This document shows positions 1 through 64,000 of a DNA stretch of 64,000 bases, piece by piece; position 1 is the first letter of the stretch, and every line of letters begins with the position of its first letter. The notes under the pieces are model-generated. The model searched no databases. It had not been told where the DNA came from and worked only from the letters and a program-made list of their open reading frames with translations. Position numbers and translations under genes: made by a program. The DNA comes from Aurantiochytrium sp. KH105 (lineage: Eukaryota > Sar > Bigyra > Thraustochytrida > Thraustochytriidae), in NCBI GenBank assembly GCA_003116975.1, contig BGKB01000046.1, positions 248,001 to 312,000 on the forward strand, in the 5' to 3' direction.

Positions 1-69
1 TGGGGCCAGCCGTCGCGCGTCCGCCCCACCAAGCGTGAGGCCTGGACACTTGCTCGAGTTATTTTCTAG

Positions 70-680
70 GTGGATATCGCAACGCCAACAGCAAGTAAGG
101 ACTCGCACACGATGACCGACCTGCGAGACGAGGGAAGCGATATGCCAGAGTATGCGCTCGCTGAAGACCATGTTCCTCCGGCAAAACTCCAAGGTTGAGT
201 GCGAGCGACGGCCTGATCTCGCCTTAACAGACGGTAGCGACTACATGGGCTCTTACAAGGAGCGACTTATGTAGCTTTTCGAAGTGAGCGGCGAGAACTC
301 GTTGAGCAAGATAGGTTCGGGTGCGATGCGCGCGAAACTCGAGAAGGAGTGACCAAGATGATTCTGTCGTCTTTCTGGGAAACGCATCAAGTGGCTCATC
401 AGGCAGCTATGCAGCTGCAGCAGTCTGGGTGTTCAGCAAGGGGTCGGAAAGTCATGGAAGCGAAATTTGCCAACGAGAATCAACTTCTGCCGGACACGAA
501 CCCAAACAAGATTCCCAAGCAAGTCATGAAGACCTTGCTTGGTCAGCACGATGGACCCGAGCAAGCCAGCTAACTTCCCTACGGAGACCTAGATTACGGC
601 AAGGGTCGTCAATGTGAAGACGAAATATCGCAAAATGGAGGCACAGCCGACCAACGATGCTGGCAAGTAGCAAGTTTAGC
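70..680 (+). pseudogene. Decayed protein-like stretch, family unknown
   Basis: Short protein-like segments follow one another on the + strand in more than one frame. Examples are a segment beginning MTDLRDEGSDMPEYALAEDH from about 112, a 74-residue open segment from 349, and a closing segment with VKTKYRKMEAQPTNDAGK near 610-668. No single frame is open across the stretch and several breaks are present. The amino-acid make-up (D, E, K, N and Q well represented) is unlike random GC-rich translation. I cannot name the family; a dead transposon-encoded or host gene are both possible. It lies near the window edge, so its 5' part may be cut off. Confidence 0.3.
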
Positions 681-1715
681 TTCTCTACGCGTTAACTTGT
701 CTGCGCCTGTCACTCTGCTCAGCTGTGCGGCAGACTTCTTCCCAAACACGGTCGCAAGGCCAGTGCGAAGTCGATCCTTCGCGCTGTTCTGCGCTGTGGT
801 TCCATCGTCGACGACTTGACGCATAGAAGAAAGTAGGGGCTGCGACAAAGGGTGCTTCCAAGGTGTTCCCGGCAGCCAGGCGGCTGGGGAGCGAGCGCGT
901 CTGCGTGGCGGTGAGGCCGAAATTCACGAGTGCCGAGTCTCCGTGGTCTCAGGAGAAAGGTCCAATCAGACGGTATCAAAATCAGAATAAGTAGGGCTGT
1001 GTCGTTCTTGATCGTTGCACAGATTTGGGGAGTTGCACGGCTTCTGTAGAACTACATGCTGGCCCTAGCCTTGTGTGTGGACGCATCGGCCATGAGCTTG
1101 ACGACCAATGGGCCAACGTTCGTTAATTTTCACCGAGCGCAACGGACTTTGAAATACCGAAGCGGCCAGCCAAGTGGTTAGTCGCACGACGTGACCAGCT
1201 ATACTTTTCGAGCCCCCAACTTGTCACCCTATATGACTTGTCGTTGGCCAGACCAAGAAATCGGACAACATGGAGACCGAGCGAGCAAGGACCGTCCCCT
1301 CGCAACCATGATAGCTCTATCCGCCCCAAACGCTGCCTTGGGGGCAATGGATTCTGCAGAAATTCTTGCATAACCCGCTTGTATCGAAGTGCCGAGGCGC
1401 GCAAGTCGAATTGCAAAGCATTGAAAACGAAGAACATAAAACTGCGGAGGGGACGTAAGATCGTGCACGTCCTCACTGGCTTCCTCGTGATCGCCCTGTC
1501 CGAAATAGAACGCTCATCGAGTCATAGTCCGTGGCAATTGAACCAACCAGCGCCCTTTCCGCCCTGTAGGGGCTTGAGAGCGCTGCATGGTCGTGCATCT
1601 TCAAATTGTCGCCGCTGCGCTCGTACTCCGTACTCTTGGTAGCTGATTCGTGACTGTTCGAATAGCCAGTCACAATTAGTAGCAGAGAACAAAGAGTTTG
1701 GAGCGGCGGGACTTC
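681..1715. other. Intergenic, nothing recognised
   Basis: About 1 kb of balanced composition between the decayed stretch and the first intact gene. Open frames on both strands are short and overlap each other without a coding-like composition. No repeat, RNA gene or clear promoter motif was seen. Confidence 0.5.
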
Positions 1716-2609
1716 ATGGCCGAGGCGATTCCGCCAGGACTGCGCGCCTCCCTGCCCCTCGCGCTGGCAGCGCTAAGGCGCGAGGTCGCAACCGACGGCC
1801 GACCCATCGTCCTGCACGTGTGTTGTCTGCTTGGCGCGCTTGGAGGCCGTGTCAACGCGGTCCAACATGAGCTTGCGCCCCGAAGCGTCGCAGACCTCTT
1901 CACGCTAGCAGCTTCGCGCGCCGTCTCAGACCTTACGCTAACCTCGGGTCGCAACGTGCGCGAGGAGGTGGCGACGCTGCGTGCTGAAATTCACAACGTC
2001 GAGGGCCTGTTGGCCTCGGAGGATGCGGCCGTCTTGCAAGAACTCGAGCAAGACGTCACCGCGGGGATGACCCCGTCTTGCGCTCGCGTTTGGGCTGTAC
2101 TCACGGCTTCAGGCGCGTTGCCATGGCGTGAGTCGATACTTTTCAAGGATATCGTTGCGGAGCAAAGGTCTTGCGTCATTGCTACGCCGCACGCGCAGGT
2201 TGCTCGAATCGAGAGCGCGCTCGATGGCGTTTGGGACCCTGTGGCTGCGGCGCGTGCATTTTTCAAGGTCTTGCCGGTATGCCGAGGTCGAGGACTCGAC
2301 CCAGCTTTGGCTGCTGTTTGCTCTGCGTCGCCTCGCCCTGTTTCCATTGTGGGTCTCGAGGTCGGGCCGAGTACAGCTCGTTTTCTGTGGTCAAAACAAT
2401 CATCATCATCATCATCATCATTATTCAATTATCGTAGAGCTCTATTGGCAACAACGTTTGCGGGGCGCGTCCACGCGTCTTTGCCGCGCATCGAACCTGC
2501 GGTCGATGTGGGCGCTCTCTCTCAGGAATGGTCATTGGAGGAGCGCCTTGCGGAAACGTGGGATTCTCAACATGGTCAATGGAGCGCGACGTTACGTGTG
2601 CAGACATAA
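1716..2609 (+). CDS. Unknown protein, 297 aa
   Basis: The frame is open further upstream, but the first ATG is at 1716 (context acttcATGg), giving 297 residues. I do not recognise the family. The sequence is mostly helical in character and rich in Ala, Val, Leu and Glu. A leucine-rich segment with LHVCCLLGALGG lies near residues 34-45, and a Glu-rich helical stretch with EEVATLRAEIHNVEGLL near residues 89-105. No signal peptide and no clear membrane helix is present. A run of seven serines near residue 230 is encoded by a TCA tract at about 2399-2425. Downstream is a (CAGT)n microsatellite. Composition and codon use support real coding, but function cannot be proposed. Confidence 0.55.
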   Translation: MAEAIPPGLRASLPLALAALRREVATDGRPIVLHVCCLLGALGGRVNAVQHELAPRSVADLFTLAASRAVSDLTLTSGRNVREEVATLRAEIHNVEGLLASEDAAVLQELEQDVTAGMTPSCARVWAVLTASGALPWRESILFKDIVAEQRSCVIATPHAQVARIESALDGVWDPVAAARAFFKVLPVCRGRGLDPALAAVCSASPRPVSIVGLEVGPSTARFLWSKQSSSSSSSLFNYRRALLATTFAGRVHASLPRIEPAVDVGALSQEWSLEERLAETWDSQHGQWSATLRVQT

Positions 2610-2635
2610 TGCGCGCATGCTCGTGTGCGCTCACC

Positions 2636-2668
2636 AGTCAGTCAGTCAGTCAGTCAGTCAGTCGGTCT
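2636..2668. repeat. (CAGT)n microsatellite
   Basis: Seven to eight copies of CAGT, slightly degenerate at the right end and running into a short CAG tract, just 3' of the unknown gene. Confidence 0.85.
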
Positions 2669-2786
2669 GCCAGCAGCAGCAGACAGCCAGACGATAAGAC
2701 AGCTCAATCGATTGGTCGATCGGTCTATACCGGGGTCGTAAATACTGTGGAAATAGAAACTAATGAACAGCAATGTTTGACGTGTG

Positions 2787-3032
2787 TCATGCTTGCTCGT
2801 CCATGGCAAAAAACATGTCTCTCGAAGGCTCCTCCTCTTCCTCGTCGCCAACCACATCATCGTCGTACTCTGGCGCGTTTGGGTCTTTATCGCCCTCGGG
2901 CCCGCACGCTCGTTGCCTCTGCAGGATAAACTGCGCCGTGAGCTTGCGCGACGCTCGCGTCGGCGCGCCCCCTCCGAGCGCGCCTCCGCCGCACGGCAGC
3001 GGCACGTGCGCCGTCCGGGCCGTGTGCTCCAT
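2787..3032 (-). CDS. Small acid-tailed ORF, tentative
   Basis: An 81-residue frame on the minus strand. Its second half (KLTAQFILQRQ, then an Asp/Glu-rich tail with DDDVVGDEEEEEPSRD and the end MFFAMDEQA) looks like protein rather than GC-rich noise. The first half is Gly/Pro-rich and less convincing. It could be a small acidic protein or the last exon of a gene whose 5' part lies in the 3.0-4.1 kb interval; I could not fix a splice junction. Family not recognised. Confidence 0.3.
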   Translation of the reverse strand: MEHTARTAHVPLPCGGGALGGGAPTRASRKLTAQFILQRQRACGPEGDKDPNAPEYDDDVVGDEEEEEPSRDMFFAMDEQA

Positions 3033-4179
3033 CCTGCCTCGCTAGGCTCTGCTCCCTGGGCACCACTCTCGCGCTCGACTCGGAGTTCGCGTTTTGCTGT
3101 GCTACTCTTCGACCCGCTTCATCCCAAACGTGGCCCACCTCCTCTTGGCTCGCCGTGCCGTGCCGTGCAGTGCCGTGCCGTGCCACACCGTGCGCGGCGC
3201 GGCCGGGACGCTTCCTGCGTCTCTCCGTCTCCCCTCCGTCGCCATCGCCGCGGCGTGCAACAGGGGCGCGGGGCTCGCCCGGAAGAGGAAGGCCGCGGCG
3301 CGAGGGAGGTAGATCGTCCCGACAGAATCGCACCGGCGGGCGCGGTAAGTAGAAGCAGGCGGCGAGAAACCAACCGGGCGTGCGCGGCGGCGGCACGCCT
3401 CCCTGCAGCAGCAGCTGCCGCTTCCGCCGCGCCCAGCGATCCGCTGCCACGCTTCGCCGCTCTTCCTTGGCCGGCCGGTCGGGACGCGCGCGGCCGCCGT
3501 GGCCTTTCCCTCCCTCCCCATCCATCCGTTCGCGCGTTCATTCTTACTCTCCATCGCGCGGCCGCCACCCATCACAGGTGCTGGCCGCCGGGACCCGCCA
3601 TCTTTCTGCGGCGCGCGGGGATGTCGCTCCGGGTTTTCGAGGCAGAAGGCGCCCGCGAGTGCACGCGGTGCGGCGCTGCAGTGCGCACGGCGCGCGAGCG
3701 ATCGATCGTGTGGCTGCGGCGACCGGCAGGATGCTGGCAGCTGCTGCAGCGTTGGGAGCGCGTTGTAGTTGTTGATGTTGCCTCCTTCCGGCGTCGGGTG
3801 GCGGATGCAGGGACGAGGAAGGGAGTGGGGAAGAGGAGGGATGGAGGAATGGAGGGAGGAAGTGGGACGATTGGCACCGGCACGATACGGGGGCCGGAAG
3901 CGGGGCGGAAGCGGCGGAGCTTCGTCCCCTCGTTGGAGTTGCTTGAAGTGGTTGTCGTAGATGGAGTTGGAGTTGCTGGCGATTTCTTGCTTGCCTTCTT
4001 GCTTTCGGACGATTTCATTGGCTCGGCTCTGTGGTCTGGGTTCCTTTCTTTCCACGTTCATTCCTTCGTTCGCTCGTTCGCTCGCTCGCGTGGCAAGTAG
4101 CAGCGAGGACAGCAGCCAGGTCTCGGCTCCGGCGCTTTGGGTTGGTTGGCCTGAGGTGGATTGAGAGTTGGTTCTTGAC
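3033..4179. other. GC-rich intergenic stretch with pentanucleotide repeat
   Basis: Very GC-rich DNA in which long frames are open on both strands purely by composition. It includes a degenerate (GTGCC)n tract at about 3150-3186 and CGTTCGCTCG-type tetranucleotide repeats near 4060-4095. No gene is defended here. Confidence 0.5.
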
Positions 4180-5073
4180 TCAGAAGCCCCGGACCCAGCC
4201 GCCGCTGACGCTGCCGCTGCCGCCGTCCTCGAGGACGGCCTCGAGGTGGTCGCTGCTGATCCCCGTGGAGCTCTGCTCGCCGTCGCCGTCCTCGGCCACG
4301 TCATCGCCGTTGTTGCCCTCGGCGGGATCGTTCTCGAACTCGAAAAAGGGACCGAGGTCGTGCTCCATGGGCAAGCTCGCCTGGCGCTTCAAAGGCAGCG
4401 CCTGGTCTTGGTCTCGGCCGTGCTGGCTTTGGTCCTGTTTCTGGTCCTCCTCGGAGGGCTCGTAGAAGAAGAAGTCGGCGTCCGCGTCCCCTGCCTGCTG
4501 CGGCTTGAGCGCGGGCCCCGCGTACAGCGCCGCGGCGCGCTGCGGCGTCGGGCAGACCTCCCTGGCCCTGGCCCTCAGGATCCGCGTGGTCAGCTTGTAC
4601 GCAGACCGCGTCCTCGCGCCGCCCACCACGGGCGACGGCCTCTGCGCCGCGGGCGGCTTGCGCGCCGCCGCCGCCCCCTTCTGCGTCGTGCTCTGCTCCT
4701 CCATGTCGTCCTCCTCGTGCTCGTCGTCCTCGTCGTCCTCGTCGTCCTCGTCGTCCTCGTTCGAGTTTGCCTGCCGCTCGCAACTTGAACCTCGCTGCTC
4801 TGCACCGATCGCGATGTTCTGCGAGGCGAGTTCCGGAACCGCGCTGCTGCCTCGCTCGCTCCGCCTCCGCGCTGCTGCCTCGCTCGCTCGAACGGGGTCT
4901 GCCCGCGTCCTCGCGAGGCGACGCGCGCGGGCGAGGAGGGCGGAGCGCGGCGCGGGAGGGGGCGGCGGCGGCGGGAGAGGGAGAGAGAAAGAACTCCGGG
5001 CTGGATGGAGGCGGCGAATCTGGCGCCGCCGCGAGCTGCCGCCTGGGAATCTCCGGCCGCCGCCGCGTCCCAT
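4180..5073 (-). CDS. Acid-rich hypothetical protein, tentative
   Basis: A 297-residue minus-strand frame. From about residue 80 onward it looks like real protein: ELASQNIAIGAEQ, a run of (D/E)-rich DDEDDED repeats near 107-123, a conserved-looking basic helix SAYKLTTRILRARAREVC near 160, then another acidic region ending SGGWVRGF. The first 75 residues are Arg/Pro-rich and may be 5' untranslated sequence; an internal ATG at 4704 would give a shorter protein beginning MEEQSTTQ. No domain is recognised. The alternation of acidic tracts and a basic helix suggests a nuclear or chromatin-associated protein, but this is only inference. Confidence 0.38.
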   Translation of the reverse strand: MGRGGGRRFPGGSSRRRQIRRLHPARSSFSLPLPPPPPPPAPRSALLARARRLARTRADPVRASEAAARRRSERGSSAVPELASQNIAIGAEQRGSSCERQANSNEDDEDDEDDEDDEHEEDDMEEQSTTQKGAAAARKPPAAQRPSPVVGGARTRSAYKLTTRILRARAREVCPTPQRAAALYAGPALKPQQAGDADADFFFYEPSEEDQKQDQSQHGRDQDQALPLKRQASLPMEHDLGPFFEFENDPAEGNNGDDVAEDGDGEQSSTGISSDHLEAVLEDGGSGSVSGGWVRGF

Positions 5074-5914
5074 CGCGACGCGCGGACCCGCACGGCCGCG
5101 CCGCTGTGTGACTTCTGCGGGCCCGCTGTGAAGGAGGAGGGGCGCCGCAGTGCGGTGGGCGGGAAGGCTGGGAGCGGGTGCTGTGGGGGGGCTGAGCGCA
5201 CGCCCGGCACGCTTCAGCGCGAGGCGCGCCGGCGGGACGGTGGGGATATGTGGGGATAGATGTGGGAGAAGGGAGGGGAAATGGGGAGGGAACGAGATTG
5301 TGGCCGGTGTGGGCCAGCGGCGCGAGCTGGCTCCATCGGTCGCATGGATGCGCGGTCGTGATGGCGACGACCTGCCTCGGGAAAAAGAGCAGCAGCACAG
5401 CAGAAGCTGAGAGCGACGCCGGCACGGGGGGCCAGCCAGCCAGCCAGCCAGCCACAGCCAGCCAGCCAGTCAGCCAGAGATTCATTCGCCACTGGTGGCT
5501 GAGCGGCGGCGGCCTCGTGCTCAGCACTCGCGTGACAGCAGCAGCTGCTGCTGCTGCTGGCAGCAGCAGCAGCGACGAATGATGGATATGATCTGAGTGG
5601 CCGGCTACGACGCCGGCTGTGCTGCAGCTAGAGCTACCACTGCTGCAGCAGCAGCAGCAGGCTGTCCTGTCCGCCATAATGAGATGGCCAGTGAGTAGTG
5701 TGGCAAAGGGGACGAAACGTTCCACGGCGAATCTCGAGAAGCGAAGTGGCAACCACAATACCAGCCAGCGCAGCGCAGGACATCAAAGCCCTCTCCCCTC
5801 CCTTTTCGAACAGACATCAAGCCTTTCCACCACTGTCTCTTTCCCCTTCGTTCCCGTTACACGTTCCCTCGCAAGCCTGGCTTCGCCTGGCCATCTATCT
5901 CCTTCCCCGCGTCA
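5074..5914. other. Intergenic with CAG/CTG and CAGC repeats
   Basis: The interval between two minus-strand genes. It contains a (CAGC)n tract at about 5430-5478, a (CAG)n-(CTG)n-(CAG)n block at about 5537-5573 that can fold on itself, and a second CAG tract at about 5640-5662. The rest is GC-rich and I see no gene. Confidence 0.6.
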
Positions 5915-8602
5915 CTACGCTGCAGATGTCCGAATGACGGCTCGCGTCTCCACCCCTTGGGTCTCGGCTTCGCGGGAGCCGAGGTCGTCCTGAACACCCG
6001 CCGTGCCCCAGACCGCCGAGGATAACGCCGCCGAAGAGGTGCGGACGAGACAGCGCAGCTCGCAGGATAGAGGAACCCCGGTCCCGTCGTCGGCGACGAA
6101 AGCTTCGCATTCGACCGCGGCGCTGGATTCCATCACGCTCGCCGCGGAACCTGGCCACGAGACCGAAACGTCGGCGCAGCAGCCGCTTTCGCCAGAGTTC
6201 TGCGCGATATCGGCCAGCGCCACGCTCAGCACGGCCTCAGAGGCCGACCACTCGCACCTTTGCGCGCCGGCGCTCGCACTCGAGACCTGAACGGTATCGG
6301 ATTCGGTGCCCGAAAGTAGGTCGCCCAAAGGCACCTTAATCAGAACGTCCTCGTATCGTGAGACGCTGCTGGCACCGCCGCCGCCACTGCCGACGCCGCC
6401 GCCACTGCCGGCCCCAATGGCGCGGGCCGAAGTAGCATTATTGAGGCAAACGCGGACAAGTCCTTTTGTCGCCACCCAGGATGCTGTGGCGTACACGGGA
6501 ACGGATTCCGGGCTCCACGATGCGTCCATCCAGAAAAGGGCCACGTTGTGCTCCTCTTCCACGCCGTCGTTGGCGCCTGCAAAGCTACACTCGATCTCAA
6601 TACGTCCTCCTTCTTGCGCAATAACCGAAGCCTGCGCAGCGTCTGCGCGACAGTTGATTGCGTGCGCGCCTCCATGCACTTGCTGCAAAACGATCCGCCC
6701 CCCTGGAGTTCCTGAAGCATATACCTTGCCGCGAGCCATGCACTTGTTGACAACAAACTTTCTCCCAGGCTGCCACGTCCCGTCTGCGATGAGCTGCTCT
6801 CGAATATGGAGAGAACGGATTTCCGGGAAAGTTTCCGCCTCGATCGTCCCCGAAGGCGAGCTTGTAAAAGCCCAGTCATCCTCGATTCCTTGGTGAGTAG
6901 TTGCCTCAAATGCGTCATCTGCATTGTCCGCTGGTGCTTTTCCGTTGCTCTCCTCACCGTCACCACCGCTGCCGCCGAAGGGATCCCACGCAGGATTCGC
7001 CGAGGCAGCTTCTTGCGAACGCGACGCAATTTCAGGACTCGGCGAACTAAAAGGATCCCATGCTGCGGGCTTTCCGCCCGCATCGTCCTCCACTTCGAGC
7101 CGATTCGTTCCACTGGGCGCGCTAAACGGGTCAAATGCCGCTTGTGCGTTTTTCAAAGGAACATCTCCTTCAGATACCCCTTGTTCATCAAGCTGATGAT
7201 TCTCTTGCGCGCCAAATATTGTCTCTGACACCATTCCTTCCTGCACATCACCTTGTGACTGTTGTTGTTGCTGCTGCGTGGAGGAGACCATCTCATGGTT
7301 CATAGCAGTCTCATCTTCGAAAGCATCGACTGCAAAGGAGTCCCCAAACTCCTCCCATGCAGAAGCACGGAGATAGGCGGTAGCCTTTCGGTTTTGTCGC
7401 TGTGCCTTCTTATGACGTTCTCGCTGCGACTTTTTGCTTCCACCCGCACGAGTCTGCGTGCTTGCAAGCATCGTAGGAAAGCATGTCGCACTCGGTATGC
7501 TTGCGCGCTCTTCGAGATCGCGAAGCGCAACGACTTGTTTCTTTCGTGCCACAAAGTCGGCTTTCTGCGACATCCAAATTTGAAGTCTCGACGCCTCGTC
7601 CTTGTCTGGCCGGCTCAAGCGCGCCGGGTCTGCAACCCCTTGAGATCCGTGCGTGCGGTCAAGTGTTGCGCTTGACCTTGCGCCCGCAGCCTTGGCCGAT
7701 GTCGCTGCGATGGCTGCTCGAGCGGCTTGGGCCCCTCGAGCAGCGCTCATGCTGCTTGCCTTGCCAATACTCTTCGTGCTACCGCCACCACCAGAGTTCT
7801 CCGCCATCGGAGTTGCACTACTTCCATGAATGCCTAGGCCTGCCGAGGGCGTTGAAGCAATTGATTTCGCCTTGACAAGCTCCACGGCATCGCGTCGCGT
7901 ACACAAAATTCGTAAGAGTGCAATTACGACATCGCCAAAGTTCTTTTCCACCTTTTTAGAGCTCACTCGCTGGTCGCAAAGCGCGAGTAGATAGTCTATC
8001 GTTCGGCCAATTACAGCAGCCGTAGTCCAAATGTCCTCACCCGCGTAATTGCACGAGACGATCCATACACTCTGGCACTGCACAAAATGTATCCTGTACG
8101 CCCGCGCTACAATATAAGCACCCTATTGTGTGTAATGTAGCGAGTCAGTATGAAAGAGTGCGTATGATGTCGGAGCAGGCTTCACTTTCCACCTACCTCG
8201 GCCGGATCTCGCGGAGCACGTTTTCTCACGAAAGACTCGAATCCTCGAACCAGGTTCTCCGCCTTTTCGAGAGCAATCAAGCCTAAGATTGCGCACGAAT
8301 AAAACCACAACAGAATAAAACACGTCATGGCCATTCGTCAGTCTCTTTCTCTCTTTCTTCTTGGCTTTTCTGGTGTGTCGTGCGCGCTGCTTCGCTGCTT
8401 TCGTCGTGCATCTAATCTTTTCTCTTCTTGGTCTGCGTCGCAGTTGCTGATTCGCTTTCCTCATCGACTGGCCCCTCTGCTCGCATCAAGTGCGCAGAGA
8501 GGAGGATAATCGCGCCAGCGGTACCAGCCTCAACGTACCCGCGTGCTGTAGCACCAGCGAGCGCCCGCCCGCATCCACGAGCGCCACGAAGAGCGCGGGC
8601 AT
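5915..8602 (-). CDS. Longin + mu-homology adaptor-like protein with DPF motifs
   Basis: I assign three exons: 8602-8539, 8282-8197 and 8077-5915. The introns 8538-8283 (GTACGT...TTAG) and 8196-8078 (GTAGGT...GCAG) keep frame and give 770 residues. Residues 1 to about 120 read as the longin domain of adaptor medium chains: the hairpin ALFVALVDAGGRSLVLQH, the strand SVWIVS, then paired helices ending VEKNFGDVVIALLRIL, which matches the position of the FVIIYELLDE helix of AP mu chains. A long disordered linker follows with a basic, Gln-rich segment and three DPF motifs near residues 366, 391 and 415 (FDPF, WDPF, WDPF), the type that bind clathrin-adaptor ear domains. The last ~290 residues, from LHIREQLIADG, resemble a mu-homology domain but weakly. 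AP mu, delta-COP, TSET TCUP and muniscins are the relatives to compare; the long DPF linker fits the muniscin/TCUP side. Function in coated-vesicle formation is inferred. Confidence 0.72.
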
Positions 8603-8803
8603 GGTCTTCGTTTCCTTCTGCTTTTGCCCAAAGACGGCAGATAGAAGTCTAAATAGTCCTATACTAACACTATACACAGGCTGCCAACTACCAGTGAAAG
8701 GACGAGCAGCTTTTTTGTTCGTGGCGACCAAAGCCTCGACCCCCTTGCGAGCACGCAGAGACCGCCAACGCGAGCACCTGCACTCAGATACAGAAAAAGG
8801 ACG
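8603..8803. promoter_or_regulatory. Short divergent promoter region
   Basis: Only about 200 bp separate the start codons of the adaptor-like gene (minus) and the epimerase gene (plus), so the two must share promoter DNA. The middle is AT-richer than its flanks. It holds a perfect TACTAAC at 8662-8668, followed by CAG at 8677-8679, which is the arrangement of a branch site and 3' splice site; a 5'-UTR intron of the epimerase gene is possible. No classical TATA box was identified with confidence. Confidence 0.5.
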
Positions 8804-9758
8804 ATGGCGCCGCACTGCTGCGCGGCCATGATTGGCCCCTCCGTCCTCGACTGCGACATGGTACGTTTGGTGGTGAGCACGGCGCAGCATCGGCGCAGGC
8901 AATTCGATTCGAGTTCGTGGTCGCCACAAGACCCGGCTTTGTCGAGGTGTCTAGCCTCTTCAAGAAGCGCGCATCTTGGGCGAGCAACGATAAGAGAGAG
9001 GAATAATAGGTCGGTGAACTGACACACGAAATTGCGTGCGCGCCGCGTTAAACTCGGCTCATTAATCATAGGCGAATCTCCAATCCGAGGTCGAACGCGT
9101 CCTCAAGGCAGGTGCCGACTACGTGCACCTGGATGTCATGGACGGACACTTTGTGCCGAACATCTCGTTTGGACCCTACGTGATTGAGTGCCTCCGTCGC
9201 CACGTTCCTGACATTCCTTTTGACTGCCACATGATGACGAGCGAGCCGGAGAACTGGGTCGCTGGTGTGGCCAAGGCCCAGGGCAGCAAGCCCGGTCTCC
9301 TCACGTACACCTTTCACCTCGAGACCACGGAGGAGCGCGGCAACACGCAGCAGGTGATTGATGACATCAAGTCTCATGGCATGCGGGTTGGTCTGGGCAT
9401 CAGCCCGGACACCCCGGTGGAGACTCTGCTCAAATATGGCGACCAGATTGACCTTGCGCTCATCATGACCGTGCACCCCGGTAAGGGGGGGCAGTCTTTC
9501 ATGGAGAACATGATGTCCAAGGTTCGCAAGGTCCGCGAGCTTTACCCGGAAATGGACATTGAGGTCGATGGCGGTGTCAAGCCCGCTACGATCGACGCCG
9601 CTGCGGAGGCTGGGGCCAACCTTATTGTCTCGGGCTCTGGCGTCTACAAGGCCAGCGATATGGCCGAGAGTATTTCTACGATGCGTCGCAGTGTCGAGAA
9701 GCTTGGCCAGGGCAAGGAGGACGGTGATCTCACCCCGATGCGCTCCGACAAGGACTAG
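8804..9758 (+). CDS. RPE: Ribulose-phosphate 3-epimerase
   Basis: Exons 8804-8860 and 9072-9758 are joined across a 211-bp GT-AG intron (gtacgt...atag), giving 247 residues. The enzyme interconverts ribulose 5-phosphate and xylulose 5-phosphate in the pentose phosphate pathway. The TIM-barrel signatures are all visible: PSVLDCDM across the junction, HLDVMDGHFVPNISFGP with the metal-binding His and Asp, FDCHMM, MTVHPGKGGQSF (phosphate loop, with Lys where Phe is usual), IEVDGGV with the catalytic Asp, and AGANLIVSGSGVY. Length and motif wording resemble the animal/cytosolic form, with a short charged C-terminal tail. A second in-frame ATG at 8828 sits just before the conserved core. No plastid or mitochondrial leader is evident. 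The gene is divergent from the adaptor-like gene. Confidence 0.95.
8861..9071 (+). other. Intron of the epimerase gene
   Basis: It begins GTACGT and ends ATAG. Splicing joins ...DCDM to ANLQSEVERVLKAGADYVH, which restores the conserved N-terminal strand of the barrel in frame. It is one of the clearest introns in the window. Confidence 0.93.
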
Positions 9759-10104
9759 AGATCATTCGATCTGTGTAGCCTGTGAAGCTCGCTGCGTGTG
9801 GTTGTTTCCCATGGATGCGAGAAAGTCAAGTATGCTTTTTGTGAAAAACGATTGCAAATCAGCCTATTAATTTTTTTAAAGAGTCGCTCCTCCTTGTTGC
9901 ACACCACACCGACAGAAATTTCCTGAAAGAAGAAAGCACGTGCAGAACCTTGATTGCGGTCGTCTGTTTCTCTTTTCATTTTCTTGGTCAAAATATCGGC
10001 GTCTTTTCATACCACCATGGTTTGAAGATAGCTTGTGCCGAGATCCTGTCAGTATTTCAAAGAGCCAAGATGGCTTTCCACCTTCGATCAAGCAAGAAGC
10101 GCCA
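9759..10104. other. Convergent 3' intergenic region
   Basis: The gap between the 3' ends of the epimerase gene (plus) and the secreted-protein gene (minus). It is AT-richer than the coding DNA, with a T7 run near 9871. No gene or repeat is seen. Confidence 0.5.
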
Positions 10105-10833
10105 TCATCGAAATGTCACCCCGTGCGTGGCCCCTAAGAGCGCCCAGACAAAGAAAATTAATTTGATGGTCTCGCTTCTTGCGTTTGCGGCATTAACTTG
10201 AAGGATGATCCTTTCGCTGAAATCATTGGTGATTGCTTCGGGCGCAACTTCAATGGCAACAGCATTACATCCGGTGACGCCACGCCAAAAGGCTACCACG
10301 TTGTTGTACTCTTGAGCGTAAATTGTGAGCTCATAGCCGCTCACCATGTTGCTGTAGTTTGTGCGCTGCAAAGCGCAGCGTGTTATGGCACGATCATCCA
10401 CGGTACTTCGTCGAGCAAAGCGAAATTCCCAATCGGTCTCGTTGAGCTTGATGCTGTCAATGGCTTTACCTGATTTCGTGGCAAGGGGATTGCTGAGATC
10501 ACATTGGAGAGCAATCAGTTCTCCTGAACTAAAATCAAGCCTGCGGTTATTGCAGCACGTTAGACAGTATGCAGCTTCACCGCTAAAGACTGAACCCCAC
10601 GAAAAATCAGCAAAGATGCCGCTAAGGTCATCTGATGCGCTTGCCTCGTCGTCATAGGTGCAGGTCGTCATGTTAATTCCCGAAAAGCATGTGGAAAGAA
10701 GTCCCTGCACGTCGTCGGGTTCGCTCAGCGCAACCATTTGCCCAAAAAGCTCGCTCGACTGCTCGAGGCCGACAGCGCTGCGCACCACGGTGACTGTCGC
10801 AAGCACAAAGGCCCATTTTCTGATCATCCGCAT
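10105..10833 (-). CDS. Secreted or membrane-tethered unknown, 242 aa
   Basis: The start MRMIRKWAFVLATVTVVRSAVGLEQ is a typical signal peptide, probably cleaved near residue 22-24. The mature part has about nine cysteines, including a CLTCC cluster, and three N-glycosylation sequons (NMT, NET and NYS), which fits a folded extracellular domain. A hydrophobic stretch IKLIFFVWALLG lies about 20 residues from the end and could be a membrane anchor; the Arg-containing tail argues against a standard GPI signal. No known family is recognised. The gene stands alone between the epimerase and the DUF1295 gene. Confidence 0.65.
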   Translation of the reverse strand: MRMIRKWAFVLATVTVVRSAVGLEQSSELFGQMVALSEPDDVQGLLSTCFSGINMTTCTYDDEASASDDLSGIFADFSWGSVFSGEAAYCLTCCNNRRLDFSSGELIALQCDLSNPLATKSGKAIDSIKLNETDWEFRFARRSTVDDRAITRCALQRTNYSNMVSGYELTIYAQEYNNVVAFWRGVTGCNAVAIEVAPEAITNDFSERIILQVNAANARSETIKLIFFVWALLGATHGVTFR

Positions 10834-11222
10834 CGCTCACTTGGCAATAAATACTCTTGCGGCGACCGGGGTCGGCACGCGTGCAAGGGCGTCAGCACAC
10901 GCGTTTGTTAAATTGACTTTTCAATAACCTCAAGCCTTGAGTACGATGAAGCGTGGACTCGCTGTCGAGCGAGCCCGCTTCGCAAAGCTCGCTTCGACCG
11001 TGGGCTTGATCGAGCCCGGGTCTCCCTCCGCCCGAGTTAAGAAAGTGACTCGTCCAGAGGGAGCCGAGTCCCTGGCAACGGCCATATTAGCAGGCAGGCA
11101 GTCTGCCTGCTGAGGTCACCTTTTTATTTTTATTTTCTCTTTTTCTTTTTCGAGTCTCGAAAACAATTTTATCTCACATTTATGAAATTTCTCTATTTGT
11201 GTTCATGTCAGACGCGCGGCAA
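10834..11222. other. Intergenic with small hairpin
   Basis: The gap between the start of the secreted-protein gene and the end of the DUF1295 gene, both on the minus strand. It holds a perfect 8-bp inverted repeat (AGCAGGCA ... TGCCTGCT, about 11090-11113) followed by a T-rich run with TTTTTATTTTTATTTT near 11120. On this side the T-run lies 3' of the hairpin, so the pair resembles a transcription-stop arrangement, but no gene is transcribed into it on the plus strand. Confidence 0.4.
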
Positions 11223-12179
11223 TCAGCGAATGAGAGCCTCGCTCTCGCGCGAGCGCTTGCCGAGTTTGGGAAGAATGAAGAAGACGCTCGTTGTAGCCTT
11301 GTAATTCTCGTAATCAGGCTGTCCGCCCCATTTTTCGTCTGCTCGTTTCTCGAGAAGGGGCACGCCAGAGACAAAGTTGAGTAGGCAAAAGACAAAAATG
11401 GGAGACACCACGGCAGCCCACTGCATGCCTTCAAATGTTGAAGCGCAAAACAAGAACATGCCCGTCCACAACGTCCACTCACCAAAATAATTGGGGTGGC
11501 GCGAGTAGTACCAGAGTCCAGTCTCGATGAATTGGCCCTTGTTCTCAGGACGTTGACGCCACACCGTTTTCTGGTGGTCTGCGAGCGCTTCGATGCCCAT
11601 GCCAATCGCCCACACGGCAAGACCGACATAGTCAAGAGCCCCGAGTTTCGCGTCTTCAGTTGCTGCATTTGCAATGTAGACCGCGTACGCGGTGACGTAA
11701 ACCCAAAGGCCTTGCGTGTTCCAGACATTGAAAAAGTACAAAAAGTTGGGCTTGATCTTGTCGAAACGACCGTCCTTGCCGTCACGGAGGATGCGTCGAA
11801 AGAGAAAGCTACCGAGACGGACTGCCCAAATCGTGACCAAGACGCTCGCAAGCACTGACCTTAGTTTAACGCCTTCCGTACTCTTGAGACCGGCCGAAAA
11901 CGTGTACCATGTGCACGTCAGGTACGTGAGGCTACCTGTCAGGTCAAAGTAGCGCTCCGTCTGGAACACATAGGAGGGTACGAAGACGAGTGCATTAATT
12001 CCGAAGCTCAGAACCAGAGTTGTCTGCAAGATGCTCAACTGCGGCACGAACGGGTCTGCTCTGCCCTTGCCAAGAAAGGAGAGCCCGATGCCCACGCCCC
12101 ATACCGCAACGACCGCCACCACGCTCAAAACTTTGCGCAGAAGCGGCGATATAGCCTTGAGGCCGCTCTCCTCCGACAT
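11223..12179 (-). CDS. DUF1295 / steroid 5-alpha-reductase-like membrane protein
   Basis: A 318-residue multi-pass protein. I chose the ATG at 12179 (MSEESGLKAISPLL); the frame runs further upstream, but that part is Arg/Gln/Ala-rich noise. The DUF1295 family belongs to the steroid-reductase/ICMT-like membrane enzymes. Its hallmarks are present: YFDLTGSLTYL near residue 80, NFLYFFNVWNTQG, GIEALADHQKTVWR, and the C-terminal GLWYYSRHPNYFGEWTLW motif with His and Asn expected to face NADPH. The end LEKRADEKWGGQPDYENYK is also typical. Six or seven hydrophobic helices are visible. A reductase acting on a lipid or sterol-like substrate in the ER is likely, but the exact substrate is unknown for this family. 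Confidence 0.88.
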   Translation of the reverse strand: MSEESGLKAISPLLRKVLSVVAVVAVWGVGIGLSFLGKGRADPFVPQLSILQTTLVLSFGINALVFVPSYVFQTERYFDLTGSLTYLTCTWYTFSAGLKSTEGVKLRSVLASVLVTIWAVRLGSFLFRRILRDGKDGRFDKIKPNFLYFFNVWNTQGLWVYVTAYAVYIANAATEDAKLGALDYVGLAVWAIGMGIEALADHQKTVWRQRPENKGQFIETGLWYYSRHPNYFGEWTLWTGMFLFCASTFEGMQWAAVVSPIFVFCLLNFVSGVPLLEKRADEKWGGQPDYENYKATTSVFFILPKLGKRSRESEALIR

Positions 12180-12944
12180 GGCGTCCTTGCTTTCCTCGTT
12201 CGTTCGCGCGGGCGGGACCTCCCTTTCTCCCTCCCTGCTGTCCGCGACTCGAACAAGCACTGACGTGTGCGTGCCGTGCCTGCGAGCCTGGCCTGGCGAC
12301 GCGCGGCTGACGGGCTGCCTGGCTGCCTGGCTTGCTGCCTGGGCGTCGCTGATGCCGGTTTGCTCGCACGGGCCTTGCGGCAGGCCGGTCTCGTCCTCGC
12401 TGGCGCGGCTTGGGCCTTGCTTGGACTCCCATCGCTCAGCTATCAAGCATGCGGAGCCGGCGATAAAATTGACATCGCATGGGACTGGAGAATTGTTCAC
12501 TGTGAATGCGAGGGAAAACAAGGACACTGTGGCAGTGGTCAGTGTGGACAGCCACCTCGAAGACCCATCATCATCCAAGCTGCAGCTGGTGCCGGTGGCA
12601 CGGCACGCGAGCTAGGCATGATGCTTGGGGTTGATGAAGATCAGAGTTGTCTTTTTACATTGCACGATGCGCGAGGAAGCTAGCTAGATAGAGCACGGAG
12701 AGTATACGTCGAAGAGGAGAGCAGAATCGGGGAAGACGCACGGACGGGTACGTATGCAAAGGTGACAAGAATTGGAGCGAAACTGGCAGAAGAGCGCGCT
12801 CCAATTGTTCGAGAGGAGAAAACGTGCTTGCTTCAAACGATTATCGCGGTTCACTGTGGCTGCGTTTGCGGGAGGCGGGGCTCACGCTGTGTCTGCAATT
12901 TGGGCTCACTCTTTGCAAAATGCTTACTCTGGAGCTCAGATCGC
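12180..12944. other. Upstream region of the DUF1295 gene
   Basis: Includes a degenerate (GCCTGGCT)n-type tract near 12310-12345 and otherwise mixed-composition DNA up to the 3' end of the channel gene. No separate gene is supported. Confidence 0.5.
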
Positions 12945-15900
12945 TCACTGCGTTGTTTGCTTGTTGAGCGCGACGGCTTCAACGTCTTGAAGGTCACGCT
13001 CGAGCGAGATCGTCGTTCGTCGGTTCCTCCTGCGTCCCGATGAGGATGGAGAGCAAGGAAAGGGATCGCCAGCAGCGCGGGCGCGAAGTTTGCGCGTTAT
13101 ACGACGAACACGAGAGGTGGCAATGTCACGCAGCCGCGCGTAAATGTCAGGAAAGTCCTTGAGAGATGTGAGCAGAGCTTCCCGGTCCAGCATGTAGAGA
13201 ATCGACACGGCGATGGCTTTGGCTGAAGCTGTTCTCCGTACGGGTAAAATGAGCGCAACCTCGCCAAAAAAGGATCCCGAAGAAATACTTGCGAGAGCAA
13301 TCGTCTTGGGAGCGAGCCAGGCTTCCTCCTCCATCATCGAGGTTGCAGACGACGAAGTTCGCGAAGACGCCTTGTCCCGCTTGGACTTGCCCGGATGCTC
13401 GCGGGCTTGCTGCATTTCTTGCTGCTGCACTAGAGACGGCAGCTCGTCTGACGGTGATTTCTGATACTCCTCGACATAGATGAGTATTTTCCCAGAGGAG
13501 ATGAAGAACATTGAGTCGCCCACCGACCCTTCTTCAAGAATGACATCGTCCTGAAAGGCCACCATTGGCGTGAGAGATGTTGCAAGCGAAGAGATGAAAC
13601 CGTTTCCTGTGCACTCTCGGAAAAAGGGGACCTTGAGAAAGAGTTCGCGGGAAGTAAAGAACATGATGTCGCGACGCAAAGACGGGCTGAGGTCCTTCAT
13701 GATGGCCTCTTCATTGAAGATCTTGCCCTCAGAGTATCTGAGCGAGAAGTAGTCCCGCACGCGGTCTCGGAGGTGCGGAGGCAGCCGCTTGCTGCGCATA
13801 TATTCATTGAGCTGCTGCGTCTTTTCCTGGTACAGACGCGAAGCCATGTTCATGCTAAAGATGATGGAGCTAATGTTGGAAATCATGATGGCATAGAACA
13901 CAGAACCAAGGTACATGCTGCTAAGCGTGATCCACATTTCGATCTTGCACCACGAGTCCGTGAGGTCGAGACAGCCCAGATTTGTAATGGGTGGTGTCTC
14001 GAAGCCAATACCAATCATTTGCGCCAGAGCCTTGAAGAACGACCACGAATATTGAGTACTTTCGGACATGGTGTCCAGCTCGGCAGCGACGACCCAACTT
14101 GAAGCAGGAAAATCCATGAGTCTGCACATCATGAACTGGAGACAGCCAATCCAATGCGCCAGAACCAGCAAGAGCACGCCTAGTTTCAGCATTCGTATCG
14201 TACTGTCGTGGATGCGAATCTTGAGTCGGTCTTCGATGAAACGATGCCAGTGCGCAAAGAACTTTGCTGCGCGGCCCATGCGCAGCAAGCGAAAAAGTTT
14301 GGTCATGCGTACAAGGCGAATGAGCTTGAGTCCTTTGGTCGATCGCGTCAGCCCATCGTCCTCCACGTCACCAAAGGCGTCGAGGACGAGGTCGATTGGC
14401 ACGGACGAAACCAAGTCTGGCATAAACCACGACAAAAGGTAGTGTCGAACAATGTCTCGATGTTCGAGATGCGTGACGCCGTCTATATCGACGTAGCCAG
14501 TGAAGAAATTTTTGGCAATATCGAGGCAAAAGAAAATGTCCACGGTAAGATTGAATCCCGACACGGCATCGTTAAAGTTCTCGAACGCCAATGATAAAGG
14601 AAGCGTCACGAGCGTGATGACCAGGACTGCAGAGATGACCAGGTCCCAGCCCACATGAAAGGTGCTAAAGGGATGCACAATCCAACGACTCGGCTCTTCC
14701 CAGTCTTCGAAATCGGAAGAAGTAAGACCTGGCGCAGAGTTGGCATGCGTCGCACTTCGAATGCTCTTGGCGATATCGCCAAGGTTAAACTTGGTCACGT
14801 CAAAAATTGTGCCCACAGAGACGCCACCTTGCTGCGATTCGGTACCCATATCGAGCGAATGTACAATGGAGTGATACCAATCGGCCAACTCTTTGAAAGA
14901 GACGTATCCGTCACCATTGTTGTCAATGGCTTCAAAGAACTTGGTAATATCCTCCACTGCGATTGTGGAGTCGAGCTCAACTTCAAGGTAGTTGACAAGC
15001 TCGTCGGGCGTCACTGTGCCGTCTCCGTCGGCATCGTATCGGCGGAAAGACTCCCATAAGTCCGGGTACAGCTTGCGCAGTTCGAGTTCTGACAGCGAAT
15101 CTGCAGATGCTCGTTTCTCAATGGCGTCATTCGAACCAAGACTGCCCGAGCTCTTCTGACCAACAACACCTGCTTCCTCCTCCTCTTTGGCTGTTGCCTC
15201 ATTGTCTGTACCATCGCATTTGGCGAGGTGGCGTTGCGAAGAAAACTTCTTCGCGGCGTTGAGTTCCTGAATGTTATCGAGCGCGGAACCATACTTGCGG
15301 AAAGAGGATGTCATCGACATGTTCAAAGGCGTGACGGACCCTCTGCGCATCTTGGACCCGAGCCCAGAGAAAAAGTTCCCCACGTTTGCGGCCCGTGCTC
15401 GAAGAGTGCTCGGCGAAGGAATGCTGGTCGACCCAAACATGGTCTGTCTTGTGGGCTGCATTTGCGGCTGCGCGCTTGCCTTTGATGCCACAGCGCTTGC
15501 AGCGTCGCGCACCTTTGCATGCAGACTCTGTTCGGACGTGCGTCTGAATCTATCTCTCGTTTCATAGCTCACGCTTTGACGCGATTGAAAGTCTGAAATT
15601 TCTTTGATAAGGCCACTCGTTTCCGTACCCGGGCTCATGGGCGAGATTGAACCAGGATTCGCGCGACTTGGACTCGACGCTAGCGTGTCGCGACCTCCTT
15701 GCGCTGTATTCAGAGAACCTAGAGAGGCGCGAAGCGATGCAGGTGGCGCGGCGGAGAGTGCTCGTACGAGTTCTTCGACCACCCTCTGGGTGGAAGACTC
15801 GTCAAGCGTGACATGCCTTACATTTGACGACGGTGTGTCTTGAGGAGAAGCGCTACTCTGTGGAAATGACGATGAAGCTTCATTCACGTAAGCAGCTTCC

Positions 15901-16397
15901 GTCTCTCCGAGCTGCCCTGCAGTCGTATGATCAACGTAAGCAGCCTCCGTGCCTTTGGGCAGCTCTGGAGCTGCATGGTCAAGATACAGTCCCGATTGCG
16001 TTGTTGGCGATGAAACGTACGCACTGCCTGCACTTGAAGACCAGGGCGCAGCCTCGTCCCCCGACGCAGCTGCAAGCGGGCTTGGCTGCACAGGTGGTAG
16101 CCTTCGAAGACGTTTGTTTGTTGGACTCTGTCGTTTATGGCGTCTGGACCCGTCTCGAGCATGACGAGCTTGGCCCGTTCCTTGAGCAATTGTGGCGGCA
16201 GCAGCTGCTGCTGCCGCTGATGGAGAATATGAATAATCTCCCTCGAGACTTTGGCCTGCATAAGTCCAGGAATTCCGCCCTGCGATCTGTTCGAGGTGTT
16301 GAAAGTCCTGGTAATACTGCTGATGATGATCGCCATGTGTTACATTCTCTGAGGTTTTTTGAGTGTGTTTCACGTTGTCATCTTTGCCGCCAGGCAT
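12945..16397 (-). CDS. EF-hand, voltage-sensing, cyclic-nucleotide-binding ion channel
   Basis: A single 1150-residue frame starting at an ATG. The first ~450 residues are disordered (Ser/Ala/Gln-rich with a poly-Ala run). Two EF-hands follow near residues 455-505 (DADGDGTVTPDE and DNNGDGYVSFKE), both with intact calcium ligands. The channel core occupies about 570-850: an S1 helix, S4 with spaced charges (KLIRLVRMTKLFRLLRMG near 690), and S5-pore-S6. The C-linker begins LPPHLRDRVRDYFSLRYSEG, and the cNMP domain lies at about 950-1075 with GSFFGEVALILPVRRTASA, whose Glu and Arg contact the nucleotide in known members. The pore reads IGIGFETPP where potassium channels have GYG or GFG. The EAG/HCN/CNG superfamily is certain; ion selectivity is not. 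Direct calcium control through the EF-hands is inferred. Confidence 0.93.
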   Translation of the reverse strand: MPGGKDDNVKHTQKTSENVTHGDHHQQYYQDFQHLEQIAGRNSWTYAGQSLEGDYSYSPSAAAAAAAATIAQGTGQARHARDGSRRHKRQSPTNKRLRRLPPVQPSPLAAASGDEAAPWSSSAGSAYVSSPTTQSGLYLDHAAPELPKGTEAAYVDHTTAGQLGETEAAYVNEASSSFPQSSASPQDTPSSNVRHVTLDESSTQRVVEELVRALSAAPPASLRASLGSLNTAQGGRDTLASSPSRANPGSISPMSPGTETSGLIKEISDFQSRQSVSYETRDRFRRTSEQSLHAKVRDAASAVASKASAQPQMQPTRQTMFGSTSIPSPSTLRARAANVGNFFSGLGSKMRRGSVTPLNMSMTSSFRKYGSALDNIQELNAAKKFSSQRHLAKCDGTDNEATAKEEEEAGVVGQKSSGSLGSNDAIEKRASADSLSELELRKLYPDLWESFRRYDADGDGTVTPDELVNYLEVELDSTIAVEDITKFFEAIDNNGDGYVSFKELADWYHSIVHSLDMGTESQQGGVSVGTIFDVTKFNLGDIAKSIRSATHANSAPGLTSSDFEDWEEPSRWIVHPFSTFHVGWDLVISAVLVITLVTLPLSLAFENFNDAVSGFNLTVDIFFCLDIAKNFFTGYVDIDGVTHLEHRDIVRHYLLSWFMPDLVSSVPIDLVLDAFGDVEDDGLTRSTKGLKLIRLVRMTKLFRLLRMGRAAKFFAHWHRFIEDRLKIRIHDSTIRMLKLGVLLLVLAHWIGCLQFMMCRLMDFPASSWVVAAELDTMSESTQYSWSFFKALAQMIGIGFETPPITNLGCLDLTDSWCKIEMWITLSSMYLGSVFYAIMISNISSIIFSMNMASRLYQEKTQQLNEYMRSKRLPPHLRDRVRDYFSLRYSEGKIFNEEAIMKDLSPSLRRDIMFFTSRELFLKVPFFRECTGNGFISSLATSLTPMVAFQDDVILEEGSVGDSMFFISSGKILIYVEEYQKSPSDELPSLVQQQEMQQAREHPGKSKRDKASSRTSSSATSMMEEEAWLAPKTIALASISSGSFFGEVALILPVRRTASAKAIAVSILYMLDREALLTSLKDFPDIYARLRDIATSRVRRITRKLRARAAGDPFPCSPSSSGRRRNRRTTISLERDLQDVEAVALNKQTTQ

Positions 16398-18205
16398 GGC
16401 AGCTCGTGCCCGCGCGGCGCTTTAGACGTCGTTGCCAAAGTGCGCACGCGCGTTCTTGCGCGTGCGCTGTCACCTCTCGCCGTCCTCGTCGGCGAGGACG
16501 GCCTTTGCGTGTTTCTCGGCGCTCCTATCATCTGTTCAGAGTTCCCAAGGGTGAATGTATCCGTTGCGGTGAAGTGCAGCCTGACGGTCCGTCCAGGACG
16601 ATCAGAGTGACTTTGCCAGCCAGTCAGTCAGCCACGTTTGCCGGCTTGCATAGGGGTGGTGTTGTCAGCTAGCGAGCGCACAACGTGGTGGCACGCATGA
16701 ACGGGGACGCGAGCAGAAGGGGCAGCGGGGAGAAGATGAAAGGAAGAGAGGGAGGCTTTGACGAAAATGACCGAGACTAACACCACGCAAGACAAATTAG
16801 ACTGCAATGTATAAGTGTCTAACTTGCCAGCTGCAACTGGCTGGCTGCAGCTAGCCGAGCCTTGCGCGCCACCGTTGCAATAGCAAGCACCTCGTCCAGG
16901 GAGGGACGATGTCGAAGACCACCCGCAGCGCGTCCGAATGACCCTGAACCCTCGCTGGTGTCAGTGAAAGGGGGTCGAGGCCTCCGCGATGCAGATGTAG
17001 CAGCGCAAAGGCTTGGCGCTCGCAAGAAAGGTCCGCGATTCTCCTTTCCAATGCTTGACGTCAAAAGGCGACGTACTTTAGAATGGACATATGTTGGATT
17101 CGACTCCTTCGCCGGCGTCGTCAAGCGAGGACATACATTTTAATGTACGACACGCCCCTCCTCCTTTTGCACGCGAACGACGCAGGGCGAACGTGTCGAA
17201 TCGAGCCCTTTCGAGCCTTCCCCGCGCATCCGCTGCCGCGCGCGCAAGCACGTCACGGTCTCGGACGAACTGGGCATTTCCCATGGCTGGGCGGCCCAAG
17301 TCGGCGTCCCGGGCGAGTATGCTCTTTCCTTCGTCCCTCACCCACCGACCGACCTGTCACCAAAAGCCGCCGCACACTGCAAGGCGGTCCTCGCCTGGCG
17401 GAAGAAGAGCGAGTCAGGGTCGCAGGATTGCGCGCTCCGGACCGCCGCCACGCGTTTGCGCCACCGTTTGCGTGGGGTCGCGGCTGTCGCATCCACGTGG
17501 AATCCCCGCGCGCAAGCTCGCGAAAACCCTGGCATTCCTGACGCGCCAAGGGGAGCCTGTGACCGAGCGAGTTCTTGAGTTCTTCCCTCGAGGCCAGCGG
17601 GAAGGCACGTTGATCTCGCATTGGTGGCGAATGATTGACATGCGAATGAATGAACGCGAATGAACGAATGATAAGATGAGCAGCAGCAGCAGCAGCAGCA
17701 GCTGCAGCTGCAGCAGAAGTCCAACCTCGGACGCGCCAGTCCGGCATCTCGCGCGCGAGCGAACAGAGCAGGCAAGCAGACAGGCAACAGCGAGCAGCGA
17801 GCGCGCCGCGGACGCCGGCGGGGTGCAGTGCGAGCGCGCGCGGGCGCGAACGCGGGCTCGATCGGGGAAGGGGCGCGGCGGCGCGGCGCGAGAGGTCATC
17901 GGTCGTCATCGAGCGGCTCCGAGGTGAGCGAGCGAGCGAGCGGGCGGTCCGGCCAGCGAAGCCGCACCGCGAGCACGCGCTCGCGTCGGTACGTACGTAC
18001 GTGGCTGCGTGCGCGCGCGCGGGGTCACGTGCGGAGCGAGCTCGCTGTCTGCGCTGGGCTGTGTCGCGCTCTTGTTGCGCGCACCGGGCAGCAGACCCAC
18101 ATCTCGCAGCTCGAGACGGAGGGGAAGAGCAAGGAAGAGCAGGGCTAGCGAGCTAGCTAGCCAGCCGGCAAAGCAACCGGAGGGCACGCGAGAGCGCTCG
18201 GGAAG
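16398..18205. other. Divergent intergenic region, possible small gene inside
   Basis: 1.8 kb between the channel gene (minus) and the MAPR-reductase gene (plus). A minus-strand frame at 16819-17124 ends with a protein-like RPSLDEVLAIATVARKARLA, and another at about 17285-17078 begins MGNAQFVRDRDVLARAA and runs to a GTATGT donor-like site. These could be exons of one small gene, but no junction joins them convincingly. Other contents are a (CAG)n tract at about 17678-17716 and a (GTAC)n palindromic run at about 17988-18003. Both gene promoters must lie here. Confidence 0.35.
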
Positions 18206-19723
18206 ATGCCGCAGTCGATGGTGAACATGGACACCATCCTGGGCATGGGCGTGGGGGCCGCGACGGTATGGTTTCTGTGGAACAAGCTCGACGACTGGAT
18301 GTCGGGCGACGAAAAACTCCCGGCTGTGCGCGACGACCGCAAATTCTCGCCCGACAGTCTCGAAATGTACAATGGCAAAGAGGGACGCCTCTGCTTCGTG
18401 GCTCTGCAGGATGGCACCGTCTTTGACGTGAGCGAGAGCAAGGAGGCTCTGGCGCAGTTCGGCGGCCGCCAGCTCACGGAAAAGGAGGAGCGCGACGTTG
18501 GCGCAGACAAGGTCCGGCGCAGCGGTCGCAAGGTTGGTTCCCTCGTGCTGCCGCGCAACTTTACCAAGGAAGAGCTCGCGCAGTTCAACGGCAAGAATGG
18601 CCGCCCCGTGTACATTGCGGCCAAGGGCGTGATCTACGATGTCGACCCGGAGTTCTACGGCGAGGGCGGACCGTACGAGATGATGGCAGGTAAGGACGCC
18701 TCGCGTGCGCTCGCGCTGGTCTCGCTGGACCCCGCCGATGTGGAGAACACCAGCCTTGAAGGCCTCACCTGGATGGATCTCAACACGCTCGACGAGTGGA
18801 TCGCCAAGTTCGAGATGAAGTACACGCGTGTGGGCTACCTTATTGACGAAAAGACGGGAAAGGCCCCTGCCGCTCCCGTCCCGCCAGCTCCGAGTTTTCT
18901 CACCAAGGAGCGTCAGCAAATTGAGCTCGCGGAGAAGATCGTTCTCTCCCATGACTCCTTTATCTTGCGTCTGCGACTTCCCGAGGAGAACATGATTCTT
19001 GGTCTCCCCGTCGGCAAGCACATCAAGTTTTGGTGCCCGAACCCGAAGCCCGTGAAGGACGGCGAATGGAATGGCCAGCCTGACGCTGAAAGCGGAAAGA
19101 AGGAGATTGAGCGCAAGTACACGCCGAGTTCCTCCAACGATGATGTCGGCTTCGTCGAGGTTGTCATCAAGGCGTACAAGGGCGGCCATGAGCGATTTCC
19201 TGATGGCGGCAAAATGTCGCAGTATCTGGACTCGCTCGCGGTCGGCGACAAGCTTGACGTCGCAGGCCCATTCGGTCGAATCGAGTATTTGGGCAAGGGC
19301 AAGCTCAAGGTCGGCAAGAAGGAAAAGCAGGTGAAAATGATTGGTATGATGGCTGGAGGCACGGGCATCACACCCATGCTTCAGATCATTCAGGCCATTC
19401 TCAAGGATCCGGAAGATGAAACCAAGCTGTCGCTGATTTTTGGTAACCAGACCGAGGAGGATATTCTCGTGCGCGATTTGCTCGAGGCCGAGGCCAAGCG
19501 CCACCCGGAGCGCTTCCGCCTTTGGTACACGCTGGACCGCCCGCCTGCAGAATGGGATTACTCGACTGGCTTTATTGACGAAAAGATGATCAAGCGCCAC
19601 ATGCCACCACCCAGCGATGATTCCGTCATTCTCATGTGCGGCCCGCCGCCAATGATCAAGTTTGCTTGCAAGCAGAATCTCGAAAAGCTCGGTTACGCCA
19701 AGGACGCACAGATTGAGTTTTAA
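18206..19723 (+). CDS. Membrane-anchored MAPR (PGRMC-like)-cytochrome b5 reductase fusion
   Basis: 505 residues starting at ATG 18206. Residues 7-26 form one N-terminal membrane anchor. A degenerate MAPR/cytochrome b5-like segment at about 45-80 (KFSPDSLEMYNGKEG...VFDVS) precedes a full MAPR domain at about 118-212: FTKEELAQFNGKNGRPVYIA, YGEGGPYEMMAGKDASRALA with the heme-ligand tyrosine region, and KYTRVGYL. Residues 235-505 are a complete NADH-cytochrome b5 reductase: RKYTPSS near 303 (FAD), FPDGGKMSQYL, MMAGGTGITPMLQ near 381-393 (NADH), and CGPPPM near 478. In animals PGRMC1 and CYB5R are separate proteins that work together; here they form one chain. A role in ER electron supply to lipid desaturation or P450 chemistry is likely but inferred. 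A polyadenylation signal follows closely. Confidence 0.95.
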   Translation: MPQSMVNMDTILGMGVGAATVWFLWNKLDDWMSGDEKLPAVRDDRKFSPDSLEMYNGKEGRLCFVALQDGTVFDVSESKEALAQFGGRQLTEKEERDVGADKVRRSGRKVGSLVLPRNFTKEELAQFNGKNGRPVYIAAKGVIYDVDPEFYGEGGPYEMMAGKDASRALALVSLDPADVENTSLEGLTWMDLNTLDEWIAKFEMKYTRVGYLIDEKTGKAPAAPVPPAPSFLTKERQQIELAEKIVLSHDSFILRLRLPEENMILGLPVGKHIKFWCPNPKPVKDGEWNGQPDAESGKKEIERKYTPSSSNDDVGFVEVVIKAYKGGHERFPDGGKMSQYLDSLAVGDKLDVAGPFGRIEYLGKGKLKVGKKEKQVKMIGMMAGGTGITPMLQIIQAILKDPEDETKLSLIFGNQTEEDILVRDLLEAEAKRHPERFRLWYTLDRPPAEWDYSTGFIDEKMIKRHMPPPSDDSVILMCGPPPMIKFACKQNLEKLGYAKDAQIEF

Positions 19724-19729
19724 AATTTC

Positions 19730-19735
19730 AATAAA
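19730..19735 (+). terminator. AATAAA polyadenylation signal
   Basis: A canonical AATAAA lies 6 bp after the stop codon of the MAPR-reductase gene, implying a very short 3' UTR or use of a downstream cleavage site in the T-rich DNA that follows. Confidence 0.55.
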
Positions 19736-20089
19736 GGTAGAGTAAGTAATTTCACCTGTTCGCTAATTTTGCTCACAAGGAAGCGCGAAATACGAAATCT
19801 TGATTGCTTGGTTGTTTCTGCTCATGACGGAGGTAATTACGGTCGTATCGTTGTTCTTGCTTGTGAGGGATCAAAGCTCGGAATGTAATTTGGTCCGTTG
19901 GTTCGACTCACGAGCATCCGTCTTGCCCCCCCTCCCACACCCCAAAAGAAATGTGCAAGGAAGAATGCTGTACTGACAATGAAAGAAAAAGGATATGTGT
20001 ACCGTGCAAAAATTCTGTCATGTTCCATGAAGTAGAGATCTACAATCAACACGATGCGATGCGATGCGATTTTCGGCAAAAATCAATGA
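19736..20089. other. Convergent intergenic region
   Basis: The gap between the 3' ends of the MAPR-reductase gene (plus) and the carboxypeptidase gene (minus). It is AT-richer than flanking coding DNA, with a C-rich stretch (CCCCCCTCCCACACCCC) near 19926. A small repeat of GCGAT units (gatgcgatgcgatgcgat) sits near 20051-20069. No gene is seen. Confidence 0.5.
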
Positions 20090-22051
20090 TCATAAAGGTG
20101 CAAGAGCTGCTGTGTCTCTTTCATCGTGGTCGTCATCGTCATTGTCACTCCCGTACTCGCGCGGGACGCTTGAAGATACTTGCGGAAGCTGAAGAGAGCG
20201 GTACTCCATGCGCGCAGCCCGGCGACGACTTCGCGCAAGGAAGTAGCATGCGCATAGCGCAAAAACAGCGCTCATGACCAGACCTGCAGCAACACTTTGG
20301 AAAAACGAATTGCTCGTTGTGTCTGAGTCCATCGTGGGAGGAGGCAGTACCTCTGTTGCCCCGGATTCGACAGCGCAAGCCGGATGTGAGCGAGCAAAGC
20401 GCTGCCCAAATGCATTCGGTCCCGTAAGCGAGTCAAGTGCGATTGTGTCTGTCGCTGCACTGGCTAGACGGGCCAAATCAGCATCGTCCACGCTGACTTT
20501 GTACAAGACACAATCTCGACCGTCGAGAATGCCAAGTGTCAGGGTTGCAAAGGTGCCTTCCAGAGCCTGGCGCTCGATTGGAAAATGTACGGGAGCGTTG
20601 TGAAATTTTGCAGGGATCGGCAAGAGCTGCGTGAAGCGCGTTGTCGTAGTTTGTGCGGGATGATCGGGGCGCAGAAAGACTTGCACGGGACCCCAAGAGT
20701 TCCACAGACCACCGTTCTCCACAACGGCGGTAATATCGAGAGCACCCTGCTCGTTATTGGTCACTTGCACGCGCTGCAAGCGCAGGTAACTACCGGCAGC
20801 GAGCACGGCTTGCAGCACCATGTCAATGTTTGCCTGCGCGAGGGCGTCGACGGTGTCAGCGTCGGGCCAGAATCCGTCTCGGCCAGGTTTGGCATCAACC
20901 CATGCGTCACCTGGACCGACTTCTGGAGACATGGCGTAAATCCCATGGGCGTCAAACATCCAGTCGGCAGCATCACCGTCAACAGCATAGCCGACTGCCT
21001 TAAAGGAGTGTGCGGTATGAAAGTGGTTCTGCCCGGCAAAATCGCGCCCAAGGCGCAGATAAAACTCAGATTCTTCGTTCGACATGCCTTTGCTTTTGCA
21101 CGACCAAGGCAAGAGAAGGAATTTACCGAACGAGTGGAGATTGAGCGCGGTGGTGAAATTGGAGCGTTCGACAAGATCACGAATGGCTTGGGACTCGGGT
21201 TCGGAAAACGGAACTGGGCCTTGATAATCTTCATCACAGGGATTGAGGCTTGCGCCGCGTCGTATGGGGTCGTCCTTGTCGTCCTCAAAAAAGCATGTGG
21301 CGTAGTTCCGGTTCAGGTCGACTCCAAGTTTCCCCAAGCTGCAATATTTGGGGCTCGGGGGCGGCGCGCGATTTTTTCGTTGCATCGCATGCCGGATGGC
21401 TCCGGGATAAGCGGCCAGCTGCTCTTCGTTGTAGACATAACCATCGGGATTCACGACAGGGATAATCCACATGCGTCTTGAACGCAAGATGTAGTATGCC
21501 CAGGCGTCTTTGTAATCTTCTTGATCTTTGTTGGTGTCGTTGTCGTCTGTGTTGAAATCGTCGTCTACAACAGAGAAGATGGTCTCGAGCGTTTTCACGA
21601 GCGCCATCATGGAAACGCACTCGCGAGAATGGTGCATGGCGTTGAGCAGGGCTTCTGGGACGCGTGTGTCTTGAGCGCCAGCTTGGCATTGTCCGACGCA
21701 GAGAGCAGAAATCGGCCTGCCCTCCACAGACTTGCCGATCTCCTCTCGCGTGACCCATTGAGGAAACTCTCTTGCGAGTTGATTAATATACGCCTCGCTG
21801 GCTTCCCACGTGAGGCAACCTCGAAGCGTGGCGACTGGAGAGCGGCCTCGTTGTGTCGGGCTCTGGGTCGGTCTTCTTGAAGGCGCAACAATCTCGTTGA
21901 CGGTGGGGTTTTCTGACCGTGGCTGCGTCTGCGCGGCGGTCACCGACAGTGGCTCTGTACTGGCGCGTCGCAAGTGGGCACTCGCACCTGCGCGCGCCAG
22001 GCACACACTGTGCGCCAGAATGGCGAGCGCCACGAGAGCCTTGGCTCGCAT
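20090..22051 (-). CDS. Membrane-anchored M14 zinc carboxypeptidase
   Basis: 653 residues from the ATG at 22051. An upstream in-frame start would add 18 residues, but this one places a signal peptide (MRAKALVALAILAHSVCLARA) at the N-terminus. The peptidase domain covers roughly residues 80-420. The zinc ligands are in HHSRECVSM (His and Glu) and in LNLHSFGKFLLLPW (His); LGVDLNRNY and NPDGYVYNEE are the substrate-binding signatures; MSPEVGPGDAW carries the expected catalytic Glu. A beta-rich domain follows, then a membrane helix (AAGLVMSAVFALCACYFLA) about 60 residues from the end and a basic-then-acidic cytoplasmic tail. The arrangement resembles type-I anchored metallocarboxypeptidases (CPD/CPM-like), which trim C-terminal residues from secreted or surface proteins. 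Substrate preference cannot be read from the sequence. Confidence 0.93.
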   Translation of the reverse strand: MRAKALVALAILAHSVCLARAGASAHLRRASTEPLSVTAAQTQPRSENPTVNEIVAPSRRPTQSPTQRGRSPVATLRGCLTWEASEAYINQLAREFPQWVTREEIGKSVEGRPISALCVGQCQAGAQDTRVPEALLNAMHHSRECVSMMALVKTLETIFSVVDDDFNTDDNDTNKDQEDYKDAWAYYILRSRRMWIIPVVNPDGYVYNEEQLAAYPGAIRHAMQRKNRAPPPSPKYCSLGKLGVDLNRNYATCFFEDDKDDPIRRGASLNPCDEDYQGPVPFSEPESQAIRDLVERSNFTTALNLHSFGKFLLLPWSCKSKGMSNEESEFYLRLGRDFAGQNHFHTAHSFKAVGYAVDGDAADWMFDAHGIYAMSPEVGPGDAWVDAKPGRDGFWPDADTVDALAQANIDMVLQAVLAAGSYLRLQRVQVTNNEQGALDITAVVENGGLWNSWGPVQVFLRPDHPAQTTTTRFTQLLPIPAKFHNAPVHFPIERQALEGTFATLTLGILDGRDCVLYKVSVDDADLARLASAATDTIALDSLTGPNAFGQRFARSHPACAVESGATEVLPPPTMDSDTTSNSFFQSVAAGLVMSAVFALCACYFLARSRRRAARMEYRSLQLPQVSSSVPREYGSDNDDDDHDERDTAALAPL

Positions 22052-23295
22052 GGGCTCAGTCTTTGCAAGCCTTTCTCCCTTGCTCTTTCCACAGAAATCT
22101 TTCATTTCATGGAAATCGTTTGGCGGTGTGGGACCGACCTATCGTCTTCAAGAGCAGCGGCATCAGCACCTTCACCAAAAGCGACCTAACATCTATATCG
22201 ATCCCCGCGAGCCCAGATCGCGCCTTCACGACCAAGCCCGGCCCGAACGCGCGAAGTGACGGCCTCCCTTGGCATAGGATCAAGACCTACTTTGTGCGGC
22301 AAGCTTGCGTGGGCAGGGACAGGATTTTGCGGACTTTGTGCAATCGCTGTCTCAAGAGGCGACGGGCTCGTACCGCAGCATAGCCGCAGCCGTCATAAAG
22401 TTCATGGGCAACCTCGTTTTGTGCACGTCCGACTGATGCAGTTTGGCAGTGATAAATCTCTTTTTATCCTTGGCAAAACCATCAAAACGATGACCAGAAA
22501 GAAAGCCATCAGAAGAAAGTTCAAAACAAAGTAATTTTGCGTTCTTGACATGATCTAATCTGGGCAACTAGGTCTTGTCCACATTATGATTTTGTGACCT
22601 CCGAGATACGCTTACAGCTCGCTAATCCAAAATACTTGGGCCTTGCGGGAACTGGACGTCAGTTGACAAAAATCACTGCGACAAAGTGGGATAGTCGCGG
22701 GACGTGAAGTACGATAAGCCCGGGGAAGAAGTCAACACGCGCATACAGCACACAGAAAGTGCTTTCAGGGATATAAAATAATCAAATTCGTTGGAACGTC
22801 GTCCCAAATTGGGAATTTTACTGCCGTTCTGATTTTTAAACTTCAGGCACGCAAGTTTAATGTTCGCTTTTGAATTTCTTGCGCACTTTCAAATACCCAC
22901 ATACGTTTGCTTTTCGATACTCTCCCGAAACTAAAAAAAGAGCCCTCTCTGGTTTTGTGTTATGTGATAAATATCTGCTTGAGCTGCTGCTCCGTTGCTT
23001 CCAGTACTTACGGTGTGTTCTGAGATTGTGACGAATCGAGAGCCTGAAGTGCGGCTAGCCTTGCAGCACCGTTCAACTGTATGTTCTATGTAACTCGATT
23101 TTGCATCCGATATCTGCCCACGATGCATCTGATCGTAGCAAAGTTCGGCAAGACACCGCGTGAAGTGTCAGTGAGGACCGGTGGACTCACTCTGTCCTGA
23201 TCAGTATTCTTTGGCCTGTTGGAGTCCGCGAGCGCCTCAGAGCAAGCTGGTTGCCGAATTCGGACAGCTAGATCCATAAACTTTAACAGGCACTT
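22052..23295. other. AT-richer intergenic region
   Basis: 1.2 kb upstream of the carboxypeptidase gene. From about 22430 the DNA is clearly lower in GC than the surrounding genes. Only short frames occur, and I see no repeat or RNA gene. Confidence 0.5.
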
Positions 23296-23750
23296 TCATT
23301 CAATGTGCGCAGCAGTTGACAAGAAGAGGACCTTCATCCCTTGCCTGACCGTGAAGTTAGCGGTGACGTCAAGCTCGTTCGCGGCTGCAGTGATGCGCTT
23401 GGCGTCGTCCTCCACGTCGACACTGACTACCACGCGTCTGAAAGGCTTCATTGAGTTTACGCTCTGCTCGGGCGTGGCATGGCGTCGGCAATCTTCATTC
23501 TGCAGCTATAAGTCTCTGATACTCTTGTCAGTTCAGAACGTGGAGGCTGGAAGGAAATTTAGTGTTTCGGCCAAATTGAACGGTTTATGTTGTTGCTGAT
23601 GATGTGGCGAGCATGGCGCCTCGCAGTTTCTTTCACATGCACCTTGCTTACCTTCATAGCATTCGTGCCGTCGCTTTGCCACGAGGTCTCTCCTGGGACA
23701 AGGATGATATAAGTTGAAACTGCGTTCCACATGTGACCTTCGATGAGCAT
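23296..23750 (-). CDS. Small two-exon gene, unknown, 102 aa
   Basis: Exons 23750-23652 and 23505-23296 are joined across a 146-bp intron (GTAAGC...TATAG), in phase. Exon 1 reads MLIEGHMWNAVSTYIILV and ends GTNAMK. Exon 2 contains SMKPFRRVVVSVDVEDDAKR and VTANFTVRQGMKVLFLSTAA. Exon 2 is markedly GC-rich at third codon positions inside an AT-richer region and has a balanced D/E/K/V content, a strong coding sign for such a short frame. The family is not recognised. A further upstream exon is possible because no promoter is evident. The opposite strand is also open here but reads as Ser/Thr-rich noise. Confidence 0.45.
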
Positions 23751-24389
23751 TTTTCTGAATACTGAAGGAGATCAGTACGCCGCATCCACACTTCTTGAGA
23801 CGAACTTCCGTAAAGTACATTTGGTTGCGCCCTTTACGAGTAAACACAAAGAGACACAATCAATGCACTGATTCAAAGGCACCATTTTCGGGCCTTCCAA
23901 TAATTTTAAAGCGAGACTACCCAGATGTTCCTTGCGTACTCGGGCAAATCAACAACCCATTTGAATTTCAATAATCCTTTATCCGAGCCCTACGCAACGC
24001 CATCCTCATTGCGCGTTTCTATGATGATGAGCACGACTGCACCACTCACATTGGGGACCTTAGCGATCCGACGAACGATACGTACGAGTGAGAGAATTTA
24101 GTTGTTGCCTTTGGCAACGTAAAAACAGGAAAGAATTCCCGCAAGCAAAAGCAAGCAAGGAAGGAATCAAGTAAGAGAAAAGTGGGTTCATGAAGTTCAT
24201 TGTACAGCATTATAATGGTGGGTTTGCTCGATCGTGAACACGAGGGGCCTGGTCTTTGTGAGTGATGCTTGCGCATATCGCACGTGTTGGGCGTGATCGC
24301 GCCCAAATATACCTCGATGGCCACAATGTGGAGTCAGAATTATACGCAAAAGAGGTGTCATGGTCGTGGAGTGCGCAAATTCAATCAGC
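23751..24389. other. AT-richer intergenic region
   Basis: Moderate-to-low GC DNA between the small spliced gene and the 3' end of the PT-stalk gene. No coding signal, repeat or RNA gene is seen. Confidence 0.5.
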
Positions 24390-25964
24390 TTAGCCAGGGC
24401 TGTAAAAGGGCCGGGGTGTGGGTTCTGGCGTGGCTTCTTCGTCATCGGACACGGTAGGCGGCGTGAATCCCCAAGTAGAATCGTCTTCGACCGGGGTCGG
24501 TGCTGGGGTCGGTGACGAGGTCGTCGGCGTTGTGCCTCCCCAGCCAAATGGTCTTTGAACGGGCGCATTTGTCGGGATCGACGTGGGTGCCATCGTAGGT
24601 CGCGCCGTAGGGAAACTTGTTGGGAAAGATGTCGGTGAGGCCGTAGGTGTGCTCGTGGGCGATGTTGTCGGGGAAGCAGTGGGCCATTCCGTGGGCTTGG
24701 GCGTGGGAAAGGCTGTCGGGAACTCGGTGGGAAATGGCGTCGGCGAAATTGTTGGTTTGGGCGTGGGGAATGCAGTCGGAAAGGCCGTCGGAAAAGCTGT
24801 GGGCGACTCCGTCGGCTTCACCGTCGGAAAAGCTGTTGGGAAACTTGTCGGAAAAGATGTAGGAGATTCCGTGGGTTTTGCTGTCGGGAATGCCGTGGGC
24901 CATTCTGTAGGGCTTTTTGTAGGGAATACCGTGGGGAAATCGGTCGGGAAAGCCGTGGGGAAAGCCGTCGGAAACGAGGTGGGCGACTCCGTGGGCTTGC
25001 TCGTAGGAAAGGCCGTGGGAAAGGCAGTAGGAAATGACGTGGGCGACTCTGTGGGCTTGCTCGTGGGAAAGGCTGTAGGAAAGGATGTAGGGGAACTGGT
25101 GGGCTTGCTTGTGGGAAATGCCGTAGGCCACTCTGTGGGCTTGCTCGTGGGGAACAATGTCGGGAACGCTGTAGGAAAGGGCGTCGGAGAAGATGTAGGA
25201 AAGGTTGTTGGGGCTTCGCTTCTGCCTGCCGTCGGCGACGTGCCCCCCCACCCAAAGGGCTGAGGCGTAGGCTGCCTTGTCGGAGAGAGTGTTGGAGATG
25301 TTGTCGGGCGAATTTCATCCGAAACGGGCGCGGGCGTGGGTGACCAGCTCTCGACCCAGACGGTGGGCTGTGACGTGGGCGCGGTGGTTCGTTCGGCTGT
25401 GGCAGTGGGTGTCTCGGCGACGGTAGGGTACGGGGTCTCGGGCGAGGCCGTGGGCGCGCTGGAGCTATCCTCCTCTTGGCAGTCAGCAGTGACCGTGCAG
25501 GCGCTCGCGGTACTGTACGAGCAGCCGGTGTAAAGGGCGCAAACGTCTTCGGAGAGAACATCGACGTTGCAGCCTCCAATAGGGATGTCGTAGCATTTGC
25601 ATGCCTCGGAGGCGGCGCAGCTCGAAGCGTCATCGTCCCACTCGCAGCCGTTAGCGGCAATGCAGTCGCTCTCGGCGGAAAAGTCCGAGCATGAGGTCGA
25701 GCTGCCAAAGTCGCAGCTTTCTGGTCTATCGGAGACTGTGCCGATTTCAATGCCGTCGGTGTCGGCCGCGACGAGAGCGCCGCTATCGTTACTACTAACG
25801 CTGGTCCCCCCCGTGGAGACGCTGACGGCGACTGCGACTACCACTGCAACACCGACGAGCGCCACGCCTGCTTTGATGGCGCGCCTCGCATTGTCGGAGA
25901 GATCGTACCACCACGACCTGGACTCATCCATGCGGTCGCGGATGGCGAGCATGCCCTCGGACAT
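24390..25964 (-). CDS. Cys-rich type II membrane protein with long Pro-Thr stalk (paralogue A)
   Basis: 524 residues from ATG 25964. A short cytoplasmic tail (MSEGMLAIRDRMDESRSWW) is followed by one membrane helix (about 31-50, AGVALVGVAVVVAVAVSVS), so the rest lies outside the cell or in the lumen. Residues about 84-163 hold two tandem six-cysteine modules with spacing C-x7-C-x8-C-x5-C-x8-C-x5-C, including NGCEWDDDASSC and YTGCSYSTASAC. From about residue 175 to 490 the chain is a Pro-Thr stalk built of units such as FPTSKPTESPTSFPTAFP, probably O-glycosylated and extended. FGWGGT(S/T)PT occurs at both ends of the stalk. The architecture suggests a cell-surface or wall protein. It is a clear relative of the protein at 33698-34486, which shares the IGTV segment, both Cys modules and a PT stalk. 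Confidence 0.8.
   Translation of the reverse strand: MSEGMLAIRDRMDESRSWWYDLSDNARRAIKAGVALVGVAVVVAVAVSVSTGGTSVSSNDSGALVAADTDGIEIGTVSDRPESCDFGSSTSCSDFSAESDCIAANGCEWDDDASSCAASEACKCYDIPIGGCNVDVLSEDVCALYTGCSYSTASACTVTADCQEEDSSSAPTASPETPYPTVAETPTATAERTTAPTSQPTVWVESWSPTPAPVSDEIRPTTSPTLSPTRQPTPQPFGWGGTSPTAGRSEAPTTFPTSSPTPFPTAFPTLFPTSKPTEWPTAFPTSKPTSSPTSFPTAFPTSKPTESPTSFPTAFPTAFPTSKPTESPTSFPTAFPTAFPTDFPTVFPTKSPTEWPTAFPTAKPTESPTSFPTSFPTAFPTVKPTESPTAFPTAFPTAFPTPKPTISPTPFPTEFPTAFPTPKPTEWPTASPTTSPTSTPTASPTSFPTSFPTARPTMAPTSIPTNAPVQRPFGWGGTTPTTSSPTPAPTPVEDDSTWGFTPPTVSDDEEATPEPTPRPFYSPG
24560..25260 (-). repeat. Coding minisatellite of the PT stalk
   Basis: Degenerate tandem units of about 12 and 60 bp encode (F/S/K/A)-x-PT blocks. 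The near-identical larger units in the 24.75-25.15 kb part suggest recent expansion by slippage or unequal exchange. The complementary strand is accidentally open through the array as a G-x-x-V-G repeat. Confidence 0.8.
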
Positions 25965-26684
25965 GGTTGTGGCGGCGCTGGCGCGAGATGCTGCTGCAGC
26001 AGCAGTAAACGCAAAAGCACGTCAGCAGCTGCGTGCGTGCGTCCTTGCGTGCGTGCGTGCGTGAGCCCCCACTCGCTAGAGAGCTGGCTCCTCCTCGTTT
26101 GATTTCTGCTGTCTCTGCTGTCCGCTAGCTAAGCTATCTAGCTCGCTCTCCCTGCCTGCCGGCCGGCACGGGCCTCCGCTTCTCGCTCTTTTCTTTCCTT
26201 TTCTTCCCCCCTACGTTTGTAAGCCCAGCTTCGATCGACGCTGACTCCGACGCGTGCGCGTGCACTCTAGAATGGATTCGCACGGGCGTCCTCTCCTCCT
26301 CGCACCGCCGGTCCAATCGATCGATCACTGCTGCTTTGCTTTTGCTTTCGCTTTCCTTTGCTTTGGGGTCGGGTCGCCCGAAGATGAGTCAATTTCTCCC
26401 TCGCTCCCTCCCGCCCTCACACTCGGTCCCTCGCTCGCTCGCTCGGTCGCCCGGGCTGCAGCCTCTGCCGGGGCTGCCTCTCCCTCGCTCTCCTCGCGGC
26501 CGCGCCGGGCTCGCAGGCGCCGCGCCGCGCGGGTTCGGGCCTGGCTAGTTGGTTTTTGCGCGCCGCCCTTTGCGTGCTCGCTGGTCTGCGCCAGCTAGCC
26601 AGCCCGCGGAGCGGCCACAGCTAGAGAGAGCTCTAGCTTGCTAGGCTTTCTTTGTTGCTTTAGCAGCGCCTCCTGCACGCGCCG

Positions 26685-26685
26685 C

Positions 26686-26749
<64 letters not shown>

Positions 26750-26752
26750 TGC
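26685..26752. repeat. (CTTT)n microsatellite
   Basis: About 16 near-perfect copies of CTTT, a pure pyrimidine run on the plus strand. Confidence 0.95.
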
Positions 26753-27448
26753 CTTTTTTTATTTTTTTTCCTGCTTTCTTTCCTGCTGGGCTCGACGAGG
26801 CCTGCTTGCTCGCTCTGCTTCGGTTGGCTTGCGGTCTCGCAGCCGCGCCTCTGTCTCGCCGCGGCACGCGCGGAGCCCGACGGCTCGGGACCGCGGGAGA
26901 CGCGCGCGCGCACAAACGCGGCGCTCCGCTGCTGCGCAGCTCAGCGCGTGCGTAGCCCGGCTTGGCTCGGCTCGGCTCGGCGCGGCTTGAATGCCCTGGC
27001 GTGGATCGAGCGACCGCGCGCTGAGACTCCGGCGTCACGGGCGAGGCGTGCCTGCTCCGCTCCGCTCTGCGCCGCTCTGCCTCCTCGCTGCGCGCCGCTG
27101 CTCAGCTCCGCGCGCCTCGCTCGGCCTGCGCGGCCGCCGCTCCTCGCGCGTCTGCCCGCCTTCCGCCGCGCCGCGCCGCGCGCCCTGGAGCGCTGTCTCG
27201 CCCGCGCGCCGCCTCGCCCGAGCTGCGATGCGCCAATTTTTCAAAAATTCAAAATCGCCGCCGCGCTCGATCAGCCGACCGCGCGCCCGCCGCTCCTCCG
27301 CGCGGCCTCGCTCCGCTCTGCCCGCGCTCCCGCTCCTCGCGCGCCTCCGCGCGGCCGCGTCTCCCTCCCTCCCTCCCTCCCTCGCCGCGTCCGCGCGGCG
27401 CGTGCAGCGTTTGCCGCGCTCCTTCGCCGCGCTCGGGCTCTGCTCCGC

Positions 27449-27551
27449 CTCCCTCCCTCCCCTTCTCCCTCTCCTCCTTCTCCTTCTCCTTCTCCTTCTT
27501 CTCCTTCTTCTCCTTCTCCCTCTCCTTCTCCTCCTTCTCCTTTCCTCTTCC
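27449..27551. repeat. Homopyrimidine TTCTCC tract
   Basis: About 100 bp of almost pure pyrimidine on the plus strand built from TTCTCC/CCCTCC units. It is a candidate for triplex or strand-slippage behaviour. Confidence 0.9.
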
Positions 27552-27821
27552 TGCCCGGCCTGGGTCGCTCGCGCCGCGCGAGCGAGCGCGAAGCGCGGCG
27601 ACTCACGCGGGCCCGCGCTGCGCGCCGCCTACGGCGCGGGGAACGGAGCGAGGGCCGCCGGCGCGGGGCGGCGAGGGGATGGCGAGATGAAGATGCGGGA
27701 CTCGGCTCGCGGCGGGCGCGCGGGCAAGGCTTGGATGGATGGATGGATGGATGGGCCCGGCAAAGATAGCGACGCCGCGAGGACGACGAGGCGGCCGCGC
27801 GGCGGAGGCGAGGAGGGCGGC

Positions 27822-27881
27822 GGCGGAGGGGAGGGGAGAGGGAGGGAAGAGGGAGGGAGGGAGGGAGGGAGGGAGGGAGGA
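27822..27881. repeat. Homopurine (GGGA)n tract
   Basis: A plus-strand purine tract of GGGA/GGAG units, about 60 bp. It is complementary in kind to the pyrimidine tract 300 bp upstream, so the two could pair in single strands. Confidence 0.9.
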
Positions 27882-29233
27882 CGCGGCGACTCGGAAACTC
27901 GCGCGGCCTCGTCCCGCCGCCGCGGCGCCGCGGTCTCTGCGTAAGCAGGGCTTCCCGCGGGCGAGAAAGGAACTGCGCGCCGCCGGATGCTACGAGTTTA
28001 AGCAGACACGCGGCCGCTACTGTCGCCACAGCTGGCTGGCGCTCGCAGCCGCGTCCGAGCCAGGACTTTACCACATATCCAGGCCGAGCCAACAAGCCAA
28101 CGCCGCCGGGCGCGAGGGCAAACGAGCGGCGCAGCGCAGGGCAGGCCGGGGCCTCTGCCAGCGTCTGTGCTGCAACGCGCAGCCGCGGCAGGTTTCGCGC
28201 CGTGAGCCTCGGCGGGCAGTCTTCGTGCCGCCACGCCCGCTGCTGCACTGCTGCACGCCCAAACACACCTAACTAACTAACCACCGATGGTTGGAACGAG
28301 CGACCGAATGAAAGAAAGAAAGGACCGTGGATAGCGCACTTGCCCGGCGAGATTCTCCACTTGCAGACCGCCAGCTGCCGACTGCCGGGACGGCCAGAGC
28401 AATAGAGCGAGCGCGACTGAACAAAAAACCAACAAAAACAAAATGGAGGGTCCTTTTTGCGCAGTGCAGCCAAAATGGAGCTCGAGCGCATCGCATCCAA
28501 CTATCCACGTATCCAACCCGTCCACGCGCCCGCCGCACCGACGCCGATGTGACGCTCGCGTGCCGCATGACGGCGGCGCTGAAGAACCGAGGCGCAGGCC
28601 GCCGAAACGAGCCCGGTCCTTGCGGTTGGGCGACAGCGACACGACTGGCTGGCTGGCGCCTCAAGAAAGGAAAGAAGGAAAGATAGGAAGTTGGCTTCTT
28701 GGCGAGCATGCGCATCCAGGAAGAAGGAGAAGCAGTGCGCAGTACTTTGCAACACACACACACACACTCACACCAAGCAAGCAAGCAAACCAGCGACGAC
28801 GCGCGAAATGCAATCGGGCGCGCGGCGTTCGTCCCTTCCTCCTTTTACCTCTCTATCTTTCTTCTGGTTGGTTGATGCGGCCGATGGCGCACACCATCTA
28901 TCGATCCATGCTTGCGTCCCCCACGCGACCAATCGACCCCCTCCTCTCGACAACGGTGTGCGCCTAGGTAGTACGCCTAGCTAGATTGACTCTGGTGATG
29001 ATGAAGTAAGTGAAGCACGCACCGGCTGCCAAATGATCGGCCGGGCCTCGATTGGTGGACGAGTGAGGCCTGGCGATCGTACGGTATGCAGCCCCGGGTG
29101 GGTGTGTGTGCACCGAGCACGACGCGCCAGCTCTGCTGGCGAGGCCACGCGAAGCACCGCGAGCAAGGGGTTGGTGGGCCTGATGAAAGCATTCGCAGCC
29201 ATGTGGAAAGAAATCTTCTGTTGTTCTATTTAT

Positions 29234-30622
29234 TCATGAAGATGCGTCCGAGGACGAAGTCGTCTGGGCAGAGTCGCTGTCGTCGTCAGAATACTCTGTC
29301 GTGCTAGGCTTGCCGCTCCCCGAGGCGCCACGGCCACCGCTCTCTTGGCGGGCTCCCGAATTGCCAGCAGCAGCAGCGTCGTCACTCTTCTCGTTGTCTT
29401 CCGAGGGACGCGTAAATGATCTGAGACATTTCGGAGTGGGCAACGGATGCTTGTTTGCAATCTCGACAGCCATGAAAATGGAGCCAATCAAATACGAAAT
29501 GGAACCCCAAAAGGAAGACAAGTACGAGCCATACGTTTGACAACAAATCGTGTCTCCATTGGAGTTGACAATGATGCCAAAAATAGCACACAAGAGAAAA
29601 CCCAGGCCTCCAATGGAGTTGAAAAAGCTGCTGTACCAGCCGAGAGAGCCCAAATTGGGCACATACCAAGCGTACTGCGTCTCGAGCATCAGCACGATTG
29701 GCGCATAGAGAAAACAAAACGTACTAACGATGCGAAAACCGTAGACGAAAACATCGAGAAGAATGAAATTGGTGCTCGGGATGACCGTGTCGCTCGCGTC
29801 GAAAATCGGGAGCTGCATCGTGTTGGTGAAAAGAAACATGGCGCTCCCGATGAACTGGACACTGGCGGCTCGCTGGCCCGAATCCTCAAACTTGAGTGCA
29901 AACAAGCGCCACTTCTTGCGTCCCTTTTGAATGCGCGGAACCTGATGCAGCATCTGGTTGTAGTCCTCGTAATCTGTCTTGGACAGCCGGTATCCGAATT
30001 CCAGCTCGGGCTGCGGATTGATGGCCTCGAGCAACTGAGCATAGGCGCCCGCCAGAAAGACAATGCTTCCAATGAAACCAAACACACCTGTGAGAATCAT
30101 CTGCTTTGACGTGCTTTCCGGAGGAAAGAGATTATAGTAGCCCTGCGCGATAAACAAGATCGATCCCCAGGCAAAGGTATGCGCGACCCACCATGATACG
30201 TTGCTTGGTTCCACGTTGAGCAGTTTGAGGTCGTGGCGCTGAATGTACGTATTGTCGGACTCGGTGTTCACGGTCGGGAAACGGTTCTTGCGGTGACTTC
30301 GCGAGTCCCATACAAATTCTCCATCAAAGTCGCCCGGGTGAAAAACCACCTCATGGTCGCTTCGCTGCTCGAGGCTCGTCACCTGCTCGGGAAGTTTGTC
30401 GAGATTGTCAACATCACGGAGACAGCGCAAGTCCTTGCCCCCGCTCTTGGCTGCTCGCTGCGCGTCTTTTACATTCATGCGCTTGCCGCGTTTCGAATGA
30501 TCTGAGGAATGCCCATTGTCTCTATCATTGCCATTTTCGTTCCCTTGAGCGTCCTGATGGTGGCGACCGTGTTCGAGGTCGTCCACCCGTCGATAATCGC
30601 TTTGCTCGCTGTCCCCCAGCAT
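29234..30622 (-). CDS. Six-helix membrane protein, possibly YrhK-like
   Basis: 462 residues from ATG 30622. The N-terminal ~150 residues are hydrophilic and charged (His/Asp/Arg-rich) and presumably cytoplasmic. Six hydrophobic helices follow, roughly WWVAHTFAWGSILFIAQGYY, ILTGVFGFIGSIVFLAGAYA, VQFIGSAMFLFTNTMQLP, DVFVYGFRIVSTFCFLYAPI, FFNSIGGLGFLLCAIFGIIV and FWGSISYLIGSIFMAVEIAN. Several share an F/W-x-x-G-S-x-x-F pattern, suggesting repeated hairpins as in YrhK-type proteins; that assignment is tentative. The tail is Ser/Asp/Gly-rich and disordered. No catalytic motif is seen, so a transporter or scaffold role cannot be separated. A 40-bp tandem duplication sits immediately upstream of the start codon. 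Confidence 0.8.
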   Translation of the reverse strand: MLGDSEQSDYRRVDDLEHGRHHQDAQGNENGNDRDNGHSSDHSKRGKRMNVKDAQRAAKSGGKDLRCLRDVDNLDKLPEQVTSLEQRSDHEVVFHPGDFDGEFVWDSRSHRKNRFPTVNTESDNTYIQRHDLKLLNVEPSNVSWWVAHTFAWGSILFIAQGYYNLFPPESTSKQMILTGVFGFIGSIVFLAGAYAQLLEAINPQPELEFGYRLSKTDYEDYNQMLHQVPRIQKGRKKWRLFALKFEDSGQRAASVQFIGSAMFLFTNTMQLPIFDASDTVIPSTNFILLDVFVYGFRIVSTFCFLYAPIVLMLETQYAWYVPNLGSLGWYSSFFNSIGGLGFLLCAIFGIIVNSNGDTICCQTYGSYLSSFWGSISYLIGSIFMAVEIANKHPLPTPKCLRSFTRPSEDNEKSDDAAAAGNSGARQESGGRGASGSGKPSTTEYSDDDSDSAQTTSSSDASS

Positions 30623-30700
30623 TGTATTGCAGGTCAGAACGCAAGAAAGACCTTTGCGAGATTGTATTGCAGGTCAGAACGCAAGAAAAACCTTTGCGAG
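30621..30700. repeat. 40-bp tandem duplication at a gene start
   Basis: Two head-to-tail 40-bp copies (30621-30660 and 30661-30700) differ at one base. The first copy overlaps the start codon of the minus-strand membrane-protein gene, so the duplication lies in its 5' UTR or promoter. A run of 15 C (30731-30745) follows. Confidence 0.95.
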
Positions 30701-31083
30701 ATCGTGCGTGGTCTTTTCCGCTTTGCTTGACCCCCCCCCCCCCCCGCCAGCCAGCAGCAGCCAGATTCATGCTCGCATCGCCCGGTTCGTTCCCCGTGGT
30801 CCCCGCTGCCCCTGCGGATGACGCTCTCCACCACAGCGTTCTCTCAGTAAAGCCGCATTTTGTGTACTCTCCACCATCCACCGTGGCCAGGGCGCTCTCG
30901 GGGCCATCCAATCCCTTGTTGCCGCAGATCTCGGAACCACGCGGACGGCTCCGCCGGGCTCAGCCTCGACCGACCGGCCGACCAAACGGCCGCGCGTCCG
31001 CCTGCCTGCGCGCTGGCGGGCAACAACGCCGTGCAAGCCACTTCATCAGTCAGCGGGCTTGGCAAAGGCGCCAGGCATTCGCC

Positions 31084-31554
31084 ATGGTCGATGGTCGAGA
31101 AAAAGTGAGAGTGGAAATCCGTACGCGTAGTATTTATTTGTCTTGATCAAGTCCAAGTTACTTCGTCGTCACAGGAGCTGGACTGGTTCTGGCTTGCAGT
31201 GTGGCCGAGGCGAATACGAATTCGAAGGCAAATGCGAATGCGAATGCGAAGCGAATGCAAGCAACTCGAGCTCTTCCACCGACGCCGAGAAGTTTCGAAG
31301 AAGCCCGAAAGGTCGTCAACCTCGCCGTTGCGGCGGCGTTCTCTGCTCACGAAAACACACTTGAGATTTTCCGTCATGCTTTTCAAGGCAGACGGCCACT
31401 GAAGCCGGGATCGCCGCGTTGCTCCACGCACGCCGTCGCCGCTGCCACTGCTACTGCCGCTGCCACTGCTATTGCCGCTGCCACGCACGGTAGCGGCAGC
31501 GGCAGCGGCTGGCAAGGCGTGTGCTGTGCGAGGCAGGAGCACGTATGTGCATGA
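31084..31554 (+). CDS. Possible two-exon gene, 138 aa, unknown
   Basis: The well-supported part is 31175-31554: AGLVLACSVAEANTNSKA, then RSFEEARKVVNLAVAAAF and HENTLEIFRHAFQGRRPL, which reads like real protein with good third-position GC. It lacks its own ATG before residue ~35. A plausible first exon is 31084-31120 (MVDGREKVRVEI), joined across a short 54-bp intron with GTACGC and a TCACAG acceptor, in phase. The C-terminal third is an Ala-Thr run and Gly-Ser run encoded by GCCACTGCT-type repeats. The intron is near the lower size limit, so another first exon is possible. Family not recognised. Confidence 0.33.
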
Positions 31555-33697
31555 GAAGAGCGACTTTGGCATGGTTGGGTGGCGATGGCTTGCCGCGTCG
31601 GATGATAACGGAGGCCAACAGGATGTTGATGATGTTGATCTTGAGAAGGGCAAGAATTGAGACGAGGATGGTGATGACGCAACGAGGCTGACGCTGTGGC
31701 CCACGTTCTACCGCAACGGGGCTGGGCAGGGCAGGACAGGGCAGGGCAACCCGGACGCGATGCGAGGAAGCCGCCGAGGAAGCTTCCGAAACTTCCTTGT
31801 CCGCGCAGTGCTTTGCCCTACTTGATGCGCAACGGGACACTGGCAGGAAATGCTCGGGCTCGACTATGAGGTCAAAACTTTGGACTGCGGCGTAAAGTTT
31901 GGCTGAAAAGAGTGCAGTAGAAGAGTCAATTCTAGCCGAACCGTGAGGCCTTGCCTGCGGTGTACCCAAGGAGTTGAACGGCATTGTACATAGCTGCATG
32001 ACATGATCGAACGAAATTGAATGGAATTGCGCGTAACCCTTTGTGGAAAGCGGCGTCTTCGACCACGTGCTCGAGCTTGAGAATACAGGCGATGAATGAC
32101 ACCAATAAGGGTGCAAAGTATGATGAGAAAACGCAGATTTTGACCTCTCTCGTTGCGATTCACAGCCCAGATCAGCCAAGCGAAAGAGAATTCGTGCAGC
32201 TGACCATGCGCTTGCTACGATAGAGCTGTCACCAATGACGTCTTTGTAAGGCAAAGCACGCCATTTCGACGAAGAGTGAGAATGCTTTCCAATTGCCGAA
32301 GTCACAATGTGGGATTCTGGCTCAAACAAAGTACATGGACCTGCACGTACTTGCCACGATGGCAGTAGTTCGGGCGCCTTTGACAACGTGCTTGAGATTG
32401 AGATGACGCATTTTCTTGGGTGCTCTTGGCCCCGTGCTCGAGCTTGAGATTGCAGGCCATGAATGACCTCGATGCGAATGCGGAGTGTAAAGAGTAAATG
32501 CAGGGTTCGATCTCTCTCATAACGATTCACAGACGAATTGAGTCAAGCAAAAGAGCATTCGTTGAGCTTATCATGTGACAGGTAAGAGAGGAGATCGGTC
32601 ATCGTCTCTGAAAGACGAGCTACGCACTCATGACGAAAAGTGAGTGCTCTTTCCAATTCCCGAGAAGACGATATCTCAGGCCTAGGGCACATGTAGAAAA
32701 GTAGCACAGTCATAGCGATGTGGACACTGCAATCGTGTCGAGCCAAGTTTATCATGTGGAGAGAAGGGCTAGGCTACCTCATGTAAAGCGTTGGCTCGCT
32801 CCTAGCCGGTTGAAAGCAACGCACTTCGTAGATGGGGGCCAATTGTCATGAAAGATGGCCGCAACGTAAATCATGCTTTTCGTCTTCAATACCAAAAAAG
32901 CGTGTGCGAAAGGGCTGGCGTGCACACGGTTTGGGAGAAACTCCCCTTTCATTTCTGTAGCTTTCAACAAGGGATCTTATCCTTAAACATATCCAAGAGC
33001 ACTTTTTGCCTCAGCATCCAACTCTGCGGTATACACCACCCCCCCCCCCCCCTTCCTTCCTTATCGACAGCCACGTATACTCCCACCCTGAAACCAAAAA
33101 TGGAGTGACCGATAACGTCCTCTTTACCCCCTGTTTCGGCCCCACCTTCGCCCTCTTTCTCGTGAAGCCGACCGCCAAGGAGGGGCAGCGTGGATGTTAT
33201 TATTGCAGTCCAGGGGTCCGCACGTGCACGCTCAGAGCCCGTGCCACCCAAATCAACTTCGAACCGCGGCCCTATCGCGGCGGCCGGCAGCGGTGACCGC
33301 CGTCGCGCCTCTCCTCTTCTCTCCTCTCTTCCGCACGAGCGTCCTTTGCCGGCCGTGCGCACGAGCGAGCGAGCGAGCGAGCGAGCGAGCGAACGCCTCG
33401 CGGGCTAGGGGCCGAGCATTAATCAATTTGTCTCCCGAGTCGCCCATTTCAACCCCGGCTCCCTCTCTCTCGACTTGGCCATACCGCGACCCGCGCTCGG
33501 AGACCGCGCTAGGCGACCGCAATCCGCGATCCGCGAGGCGCGAGGCGCGAGCGGGCGGGCGGGCAGTCGCCCATCGTGTTGTGGCGAGGGAGCGCGGCGA
33601 GCGGCAGCCGCTCTTCTGCGCGCACGCCCCGAAGCAGGAGCTGCTTACTGTTAGGACGGCAGAAAGAAGGACGCAGGCCCGGAAAAGAGCGAGCAGC
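31555..33697. other. Intergenic with diverged duplication and C-tract
   Basis: 2.1 kb upstream of the second PT-stalk gene. The left part carries the 367-bp diverged tandem pair listed separately. A 14-bp C run (33039-33052) followed by (TTCC)n lies near 33050. From about 33190 the DNA becomes GC-rich, with (GAGC)n at about 33362-33392, and serves as promoter/5' UTR of the PT-stalk gene. Confidence 0.5.
32030..32720. repeat. Diverged ~367-bp tandem duplication
   Basis: Two head-to-tail copies can be aligned by eye. The shared landmark GTGCTCGAGCTTGAGA occurs at 32067 and 32434; ATGAATGAC, TCTCTC(G/A)TxxCGATTCACAG and CTTTCCAATT follow in the same order. Identity is moderate, so the duplication is old. 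The minus strand gives matching short frames (MNRNERGQNL / MNRYERDRTL, then QARARG) in both copies. It may be a fossil of a larger repeat family or a duplicated non-coding unit. Confidence 0.7.
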
Positions 33698-34486
33698 ATG
33701 GCGATTTCCCGCGCCGCGACGACGGCGACGCTCGAGGACGCGAGCGAGGGACCCTCGCGCGTGGGCGCGGTCCGCGCGTGGTGGGCGGCGCGGAGTTTCC
33801 GCGGCAAGCTGCTCGTCGCGGGCGGCGGCCTCGTGGCGGTCGTCGTCGTTATCGCGGCAGCGGTCGCAAGCTCTGCGCAAGCCGAGGCGGCCACGGCCAC
33901 GTCGGGCCAGGGGCTCGACGAGGGCTTGTTCGAGATTGGCACCGTCGACGATGAGACGAGCGGGAACAGTGATGATGATGATGATAGTAGCACGACTCTT
34001 GCTGTCGAGTGCGACTTTCCAGGCCCGAGCTGTGAGATTGATAGTGAAAATATCACAGCAGAGGCACTCTTGTGCGCAGAATATTCAGGTTGCGCGTTCG
34101 ATGAGGCACAAGAGACGTGCACGGTCATCGAAGCTTGTACATGTTTAGACACCCCTGAAAGCGAATGCGATTCGCTCGACGGCGACGAGGATAGTTGTGA
34201 TCTGTATGAAGGCTGCGAATACGACACGTTAAACGAGCTGTGTTCTCCGCTAGCGGCCTGTGAGGATGCTCTCACTGAGGCTCCTACGAGCCCCACTTCT
34301 TTGCGGACCTTGGAGCCGACAATGCCAACGATGCGGCCTACGCCATCACCAACCATGGCTCCAACGCCGCCAACAGCCTCACCAACATCCTCGCCAACAA
34401 TGTACCCAACTGCATTTCCGACTAGTTTACCGACTCCGGGGCCTACGCAGACACCAGAGCCCACGCCTACAAGGTGGAGCTACTAG
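33698..34486 (+). CDS. Cys-rich type II membrane protein with short Pro-Thr stalk (paralogue B)
   Basis: 262 residues from ATG 33698 (MAISRAATTATLEDASEG). The frame is open upstream, but that part is Arg/Ser-rich noise. A membrane helix (KLLVAGGGLVAVVVVIAAAVA) follows a ~45-residue cytoplasmic tail. Outside come FEIGTVDDETSG, an acidic DDDDDSS run, and two tandem six-cysteine modules (spacing C-x6-C-x13-C-x5-C-x8-C-x5-C, then C-x7-C-x9-C-x5-C-x8-C-x5-C) with YSGCAFDEAQETC and YEGCEYDTLNELC. The C-terminal ~80 residues are a PT stalk. It shares module order, cysteine spacing and IGTV segment with the longer protein at 24390-25964, from which it lies 7.7 kb away in opposite orientation. A surface protein is inferred; the binding partner is unknown. 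Confidence 0.8.
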   Translation: MAISRAATTATLEDASEGPSRVGAVRAWWAARSFRGKLLVAGGGLVAVVVVIAAAVASSAQAEAATATSGQGLDEGLFEIGTVDDETSGNSDDDDDSSTTLAVECDFPGPSCEIDSENITAEALLCAEYSGCAFDEAQETCTVIEACTCLDTPESECDSLDGDEDSCDLYEGCEYDTLNELCSPLAACEDALTEAPTSPTSLRTLEPTMPTMRPTPSPTMAPTPPTASPTSSPTMYPTAFPTSLPTPGPTQTPEPTPTRWSY

Positions 34487-35680
34487 AATAGAACTCGCCT
34501 GTTCAGACGGTCCTTTGTCCGTCACAGCTACCTTAATTTGATGTACAATCGCTGTGGCACTGCGCCTGGCATTGCGCATCAAATCAGATCAAACAAACTG
34601 AACTATAGATAAAGTACCATCAAATTGCAACTGACTGTGAAGGATTGATACTTCTTTGACAAGGCCATTGATGCTTATTGGCTGAACATATTCTCTTGGC
34701 ATCGCATCCTACACAACTTCGGGAACCACATCCGTTATACGTACACAGTGGTGCACGCATGTGTAGTGCGTTGGATGACTTTTGGGCCGGCAGAAACGTT
34801 TCGACCGGGGCGTATTCCAAGCGTCCGTCCGCATAGCGGCGCTTCACAACAACGCCTCTCGCTCACAGCTCATGCTAGGCGTAATCATAAGCAAAAGTCT
34901 TTGGCCAAACGATCCGTTGACGGAACCTGGGCCGAACCACTACGGAACCTGGTCCCAAGTTCGCCTTTCGTCTCGCTGAATTGACCAACCTCGCCCCTTG
35001 CGGAGCTTCGTTTCCCATCGTTTCACTTGCTTGCGCTGGCCAGTAGCAAAGTAAGGCGATCGCCCTTTGTTTGTGGACAGCGAGGCTCTTTAGGCGTAGA
35101 GTTGCCTGGAGAAACGAAGTGGCAGTGGCTGGCTGGCTAGCGAGTTGTGAAACTTCCACCGGTCATCATCTCTCCTCAGGTGGTAGGCCATTCATACGAG
35201 GGTCTTATTGTGTGTTGCTGCTGGTTAGTAGAACGTGTATTTTCTCTGGCAAGAGCGCAGAGCCTTGAACGACCTTCTCTCCGCCCCAATTCCTCGAAAG
35301 CGGGGAGGAGGACGAGGACGAGGACGAGAACGAGGACGTGGACGAGGACAAGAAGGGAGACGTGCGCCACCACCACCACCACCACCACCACCAATACAAC
35401 AACAACAACAACAATAACAACAACAACAATAATAACAACATCGTTTCGACGACGACGACGACAACGACGACGCTGCCACTATTGCGTGAAGGAGCTTTTT
35501 CTTGTCGCGGCCGAAAATCGGAAGCCTTTGCTCTGTGAAATAGTTGCAACAACGCATTTCAAGCAAGTACCTTGGTCCGTATAAAGAAAGACCTTCGTTT
35601 GGAGACAAAGACCTTGGTCTCCACTTTGTGCGGCGCAAGGTTCTATCTAAGCTTTTCGACCTCTCACGACGCAACGCCTC
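34487..35680. other. Upstream region of the TBC-TLDc gene
   Basis: 1.2 kb without a defensible gene. Its right half holds a block of adjoining trinucleotide repeats (listed separately), which stays open as low-complexity Asp/His/Asn/Thr in one plus frame and might be an upstream exon, though I see no convincing splice into the downstream ATG. Confidence 0.45.
35304..35472. repeat. Serial trinucleotide repeats: GAC/GAG, CAC, AAC, GAC
   Basis: Four different trinucleotide tracts abut one another: (GAGGAC)n, (CAC)8, (AAC)~15 with AAT variants, then (GAC)n. In one plus frame they read as acidic, poly-His, poly-Asn and poly-Thr runs. Confidence 0.9.
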
Positions 35681-38600
35681 ATGGGTCTCTTAGGGACGCT
35701 GGTGGGTGGTACACGCAAGGCTAGCTCAAGTGATGCAGACACGCCCGGTTCGTCTTCAGATTCACCATCACTTACCACTTCCGAGACAACTTCGAGCAAT
35801 AAAACTTCTCGCCCTCGTGTGCTGAGCGCATTTGGAAAGAGAAGTGAGGAAACAAGCCTCTCGGTTGACACAACAGATGCTTCGACAGAAGAGGAATCAA
35901 AAGCTGGCTCGCCGCGCTTTGCACCGCGTCTGCCAACCTTTTTGAAATCAGGACTCCAAGCTGTTGCTGCTGGAATTTCGCAAAAGTCGTCGAGCGGCGC
36001 CAAACGAGATGCTCGCCCACGTGCAGCGACGGCAACGGCGTCAGACCTCGAGTCTTCCTCTTCGAGTCCATTGGCATCGCGGCCAATGTCCGCGAGCGTG
36101 GGCGGGGCCGTATCGAGCGAGCAAGCTCATCTAAAGGCGGTCGAGCCCCTGGCTTCAGGGGCGACGGCCTCTTCCCCATCAACCCCCGGCCGGCTGTTTG
36201 GAGCAGCGGAATTTGAAGGCGATGGAAAGGTTGAAGGCACGGAGGAATCGAACGTCAAGCGTCCTCCAGAACAATTAAAGGGAGATGTATCGCCACAGTC
36301 CGCAAAGGGACGGCACGGAAGCTTCTTCTTCGCCACAGGCGGCAAATGGAGTCCGCCAGCGAGCCCAACTGGGGACCGAAAACGAGGATCGAACTTGGGT
36401 GTTCTTTCGAGTCTTGACCTCGACTTGCATCGCAAGCCACGAAACTCGAGCGGCTTGAAAGAAACTGTGCTGGAGCGCTTTGAGCACGCCGAGGAGCTTC
36501 GCAAGCACCGTAACACCAAGTTGTGGTGCTATTGGGGCATGTCCAAAGAGCACAAGGAGCTCGAGTTCATTCGTAACTGGAAAACTCGGCTCGTCGCGCG
36601 GTCCGGGGCGCTCAAGCAAACATGTCGGCACGGATCGCTCGACAGCGCGGAGCGGCGTAGCACCTGGCTGTCAATGGCAGACGTCAATGTAGTGAGCAAG
36701 ACGTTCAAGAACACGGTCACGACATATGATATCGTCTTCCGCGAAAAGGTTGCCTCTTGCCCAGGATGCAAAGAGCTGCACATGGACCATTTGCACAATT
36801 TCGGGGCTCGATTTCTTCGCAACGGAGGATCGTTGTGGTCCGAAAACCTCTTTGAAAAGCACTTGCTCGCGCCAGAAGGCATCAAGTGCGCCAAGCGACT
36901 AATGCTGGTTCTTCACGCAAAGTGGGCCATTGACTACTGTCCGCAAATTCCAGACATGGTGTGCATCTGCCTCTTGTACCTTACCGAGCAAGAAGCCTTT
37001 GCCGTCATTGACGGCATTCTCGCCCGATCGCGGGCCTCGAAGCGCTGGTCGAGTGACACAGAAGGCGTTTTGGTGATTCCCGTCGGCAAGGCGGATGCCC
37101 TCGTCTTTGTGCGCACTTTTGTCAGTCTGTTCAAGGAGCGACTTCCGGCACTTTACCGGAACCTCCTCGATCTCGGTCGAGACGCAGACGAGTTGGACCA
37201 AGTGGTCCTCAATTGGTTTGAGCGTTTCTTTGTTGGCACGTTTCCCGTGCGGTACGTGGTACGTATCTTTGACTGCTACATGGTGGAAGGGCCCAAGGTA
37301 CTCTACCGTGTTGCCTTAACGCTGCTGAAGAACGCTCGTTCGCAGCTGCTGGTGGAGTGTGCGAAGCGAAAGCGAGGCGAGGTGGCTCTCTCGGAAATCA
37401 TCGAGAGCGTGCTTCGCTCGCTGGGTGTGGCCCCTGACCATCACAATCACCATTCGCGATCCGCGCACACGATCGAAAAGCAAGGATCGCGGTCGCCATC
37501 GTATCGCCTGCTCGACTTTTCTTCGACAACGGAGGGCGGTCCTCTTGCAACAAATTCACGAGGCTCGCGAGCCTCGCGAATGTCGAATCTTTCCAAAGAA
37601 TCCTGGGCACCGCCATCGTCGGAGGCTTCGACATCTTCCCTTGGCAAGCTGCACGATCTCTTTTCGAGTCAGAGCATGGTCGACGCTTTCATTGAGGATG
37701 ATGAAAAGGCTTCAGGCGGTGAAGAGAACGACGACGCTGGCTCGGCGTCGAGCTCGGATTCCTCGTTGGACGGTATTGTCGTCAAGAATGAGGCCGCAAT
37801 TGAGGCCGAAAGCCCCGTGGAAACTGGAAGTGCAAAAAGCACAGAGGATCGTCTTCTCGACGTTGTTCGATCAACGAGCCTCAGTGCACATGTTACGCGG
37901 CAGGATTTCGACGATGATGACGACTTGGACCGCGAGGAAGGCCTTTTGTCGCCGCGGTCTCGCCAATCACCGGGCTCGCCTCGCTCGACGAGCAGCAGAT
38001 TTCTGCGTTCGAGGCCGGGATCCAAAAGCGGGCCACGAGGAATTCTACTTGCAGCACAGTCGGAGCGGTTCAATGACGTCTTCGGCGTTGACGCCGACGG
38101 CGAGGTGCTTGATGACCCGGGATCGCCCATGTCCCCTCGATTTCTAAAGTCTGTGCAGCTAGAACCCATGTCCATGATTGAGGGTGCCTCTACGGCCGAG
38201 TACAACATTGCCGCGAACAATTTGACTTTGCGCGCGCGACGGCACTCTGCTCCACGTGGTGTCATCCCATTTGGGCTCGACGCGCAGGCTCCTCCAGAGA
38301 ATCAAGTGATTGTGGTGGAGAAAAAGTACGGCTCGAAGACATTTTACAGCGAGAGCAGTCTGTACAAGTCGGATTCTGTGGCGGGCGCTGCACTGATGGA
38401 GCGTATGATTGGCGCGGATGTTGCCAACACGCGGCTGCTGCACGCGCCGCAGCAAGACAGCTTCGAATTTAAAGTGTTCCTCTCGGGCTGCTTTTCGTGG
38501 CGGAGCATCAAGCGCAAGTCTCTGGCCAAGTACGACGAGACGAGCCGTCGCGTTGTGCAGGCAGACCCTTTTGCGCGCATTTCGGATCCTGTTCCCACAT

Positions 38601-39820
38601 TGCATTTTCCTCGCCATTTCCTGGATCAGTCGACGATTCTGAAAAGCGTCGACATGGCCACGAGACTGGTGGGTTGGCTTCCGCTCAAGGCGCAGTACAA
38701 ATTTTTCCGCCAAATCAAGCTCTTGTACACGACTGATCGTGATGGGCGCAGCTTGGATGCTTTGTACGAGGCGTGTGGCAAGCATCGCGTGACCTGGACG
38801 ATTCTTTTAATTGAGTGTCTTCCGGAAATGGGCCCCAAGGGCGAACAAGGAAGCGGCCGAGGGCGAAGTACAGTGGTTGGAGCCTTTTCTTCGAAACCGC
38901 TGGCGGTTCCATCGCGTGGGTCGGCACATTTTCACGGTGACGATCATTGCTTTTTGTTCCGCCTGGAGCCGCGTTTCGCAGCAGCGGCCTGGAAGCCTCC
39001 ATCGGCAGCCTTGCCTTCGGCAATGTCGACGACACAGGCCTCAGATTCACGAGCTTATACGACTCGATCACAGCTGCAGGCAACTGCAAGTCGGGAAAAG
39101 TCTTCGAGCTCGCTGCACTCGGCGACGGCATCGGCCTCTGCGCAGGCAACAAGCGCGAGCAAGACGGAGAATTTTGGACGTCGGCTCTTCCGGACGCCGA
39201 GCTTTCGAAGCACGCGCACCATCACCTCCTCGCTCTCAATATCATCCACGCATTCTGCTTCAAGATCTGTGATGGGACCCCCAGGAGGTGCGATTTATGC
39301 AGGACCTGGAACGAGCGAAAGCACTCTTTTGCGGCCCCATGGGCCCGGAAGCGTGTCGTCAACACAGCTCGTAGGGAGTCAACTGAGCGATGGTTCGGAT
39401 CTGGCGTCACCGGGATCTGGATCGGAGGCTCCAACTGCGCGTCAGACCTTTCTTGCAGAGCACTCGGACGAGGTTGTTCATTTGCAGGAATCTGCCGCGC
39501 GTACGCGCTTTGTAACGTGCTCGATACGATCGATCGAGTTTGGTGGCCGTAGCACGGCGTTTGTGTCGAAGCAAGGCAAACGCGTGTCGCGCGAGGAGGT
39601 TCAGGATATGAGTGACGAGCAGTTTTCGGCGCTCGAGTTGAAGAAGGAGTTGGCAGGGCCTGGACTCACGCTGGACCAGCTCTTGGATGAAGCTTCGAGC
39701 AGCTGGTGCTCTGCCTACGAGAATCGCCCGCTGTGCATGTCCACGGACGTTGTCTCGGCGCTTTCGACGGACCTCATACGCAGCTTTCGCATGGGTACCG
39801 TCGAAGTCTTTGGTATTTAG
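35681..39820 (+). CDS. TBC-TLDc domain protein (TBC1D24/Skywalker type)
   Basis: A single 1379-residue frame from ATG 35681. The N-terminal ~270 residues are Ser/Thr-rich and disordered. A TBC (RabGAP-fold) domain occupies about 275-555, with YCPQIPDMVCICLLYLTEQEAF and WFERFFVGTFPVRYVVRIFD, wording close to TBC1D24-type proteins. I do not see the catalytic IxxDxxR and YxQ fingers, as in other TBC domains thought to bind lipid rather than catalyse. A disordered acidic/Ser region follows to about 980. A TLDc domain starts near 985 (FRQIKLLYTTDRDGRSLDALY, then VVGAFSSKPL and HCFLFRLEP). It is interrupted by roughly 180 Ser/Thr-rich residues and completes near the end (FGGRSTAFV ... MGTVEVFGI). 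Roles in vesicle trafficking and oxidative-stress protection are known for this architecture and only inferred here. Confidence 0.88.
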   Translation: MGLLGTLVGGTRKASSSDADTPGSSSDSPSLTTSETTSSNKTSRPRVLSAFGKRSEETSLSVDTTDASTEEESKAGSPRFAPRLPTFLKSGLQAVAAGISQKSSSGAKRDARPRAATATASDLESSSSSPLASRPMSASVGGAVSSEQAHLKAVEPLASGATASSPSTPGRLFGAAEFEGDGKVEGTEESNVKRPPEQLKGDVSPQSAKGRHGSFFFATGGKWSPPASPTGDRKRGSNLGVLSSLDLDLHRKPRNSSGLKETVLERFEHAEELRKHRNTKLWCYWGMSKEHKELEFIRNWKTRLVARSGALKQTCRHGSLDSAERRSTWLSMADVNVVSKTFKNTVTTYDIVFREKVASCPGCKELHMDHLHNFGARFLRNGGSLWSENLFEKHLLAPEGIKCAKRLMLVLHAKWAIDYCPQIPDMVCICLLYLTEQEAFAVIDGILARSRASKRWSSDTEGVLVIPVGKADALVFVRTFVSLFKERLPALYRNLLDLGRDADELDQVVLNWFERFFVGTFPVRYVVRIFDCYMVEGPKVLYRVALTLLKNARSQLLVECAKRKRGEVALSEIIESVLRSLGVAPDHHNHHSRSAHTIEKQGSRSPSYRLLDFSSTTEGGPLATNSRGSRASRMSNLSKESWAPPSSEASTSSLGKLHDLFSSQSMVDAFIEDDEKASGGEENDDAGSASSSDSSLDGIVVKNEAAIEAESPVETGSAKSTEDRLLDVVRSTSLSAHVTRQDFDDDDDLDREEGLLSPRSRQSPGSPRSTSSRFLRSRPGSKSGPRGILLAAQSERFNDVFGVDADGEVLDDPGSPMSPRFLKSVQLEPMSMIEGASTAEYNIAANNLTLRARRHSAPRGVIPFGLDAQAPPENQVIVVEKKYGSKTFYSESSLYKSDSVAGAALMERMIGADVANTRLLHAPQQDSFEFKVFLSGCFSWRSIKRKSLAKYDETSRRVVQADPFARISDPVPTLHFPRHFLDQSTILKSVDMATRLVGWLPLKAQYKFFRQIKLLYTTDRDGRSLDALYEACGKHRVTWTILLIECLPEMGPKGEQGSGRGRSTVVGAFSSKPLAVPSRGSAHFHGDDHCFLFRLEPRFAAAAWKPPSAALPSAMSTTQASDSRAYTTRSQLQATASREKSSSSLHSATASASAQATSASKTENFGRRLFRTPSFRSTRTITSSLSISSTHSASRSVMGPPGGAIYAGPGTSESTLLRPHGPGSVSSTQLVGSQLSDGSDLASPGSGSEAPTARQTFLAEHSDEVVHLQESAARTRFVTCSIRSIEFGGRSTAFVSKQGKRVSREEVQDMSDEQFSALELKKELAGPGLTLDQLLDEASSSWCSAYENRPLCMSTDVVSALSTDLIRSFRMGTVEVFGI

Positions 39821-40220
39821 AATCTACCTTATTATATATACAAGTGTATACACACAAAGGTCATCTTGTTGTTATTCTTTAGAAAAAAGTGATCCTCTTC
39901 CGAAGTAGATACACTGTTCGAGTGAATGAAGAATCAAACACGCGTTGCAGCAAGGAACTTGGCGTTTTGACGTGGAACATGCTTTTGTTTACAGCATATG
40001 GCGGGGATTCGAAATGACGCGAGGAAACAGGAGGGTCACTGCATTGGGAAGGTCCAGCATTAACAGCAACTGGTTAATATGATAGTTTGAAGTTTGAAAG
40101 TTAACCAGCGCTCGTACCAGAAGAACTAGGCTAGCACGGTCAAGAGCTTTGTGATCATCGTCCAGACAGACATGCAAGGTGACGAGAGCATCGCACTTCA
40201 TTAGCAAAACCAATTTGTTT

Positions 40221-40294
40221 TGGTGACCCGAAAGTACCCTAGCGTACATAGTACTTTTGGTGACCCGAAAGTACCCTAGCGCACGTTGTACTTA
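40221..40294. repeat. 37-bp tandem duplication
   Basis: TGGTGACCCGAAAGTACCCT begins at 40221 and again at 40258, and the copies stay alike through AGCG(T/C)AC and GTACTT. It lies 400 bp downstream of the TBC-TLDc gene. Confidence 0.92.
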
Positions 40295-41690
40295 CTACAA
40301 GCAATCCAGTTCCAACGGAATATCGCCCTATGTGCTTCATTTCACCTTTGTGAACGCTACGAGAGAAAGAGAGGGTATAATTCAATTCACAGAGTACAGC
40401 AAGTCTATTGCCTTTTCCCCTTACCTGGCACCTTTTGAGTTTTCACATGCCTCGAAAAAGGGCTCGAGTCCATGATTGTGGTGAATGGAATTGATGGTTG
40501 GGTGAGGTCGGCCAGGCCTTGACGCTCATTTGCATTGAAACAATCTAGATCTAGCGCGGTGCGGTGAAAGTTGCACCGCTCTGTGGTGGCTGGCAGTGTG
40601 AGATTCTCGGACGGCTCAGTGGAATTTGCATCGATGCCCATTTCGTCCCTGATGTGCTGCAGCAGGAGTTTTTTTCTCGGTTTCTGAGAAGTGAGTGCTC
40701 AAGACTCTCCCGTCCGGATAGTAGTTCCCCCACCTGCCAGCTTTTCGCTCTTGCGGCTTTTCATTTCCCCTCAACTCCCCCCTATAAAACATTCTTTTTT
40801 TTTTTAATCCTGCCTGGGTGCCGCCTTTGATACTGGTCGGCCCTGGCGAGTGAGCAAAGTGGAAGGGAAACGTGATGGAGCGAGCGAACGCGCGGCCTGG
40901 CTTGCACTTGGCTGCAGTCTCGCTCCAAAGCCTGCCAGTCAGTCACTGTCACTGGCGGTTTGGCTGGCTCGCACTCTTTTGCCATTTTCTTTCTTTTTTC
41001 TTTTTCGGCGCAATCGCGGCGCGGCGACCGGCGACGCTGCTCGACCATGGTTCGTGGAGCAATGATTAAGAAATTGCGGTAAGGAGATTAGTAAATTGGC
41101 AGAACACGATGGATAAAATGCGTAGCGTGGCAAAGTCGGAAAGTGCCGCACGATGTCGCGACCAACGGCAGTCGCAGAAGGTGCGCATGTTGGAAGCGGC
41201 AGCAGAAGCGGCAGCACAAGCCAGCAAGCAAAAGCAAGCAAGCAAGACAGGACAGACGCCTGCGATGCGTCGATGCGATCGCGCGATGACGCGCGTGCCG
41301 CGCTCGATACACCGCCCTCGATACACCGCCCTCGACGTGGGTGAGTGATGGGTGAGGGTCGCGAAGAAAGCAAATCGAACCCATGGTATCCATCCCTCCA
41401 CCCTATCGATGCGTCCAACCACACCTGGCCAGGCCAAGCAAGATGTTGGCAGGCCATGATGGCTTGCTGGCTGTCTGCTTGTCGCGTAGCAGTCCTTGGA
41501 GCCTCGCGAAAAAGCTGTCGTCCGGAGGCTCCCGCCGAAGTGCCGACGCTGCTGTCAGCGCTGAGCCTTGACAAGAGCCCATATGGGACGACTTGCTTCT
41601 CCTGCGCGAAAGTTTTCAGGAGGGAGGGGATATCGATTGATCGAAACGCAGCCAGAGTTGGTTTGCTTCGTGCTCGCTTGCTCGGTCGGT

Positions 41691-41711
41691 CGGTCGGTCG
41701 GTCGGTCGGTC
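41691..41711. repeat. (CGGT)n microsatellite
   Basis: Five perfect CGGT units in the gene-poor interval. Confidence 0.9.
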
Positions 41712-42342
41712 TCCCTCCTTTCCTGCCTTTTTTGGAGGAGTTTATCGGTCTGTTGCTCGGGGAACACGAGCCTGGAGCGATCCTTGGGTCGATGAAGGAT
41801 TGCCCAAAGCATGCATAGCACGAAAGAGAGAGGTGAGAGCGACCACTGACGCGCGCCGCGCGATAATTCACCCCACATGCAGTTCCCGTGGACACGGCGA
41901 AGGCTGGATTGCGTGAATGAAAAAATGCAAGCCAGGGCCGGATGACAGGCAGGCAGGGCAGCAGACACGAAGGCGGGAGTCGCCTGTCTTGGCGTGGAGA
42001 GCCCCGCTCCTGCAGCAGCAGCAGCAGCAGCGGTGGCGCGGTGGTAGAGAATAGAAAAGAAAGCCTGGAGTGGCGTGCTCGAGGTGTCTTTCCCGCACCT
42101 CGAGGTCGGTCTTTCATTTCCGTCCCCACACGTGGCGCGAATGTGGTGTGGCAGCGCGAAGGCAGCAGCGGCGGGTGCTCTTGCAACAGCAGATTGATTG
42201 CACGCTTTCATTCACGGCTGAGGCCGTCACCCGGCAGACGGACGCCACCACTCTCTCTCGGTCCTTACCGCACTTGTCGCCCCGCCCCTCATAATCTCTT
42301 GTTATGAATATAAAATGGCCCTCGAGAAGTAACGAATCCTTG

Positions 42343-42436
42343 AGTTCGTTCGTTCATTCGTTCGTTTGTTTGTTCGTTCGTTCATTCGTTCGTTCGTTCG
42401 CTCGTTCGTTCGTTCGCTCGCTCGCTCGCTCGCGCG
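42343..42436. repeat. (TTCG)n / (CTCG)n microsatellite
   Basis: About 23 tetranucleotide units, TTCG with TTTG, TTCA and CTCG variants. It begins about 30 bp after a TATAAAA-like word. Confidence 0.92.
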
Positions 42437-42794
42437 CTCCTTCTACATGTGTTCTTGCCCAGTGCAACTCGTACACTGCAACTCTTGGTGGCTCGGCAAA
42501 CAGCTAGAAGTAAGCCTCGAACACGTGGTCTGGCTAACTGCCTCTCGAACGCGCGCGCTGGCTCGCTCTTGCGACTGTGACTGCCTGAGTTGAGTGGCTA
42601 GCTCCCGGCACGGCTGTCCCGTTGATTCGTGTGCAGCAGCATCTTCGCGCTTCGCACACAAGGCACGCGGTTGCGAAAGAAGCTAGAAAAGAAAGAACCT
42701 TTTTCAACAAACCGACGAAGCATCGACCGCCAAGTTTGAACGAAGTGTGAACCAAGGACAGAAGAAAAATGACTCAAATTGACACACAGGATCG

Positions 42795-42908
42795 CTCGAT
42801 CGATTGATTGATCGATCGATTGATCGACAAATCGGTCGGTCATTCGGTCGGTCGGTCGGTCGGCCGGTCGGCCGGTCGGTTGGTCGGTCGATCGATCGAT
42901 CGATCAAT
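42795..42908. repeat. GATC/CGGT mosaic tetranucleotide array
   Basis: About 110 bp: degenerate (ATCG)n, then (CGGT)n with CGGC variants, then (GATC)n again. The (GATC)n parts at both ends are self-complementary, so the array could form a cruciform or stem. Confidence 0.9.
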
Positions 42909-43126
42909 CCCTCGCCGGGCCTTCATCCGAAGTTCCGCGCCTGCGACATCATGCATGCATGGGTGGACCAAGCAAACCGCACCGCCGACACCGCGTGCAG
43001 GCCCCGTGTCCAAACTGGCGTCTGCCTGCACATCTCTCTCCCTCCGAGTGATCGGTGTGGTGGCAGCGACGCCGTCGGCATCTCCCGCGCCTCTTTCTAT
43101 AATTCTACCCCCACCCACATCCCCGC

Positions 43127-43235
43127 TTTGCGTTGCGTTGCGTTGCCTTGCCTTGCCTTGCATCGCATTCCTGCGGCGCGTCGCGTCGCGTCGCGTCGCG
43201 TCCGTGGCGCGTCGCGGCGCGTGACGTCGCGTCGC
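43127..43235. repeat. Successive pentanucleotide repeats
   Basis: (GCGTT)n passes into (GCCTT)n and then (GCGTC)n over about 100 bp, as if one pentamer array had been converted stepwise by point changes. Confidence 0.88.
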
Positions 43236-44159
43236 TGTGGAAATGCCATTTCCTGTGCGAGAATTCTGTGCCGGCCGCCTCCGCGCGCCCCTCCCCCCAT
43301 GTGCGCAGTAAGCTTTTACCGCCGCTCGTGTCGCTCCGCGGGCCGTCGGAGCCGGACGCGAAAGCCCGCTCCGCCCGGCGCCAGCGCGTCAGCGGCGCGT
43401 CATGCTCGTGCTTGCAGTTGCTCTCTCTCCCTCGCCTGCCTCGCAAGGGCCGCGCGCTCCTGAATAGATGGATGGAAGCCAGGCGGGCATCGCAAGCCGG
43501 CCTTCCTCGCTTCCTTCCTGCCTGCGCTGTGCGGCCACTGGGGCCGCACAGCGCCGCGGTCCAAGTTCTTCGGACTCGAACTTCTTCGGGCGGACTCCAA
43601 GGTCTTCGGAGTCGAGCACCGAGACGTCGGTGCGAGCGCGGAGGCTTGCTCGCTTTTGCTCGCGTGGTTGCTTTCTTGCCGGCTGCGTGACGGACGAGGC
43701 CGGCGGCGTGCTGCGCGCACGCCTCGGCGGCGTGACTGGCGCGGGTGGAGGCCGCCAAACTCAACGCGCACGCACGCACGCACGCCGAGGCGGGCTTCGC
43801 GACGGTTGATCGATCGAAGAACTCGTTTGGATTGGTTGGTTGATGGATTGATTGGTTGACTGGCTGGTTGCCAATGGCGGACTATGAGAAATGAACAATC
43901 GGTGGAATGTTTGATTGACCTGCGTGTCGCGCCGCCACTGCAGCTCGTCGTGGCTGGCTCGCAGGGGGAGGCGTGGGATCTCGGCGTTCCAGTTCCTCGC
44001 GCCCTTCTTTCTCTTTCCCTCTCGCGCGCAACCTTCTGCGACCTGGCTGGCCGTCGTGATCACGTTCCTGGGCGATGGATGATCATCAACCCGTGGGAGG
44101 AGGAAGAAAGAGAGGAAGGAATGCGGAATGCAAGTCACACCACTGGCCGTAGCCATCAT

Positions 44160-44450
44160 GATACTACTGTATAGCTAATCCCTTTCTTTTTTTTTCTTTT
44201 TTTTTCTTCTATTCTATTCTGTTCATTCTCTGAAAGTAATTTTTATTTACGGTTGCTGCTCGTAAGCATTTTTTAAGACGCTTCCCACAAAAGAATGCTT
44301 CTTTTATAACCTTTTTTTTCTATTCTTTTCCTTTTCTTTTTTATCTTTTGCTTCTTTCAAGCCCTTCCCTCCCAAACCAAAAGAGAAGGAAGAAAAACAA
44401 AAGATTATTTTTTTATTTTTCTTGATCATCTTTTACGGTTAATTTTCAAC
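44160..44450. other. AT-rich, T-rich island
   Basis: About 290 bp of T/C-rich, AT-rich DNA with long T runs, sharply different from the GC-rich flanks. No open frame of note. Confidence 0.8.
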
Positions 44451-44885
44451 TTGTCCGCCCTCGGACCCGCATCTTCCCCCCCAGTTGGATTTCCCTCCCT
44501 TCTCCTTTCAGTCTTGGCCCCAACGCGCTCTCCGCAGCGGTGTGGACCGGCGCGCCCACTCCCACTAGCCCATGCGGCACTCCCCCTTGAACTCCAGCGC
44601 AAGGACGCAGGCTCAGGCAGGAAAAGCAGGCTGGCTGGCAGGCAGGTAGGCAGGCAAGCAGGCCGAAAGACTCGAAAGACCTCGCCGCCGGCCAACACAG
44701 GGCACACGAGCACCTTGCTTCGCCTCGCTCTGCCTCGCTGCGCCTCGCTGCGCCCGCGTGACCCCCCGCCGCGTCAAAAGAGCAAGGCCCGCACCTCACA
44801 ACGGCGAAGCCGCGAGTTCGCGGGCCCGGCCCCGTTCTTCGCGAGACGCTGCCTGACGCCTGCCTGCCTGCCTGCCGGGTTGCCG

Positions 44886-44928
44886 CCAACCAACCAACCA
44901 ACCAACCAACCAGCCAACCAACCAACCG
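44886..44928. repeat. (CCAA)n microsatellite
   Basis: About ten CCAA units with one CAGC-type variant. Confidence 0.92.
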
Positions 44929-47223
44929 GCCTCCCTTTTTCGCAGCCTGCCTGTGCCGCCTCCCACTGTGGCGCGCGGCAGCGAGCTAGTTGCGGCTCCC
45001 CGCGGGCGCTCTGTGCCGTACTCCGCGCCCCTTCAGATCTTATCAGATCAGCAGCCAGGGCAGCTCTGCACGCAGCAGCCCTATAAAAATAAAACTTTAT
45101 AGCCACAGGACACTCGCCCTCTGTCAGTCCCGCGGCCGGTGCGGCGGCCGGGTCCTGCGTCCGTCGGACTTGACCCGGCCCCGCGGCGCGGCGCTTTCTT
45201 TACGCCCTCGCTTCCTGGCTGACACAAGCCAGCTGCGTCGTTTTGTATTCGAGACTGGCAGTGGCAGTGGTGGCTGCTCAAAAGGAAAACCGTGGCCCCA
45301 AAGTCAAACAAAGGCCCGCTGCTGCAGGCGGGCGGGCATGGCTCGATCATGGACCGATCGATCGAGCTCCGTCCGGGAGTCGAGAGGACCCGCGCGCGGA
45401 TCGCGGAGCAGAGCCGAGAGACGCTCGTCATGCTCGCTCGCGGGGAGACGCGGAGGCACGGAGCCGAGACGCGATTTGGTTTTCTCACGAGCGCGGCGGC
45501 GGTTTACAGCAGGTTGGTCGGGAAGAAGAAGGTCAGAATGGCGAGTGGAAGAAAGACCCGAGCGAGCGACCGACCAGGGAAAGACTTGCCTTGTCTTGCC
45601 ACGCATACCGCACCTGATTCGAGAAAGAAAGCATCTCCTCTCGAAATGGCGAGACGGGAAGCAAGAGCAAGGATCAAGCCGCGCAACCAACCGACCGACA
45701 GAGCGAGCGACCAATTTCTTTGTTCAAGTGAGTTATGCCGGCGGCGCTGCGCTTGCGGCAACTTCTCGTTCTTCTCATTTATACCTGAAATTACAAAATG
45801 GCCAGTGCGGCATGCATCGCATGGCATGGCATGGCAGGCGAAGCAAGCGAGCAAGCACGCTAGCTTCCCGCGACCGCCATGTAGAAAGAAAGAAACAAGG
45901 AACCGTGGCGGCCCAACAAACTGACCGACTCACCACGACGGCGGGGACGCCTCAGCCAACACGCACGCACGCACGCACGCCAGCGCCGTGACGCCAGCCA
46001 TCTCGCGAGTCCGCGTGCATGTATAAGTCTCTCTCCGTGAGCACGGACTGGTCCCCGTCGCGTGCTGCGCGTGTGCGCGTGCATGCATCTCCCGGATGCG
46101 TACTCACGCATGCGGATGCATGCATGAGCCGGGGTTCGGCCCGGCCCTCCTCACGCCGCCAGTTGCAGACAGCTAGAGCCAAAGCTAACGCCAAATCTAG
46201 ATTTACGCTGAGCCAGCCATCGCTGCGAGCCCGCTCTGGCGCATTCGCCCCCCTTTCCCCAACACAGAAAAAGCGTCCCTGCAGCCAGACTTTTCCTCCG
46301 AAACGCAAACTGGCAGCGCTTGCAGCAGCCGGCCGGTTGCGGCTGGCCGACCCCCCCCTTGCCGCCAGTGGCAGGCAATAGCCGCCGCAAAGGATCCCGC
46401 GGTCCATCGCAGGCAGGCTAGCTGCAGCTCGAGTCGCGTCGCGTCGCTAGCTGTGCTGGACTTTGGGCGGCTTCCCAGGACCGCGGCCCGGCCGCAAAGC
46501 CGACGTACCGGGCCGGCCGTCCCTCCTTCCCTGGCCGTGCCATTGGCCCCGAGGCGCGGAGCTGCTGCTGCTCCCCCCGCAGCCCCACCGCTCTGGCACT
46601 GTCGCTGCTGCGGCGGGTGGGCGGGGCTGACCGCGCTTCTTTGGGACGCTTTGCGATGCAGCACGGCAAGCCCACTGGCCACTGTGGCCGCGCAGACGTT
46701 CGAGCTCACCCGTAAAGAAGATAGCATACAGAGAACCCGCGGCCAAGATAGACGCGCGAGGCCGTGCAAGGAGGAAGGGAAGCCACGCCCGGCGAGCGAG
46801 GTGGCTGCAGCTACCAGTGCAGATGCAGCTGGCTCGTCAATCGTCTCACGCAGGTTCGCTAGGGTGATCTATCGAGCCTGATTGTGAGTTGATCTTTCTT
46901 TCTCCTCGCCCCTCGTCATGCCCGGATTCAGCCAACCTGCGTAGCTCGACCCGCACGGGACCTCGCTCGTCGGTCGCGCCGCGCGTCTGTCTCCCCGCGC
47001 CGCTGTATACCATGCCCGCCAAGCCGAATGCGAGCGATGCGGCGGCTTGCCAGTTGCCACCGACAGCGAGCGCCGCCCGCGTCGTCAATCTTGGGCTCCG
47101 GCCGGCCGGCCAGCAGCAAGCCAGCCGGCCAGTGGCCGACCGCGCGAGACGGCGCGGTCGTAATCACGCTGCCTGCTCTGCTTTGCACTGCTCTGCACCG
47201 CACGCGACAAGTTCGCGCCTCGT

Positions 47224-47274
47224 TCGGCCGATCGGTCGATAAGTCGGTTGGCCGGTCGGTCGGTCGGTCGGTTG
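47224..47274. repeat. (CGGT)n array with GATC edge
   Basis: The same CGGT/GGCCGGTC unit mix as the array at 42.8 kb, 4.4 kb away, showing that this repeat flavour is dispersed in the interval. Confidence 0.85.
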
Positions 47275-47424
47275 GCCACGAGAGGACTCAAGGCGAAGCC
47301 GCAGCAGCCAGGCGACACGAGCCGAGACGAGCCGAGAGGAGGCGATTGATCGCTCAATCAATCGATCGATCGACTGGGCGAGCAACTGCGAGCATGCGAG
47401 CGAGCAAGAGGTCTTCCGATTGTC

Positions 47425-47580
47425 GGAGAGAGGAGAAACGAAAGAAACGTGAAAGAAACGTGAAAGATAGAAAAAAAGAAAGAAGGAAAGGAAGGAAGAA
47501 CCAAACAGAAAGGAAAAATTGAAAGAAATGAAAGACTTTCCTCTCCCTCTCTCTCTCCCCCTCGCCCTTCTTCTCTCTGC
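47425..47580. repeat. Homopurine tract switching to homopyrimidine
   Basis: From 47425 to about 47535 the plus strand is nearly pure purine (GAAA/GGAA units). It then switches abruptly to nearly pure pyrimidine (CTCTCC units) to about 47580. The two arms are partly complementary, so intrastrand pairing is possible. Confidence 0.85.
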
Positions 47581-48600
47581 CGCTCACATCTCCCACTGGG
47601 TCACTCGCCCTCTCAGAGCGGCCGTGGCAGCAGCAGGCAGCTCGTTGGCCAGCTCAGCCTCTCTCCCTCCCTCCCTCCCTCCCTGACTGTGAGGAGCGTG
47701 TCCGCGTGCGCCCCGTTCGAGTCGCGCGTCTCCCCGCGCGGGGCGTTCCGAGGCTCCGACCGCTGCGCAACGGCGGCCACGGTTTCCAGTCACGGTCTCG
47801 GCCGTTGCGGATTCCGGCCGCGCTTCCTCCTCGCCCTTCTCTCTCCCACTGGCACTCGTCCACTGGCACTCGTCTCGCTCGCGCCCGTCGCTCTTGCACC
47901 TCAGGCCTTCTTCTCCAGGCGGCTCGCCTCGTCTTGACGCGGCTCGCCTCGGCTTGGCGCGGCTCGCGCCTTGGCGCAGCGGTCGGGGCGTGACGTGGCG
48001 CCTCGCGGTGCGGTGCGGTGCGGTGCGGAGACCCTTTCGGGCAACCATGGATGGCCGCCGGGGCGCCCTTGCGCACCTCGCTGTGTCGCGCAACACGACC
48101 GATCAGTGGAGACTCATCGTTGGCGTCCTACGTCCTTGCGGCGCCCGTGTTCCTCTCGCGCCTCAAACAAGTTTGCGCCCAGCCAGCCAGCCAGCCAGCC
48201 AGCCTGCCTGCAGTCGCAGCGCGACACGATCGTTGTCTGCTGCTCCTTCTTTCATTTTCTTTTGTCTTGTTTTCTTTCCCACCTTGCGTCTGCTCCCTCA
48301 GGTCTTTCAATCAAACTCGTGAGAGGGAGAGAGAGAGACGAAAGGGCGTTGGCGACTGTGGGCAGAGGGGCGACAAGGGGCCCGGCGACCCAGCTGGCCG
48401 CCCGCGCCGCCACTGCCACCTTCTGTGCACTCACTGGCAGTCGCCGGGCCGGAGGAGAGAGCTGCGGCGGCCGTTCCCGTGGTGGCCCCGCGGCGGCCGG
48501 TGGAGCGCCGTTCAGAGCCTCCGCTTCCGCTTCCGTGCGAGCCCCTGATTCGGCTCTGCGCAGGGGCGCGTTGCTACCCCTACGTTTCGCTGGCTAGACG

Positions 48601-49290
48601 CTGCTGATTCGTTTTCGCTGCCAATTGGGCCTTTCGTATTTCCACACTCAGCGTTCTTGGACGCACTTGTATACCGCTGTAATAATAATCGGTAGATACA
48701 TTGTAGAAGAAAAAAGAAGAAAAAAGAAAAGAAAAGAATCGGAGAAAAAAATATAAAAGAGGAAATTGAGGGAAACTGGAAAGCAGGAAGTGGGTACTGC
48801 ACTCATAATCGCGTTAATCTCAGCGAAAAAAAGGGGCAGACTTGCGAAGCGAAAAGGAACGCAAGAGGCCTCAGTCGTCGTCGCCATAAGCCAAGTAAGA
48901 ACTTCTTTGTCCCTCATCCTTGCGCTATTCACCTTCGTAACAGCTTGCTGGCGTCATTCGCGCGCCCCCACTAGGATCTTCCCTCAAAGAAACTTTCACC
49001 AAGCTCGCCATAAGCTAAGCGCGTCTCTCGTCTCTTGTCCCTGCGTTCTTCAACTTCGTAACAGCCACCAGGAGCAGCCAGCAGTAGCTTGCTGGCGTAA
49101 TTCGTGCGTCCCCACTAAGATCCTTCTCTCCAAGAACGTTCCGCTGAGCTCGCCATTAACGAATAGGAAGCGCCTCTCTCTCTCTTCTCTTATTTCCGAG
49201 TTCTTCACGTCCACAACAGCCTGCTGGCGTAATATCCACGTCTAACTTGGAGTTTCACTACTAGGCCTATCTCCTTTTCAAATTGTTTCT
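48601..49290. other. AT-rich island with ~140-bp imperfect tandem repeats
   Basis: The left part (48.70-48.78 kb) is A/G-rich. The right part carries about three imperfect direct repeats marked by (C)TTGCTGGCGT at 48944, 49088 and CCTGCTGGCGT at 49220, each followed by a CCCACTA(A/G)GATC block in the first two, then CTCGCCAT and TTCTTCA(A/C)(C/G)T. Spacing is 144 and 132 bp. A plus frame (48766-49245) stays open through them with repeated ACWR(H/N) words, but I treat it as non-coding. Confidence 0.6.
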
Positions 49291-51251
49291 CGTTGCGACT
49301 CAGCCAACCTGACCTCGATCCGGCACTCGCCTCGATGCGGCCTGGCCGCGGCCTGCCTGCTGCCTCGACCAGGCTCTCTGGCCGTCCGTTAAAAATCAAG
49401 CAAGCCCAAGAAGAACGAGTCCGTCCCAAGTTGTCCCTCGATCTCGCGGTTCGGTGCTCAACGCGCTCCGTTCGCCCGGCCCGCGCCTCTCCGCACCCCT
49501 CGCGTGTCGCCACTCCGCTCCGCACAACCTCTCTCCGGCCACTCCGACGCGCCTCTCGGACAGAGTCGACGCCCGAGCCGTCTCGCAGCGTCTCCTTTTG
49601 TCCAAGCCGCCCCGTCCCTGCTGCGATTCCGCCGGCCTGCAGGGCCAGACTCGCACAGCGTAGAGCCCATCGCAGACCTCGGCGCACTCGGCTGCGGGTG
49701 GCGCCTGCGCCGCCTGACCGCTTTGGCCCGGGGCACAGCAACGCCAGGCAGCTCGCTCCGCAAGGCTCCGCAAGGCTGCTCCGCAAGGCTCCGGGCCCCA
49801 CAAGTCCCCCGCAGAGGCCCCGAAGGGCCTCGCGAGACCCGCAGCATCCTGCAGCGCCGCGCGGAGTGTGCACTGTTCACGGCCGTTCGGTAGCGAGGCG
49901 GCGCGAGAGTCGTGCGGCTTCGCGTCCGCCCTGCGCTCGCTGCCTGCAGTGGTCGCAGATCTTCCTGCGCCAGGCAAGGAAGTGTCTGCGCTCCGTCGCC
50001 TGGCCGACGGGTGCAGCGCGGGTGAAGGGCGACGCCCCGGCGCCAAACCTGGCTGGTGCTATCTTGCCCAGCTTCTCCTTCCTTTGGGTACTTTCCTCTT
50101 TTCTTTTCTTTTTTTCTTCCTTGGTGCGGCGCAGACGATTGGGGAAAAGAAAGAAGAAGCACAGAAGGGGACCCTCTCTCTCTGCGACCTGGCGAGCGAC
50201 ACGAAGTTGGCCGGCTCATGAAAAGCGGCGAAGGTATGAAAGAAACCTGCAGCTGCTGCTCCTCCGCGGCCTTTGGCAACGAATCAACTGCCGAGCCGAG
50301 CCGAGTCAAGCCGAGCCGAGCCCTGCCTCCCAACGAGGACCCACAACGGCCTCTTGCTCGCTGCCTCCTATCCCACCCAACCTCAGGCGCGCGTGCAGCC
50401 GCCTGGCCAGCGAGTCAGGCCGCGACGCGACACAAGCGGGCTGGGCCTCCCGAGCTCGCCCGCGGAGACGCCCACGGAGACGCACGCGGCGCGTCCTCTC
50501 GACGCCGCGTCGAGTCATGTCGAGTCGAGTCGAGTCGAGTCGACGACGCGACAGCGGGGCCTGGTGGGCGCGCGACGCGGGGTGGACGCAGTGCAGCGAG
50601 AAGGGCCTCGGAGCCATCGATTGACGATCGAGCGCGCGCAGTCTTGGAGCCGCGCGCGCACACGCATCTACTATGCATGCACACGCACACACGCAGATAC
50701 CTTCCGCCCGCAGCCGGCGGCACGCTCGACCAGCAGCAGCTTTGCTGCCATGCCCTGGCTGGCCGCACGGGTTGGCCAAAGATCGCTGGATCGGTGGATC
50801 GATGGACGCAGCTGTAGCACGGCGCGGGCCTTGGCACGCGTCTGCGTCTCCGTCGCGTCTTGGACTTGCTCTGCCCTCGCAGCTTGGCTCGCGCAGAGAA
50901 GTGCGAGAAGACAGCAAAGAACCGAAGAAAGACGGATGGGGAAGCAGAGGTCGCCTGTCCGCCCCTCTTCACTGCCCGCAGGAAGGAACGACCCAGGCGC
51001 AGAGAGAGGGAGAGAGAGGGATGATGGCGAGGCGGGAAAAGCTCGTGGGACAGTGATGCGCGGCGATGGTGATTGGCCATGGTGGATGCGGGGAACTAAC
51101 TCACAGTCACTTGTGCTCATCTTGAATGGTCGGTCTTTCCTAGATGGGAGGAAAAGCAGGAAATGGCAGGCAGGACGCGAGCGCCATTCGTTGGTTTGGC
51201 TGTTCGTAGTTTTGTTCGCGTGGAGGAACGAACGATCAAGCGAACGAGCGA

Positions 51252-51324
<73 letters not shown>

Positions 51325-51328
51325 CAAT
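51252..51328. repeat. (GATT)n microsatellite within an inverted repeat
   Basis: About 17 GATT units. The flanks GCGAACGAG/GATCAAGCG on the left and ATTGATCAATCGTTCGC on the right are partly complementary, so the array sits in a potential stem. Confidence 0.92.
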
Positions 51329-53299
51329 CGTTCGCGGAGGGGTCTGCACAGCGAAGATCGTCGGACGCGGGACAGTCGTACAAAATGCTGCGGTAGGCAG
51401 GCTGTGCTGGTGAATGCTTGGATCCCGGCTGCGGCTAGGACTTGACCCTCGTGCCGTCCTGGCTGCTATGCAGGCTGCCTGCTGGACAGCAGTGGGCACG
51501 CTGCTGCTACTTCTGGTCGTACGCAGCGCGATGCCTTGCGTCACATGGTCACGCGTCGTAATGCCTTCCACTACATTGCACAGCACCGTGGGCGCGGATG
51601 GCAAGCAAGCATGGCGCAACACAGTCTAAAGGGGATTTCACTGCTCTTTCAACAACCCATCCTTGCAAACCAACTTCAAGCAAACGGAATTCGACAACGA
51701 GCAAGCGATGCTGTGTAGTACGTATATATACGTATACTACCCGCCTCTTGTTCCATTTTCTGTTTTGCGCTGCAACTGCAATCAGCAATGGGTCGACCCT
51801 TCTTTCGATCAATCGATCCGCGACCGCTTCTTCGCGGGCCGCCGCTTTTTCTTCGCCTCTGCGCCCGCCAGCCAGTCAGCCTGCCAGCCACGCCCGGCCT
51901 GCAACAGCCCGACAGCAGCCCGACAGCGGGCGGGCGGCCGGCCCATCCGCAGCTCGTGTTGCCGTCTCTGAAAAAACCGTGGCCACGTCTCCTCGGCCCA
52001 TCTTCCTTCCTGCTGCAACCGCCGGCGGCAGGCAGCACTGCAGGCGCGCTGCTCGTGTGTGGTCTTCTCGGCCGTGGATGGATGGATGGATGGATGGTGG
52101 CCAACGATCGGCGGTTGGCTTGGGTCGAGCGGAGGTACGCTTTTGGGTACAACGTGAAAACGAGGAGGGGCGAAGCAACGCCGCCAGCCAGGTGGAGTAA
52201 AGTCAACCGAGTCAGGTCAGCTCGAGTCAAGACTACCCTCGAGAGGCCCACGTCGAGAACGAAGCCCCGGTTGATGGATCGATTGATCGATCGATTGATT
52301 GGTCGGGCAGGGCTGATCCTGAGAAGCGGTCGCTCGTACGCGCAGCCACCGTTTTGGAACGCGCGGTGCTGCCGCCTTGGAAAAAAGTCCCAAGGTTTGT
52401 CTGTTTGGAGGGAAAGACGGGCAGCGTCTTTCATTGCAACCGCGCTGCACATATCCCGTGCGCCGTTGCGCCGCTGGTAGATGCACGGTTCTGTTGGCGC
52501 GTCGCGGCGCGACTGGCAGCGGCCACTGCTCACGCGGCCTGAAATGCCTGCGGCGTCGTCGCGCAACTGCGCCCGCCTTGCCCGCCCTCAGCTGCTTGCC
52601 GTGCTGCGCTCGGCTGGCTGGCTGGCTGGCTGCTGCTGCGTGCTTCCCACGGATCGTGCGGAGACTCACGGGCTCGCGCAGCCACCAACGAAACCACGGG
52701 CGCGGCGCGATTGCAGTCGCGACCGTGAGAAGGGAAGAATGAAGGCACCCAGGAGAGGAAGAAACAAAGAAAGATCGATCGATCGATCGATAGCTTGCGA
52801 GCGTGCGCCCATGTGTGTGCGTGCGCCAACACCACGCCGACCCGAGCGAGGAATGTGCGAAAGGAAAGGGAAACGAGCTGCGGGTTACGACGCCTCGCGC
52901 GTGGGAGCTCCCCTTTTCCGGCCCTTCCTTTACACAGTTGCCCTCGTATCGCCCGCGACCTCTCACACAGCCAGCCAGACAGGGAAGGAGTGAGGGGGGG
53001 GGGGAGGAAAGGAGGGAGCCTTGCAAGTTGTGCACGCACGCACGCATGCACGCACGCGCGCGCGCTTTTTTGGTCGGTCACTGTGCGAGTGTGTGTTTCT
53101 GTCTGTCCCGAAGTATTTTATAGCAATGTTGGTTATAACTGTTTATTATTTTACGTTTTCTTGTTGCTTTTTTTTTTTCGTTCCCACTGGTTTTCCTCTT
53201 CTTTTTACTTTTTCTTTTACGGTTCCTCGTTTTGATAGCCACTCTGTCACATGTTCCCTCTGCGTGTAAGAATCTCACGACGCCATCATGTAATTTCCA

Positions 53300-53341
<42 letters not shown>
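53300..53341. repeat. (GGCT)n microsatellite
   Basis: Ten perfect GGCT units followed by degenerate CTTG/GCTT units. Confidence 0.95.
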
Positions 53342-53342
<1 letters not shown>

Positions 53343-54040
53343 TTGCTTGCTGGCTTGCTCGCTTGCATCTTCTATCAGCGCATCTACAGCTGCTGCATGC
53401 ACTACTGCAGCGCTTCGGCCCGTGGCTGGCGGACGCGTGCGCCTGGTCGATCATTGAAAAGGTCATGAACACATCACTTTGGCTTGCCTCTTTGCCTTCC
53501 TGCAACACAAGCACGCGACTCCATCCACCCGTCCATCCATCGCGCCGGCGTTTCTCACACCCTCGTCCCCAAGATCTTTCTTCTCGCGGCCGCCCATCAG
53601 TCAGCCAGGCCCACGTGGGCCTGCTGACTGCTGTTTGTATCGTCGGGCAGTCGCTCGTGCTGCTGCTGCATCTTGGCGTCCCGACTCTGTGGCCGTCCAA
53701 TCCATCCATCCATTTATCCATCCATCCATCCATCCAAAGCAGGCACGCGGGCCGACCGCGAGGCGCCGGTGGCTGGAGCGTCGCGAGCCTGCAAACCGAC
53801 GGACGGATCGCATCGATCGTATCGATGCGCTGCCGGCCCCTGCCGCTCGCAAGGGCTCCCGAGCCGATCCCGGAAGAGCAGAGCAGAGCCAGAGCAGAGC
53901 AGAGCAGCGGCGCACGCCAAGCCCGTGCAAGAAAGCCGCGGACGGAGGCTGGCTTGGTCACTGAAGGTGGCGACAGGCAGGCAGGCGGCCGGCCAGCCAG
54001 CATTCTGAGGCGGAGTCAAAGAGCGTCCACGTCGCTCAGG

Positions 54041-54100
54041 GTAAAGAAAAGAAAAGAAAGAAGAAAAGAAAAGAGAAGAAAGGAAAGGAAAGGAAAGAAA
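54041..54100. repeat. Homopurine (GAAAA/GGAAA) tract
   Basis: About 60 bp of pure purine on the plus strand. Confidence 0.92.
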
Positions 54101-55210
54101 GCCTGGAGTTCGAGGCTCGGACGCCACCGCCGCCAGAGGCCCTGCCCACCTCTATCCTTCTCGCTTCGGCCTCCTCTGCAGCTGCTTCTTTCCCTCCTTC
54201 CTTTTCTTTCCTTTCCTTGCCGCGCACCCACAGAATGACTTTCTGCGCGCCTCCCACAGGAGCTGCTGATGTTATTTCATACAGCAGCTTGGGTCTTTCA
54301 TCCACTTCTATTCATTCATTCCTTCATTCTTTTTATTGCTCTCACAGTTCTTTTACTTCTCTCCAGAAAGAAAAGTTTTTTCTTTTGTTCTTCTTTTACT
54401 TTTTTATTTCACTGGCGGCGGGTCCCTTCCTTCCATCCTTGCTTCCATTCTTACTCTGCTTCCCTTCACTATCCGTGCCTGCTCCTTTCGGGGTGCACCA
54501 TCCTTCCTTTCTTCCTTTTCCTTCCTTTCTTGCAGCTGCTAGCCGGCCATGACCAGCCAGTGGACGGCGGCCCCGCACGCCAGAATCCCGTTGCATCGTG
54601 AGCGTGCGACGTCGTCCACGCTCGGAAAACCGCACCCGTTCATAGCCGCTGCCGCGACAGCCTGCACTGGCCGCGCGCACCGGCAGCACCGACTCTGGCT
54701 GGCCGCACGAGCCCAGCCGGCGGGGAGCTCTCTCAACGTCAAGCCCGATGAAAACCAACGGCCACCGGTCGCAACCGCCCGGCCCGCAACAGCAACCCAA
54801 CTAATTGCACCGGGCCGCCCGCGCGCGGACACGCACGCAGGCACGCAGGCACGCAGGCTGGCAAGGCCAAACAAAGAAACAGAGAGGCACGCCCAGGCAT
54901 GCATGCATACCTACCTCTCGAAGAATCCCAGTGCTGCGGCCCACGGCCCGCCCACCGCTCGAGGGGCGGAGCGTGCAGTGGCGGGGAGCGCGGCAGGCGG
55001 GAGGTGAAAGACAGGCTGCAACGGAGCGGGGGACCTGTCTTGGAAGAAGCCGCCGCGGCCGCTTTGCGCGCCACAGAGGCGAGGGGGGAAAGGACGAGGG
55101 TCTTTCAGGCCTCGCAGCCGAGCCGCGCGCAGGACAGACAGAAGGGAGCGCGCAAGAAGAAAGAAAGAAAAGAAGACTGATGGATGGATGAAAATAGAAA
55201 GTTGGATGGC

Positions 55211-55300
55211 TTGGCGTGGCCTAACTTAGCTTGGCGTGGCGTGGCGTGGCGTGGCGTGGCGTGGCGTGGCGTGGCCTAACTTAGCTTGGCCTGGCCTTGC
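55211..55300. repeat. (GTGGC)n array with flanking direct repeats
   Basis: Nine GTGGC-type units are bracketed by two copies of the 17-bp word GTGGCCTAACTTAGCTT, so the array looks like a slippage expansion inside a duplicated segment. Confidence 0.92.
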
Positions 55301-57608
55301 TTGCGGACGGGCAACTTAACTGTAAAGTTCGGCCAGCGGGACACGCACGCGTTGAGAGGAGGGCCCTAAAAGGAAATGCCCAGCCAGGTTTTGAAAGAAC
55401 CAAGGAGTTGGCCCTAAATGGGGCGGCTGAACGAACGAACGAACGAAAGAGCGAACGAGCGAACGAGCGATCGATCAATCTCCAAGACAGACGAAAGACC
55501 ACCCGCATCGCAGTAGCCTGCCCGCCACCGCTGAATGCTGCCTTTCCTCCTCGGGCAATAAAACGGCCAGCGGTGGCTAATTCAAGACTCGAGAGAGTAT
55601 ACATCTCTATCTATCTTCTCTTTTGCAGCCACACGACCGAATAGCCAGCTGCATCAGCAAGCAGCGGCGCGCCCATGAGACCTCTTAAGGCCTGAGCTCG
55701 CCCTGCTGAAGCCGCTGAAGCCACCAGCTAGCCGAGCCGCCTGGCTAGGCGTCTGGCCACACGGCCTGGCAGGGCCCGCCGAAGCCTCAGCGAGCAGACT
55801 GACAGCGAGTGTCTGTCCCAAAGGCGCATAAGTGTGGTGGGCCAAACAAAGCCGAGCGTCGATTGACCGCGCCTGCACTGTCAAGGAAAGATAAATTGAT
55901 TGAGGGATAAATAGAGAGCCAGATGCCATGGAATGAATGAGGAAACAGCTGCCAACGACACACAAAGGCTCGAGCCATTTCTGTCCTCACTGATTGCTTG
56001 CCTGCTCGCTTGCTTGCTTTGCTTGCTTGCCTTCTTTTGCCCTTGCTCTTGCTCTTGCTCTTGGCCTCGCCGTCGCGCGCGCGACTTGATGCGAACGCAA
56101 GCGGCTGCGTGACGTGCGGGCCTCCGCAGCCGCCTGGAAGCCGCCGCCGCGGCGTCTCTCGATCTCTCTCTCTGAGCAGCTAGCAGCCACTGCATCTCCA
56201 TCTGTGAAGCAGAGCCACCGCCTTCCTTCCTTCCTTCCTTCCTTCCTTTCTTTTCTCCTTTTTTCCCTTTTTCCCTTCCTTCCAGGGCGCGGGAGTTGGG
56301 TTTGTTTCGCTCTGCCGCTGCAGGATCTCCCGCCACAGCTCCCTTCGCCGCTGCAGCAGCCAGCTGCGATGTGCAGATACACATGCAGCAGGGGCAGGTG
56401 ACGGCCGTGAGGCCTGTTCGATGAGCGGCGGCGGCTGTCTTATTCTCCGGCTCCTGCAGCTGCTGTCGCATGGGCGCGAGACATCGCGTGGCGAAGAACC
56501 GAGTCACCCGCGATGACAGTGAATGAGTATAGGAGTCTTCGAGGCTAAGAACTGGGTTCTTTCGGCCGTGCCGCTGCCTGCCGCTGCCTGCCACTGCGAT
56601 CTGCGCGAAAAGCCAAGCTCGAGAGACGTAAAATGTGGCCGGCAGGACCGCCTTGTCCCACTCCCTTCCACTCCTCTGTCCGCGGAAGCTCCGGGGGCGG
56701 CCATGGCCATGGCGGCCGACCCGCCCGCCACACCATTGTCGAGCGGTGGCCGATCGATCCATCGATGCATCGACGGCGAGGGTCGGCCTGCTTGCTGCCT
56801 ACAATCAGCGACCCTTCAAGACTCTGGTCGGTTGCGGGCGACGCATCGTTGATTGATTGGTTGATTGACTGCTTGCTTGCTTGCTTGATTGATTGACGCA
56901 GGAGGAAGGAGGCTGAGCCGAGCCCGAGCAAAACCTGAGGTGCGAAGACTAGCCTTGCGAGAGATCAGTCACAGATCAGTGGCGGATCTTCTATCTCCTA
57001 TCATGATGGCCGTCTGCAGCTGGCAGGCGGTAGGGCGGGCGGAGGAAGCGCGGTCAGTCATGTCAGTCGGTCGGTCGATCGGTCTCTGAGCTAGCTTCGC
57101 TTCTGCGTGCTTGCTTTGCTTACTTGCTTGATAGCGAGCGAGGCCCGCGTCGGCCTGCGGCAAGGAGCTTGAGCCGCACCGGCCGCAGCTCCCCCCTTCC
57201 TGGCCGGAGACCGCTCCGGCGTCGCGGCATTACGGGTCCGCACGAGCGAGAGCGAGGGAGAGTCCGTCGAGAGGAAGAGCTCGCGGCGCAAAGAGCTCGT
57301 CCTCGCTACAGCGAGGCTTCCTTCGCCTGCCGCTCGCGAGGGGCTGGCGGGCGCGGCTGCGGCTGCGGCTGGCTACCAGGGCCGTCCCCAAGCGCGGCTC
57401 CAGGCTCGGCCGCGCCGTCCAAACGGGCGAGCCCAGGCAGGCAAGGAGGCCGGCAAGCAGAAGCGAGCGCGCAGGCCGTGGCCGTAAAGCAGAGCTGACC
57501 AGCCGCCACGACACCTCATACTGCACGCACAGACAGAAAGACAGAAGCGGGGACAGACGCGCAAGGCAGGCAGCTAGCTAGCTATCTTTCATTTCCTTTC
57601 TCTCCTTT

Positions 57609-57612
57609 TGTT

Positions 57613-57647
<35 letters not shown>

Positions 57648-57648
57648 C
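57609..57648. repeat. (CTTT)n microsatellite
   Basis: Nine to ten perfect CTTT units, the same unit as the array at 26.7 kb. Confidence 0.95.
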
Positions 57649-59195
57649 TGGCTGGCGGGCGGGCTGGACGGTCTTTCTTCCTGCTCTCTCCGCAGCTGCA
57701 GTGGCTGTGTGTCGAGCCGCGAGCGCACGCCGCCCGTGCTACGGGGCGCGAAGGAGGAGCGAGGGGCGGCGGGCAGAGCGCTCAGTGGCGGTAAGAATGG
57801 AGGAGGGAGGGCTGAGGGGGAGGCGTGCTCGGCCGCGGCAGGCAGTGGCGGTTGGCGTGCGCGGGCGGCGAGGGAGGAAGCAAGCAAAGGGAAGGAGGTA
57901 GGGAAGGGAGAAACAGCAGGGCAGCAAGCAAGCAAGCACGCACGCAAGCGAGCGACAGAAAGCAAGCAGCGGGATCGCATGCGTTTGGGAGGAAAGGAAA
58001 GGTAGGAGGAAGAGCTCCGGCCAAGTGAGATCCAAAAAGGAATGCCGCGCGGCGGAGGAGACACATGCAGGGCGTCCCGCGGCCGGCCAGCCAGGGCTGT
58101 GGCGACTAATGGAGGGAAAGACGTGGAGCCGAGGACAGTGGTCTGCGAGGGGTGCGCAGAGCGCAGGGAGTCCTCGCGGGCGCCATCGTCGTGGCCGCCG
58201 GCCGTGGCGCGGCGGCAGAACGGGAGGGAGGGAAGGAGAACGGAAGGCGGGCAGGCGCGATCGCTATCTGGCTGGCTGATTGGCTGGCTGGCTGGTTTGC
58301 TTACATTGTTAGTGTTTGCGTCTTTTGTTCGTGCTTGATTGTGTTCTGCGGCACGGGCGTAGCGCTTCCGAAAGCTTCTTTCATTCTTGTGCTTGCCTTC
58401 TTTCTTGAATTTTCGAGGTTCGCTTCCTTTCCTGGCCGCCACGCAACAATCAAACAGCGCAGCGTGGAGAGGAGACGAGCGAAGAAGAGCAGCCTCCCGC
58501 TGCGGCCACGCGCATCTTTTGTAACCCGCGAGGCCGTACCGACAAGCAAGCAAGCAAGCAAAAGCACGCCAGCTCGTGCCAGCTGCGCACGCGTCTCTCT
58601 CCATCCTTCCGCGGGACAGTCAATCAGTCAATCAGACAGACAGACAGACAAACAAACAGAGAGACAAACAGACAGACACGCCAGCTCGGGCCGGCCGAGG
58701 GGGGCCGTGGCGAGGACGCGTGATCGACGGTGATCGATCAATCTGTCGGTCCTCGCGGAGCGTGCGTTCTGTACGCGCCGGCGACCATGTGAATGTGCGC
58801 TCCACCGCTGGCCGGGAGGGAGGGAGACAGCAGCAGCCGCTGCGGAGAGGTCCAGGGGCTGGATAGACGTCCACCCCTTCTAGGCGAATCCCGCAGTGCG
58901 CACGCATGGGTCGGGGAAGGGGACAGGAACTGCGGAGGGCGTACTGCTGTCGGGGGCGGCGGCGGGCCGGGCCAGCGGCGAACTGCGGGCGAAGGCGAGG
59001 CGAGGCGAGAATGGCGGACGGGTCGAAACGGGAAAAGTACAGGCAAGAAGCTGCGCGCGACTGCGGGTGAGAGGGACCTGCCTATACCGCAAAACGGTGA
59101 CGAAAAATCTGCCGTGTGCTGGCTGGCTGGCTGCGGCGCGCGTGTCTGACAGATCAGGTTAGTCCCCGGGGAGCTTTCCTTCCAATCATCCCACC

Positions 59196-59430
59196 GAAAA
59201 AGAAAAGTCTCGAAACAAAAAGAAACATTTAAAAAAATTAAAAAAAAAAGAAAAGTAAAAGAAAAGTAAGAGTAAAAGAAAGTTGTTTTGACAAAAAAGA
59301 AAAAGATTGAAAAGAAAGGAAAAGAAAAGAAAAGAAAAGAAAGGGAAAGGAAATGGGAAAGGAAAGGGAAGGGAAGGAAGAGGGAAAAGAAGAGGCAAGG
59401 GGAGAGGAGAGAAAAGGGAGGCAACGAGGG
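59196..59430. repeat. Long homopurine tract
   Basis: About 235 bp of A-rich then G/A-rich purine sequence on the plus strand, with few pyrimidine interruptions, 650 bp upstream of the kinase gene. Confidence 0.88.
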
Positions 59431-59639
59431 CCGCAGCAAACCTGCAAAGCACCTCGGCCGTCGCAGCAGCTGCGAGCCCAAGGAGGCGAGGCAAGACAGA
59501 AAGCAAGGCGAAAGCAAGGCACGGCGGAGAGAGAGAGTGAGCAAGAGACGCGGGCGCGCGCACGAGCGCGGCGCGGCGCAGCGCTCCCTCGCTGCCCCCC
59601 GTCCCTGTCTCCCTCCCTGGCCTTCTCCACGCGCACCTC

Positions 59640-59700
59640 GCAGACACGGAAAGGAGGGCGGCGGATCCGTGGCGCGGATCCGCGGCGCGGATCCGGGCGG
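59640..59700. repeat. GGATCCGCGGCGC palindromic repeat
   Basis: Three copies of a GCGGATCCG-type palindrome at about 14-bp spacing. Symmetric repeated palindromes upstream of a gene could be protein-binding sites, but chance in GC-rich DNA is not excluded. Confidence 0.7.
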
Positions 59701-60010
59701 CCCACCTACCCGTAGGCTCCGTCCCAGTCCCTCCGCCTCCGGGCCTAGGCGACCTTGGCATTCACGTCCAGCACAGCACGACCCGGCGTCCCCGCCCGTG
59801 CCTCGCCGAAAGAACCGGGCGCCCGATCGCCGTGCTCGCGCGACCGGCCCAGGACCCGCGCGCCAACGCGAAAGCGATAGAGGGCGAGTGAACGCCACAG
59901 CACCTTTTGTCAGATCTTGGCGTGCGCCTGAACCTTCCCCTGCCTGTCTCAACGAGCCGCGGGCACGAGTGACAGCTCGAGCCACCAGGCAAAAAGTAGA
60001 AAAGGCAAAT

Positions 60011-60019
60011 CCATAAAAG
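60011..60019 (+). promoter_or_regulatory. TATA-like box of the kinase gene
   Basis: CCATAAAAG lies about 70 bp before the first ATG (60083) of the kinase gene, at a plausible TATA distance for a short 5' UTR. No other promoter element is recognised. Confidence 0.35.
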
Positions 60020-60082
60020 GGCGGAAGCGAGCGCGTGAGCAACGTGCACAGATCGAACTGCTCCACACTTACCATTGCCATC

Positions 60083-61534
60083 ATGACCATGAGGAGGACG
60101 AGCTCTGCCCATGCGGCCAACGCAGATCTATCTTCATCAGCACATCACGCTGCCGCGCTGCCGCGCATGGCACGAATTGTCAGAATGCTTGATCACGGGC
60201 GCAATGGCATCGTCGCGCTCGCCACGTGGGCACCAGGTAATATTAACAACAACCACAACAACAACAATCAAAATCACGATGTCGCTGCCGGTTTGCATCG
60301 AGACTCCACCCGATACGTCTACATTAATGATGACAACAACAACAACAACAACTCTTACCAACCCGGCACCGTTGTCAACGTCCCCGTGCAAAATGAACTC
60401 TCCCGAGGAACCGTCATCGATTCCTCCGTCAGTGGCCACTTTGCCCTCAAAATTGTCAACGTCCTCCGAGCCAACGTAGACGAGGCTGGCAGCGCGGCGA
60501 ATGATGCCGACAATGGCGTTCAACTTTCTGCTTCGGCTTCTTCTTCTTCCTCCTCCTCCTCCTCCTCCTCCTCCTCCCCTTCAGCATCAGCCATGGCTGC
60601 TGCAGCAGCAACACAAGATCAAGAAGAAAGTGCCGAAATTCTCGCAGCAACCGCTGCGTCAATAGGTCGAGTCGCCGACGACTGCGTCACAAGGGAAATC
60701 TCCGTCCTGAGGCACCTGGGTAAGACCCCAGCCCGGAGTCCCTTTGTTATCGACTTTTACTTTGCCAGCCAAGATGCCAACCGTTTTTTTATTGGCATGG
60801 AACCCTGTCTCGGTGGCGATCTCTTCACCCTCATGCAAGACGAGGAACTCGCCTTTCCCGATATTCTCTTTTACGCAAGCGAAATTTCTCTCGGGCTACA
60901 ATTTCTTCACGAAAACCACATCCTCCACGCCGACATCAAGCCAGAGAACATTGGCCTCACCTCCTCAGGTCACGTTCGCATCCTCGACTTTGGGCTCTCC
61001 GTCGTCCTCGACCCCGAGACCGACTTCAACGTAGAAACTGGCCGCCTCGAAGTTCGCACGAGCTCGGGCACTCTCGCATACGCCGCGCCCGAAGTCCTCC
61101 AGAGGGATAAGCACGGCTGCGAGTCCGACTGGTGGAGCCTCGGCGTTCTCATGTATGAAATGCTCTTTGGGGGATGGCCCTGGCACATACCGCATGACCC
61201 TCAAGAGACCTGCAATCTCATCTGTGTTGCCCCTCTTCAGCTCCCGCCAGAGCTGATGCTCCATGACGCCAATGATGACGATTCTGATGCTGATGATGAC
61301 AACCACGAGCAAGTCTTCGCGCCGAACAACGCCCAAGCCGATACTGAACATGACGACCTCGACTTGGCCGAGACTTCCGCTTTCGACCTTATCTCTCGCC
61401 TCCTTGTAAAAGAACCTTCGGCGCGCATGGGCTGGGCGAACGGCCTCGAAGACCTCAAGGCGCACCCCTTCTTCTACGGCATTGACTGGGACGTCGCAGC
61501 CCACCAGGGCTATGCGGCGCCTTTTGCTTCATGA
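60083..61534 (+). CDS. AGC-like serine/threonine protein kinase
   Basis: 483 residues; the first true ATG is 60083, since the frame's upstream part has none. Kinase motifs in order: a weak glycine loop DHGRNGIVALA near 37-47, FALKIV with the ATP-binding Lys near 123, the C-helix Glu in TREISVLRHL near 205, catalytic loop HADIKPEN near 282, DFG near 302, GTLAYAAPE near 329, and DWWSLGVLMYEMLFGGWPW near 349-367. The end HPFFYGIDWDVAA is the AGC-family C-lobe ending; no full hydrophobic-motif tail follows. HRD is replaced by HAD, losing the Arg that usually reads the activation-loop phosphate. The N-lobe is split by poly-Asn and poly-Ser inserts and the C-lobe by an Asp-rich insert. The PKA/PKG/PDK group is nearest by motif; substrates are unknown. 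Confidence 0.9.
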   Translation: MTMRRTSSAHAANADLSSSAHHAAALPRMARIVRMLDHGRNGIVALATWAPGNINNNHNNNNQNHDVAAGLHRDSTRYVYINDDNNNNNNSYQPGTVVNVPVQNELSRGTVIDSSVSGHFALKIVNVLRANVDEAGSAANDADNGVQLSASASSSSSSSSSSSSSPSASAMAAAAATQDQEESAEILAATAASIGRVADDCVTREISVLRHLGKTPARSPFVIDFYFASQDANRFFIGMEPCLGGDLFTLMQDEELAFPDILFYASEISLGLQFLHENHILHADIKPENIGLTSSGHVRILDFGLSVVLDPETDFNVETGRLEVRTSSGTLAYAAPEVLQRDKHGCESDWWSLGVLMYEMLFGGWPWHIPHDPQETCNLICVAPLQLPPELMLHDANDDDSDADDDNHEQVFAPNNAQADTEHDDLDLAETSAFDLISRLLVKEPSARMGWANGLEDLKAHPFFYGIDWDVAAHQGYAAPFAS

Positions 61535-62690
61535 GCCACACCTCAACTCATCCAATTTATTCTCGTCACCAGCTAGCCAATTGATTCTGTATTCAGTCCA
61601 TTTGTCGACTTGAAAGGTCGACCGATTCCGGCAGCAACTTCTTTCCTTCCCCGCCACCCACCTCACCCCACCCCCCAAAACCAAAACAAAAATCATTTGC
61701 TTGCCATTTTGCCAGTCACTCTTCACCTTCAACGTAAACTCACCTCACAATTCATCGTATATCACCGACAAAAAATAACTATTCTCTTCATACCATACAA
61801 TTACCAACTCAGATTCAAGTTGCACTTGTGGGCTGCTTGAAACGTGCACCGTGTCTATCTCACTGTCAATGCACCCGACAACATCTTGCATCTTCGCTGC
61901 GCGCGAACAAGGTGTCTGAAAATCGAACGAGCACAGTGTTTCTCCTGAATTCCGTAGAATACAGAAAAAATGCATGTCCTGCCTCTTGATGCAAAGGATC
62001 TTTTGTAGACGGCCTCAAGTATGCGCCTCGAATCACTTTTTATCAGAAAGCGCCTGAACGCATCGCGTCTTCTTCTTTTTCTCCTTCTTCTTCATCATCA
62101 TCATCTGACCTTTATCATCATGAGGGACAGGTGCAGCGATAAGTCATTACTGTCCATGGCTAGGGTTTGCTTTGTCGCCACTGCCACAGTTTCACGCGTT
62201 CATAATGCAAGAAGATGTGCGAGCGTCCGTGACTACGGCTCCTCGGACCCTGTCCCGGTACCCGATCCCTGCGCTTGTCCGCCTGTCAATTTTACCAAAG
62301 CGAAAGTGCTCTCAGCACAGCTACAAAAGAGCACTACTCCTTCTAGATCATCTCTAGGCCCAGGCTCACGCATCACCGCACATCATTTACTTATGCAATC
62401 AATAGTTGACATCTTTGGAACGGACGCACACACCTATCTGTTCTCAAAGTAGCCAAAAATGAGTTGCGCGAACGCAGGACCGCACACACACTTTCCGGCG
62501 CGGGGTCAATCAACAGCTTGCAATGCGCGAGGGGACGAGAGCAACAAGTGCATCGACGACCGGCCTGCAAACCTGGCGAACCCCCGCCGGCGTGTACTGC
62601 GTGCGCGCGTACGCGAGCGAACGGCGCGCGGAGCAGTCTCGCGCACCTCTGGACGAGCGCCAAGAAGGGAAAGCTCGCATTCGCAAGAGA
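61535..62690. other. Intergenic, possible small ORF
   Basis: AT-richer DNA downstream of the kinase gene. A 143-residue plus frame with a real ATG (62021-62452) begins MRLESLFIRKRLNASRLLLF and includes TCT/CAT trinucleotide runs; its second half is moderately protein-like, but nothing supports it as a gene. The rest is presumed 3' UTR and promoter of the next gene. Confidence 0.4.
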
Positions 62691-64000
62691 ATGGCTGACG
62701 AGTCTACGACGAGCGCAGATCAGAGGCTTGCTACTCAGATGGACCCCGACGCCGCTCAACAAGGTCGGGATGAAGAGCAGCTGCACAAAGAACACTCTCT
62801 CGCAAGCACCGGGCACGACGCTACTACGAGTGCAGATGTTGCAGGAGAAAAAGAACAAGTTGCAGATCCTGCACTCGCAAGTTACGATCGCGACGAACAC
62901 GCACTGGACCCCAGCCATCTCTCAAACGATGTTGCTGCTGTCGCTTCTACGGTTTCGAACGACGAGGCTCATGATAAATCGACGGCAAAGAAGAATACCA
63001 GCGAGAGCGAAATTACTACTATTGCCGCTTCACAGGATGCCAACTGCACGCCTGTCGCAGATCTTTCCAACAAAGACAAGGCAGGCGCTGCCGCCCCTGG
63101 CATGGGGCATATTTCAAGCCTTGAGCGAGAGGACACCTCGACAAATCCCCAAGTCTCCGACGATGCCGAGACGGACGACAAACCTATTACGCCTTTGAAC
63201 GCCAATGATGATGAACTTGCATCCACTCTCAAAGACGCCATCCATGGGAACAACGATTCTGTTTCTCCTGTCGAACAGAACTCTCAGATCAACTCTTCAA
63301 TGTCTAAAGAAGCCGACCAACTGCCTGCACAAGTCAATTCTACCGCTTCCTCAATAGCCAACGCTGCAGGGGCAGCATTAGCTGAAACAGCTTCTTTGCA
63401 GACAACGCCATCGGTCAAGTCCTGCGAGCGCAAATCATCTCGAAAAGTCCTTCATGCAGAGTCATCTACCAAACTTGAGAATTCACCAGCGCACCAAACT
63501 GACTCGCGACCGCCATCGGAAACCACCTCTCAACCGATATCGGAGACTGCCTCGCAATCGCCATCGGAGACCGTCTCGAGGCCGCCATCGAGGACCAACT
63601 CGCGATCGCCATCGGTCTCGGAGACCAACTCGCAATCAACGTTTGCAATCCAAGCAAAAGACACGACGCCATCGCCTGCTCCCTCGCCTTCTCCCAACGA
63701 GTATCACAAAGAAAAGAAGGCGATGGTGCGCACCGCACAACCGTCGCCGCAAAAGCCACAAGAGCCTGCTGCACCAGCGAGCGAGGAGAGCCAGCTTGAG
63801 GAGCTCTTTCGTGTCTATGCGAGTGGTCTTGATCTCGTTTTTAGGCGGTATGCCTCGGCCGTCCTTGTGACAGGAACAACCTTTGAGCACATGGCTGTCG
63901 AGGCCGAATGCATGGATTTCGTCAAGTTCTATCGTATGTGCCGAGATTTCGGCGTTGCGCACGCAAAGGGGCTTTCCCAGGTCCAACTCAAGCATCTCTT
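62691..64000 (+). CDS. Ser/Thr/Gln-rich protein, 3' end beyond window
   Basis: The frame is open from ATG 62691 (MADESTTSADQRLATQ) for 436 codons to the window edge. An in-frame ATG at 62523 would add 56 Arg-rich residues, and the shorter start is preferred. Residues 1-360 are disordered and acidic/Ser/Thr-rich. An 8-residue repeat of the type S(R/Q)PPSET(T/V) lies near 272-316. At about residue 375 an ordered segment begins: LEELFRVYASGLDLVFRRYAS, then MDFVKFYRMCRDFGVAHAKG. Its F..YAS...M..FVKF.RDFG pattern recalls p25-alpha (TPPP)-like or other small helical modules of protists, but the domain is cut by the window end, so this is weak. Confidence 0.7.
   Translation, partial: MADESTTSADQRLATQMDPDAAQQGRDEEQLHKEHSLASTGHDATTSADVAGEKEQVADPALASYDRDEHALDPSHLSNDVAAVASTVSNDEAHDKSTAKKNTSESEITTIAASQDANCTPVADLSNKDKAGAAAPGMGHISSLEREDTSTNPQVSDDAETDDKPITPLNANDDELASTLKDAIHGNNDSVSPVEQNSQINSSMSKEADQLPAQVNSTASSIANAAGAALAETASLQTTPSVKSCERKSSRKVLHAESSTKLENSPAHQTDSRPPSETTSQPISETASQSPSETVSRPPSRTNSRSPSVSETNSQSTFAIQAKDTTPSPAPSPSPNEYHKEKKAMVRTAQPSPQKPQEPAAPASEESQLEELFRVYASGLDLVFRRYASAVLVTGTTFEHMAVEAECMDFVKFYRMCRDFGVAHAKGLSQVQLKHL
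63504..63640 (+). repeat. 24-bp coding repeat
   Basis: About five degenerate 24-bp units encode SRPPSETT-like octapeptides in the disordered region of the C-terminally cut protein. Confidence 0.85.

Follow-up and report, generated by a model that had tools for sequence, protein, structure and literature searches.

The gene on the minus strand between the ATG at 8602 and the stop at 5915 raises the question of which adaptor medium chain, if any, it encodes. The window is the whole 64,000-nucleotide stretch of Aurantiochytrium sp. KH105 DNA that was analysed (C46:248001-312000); its GC content averages about 0.58, and it belongs to a searched genome of 76.0 Mb in 367 contigs. Medium chains consist of a longin and a mu-homology domain, and in TSET this subunit is TCUP (PMC4031984). 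We give roughly even chances that the gene encodes a divergent TCUP (called TML in plants), the medium-chain subunit of the endocytic TSET/TPLATE coat. A longin domain, a long linker, and a possible muniscin-like end make up the TCUP/TML layout.

The gene is transcribed divergently from a ribulose-phosphate 3-epimerase gene (9123-9758, plus strand, Pfam 3e-53). The window also contains an ORF of 1379 aa with RabGAP-TBC and TLDc domains (35681-39820, plus strand), another gene of membrane-traffic type, and one of 1150 aa in which a cyclic-nucleotide-binding domain comes after EF-hands (12945-16397, minus strand). The remaining genes noted encode a DUF1295/steroid-reductase-like protein (11223-12578, minus strand), a protein with cytochrome b5 and FAD/NAD reductase domains (18206-19723, plus strand), an M14 zinc carboxypeptidase (20090-22105, minus strand), and a PT-repeat protein (24390-25964, minus strand). 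Elsewhere in the genome, PUFA-synthase-like pieces are located in separate ORFs on contigs C72, C155, C290, and C61; the best scores 930 bits, below the model cut-off of 1010, and the model also matches 11 of 14 control genomes, none above the cut-off. On C72, a 2081-aa ketosynthase-bearing ORF adjoins the PfaA-like piece in the opposite orientation, an arrangement typical of thraustochytrids.

Judged from its sequence, the gene is real, and two introns join a longin-coding 5' end to a large exon in a continuously open frame. Its parts are as follows:

8539..8602, minus strand, exon 1: start ATG and longin strands 1 and 2 (MPALFVALVDAGGRSLVLQHAG); identical in the second genomic copy and collinear with the delta-COP longin domain from the first residue

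8283..8538, minus strand, intron 1: 256 nt, GTACGT...TTAG; gapped in the alignment with the second copy, at 92.4% identity

8197..8282, minus strand, exon 2: region of the first longin helix; 97.7% identical to the second copy, gap-free

8123..8196, minus strand, intron 2: 74 nt, GTAGGT...ATAG, with the donor at 8196 and the preferred acceptor at 8123

8078..8122, minus strand: 45 nt placed in intron 2 by the earlier note, exonic in the preferred model, where they encode GAYIVARAYRIHFVQ, longin strand 3

5915..8122, minus strand, exon 3: remainder of the longin domain, linker, C-terminal region, and stop; open frame, with 93% identity to the second copy across 735 aa

Two acceptors of intron 2 are in frame. 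The one at 8123 leaves an intron of 74 nt and a protein of 785 aa, and the one at 8078 an intron of 119 nt and a protein of 770 aa. The acceptor at 8123 is the more likely, because the additional 45 nt supply longin strand 3 and raise the longin scores, because all three differences from the second copy within them are silent and in third positions, and because the alignment to the delta-COP longin domain is collinear. The Smith-Waterman score against the longin domain of the genome's own delta-COP is 58 with the 45 nt (0 of 1000 shuffles as high) and 35 without them (67 of 1000). Random inserts of 15 residues lift this score equally in 59 of 1000 cases, so part of the gain is due to spacing and not to sequence. 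Counting against 8123, the 45-nt segment is identical between the copies at 42 of 45 positions, no higher than intron 2 with 69 of 74. The acceptor at 8078 is disfavoured, as it costs the protein a longin strand and lowers the longin scores; yet this version still scores 20.9 in HHalign against a profile of eight mu and sigma/zeta longin domains from the same genome, which none of 100 shuffles reach. The proposal in the earlier note that two upstream exons join in phase therefore holds for exons 1 and 2, intron 1, the GTAGGT donor, and the open frame, and its second acceptor is moved from 8078 to 8123.

Most of the examined genes are present as close pairs on different contigs, and beta-COP was seen once. 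The partner of the focal gene is located on contig C86 (L010), in flanking DNA that is 94-96% identical. Such pairs, including the focal one, are as would be expected of the two haplotypes of a haplotype-resolved diploid or of a hybrid. The joined exons of both copies align over 2358 nt with zero indels. Gaps occur in intron 1 and in the upstream and downstream flanks, with none in intron 2, and a 16-nt gap upstream of the ATG breaks the frame in the second copy. The same residue is encoded by 734 of the 786 codons of the joined coding sequence, stop included. The pN/pS ratio between the copies is 0.36 overall, 0.14 for residues 1-128, 0.28 for residues 129-470, and 0.60 for residues 471-785, the C-terminal region thus being under the weakest purifying selection within the protein. 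It is highly improbable that the gene model is wrong, with 5' exons that belong to nothing or an artificial join. The pyrimidine content of the acceptors, 0.48 to 0.62 over the last 21 bases, is moderate, which would suit such an error. In contrast, the longin domain of the spliced frame outscores all shuffles and all panel pieces (described below), whereas the unspliced frame runs into stops; the exons are free of the indels found in the flanks and intron 1; and the GTACGT donor is also present, as read by eye, in both copies of the genome's own sigma2-like gene.

The N-terminus is statistically confirmed as a longin domain of the medium-chain type, in agreement with the earlier note, its scores lying above all shuffles in both HHalign and Smith-Waterman comparisons. 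Against the profile of eight longin domains it scores 25.9 in HHalign (shuffles: mean 11.5, sd 2.45, 0 of 100 as high). Ten single references were compared by Smith-Waterman alignment, with a panel of 420 pieces of 145 residues serving as the background; the pieces were taken from stop-to-stop stretches of at least 300 residues in all six reading frames of the window and of the loci other than L001-L032, and include non-gene frames. Three references, the genome's own delta-COP (58), TRAPPC1 (47), and Arabidopsis TML (45), the latter two being approximate sequences, exceed 420 of 420 panel pieces, the best of which scores 44. The others are at or below that value: mu4 40, sigma4 38, mu1 37, sigma3 30, mu2 27, mu3 26, and zeta 23. 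The score of 45 against the approximate TML longin domain is reached by 3 of 500 shuffles, and longer pieces match more weakly (38 of 1000 shuffles as high). Compared with four chains of this genome, the approximate TML longin domain itself scores best against delta-COP, at a level that none of 1000 shuffles reach; the approximate TML sequence carries Pfam muHD at 2e-11 and so belongs at least to a muHD protein. A Pfam scan of the focal protein gave no longin family match, and the silence of Clat_adaptor_s carries little weight, because the genome search with that family also missed the longin domain of the genome's own mu2-like chain, which was read in the sequence.

The focal protein is distinct from the mu chains of AP-1 to AP-4 and from delta-COP of the same genome. 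Five other kinds of medium chain are encoded at 10 places and are read as mu1, mu2, mu3, mu4, and delta-COP, the last (L029) with a longin region that matches coatomer delta in the PDB at 9.6e-55. Of the 22 Clat_adaptor_s matches, 14 represent five kinds of small chain, read as sigma1-4 and zeta-COP, and the other 8 are the longin domains of four kinds of medium chain. Nine kinds of large chain account for 17 of the 38 Adaptin_N matches. Eight of them are named by their C-terminal families, and partly by us, as beta1/2, gamma-COP, gamma, beta3, beta4, beta-COP, alpha, and epsilon, and the ninth is read by elimination as AP-3 delta. Weak Adaptin_N matches were not counted as TPLATE or TSAUCER; seven of them were read by eye as armadillo/HEAT-type ORFs. 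Even with the focal gene left aside, AP-1 to AP-4 and COPI seem to have all their subunits, and since their medium chains are apparently encoded separately, the focal protein would be an extra medium chain.

We consider it unlikely that such an extra medium chain has another identity, either AP-5 mu or a copy of delta-COP or of an AP mu chain that was duplicated in this lineage and gained a long linker. The longin domain is closest to that of the genome's own delta-COP, no TSET partner was recovered in searches that were weak, and the AP-5 zeta family SPG48 gave two matches below its cut-off, the better of which has an E of 0.0025 and reaches 24 of the 25 bits required, all of which would fit such an identity. 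However, that match crosses three stops, the SPG48 model also matches E. coli below the cut-off, and the best genome match of Spatacsin_C has an E of 1.24, so that the two families searched yielded no convincing AP-5 partner. AP-5 mu is likewise a divergent medium chain, and hard to detect. Very weak spatacsin C-terminal matches are located about 30 kb from the focal copies, at C46:223231-223350 (E 3.7) and C86:64152-64268 (E 1.2), and are probably due to chance. Such an identity is further opposed by the C-terminus, which is without convincing likeness to the corresponding domains of the genome's own delta-COP or AP mu chains.

Returning to the putative TCUP, the linker and its motifs are arranged as follows:

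6863..7888, minus strand, linker, residues 129-470: low order-promoting fraction; boundaries set by us

7346..7357, minus strand, WEEF: WxxF-type motif

7124..7132, minus strand, DPF motif 1 (FDPFS): kept in the second copy

7049..7057, minus strand, DPF motif 2 (WDPFS): kept in the second copy

6977..6985, minus strand, DPF motif 3 (WDPFG): kept in the second copy

The fraction of order-promoting residues is 0.18 in the linker of about 340 residues, compared with 0.41 in the longin domain and 0.29 in the C-terminal region. The three DPF motifs described in the earlier note are present and exceed the 0.04 expected from composition-preserving shuffles (p 2e-4). WxxF also occurs three times, where 0.16 are expected (p 4e-4), and two of these motifs overlap with DPF motifs. 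The focal protein contains no NPF motif. DPF and WxxF motifs bind the ears of AP-2, and DPF motifs are typical of endocytic accessory proteins. The TML linker also holds a DPF.

The C-terminal region is as follows:

5918..6862, minus strand, residues 471-785: candidate mu-homology domain, interrupted by a Gly/Ser-rich insert; low-confidence, mostly beta prediction and a loose collinear alignment with a muniscin-type profile

The mu-homology domain that the earlier note had proposed here found no convincing match by Pfam, PDB, HHalign, Smith-Waterman, or hmmsearch. Pfam and PDB sequence searches with the region returned nothing. HHalign scores were equalled by 13 of 100 shuffles for a profile of the genome's own mu domains and by 12 of 100 for SGIP1 and FCHO1 together, and Smith-Waterman scores by 164 of 500 for SGIP1 and 116 of 500 for FCHO1. 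For the four profiles used in hmmsearch, 9, 23, 33, and 10 of 400 shuffles scored as high, the values of 9 and 10 being marginal, and the reversed C-terminus outscored the real one for two of the four. The best of the global pairwise comparisons with eight references was matched by 78 of 300 shuffles, and the comparison with the C-terminus of the approximate TML by 755 of 1000. Two AlphaFold models, computed without relatives, are beta-rich and of low confidence, and display no convincing mu-homology fold. At a low alignment cut-off in HHalign, the region is collinear with the full length of a muniscin-type profile (SGIP1, FCHO1, and the approximate TML) at a non-significant E of 0.37, pairing NVALFW with NVDMLK, DVLIKVPLG with NVQFLVPID, and WSASE...LADIAQ with WNAEQ...IPDISQ. 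This alignment is suggestive to the eye, and a mu-homology domain in this position is undemonstrated, though not excluded.

The alternative of a longin protein whose C-terminus is unrelated, evolves fast, and is either beta-rich or partly disordered, the protein serving as a lineage-specific endocytic accessory factor that binds AP-2 through its DPF motifs, would agree with a significant longin domain followed by a C-terminus that matches nothing and is the least constrained part of the protein, and with motifs common among accessory factors. We nevertheless regard it as rather unlikely, as the length, the position, and the order of longin domain, linker, and C-terminus fit a medium chain, and the alignment with the muniscin-type profile, non-significant as it is, is collinear.

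A TCUP is favoured by the longin match, the separate genes for the five other kinds of medium chain, the excess of DPF motifs, and the presence of genes for possible partners. These candidates are an Eps15-like protein (L070, G000:C191:101982-102266 and surroundings), which has two EH domains, a coiled coil, and, as read, a DPF near its end; an alpha-like adaptin; and a beta adaptin whose appendage is of the beta2 type (3.9e-23). The ear of the alpha-like adaptin belongs to Alpha_adaptinC2 (1.6e-9), and its platform is matched weakly by the alpha model (E 0.052) and the gamma-COP model (E 0.04); a family-level genome search for the alpha platform found none. A TCUP is disfavoured by the lack of a convincing mu-homology signal, by the highest pN/pS of the protein being that of its C-terminus, and by the TSET partners, none of which were found. 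TSPOON, TPLATE, and muHD (Pfam PF10291) did not turn up in genome searches that were weak, and for muHD and TPLATE the blanks are not proof of absence. An approximate TPLATE query had no genome match, and the Coatamer_beta_C profile detected only beta-COP.

The absence of a mu-homology domain alone would not exclude a TCUP, because the TCUP of Dictyostelium lost its own, according to the account cited (PMC4031984), and matches neither the narrow muHD nor the broad muniscin-like profile in the relevant passage of a 2025 survey (PMC12167817). In the same passages, TSET is distributed across stramenopiles, with TPLATE and TSPOON in all stramenopile groups, whereas TCUP is sporadic and suspected to be under-detected through divergence (PMC12167817). 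Fewer than a quarter of the stramenopile TCUPs listed there match the narrow muHD profile, but nearly all of them have a match to the broader muniscin-like MHD superfamily (PMC12167817); one would therefore expect a typical TCUP to be easier to recognise than the focal protein, which speaks against this identity. Labyrinthulomycetes were sampled, and the passage on the nine stramenopile groups with five to six of the six subunits omits them (PMC12167817). Among the matches listed by a full-text literature search, none dealt with TSET in thraustochytrids, save this survey through its sampling of Labyrinthulomycetes.

The focal protein resembles TCUP/TML in its longin N-terminus, its long linker, and its apparent separateness from the AP and COPI medium chains. 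It differs in that its mu-homology domain is undemonstrated, that weak searches found no partner, and that its sequence is far from that of the approximate Arabidopsis TML. With the muniscins (FCHo1/2, SGIP1, Syp1) it shares a possible muniscin-like C-terminus and a linker that could bind AP-2, whereas its N-terminus is a longin domain and the Pfam scan of the whole protein found no F-BAR family. The mu chains of AP-1 to AP-4 have the same medium-chain layout; their four mu-like kinds are encoded separately, and the focal linker is about 340 residues long. Delta-COP has the closest longin domain in the genome, but it has its own gene and a C-terminus that does not match. The earlier note saw in the protein an intermediate between TCUP and muniscins that kept its longin domain. 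TCUP is retained as our best guess, and the intermediate is not, since muniscins originated from the C-terminal half of TCUP, the only part they kept, through its union with an F-BAR domain, as the cited text describes (PMC4031984). The supposed intermediate is a known kind, because medium chains of the TCUP class already combine a longin and a mu-homology domain. The focal gene is probably an ordinary, though hard-to-recognise, member, since the same layout has already been described in plants and other protists; it stands out by the extent of its divergence, not by its layout.

If the protein is a TCUP, its longin domain would seat it in the core of the coat. The C-terminal region may be a strongly drifted muniscin-type mu-homology domain that contacts the membrane, cargo, or the Eps15-like EH protein; in plant TML, the mu-homology domain connects EH proteins with the complex and is reported to bind membranes (PMC11361644). 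The DPF and WxxF motifs of the linker may dock onto the appendages of AP-2, and would thus bring AP-2 and clathrin to endocytic sites. We think it quite improbable that the protein is instead a longin medium chain that works without a TSET tetramer and pairs directly with the Eps15-like EH protein and, through DPF and WxxF, with AP-2. Such a TSET-free medium chain, if true, would be a living version of the exit of animal and fungal muniscins from TSET, made independently in stramenopiles. If the focal gene encodes a TCUP, as we prefer, Pfam muHD and Clat_adaptor_s miss it, and splicing together with comparison to the longin domain of the organism's own delta-COP can recover it.
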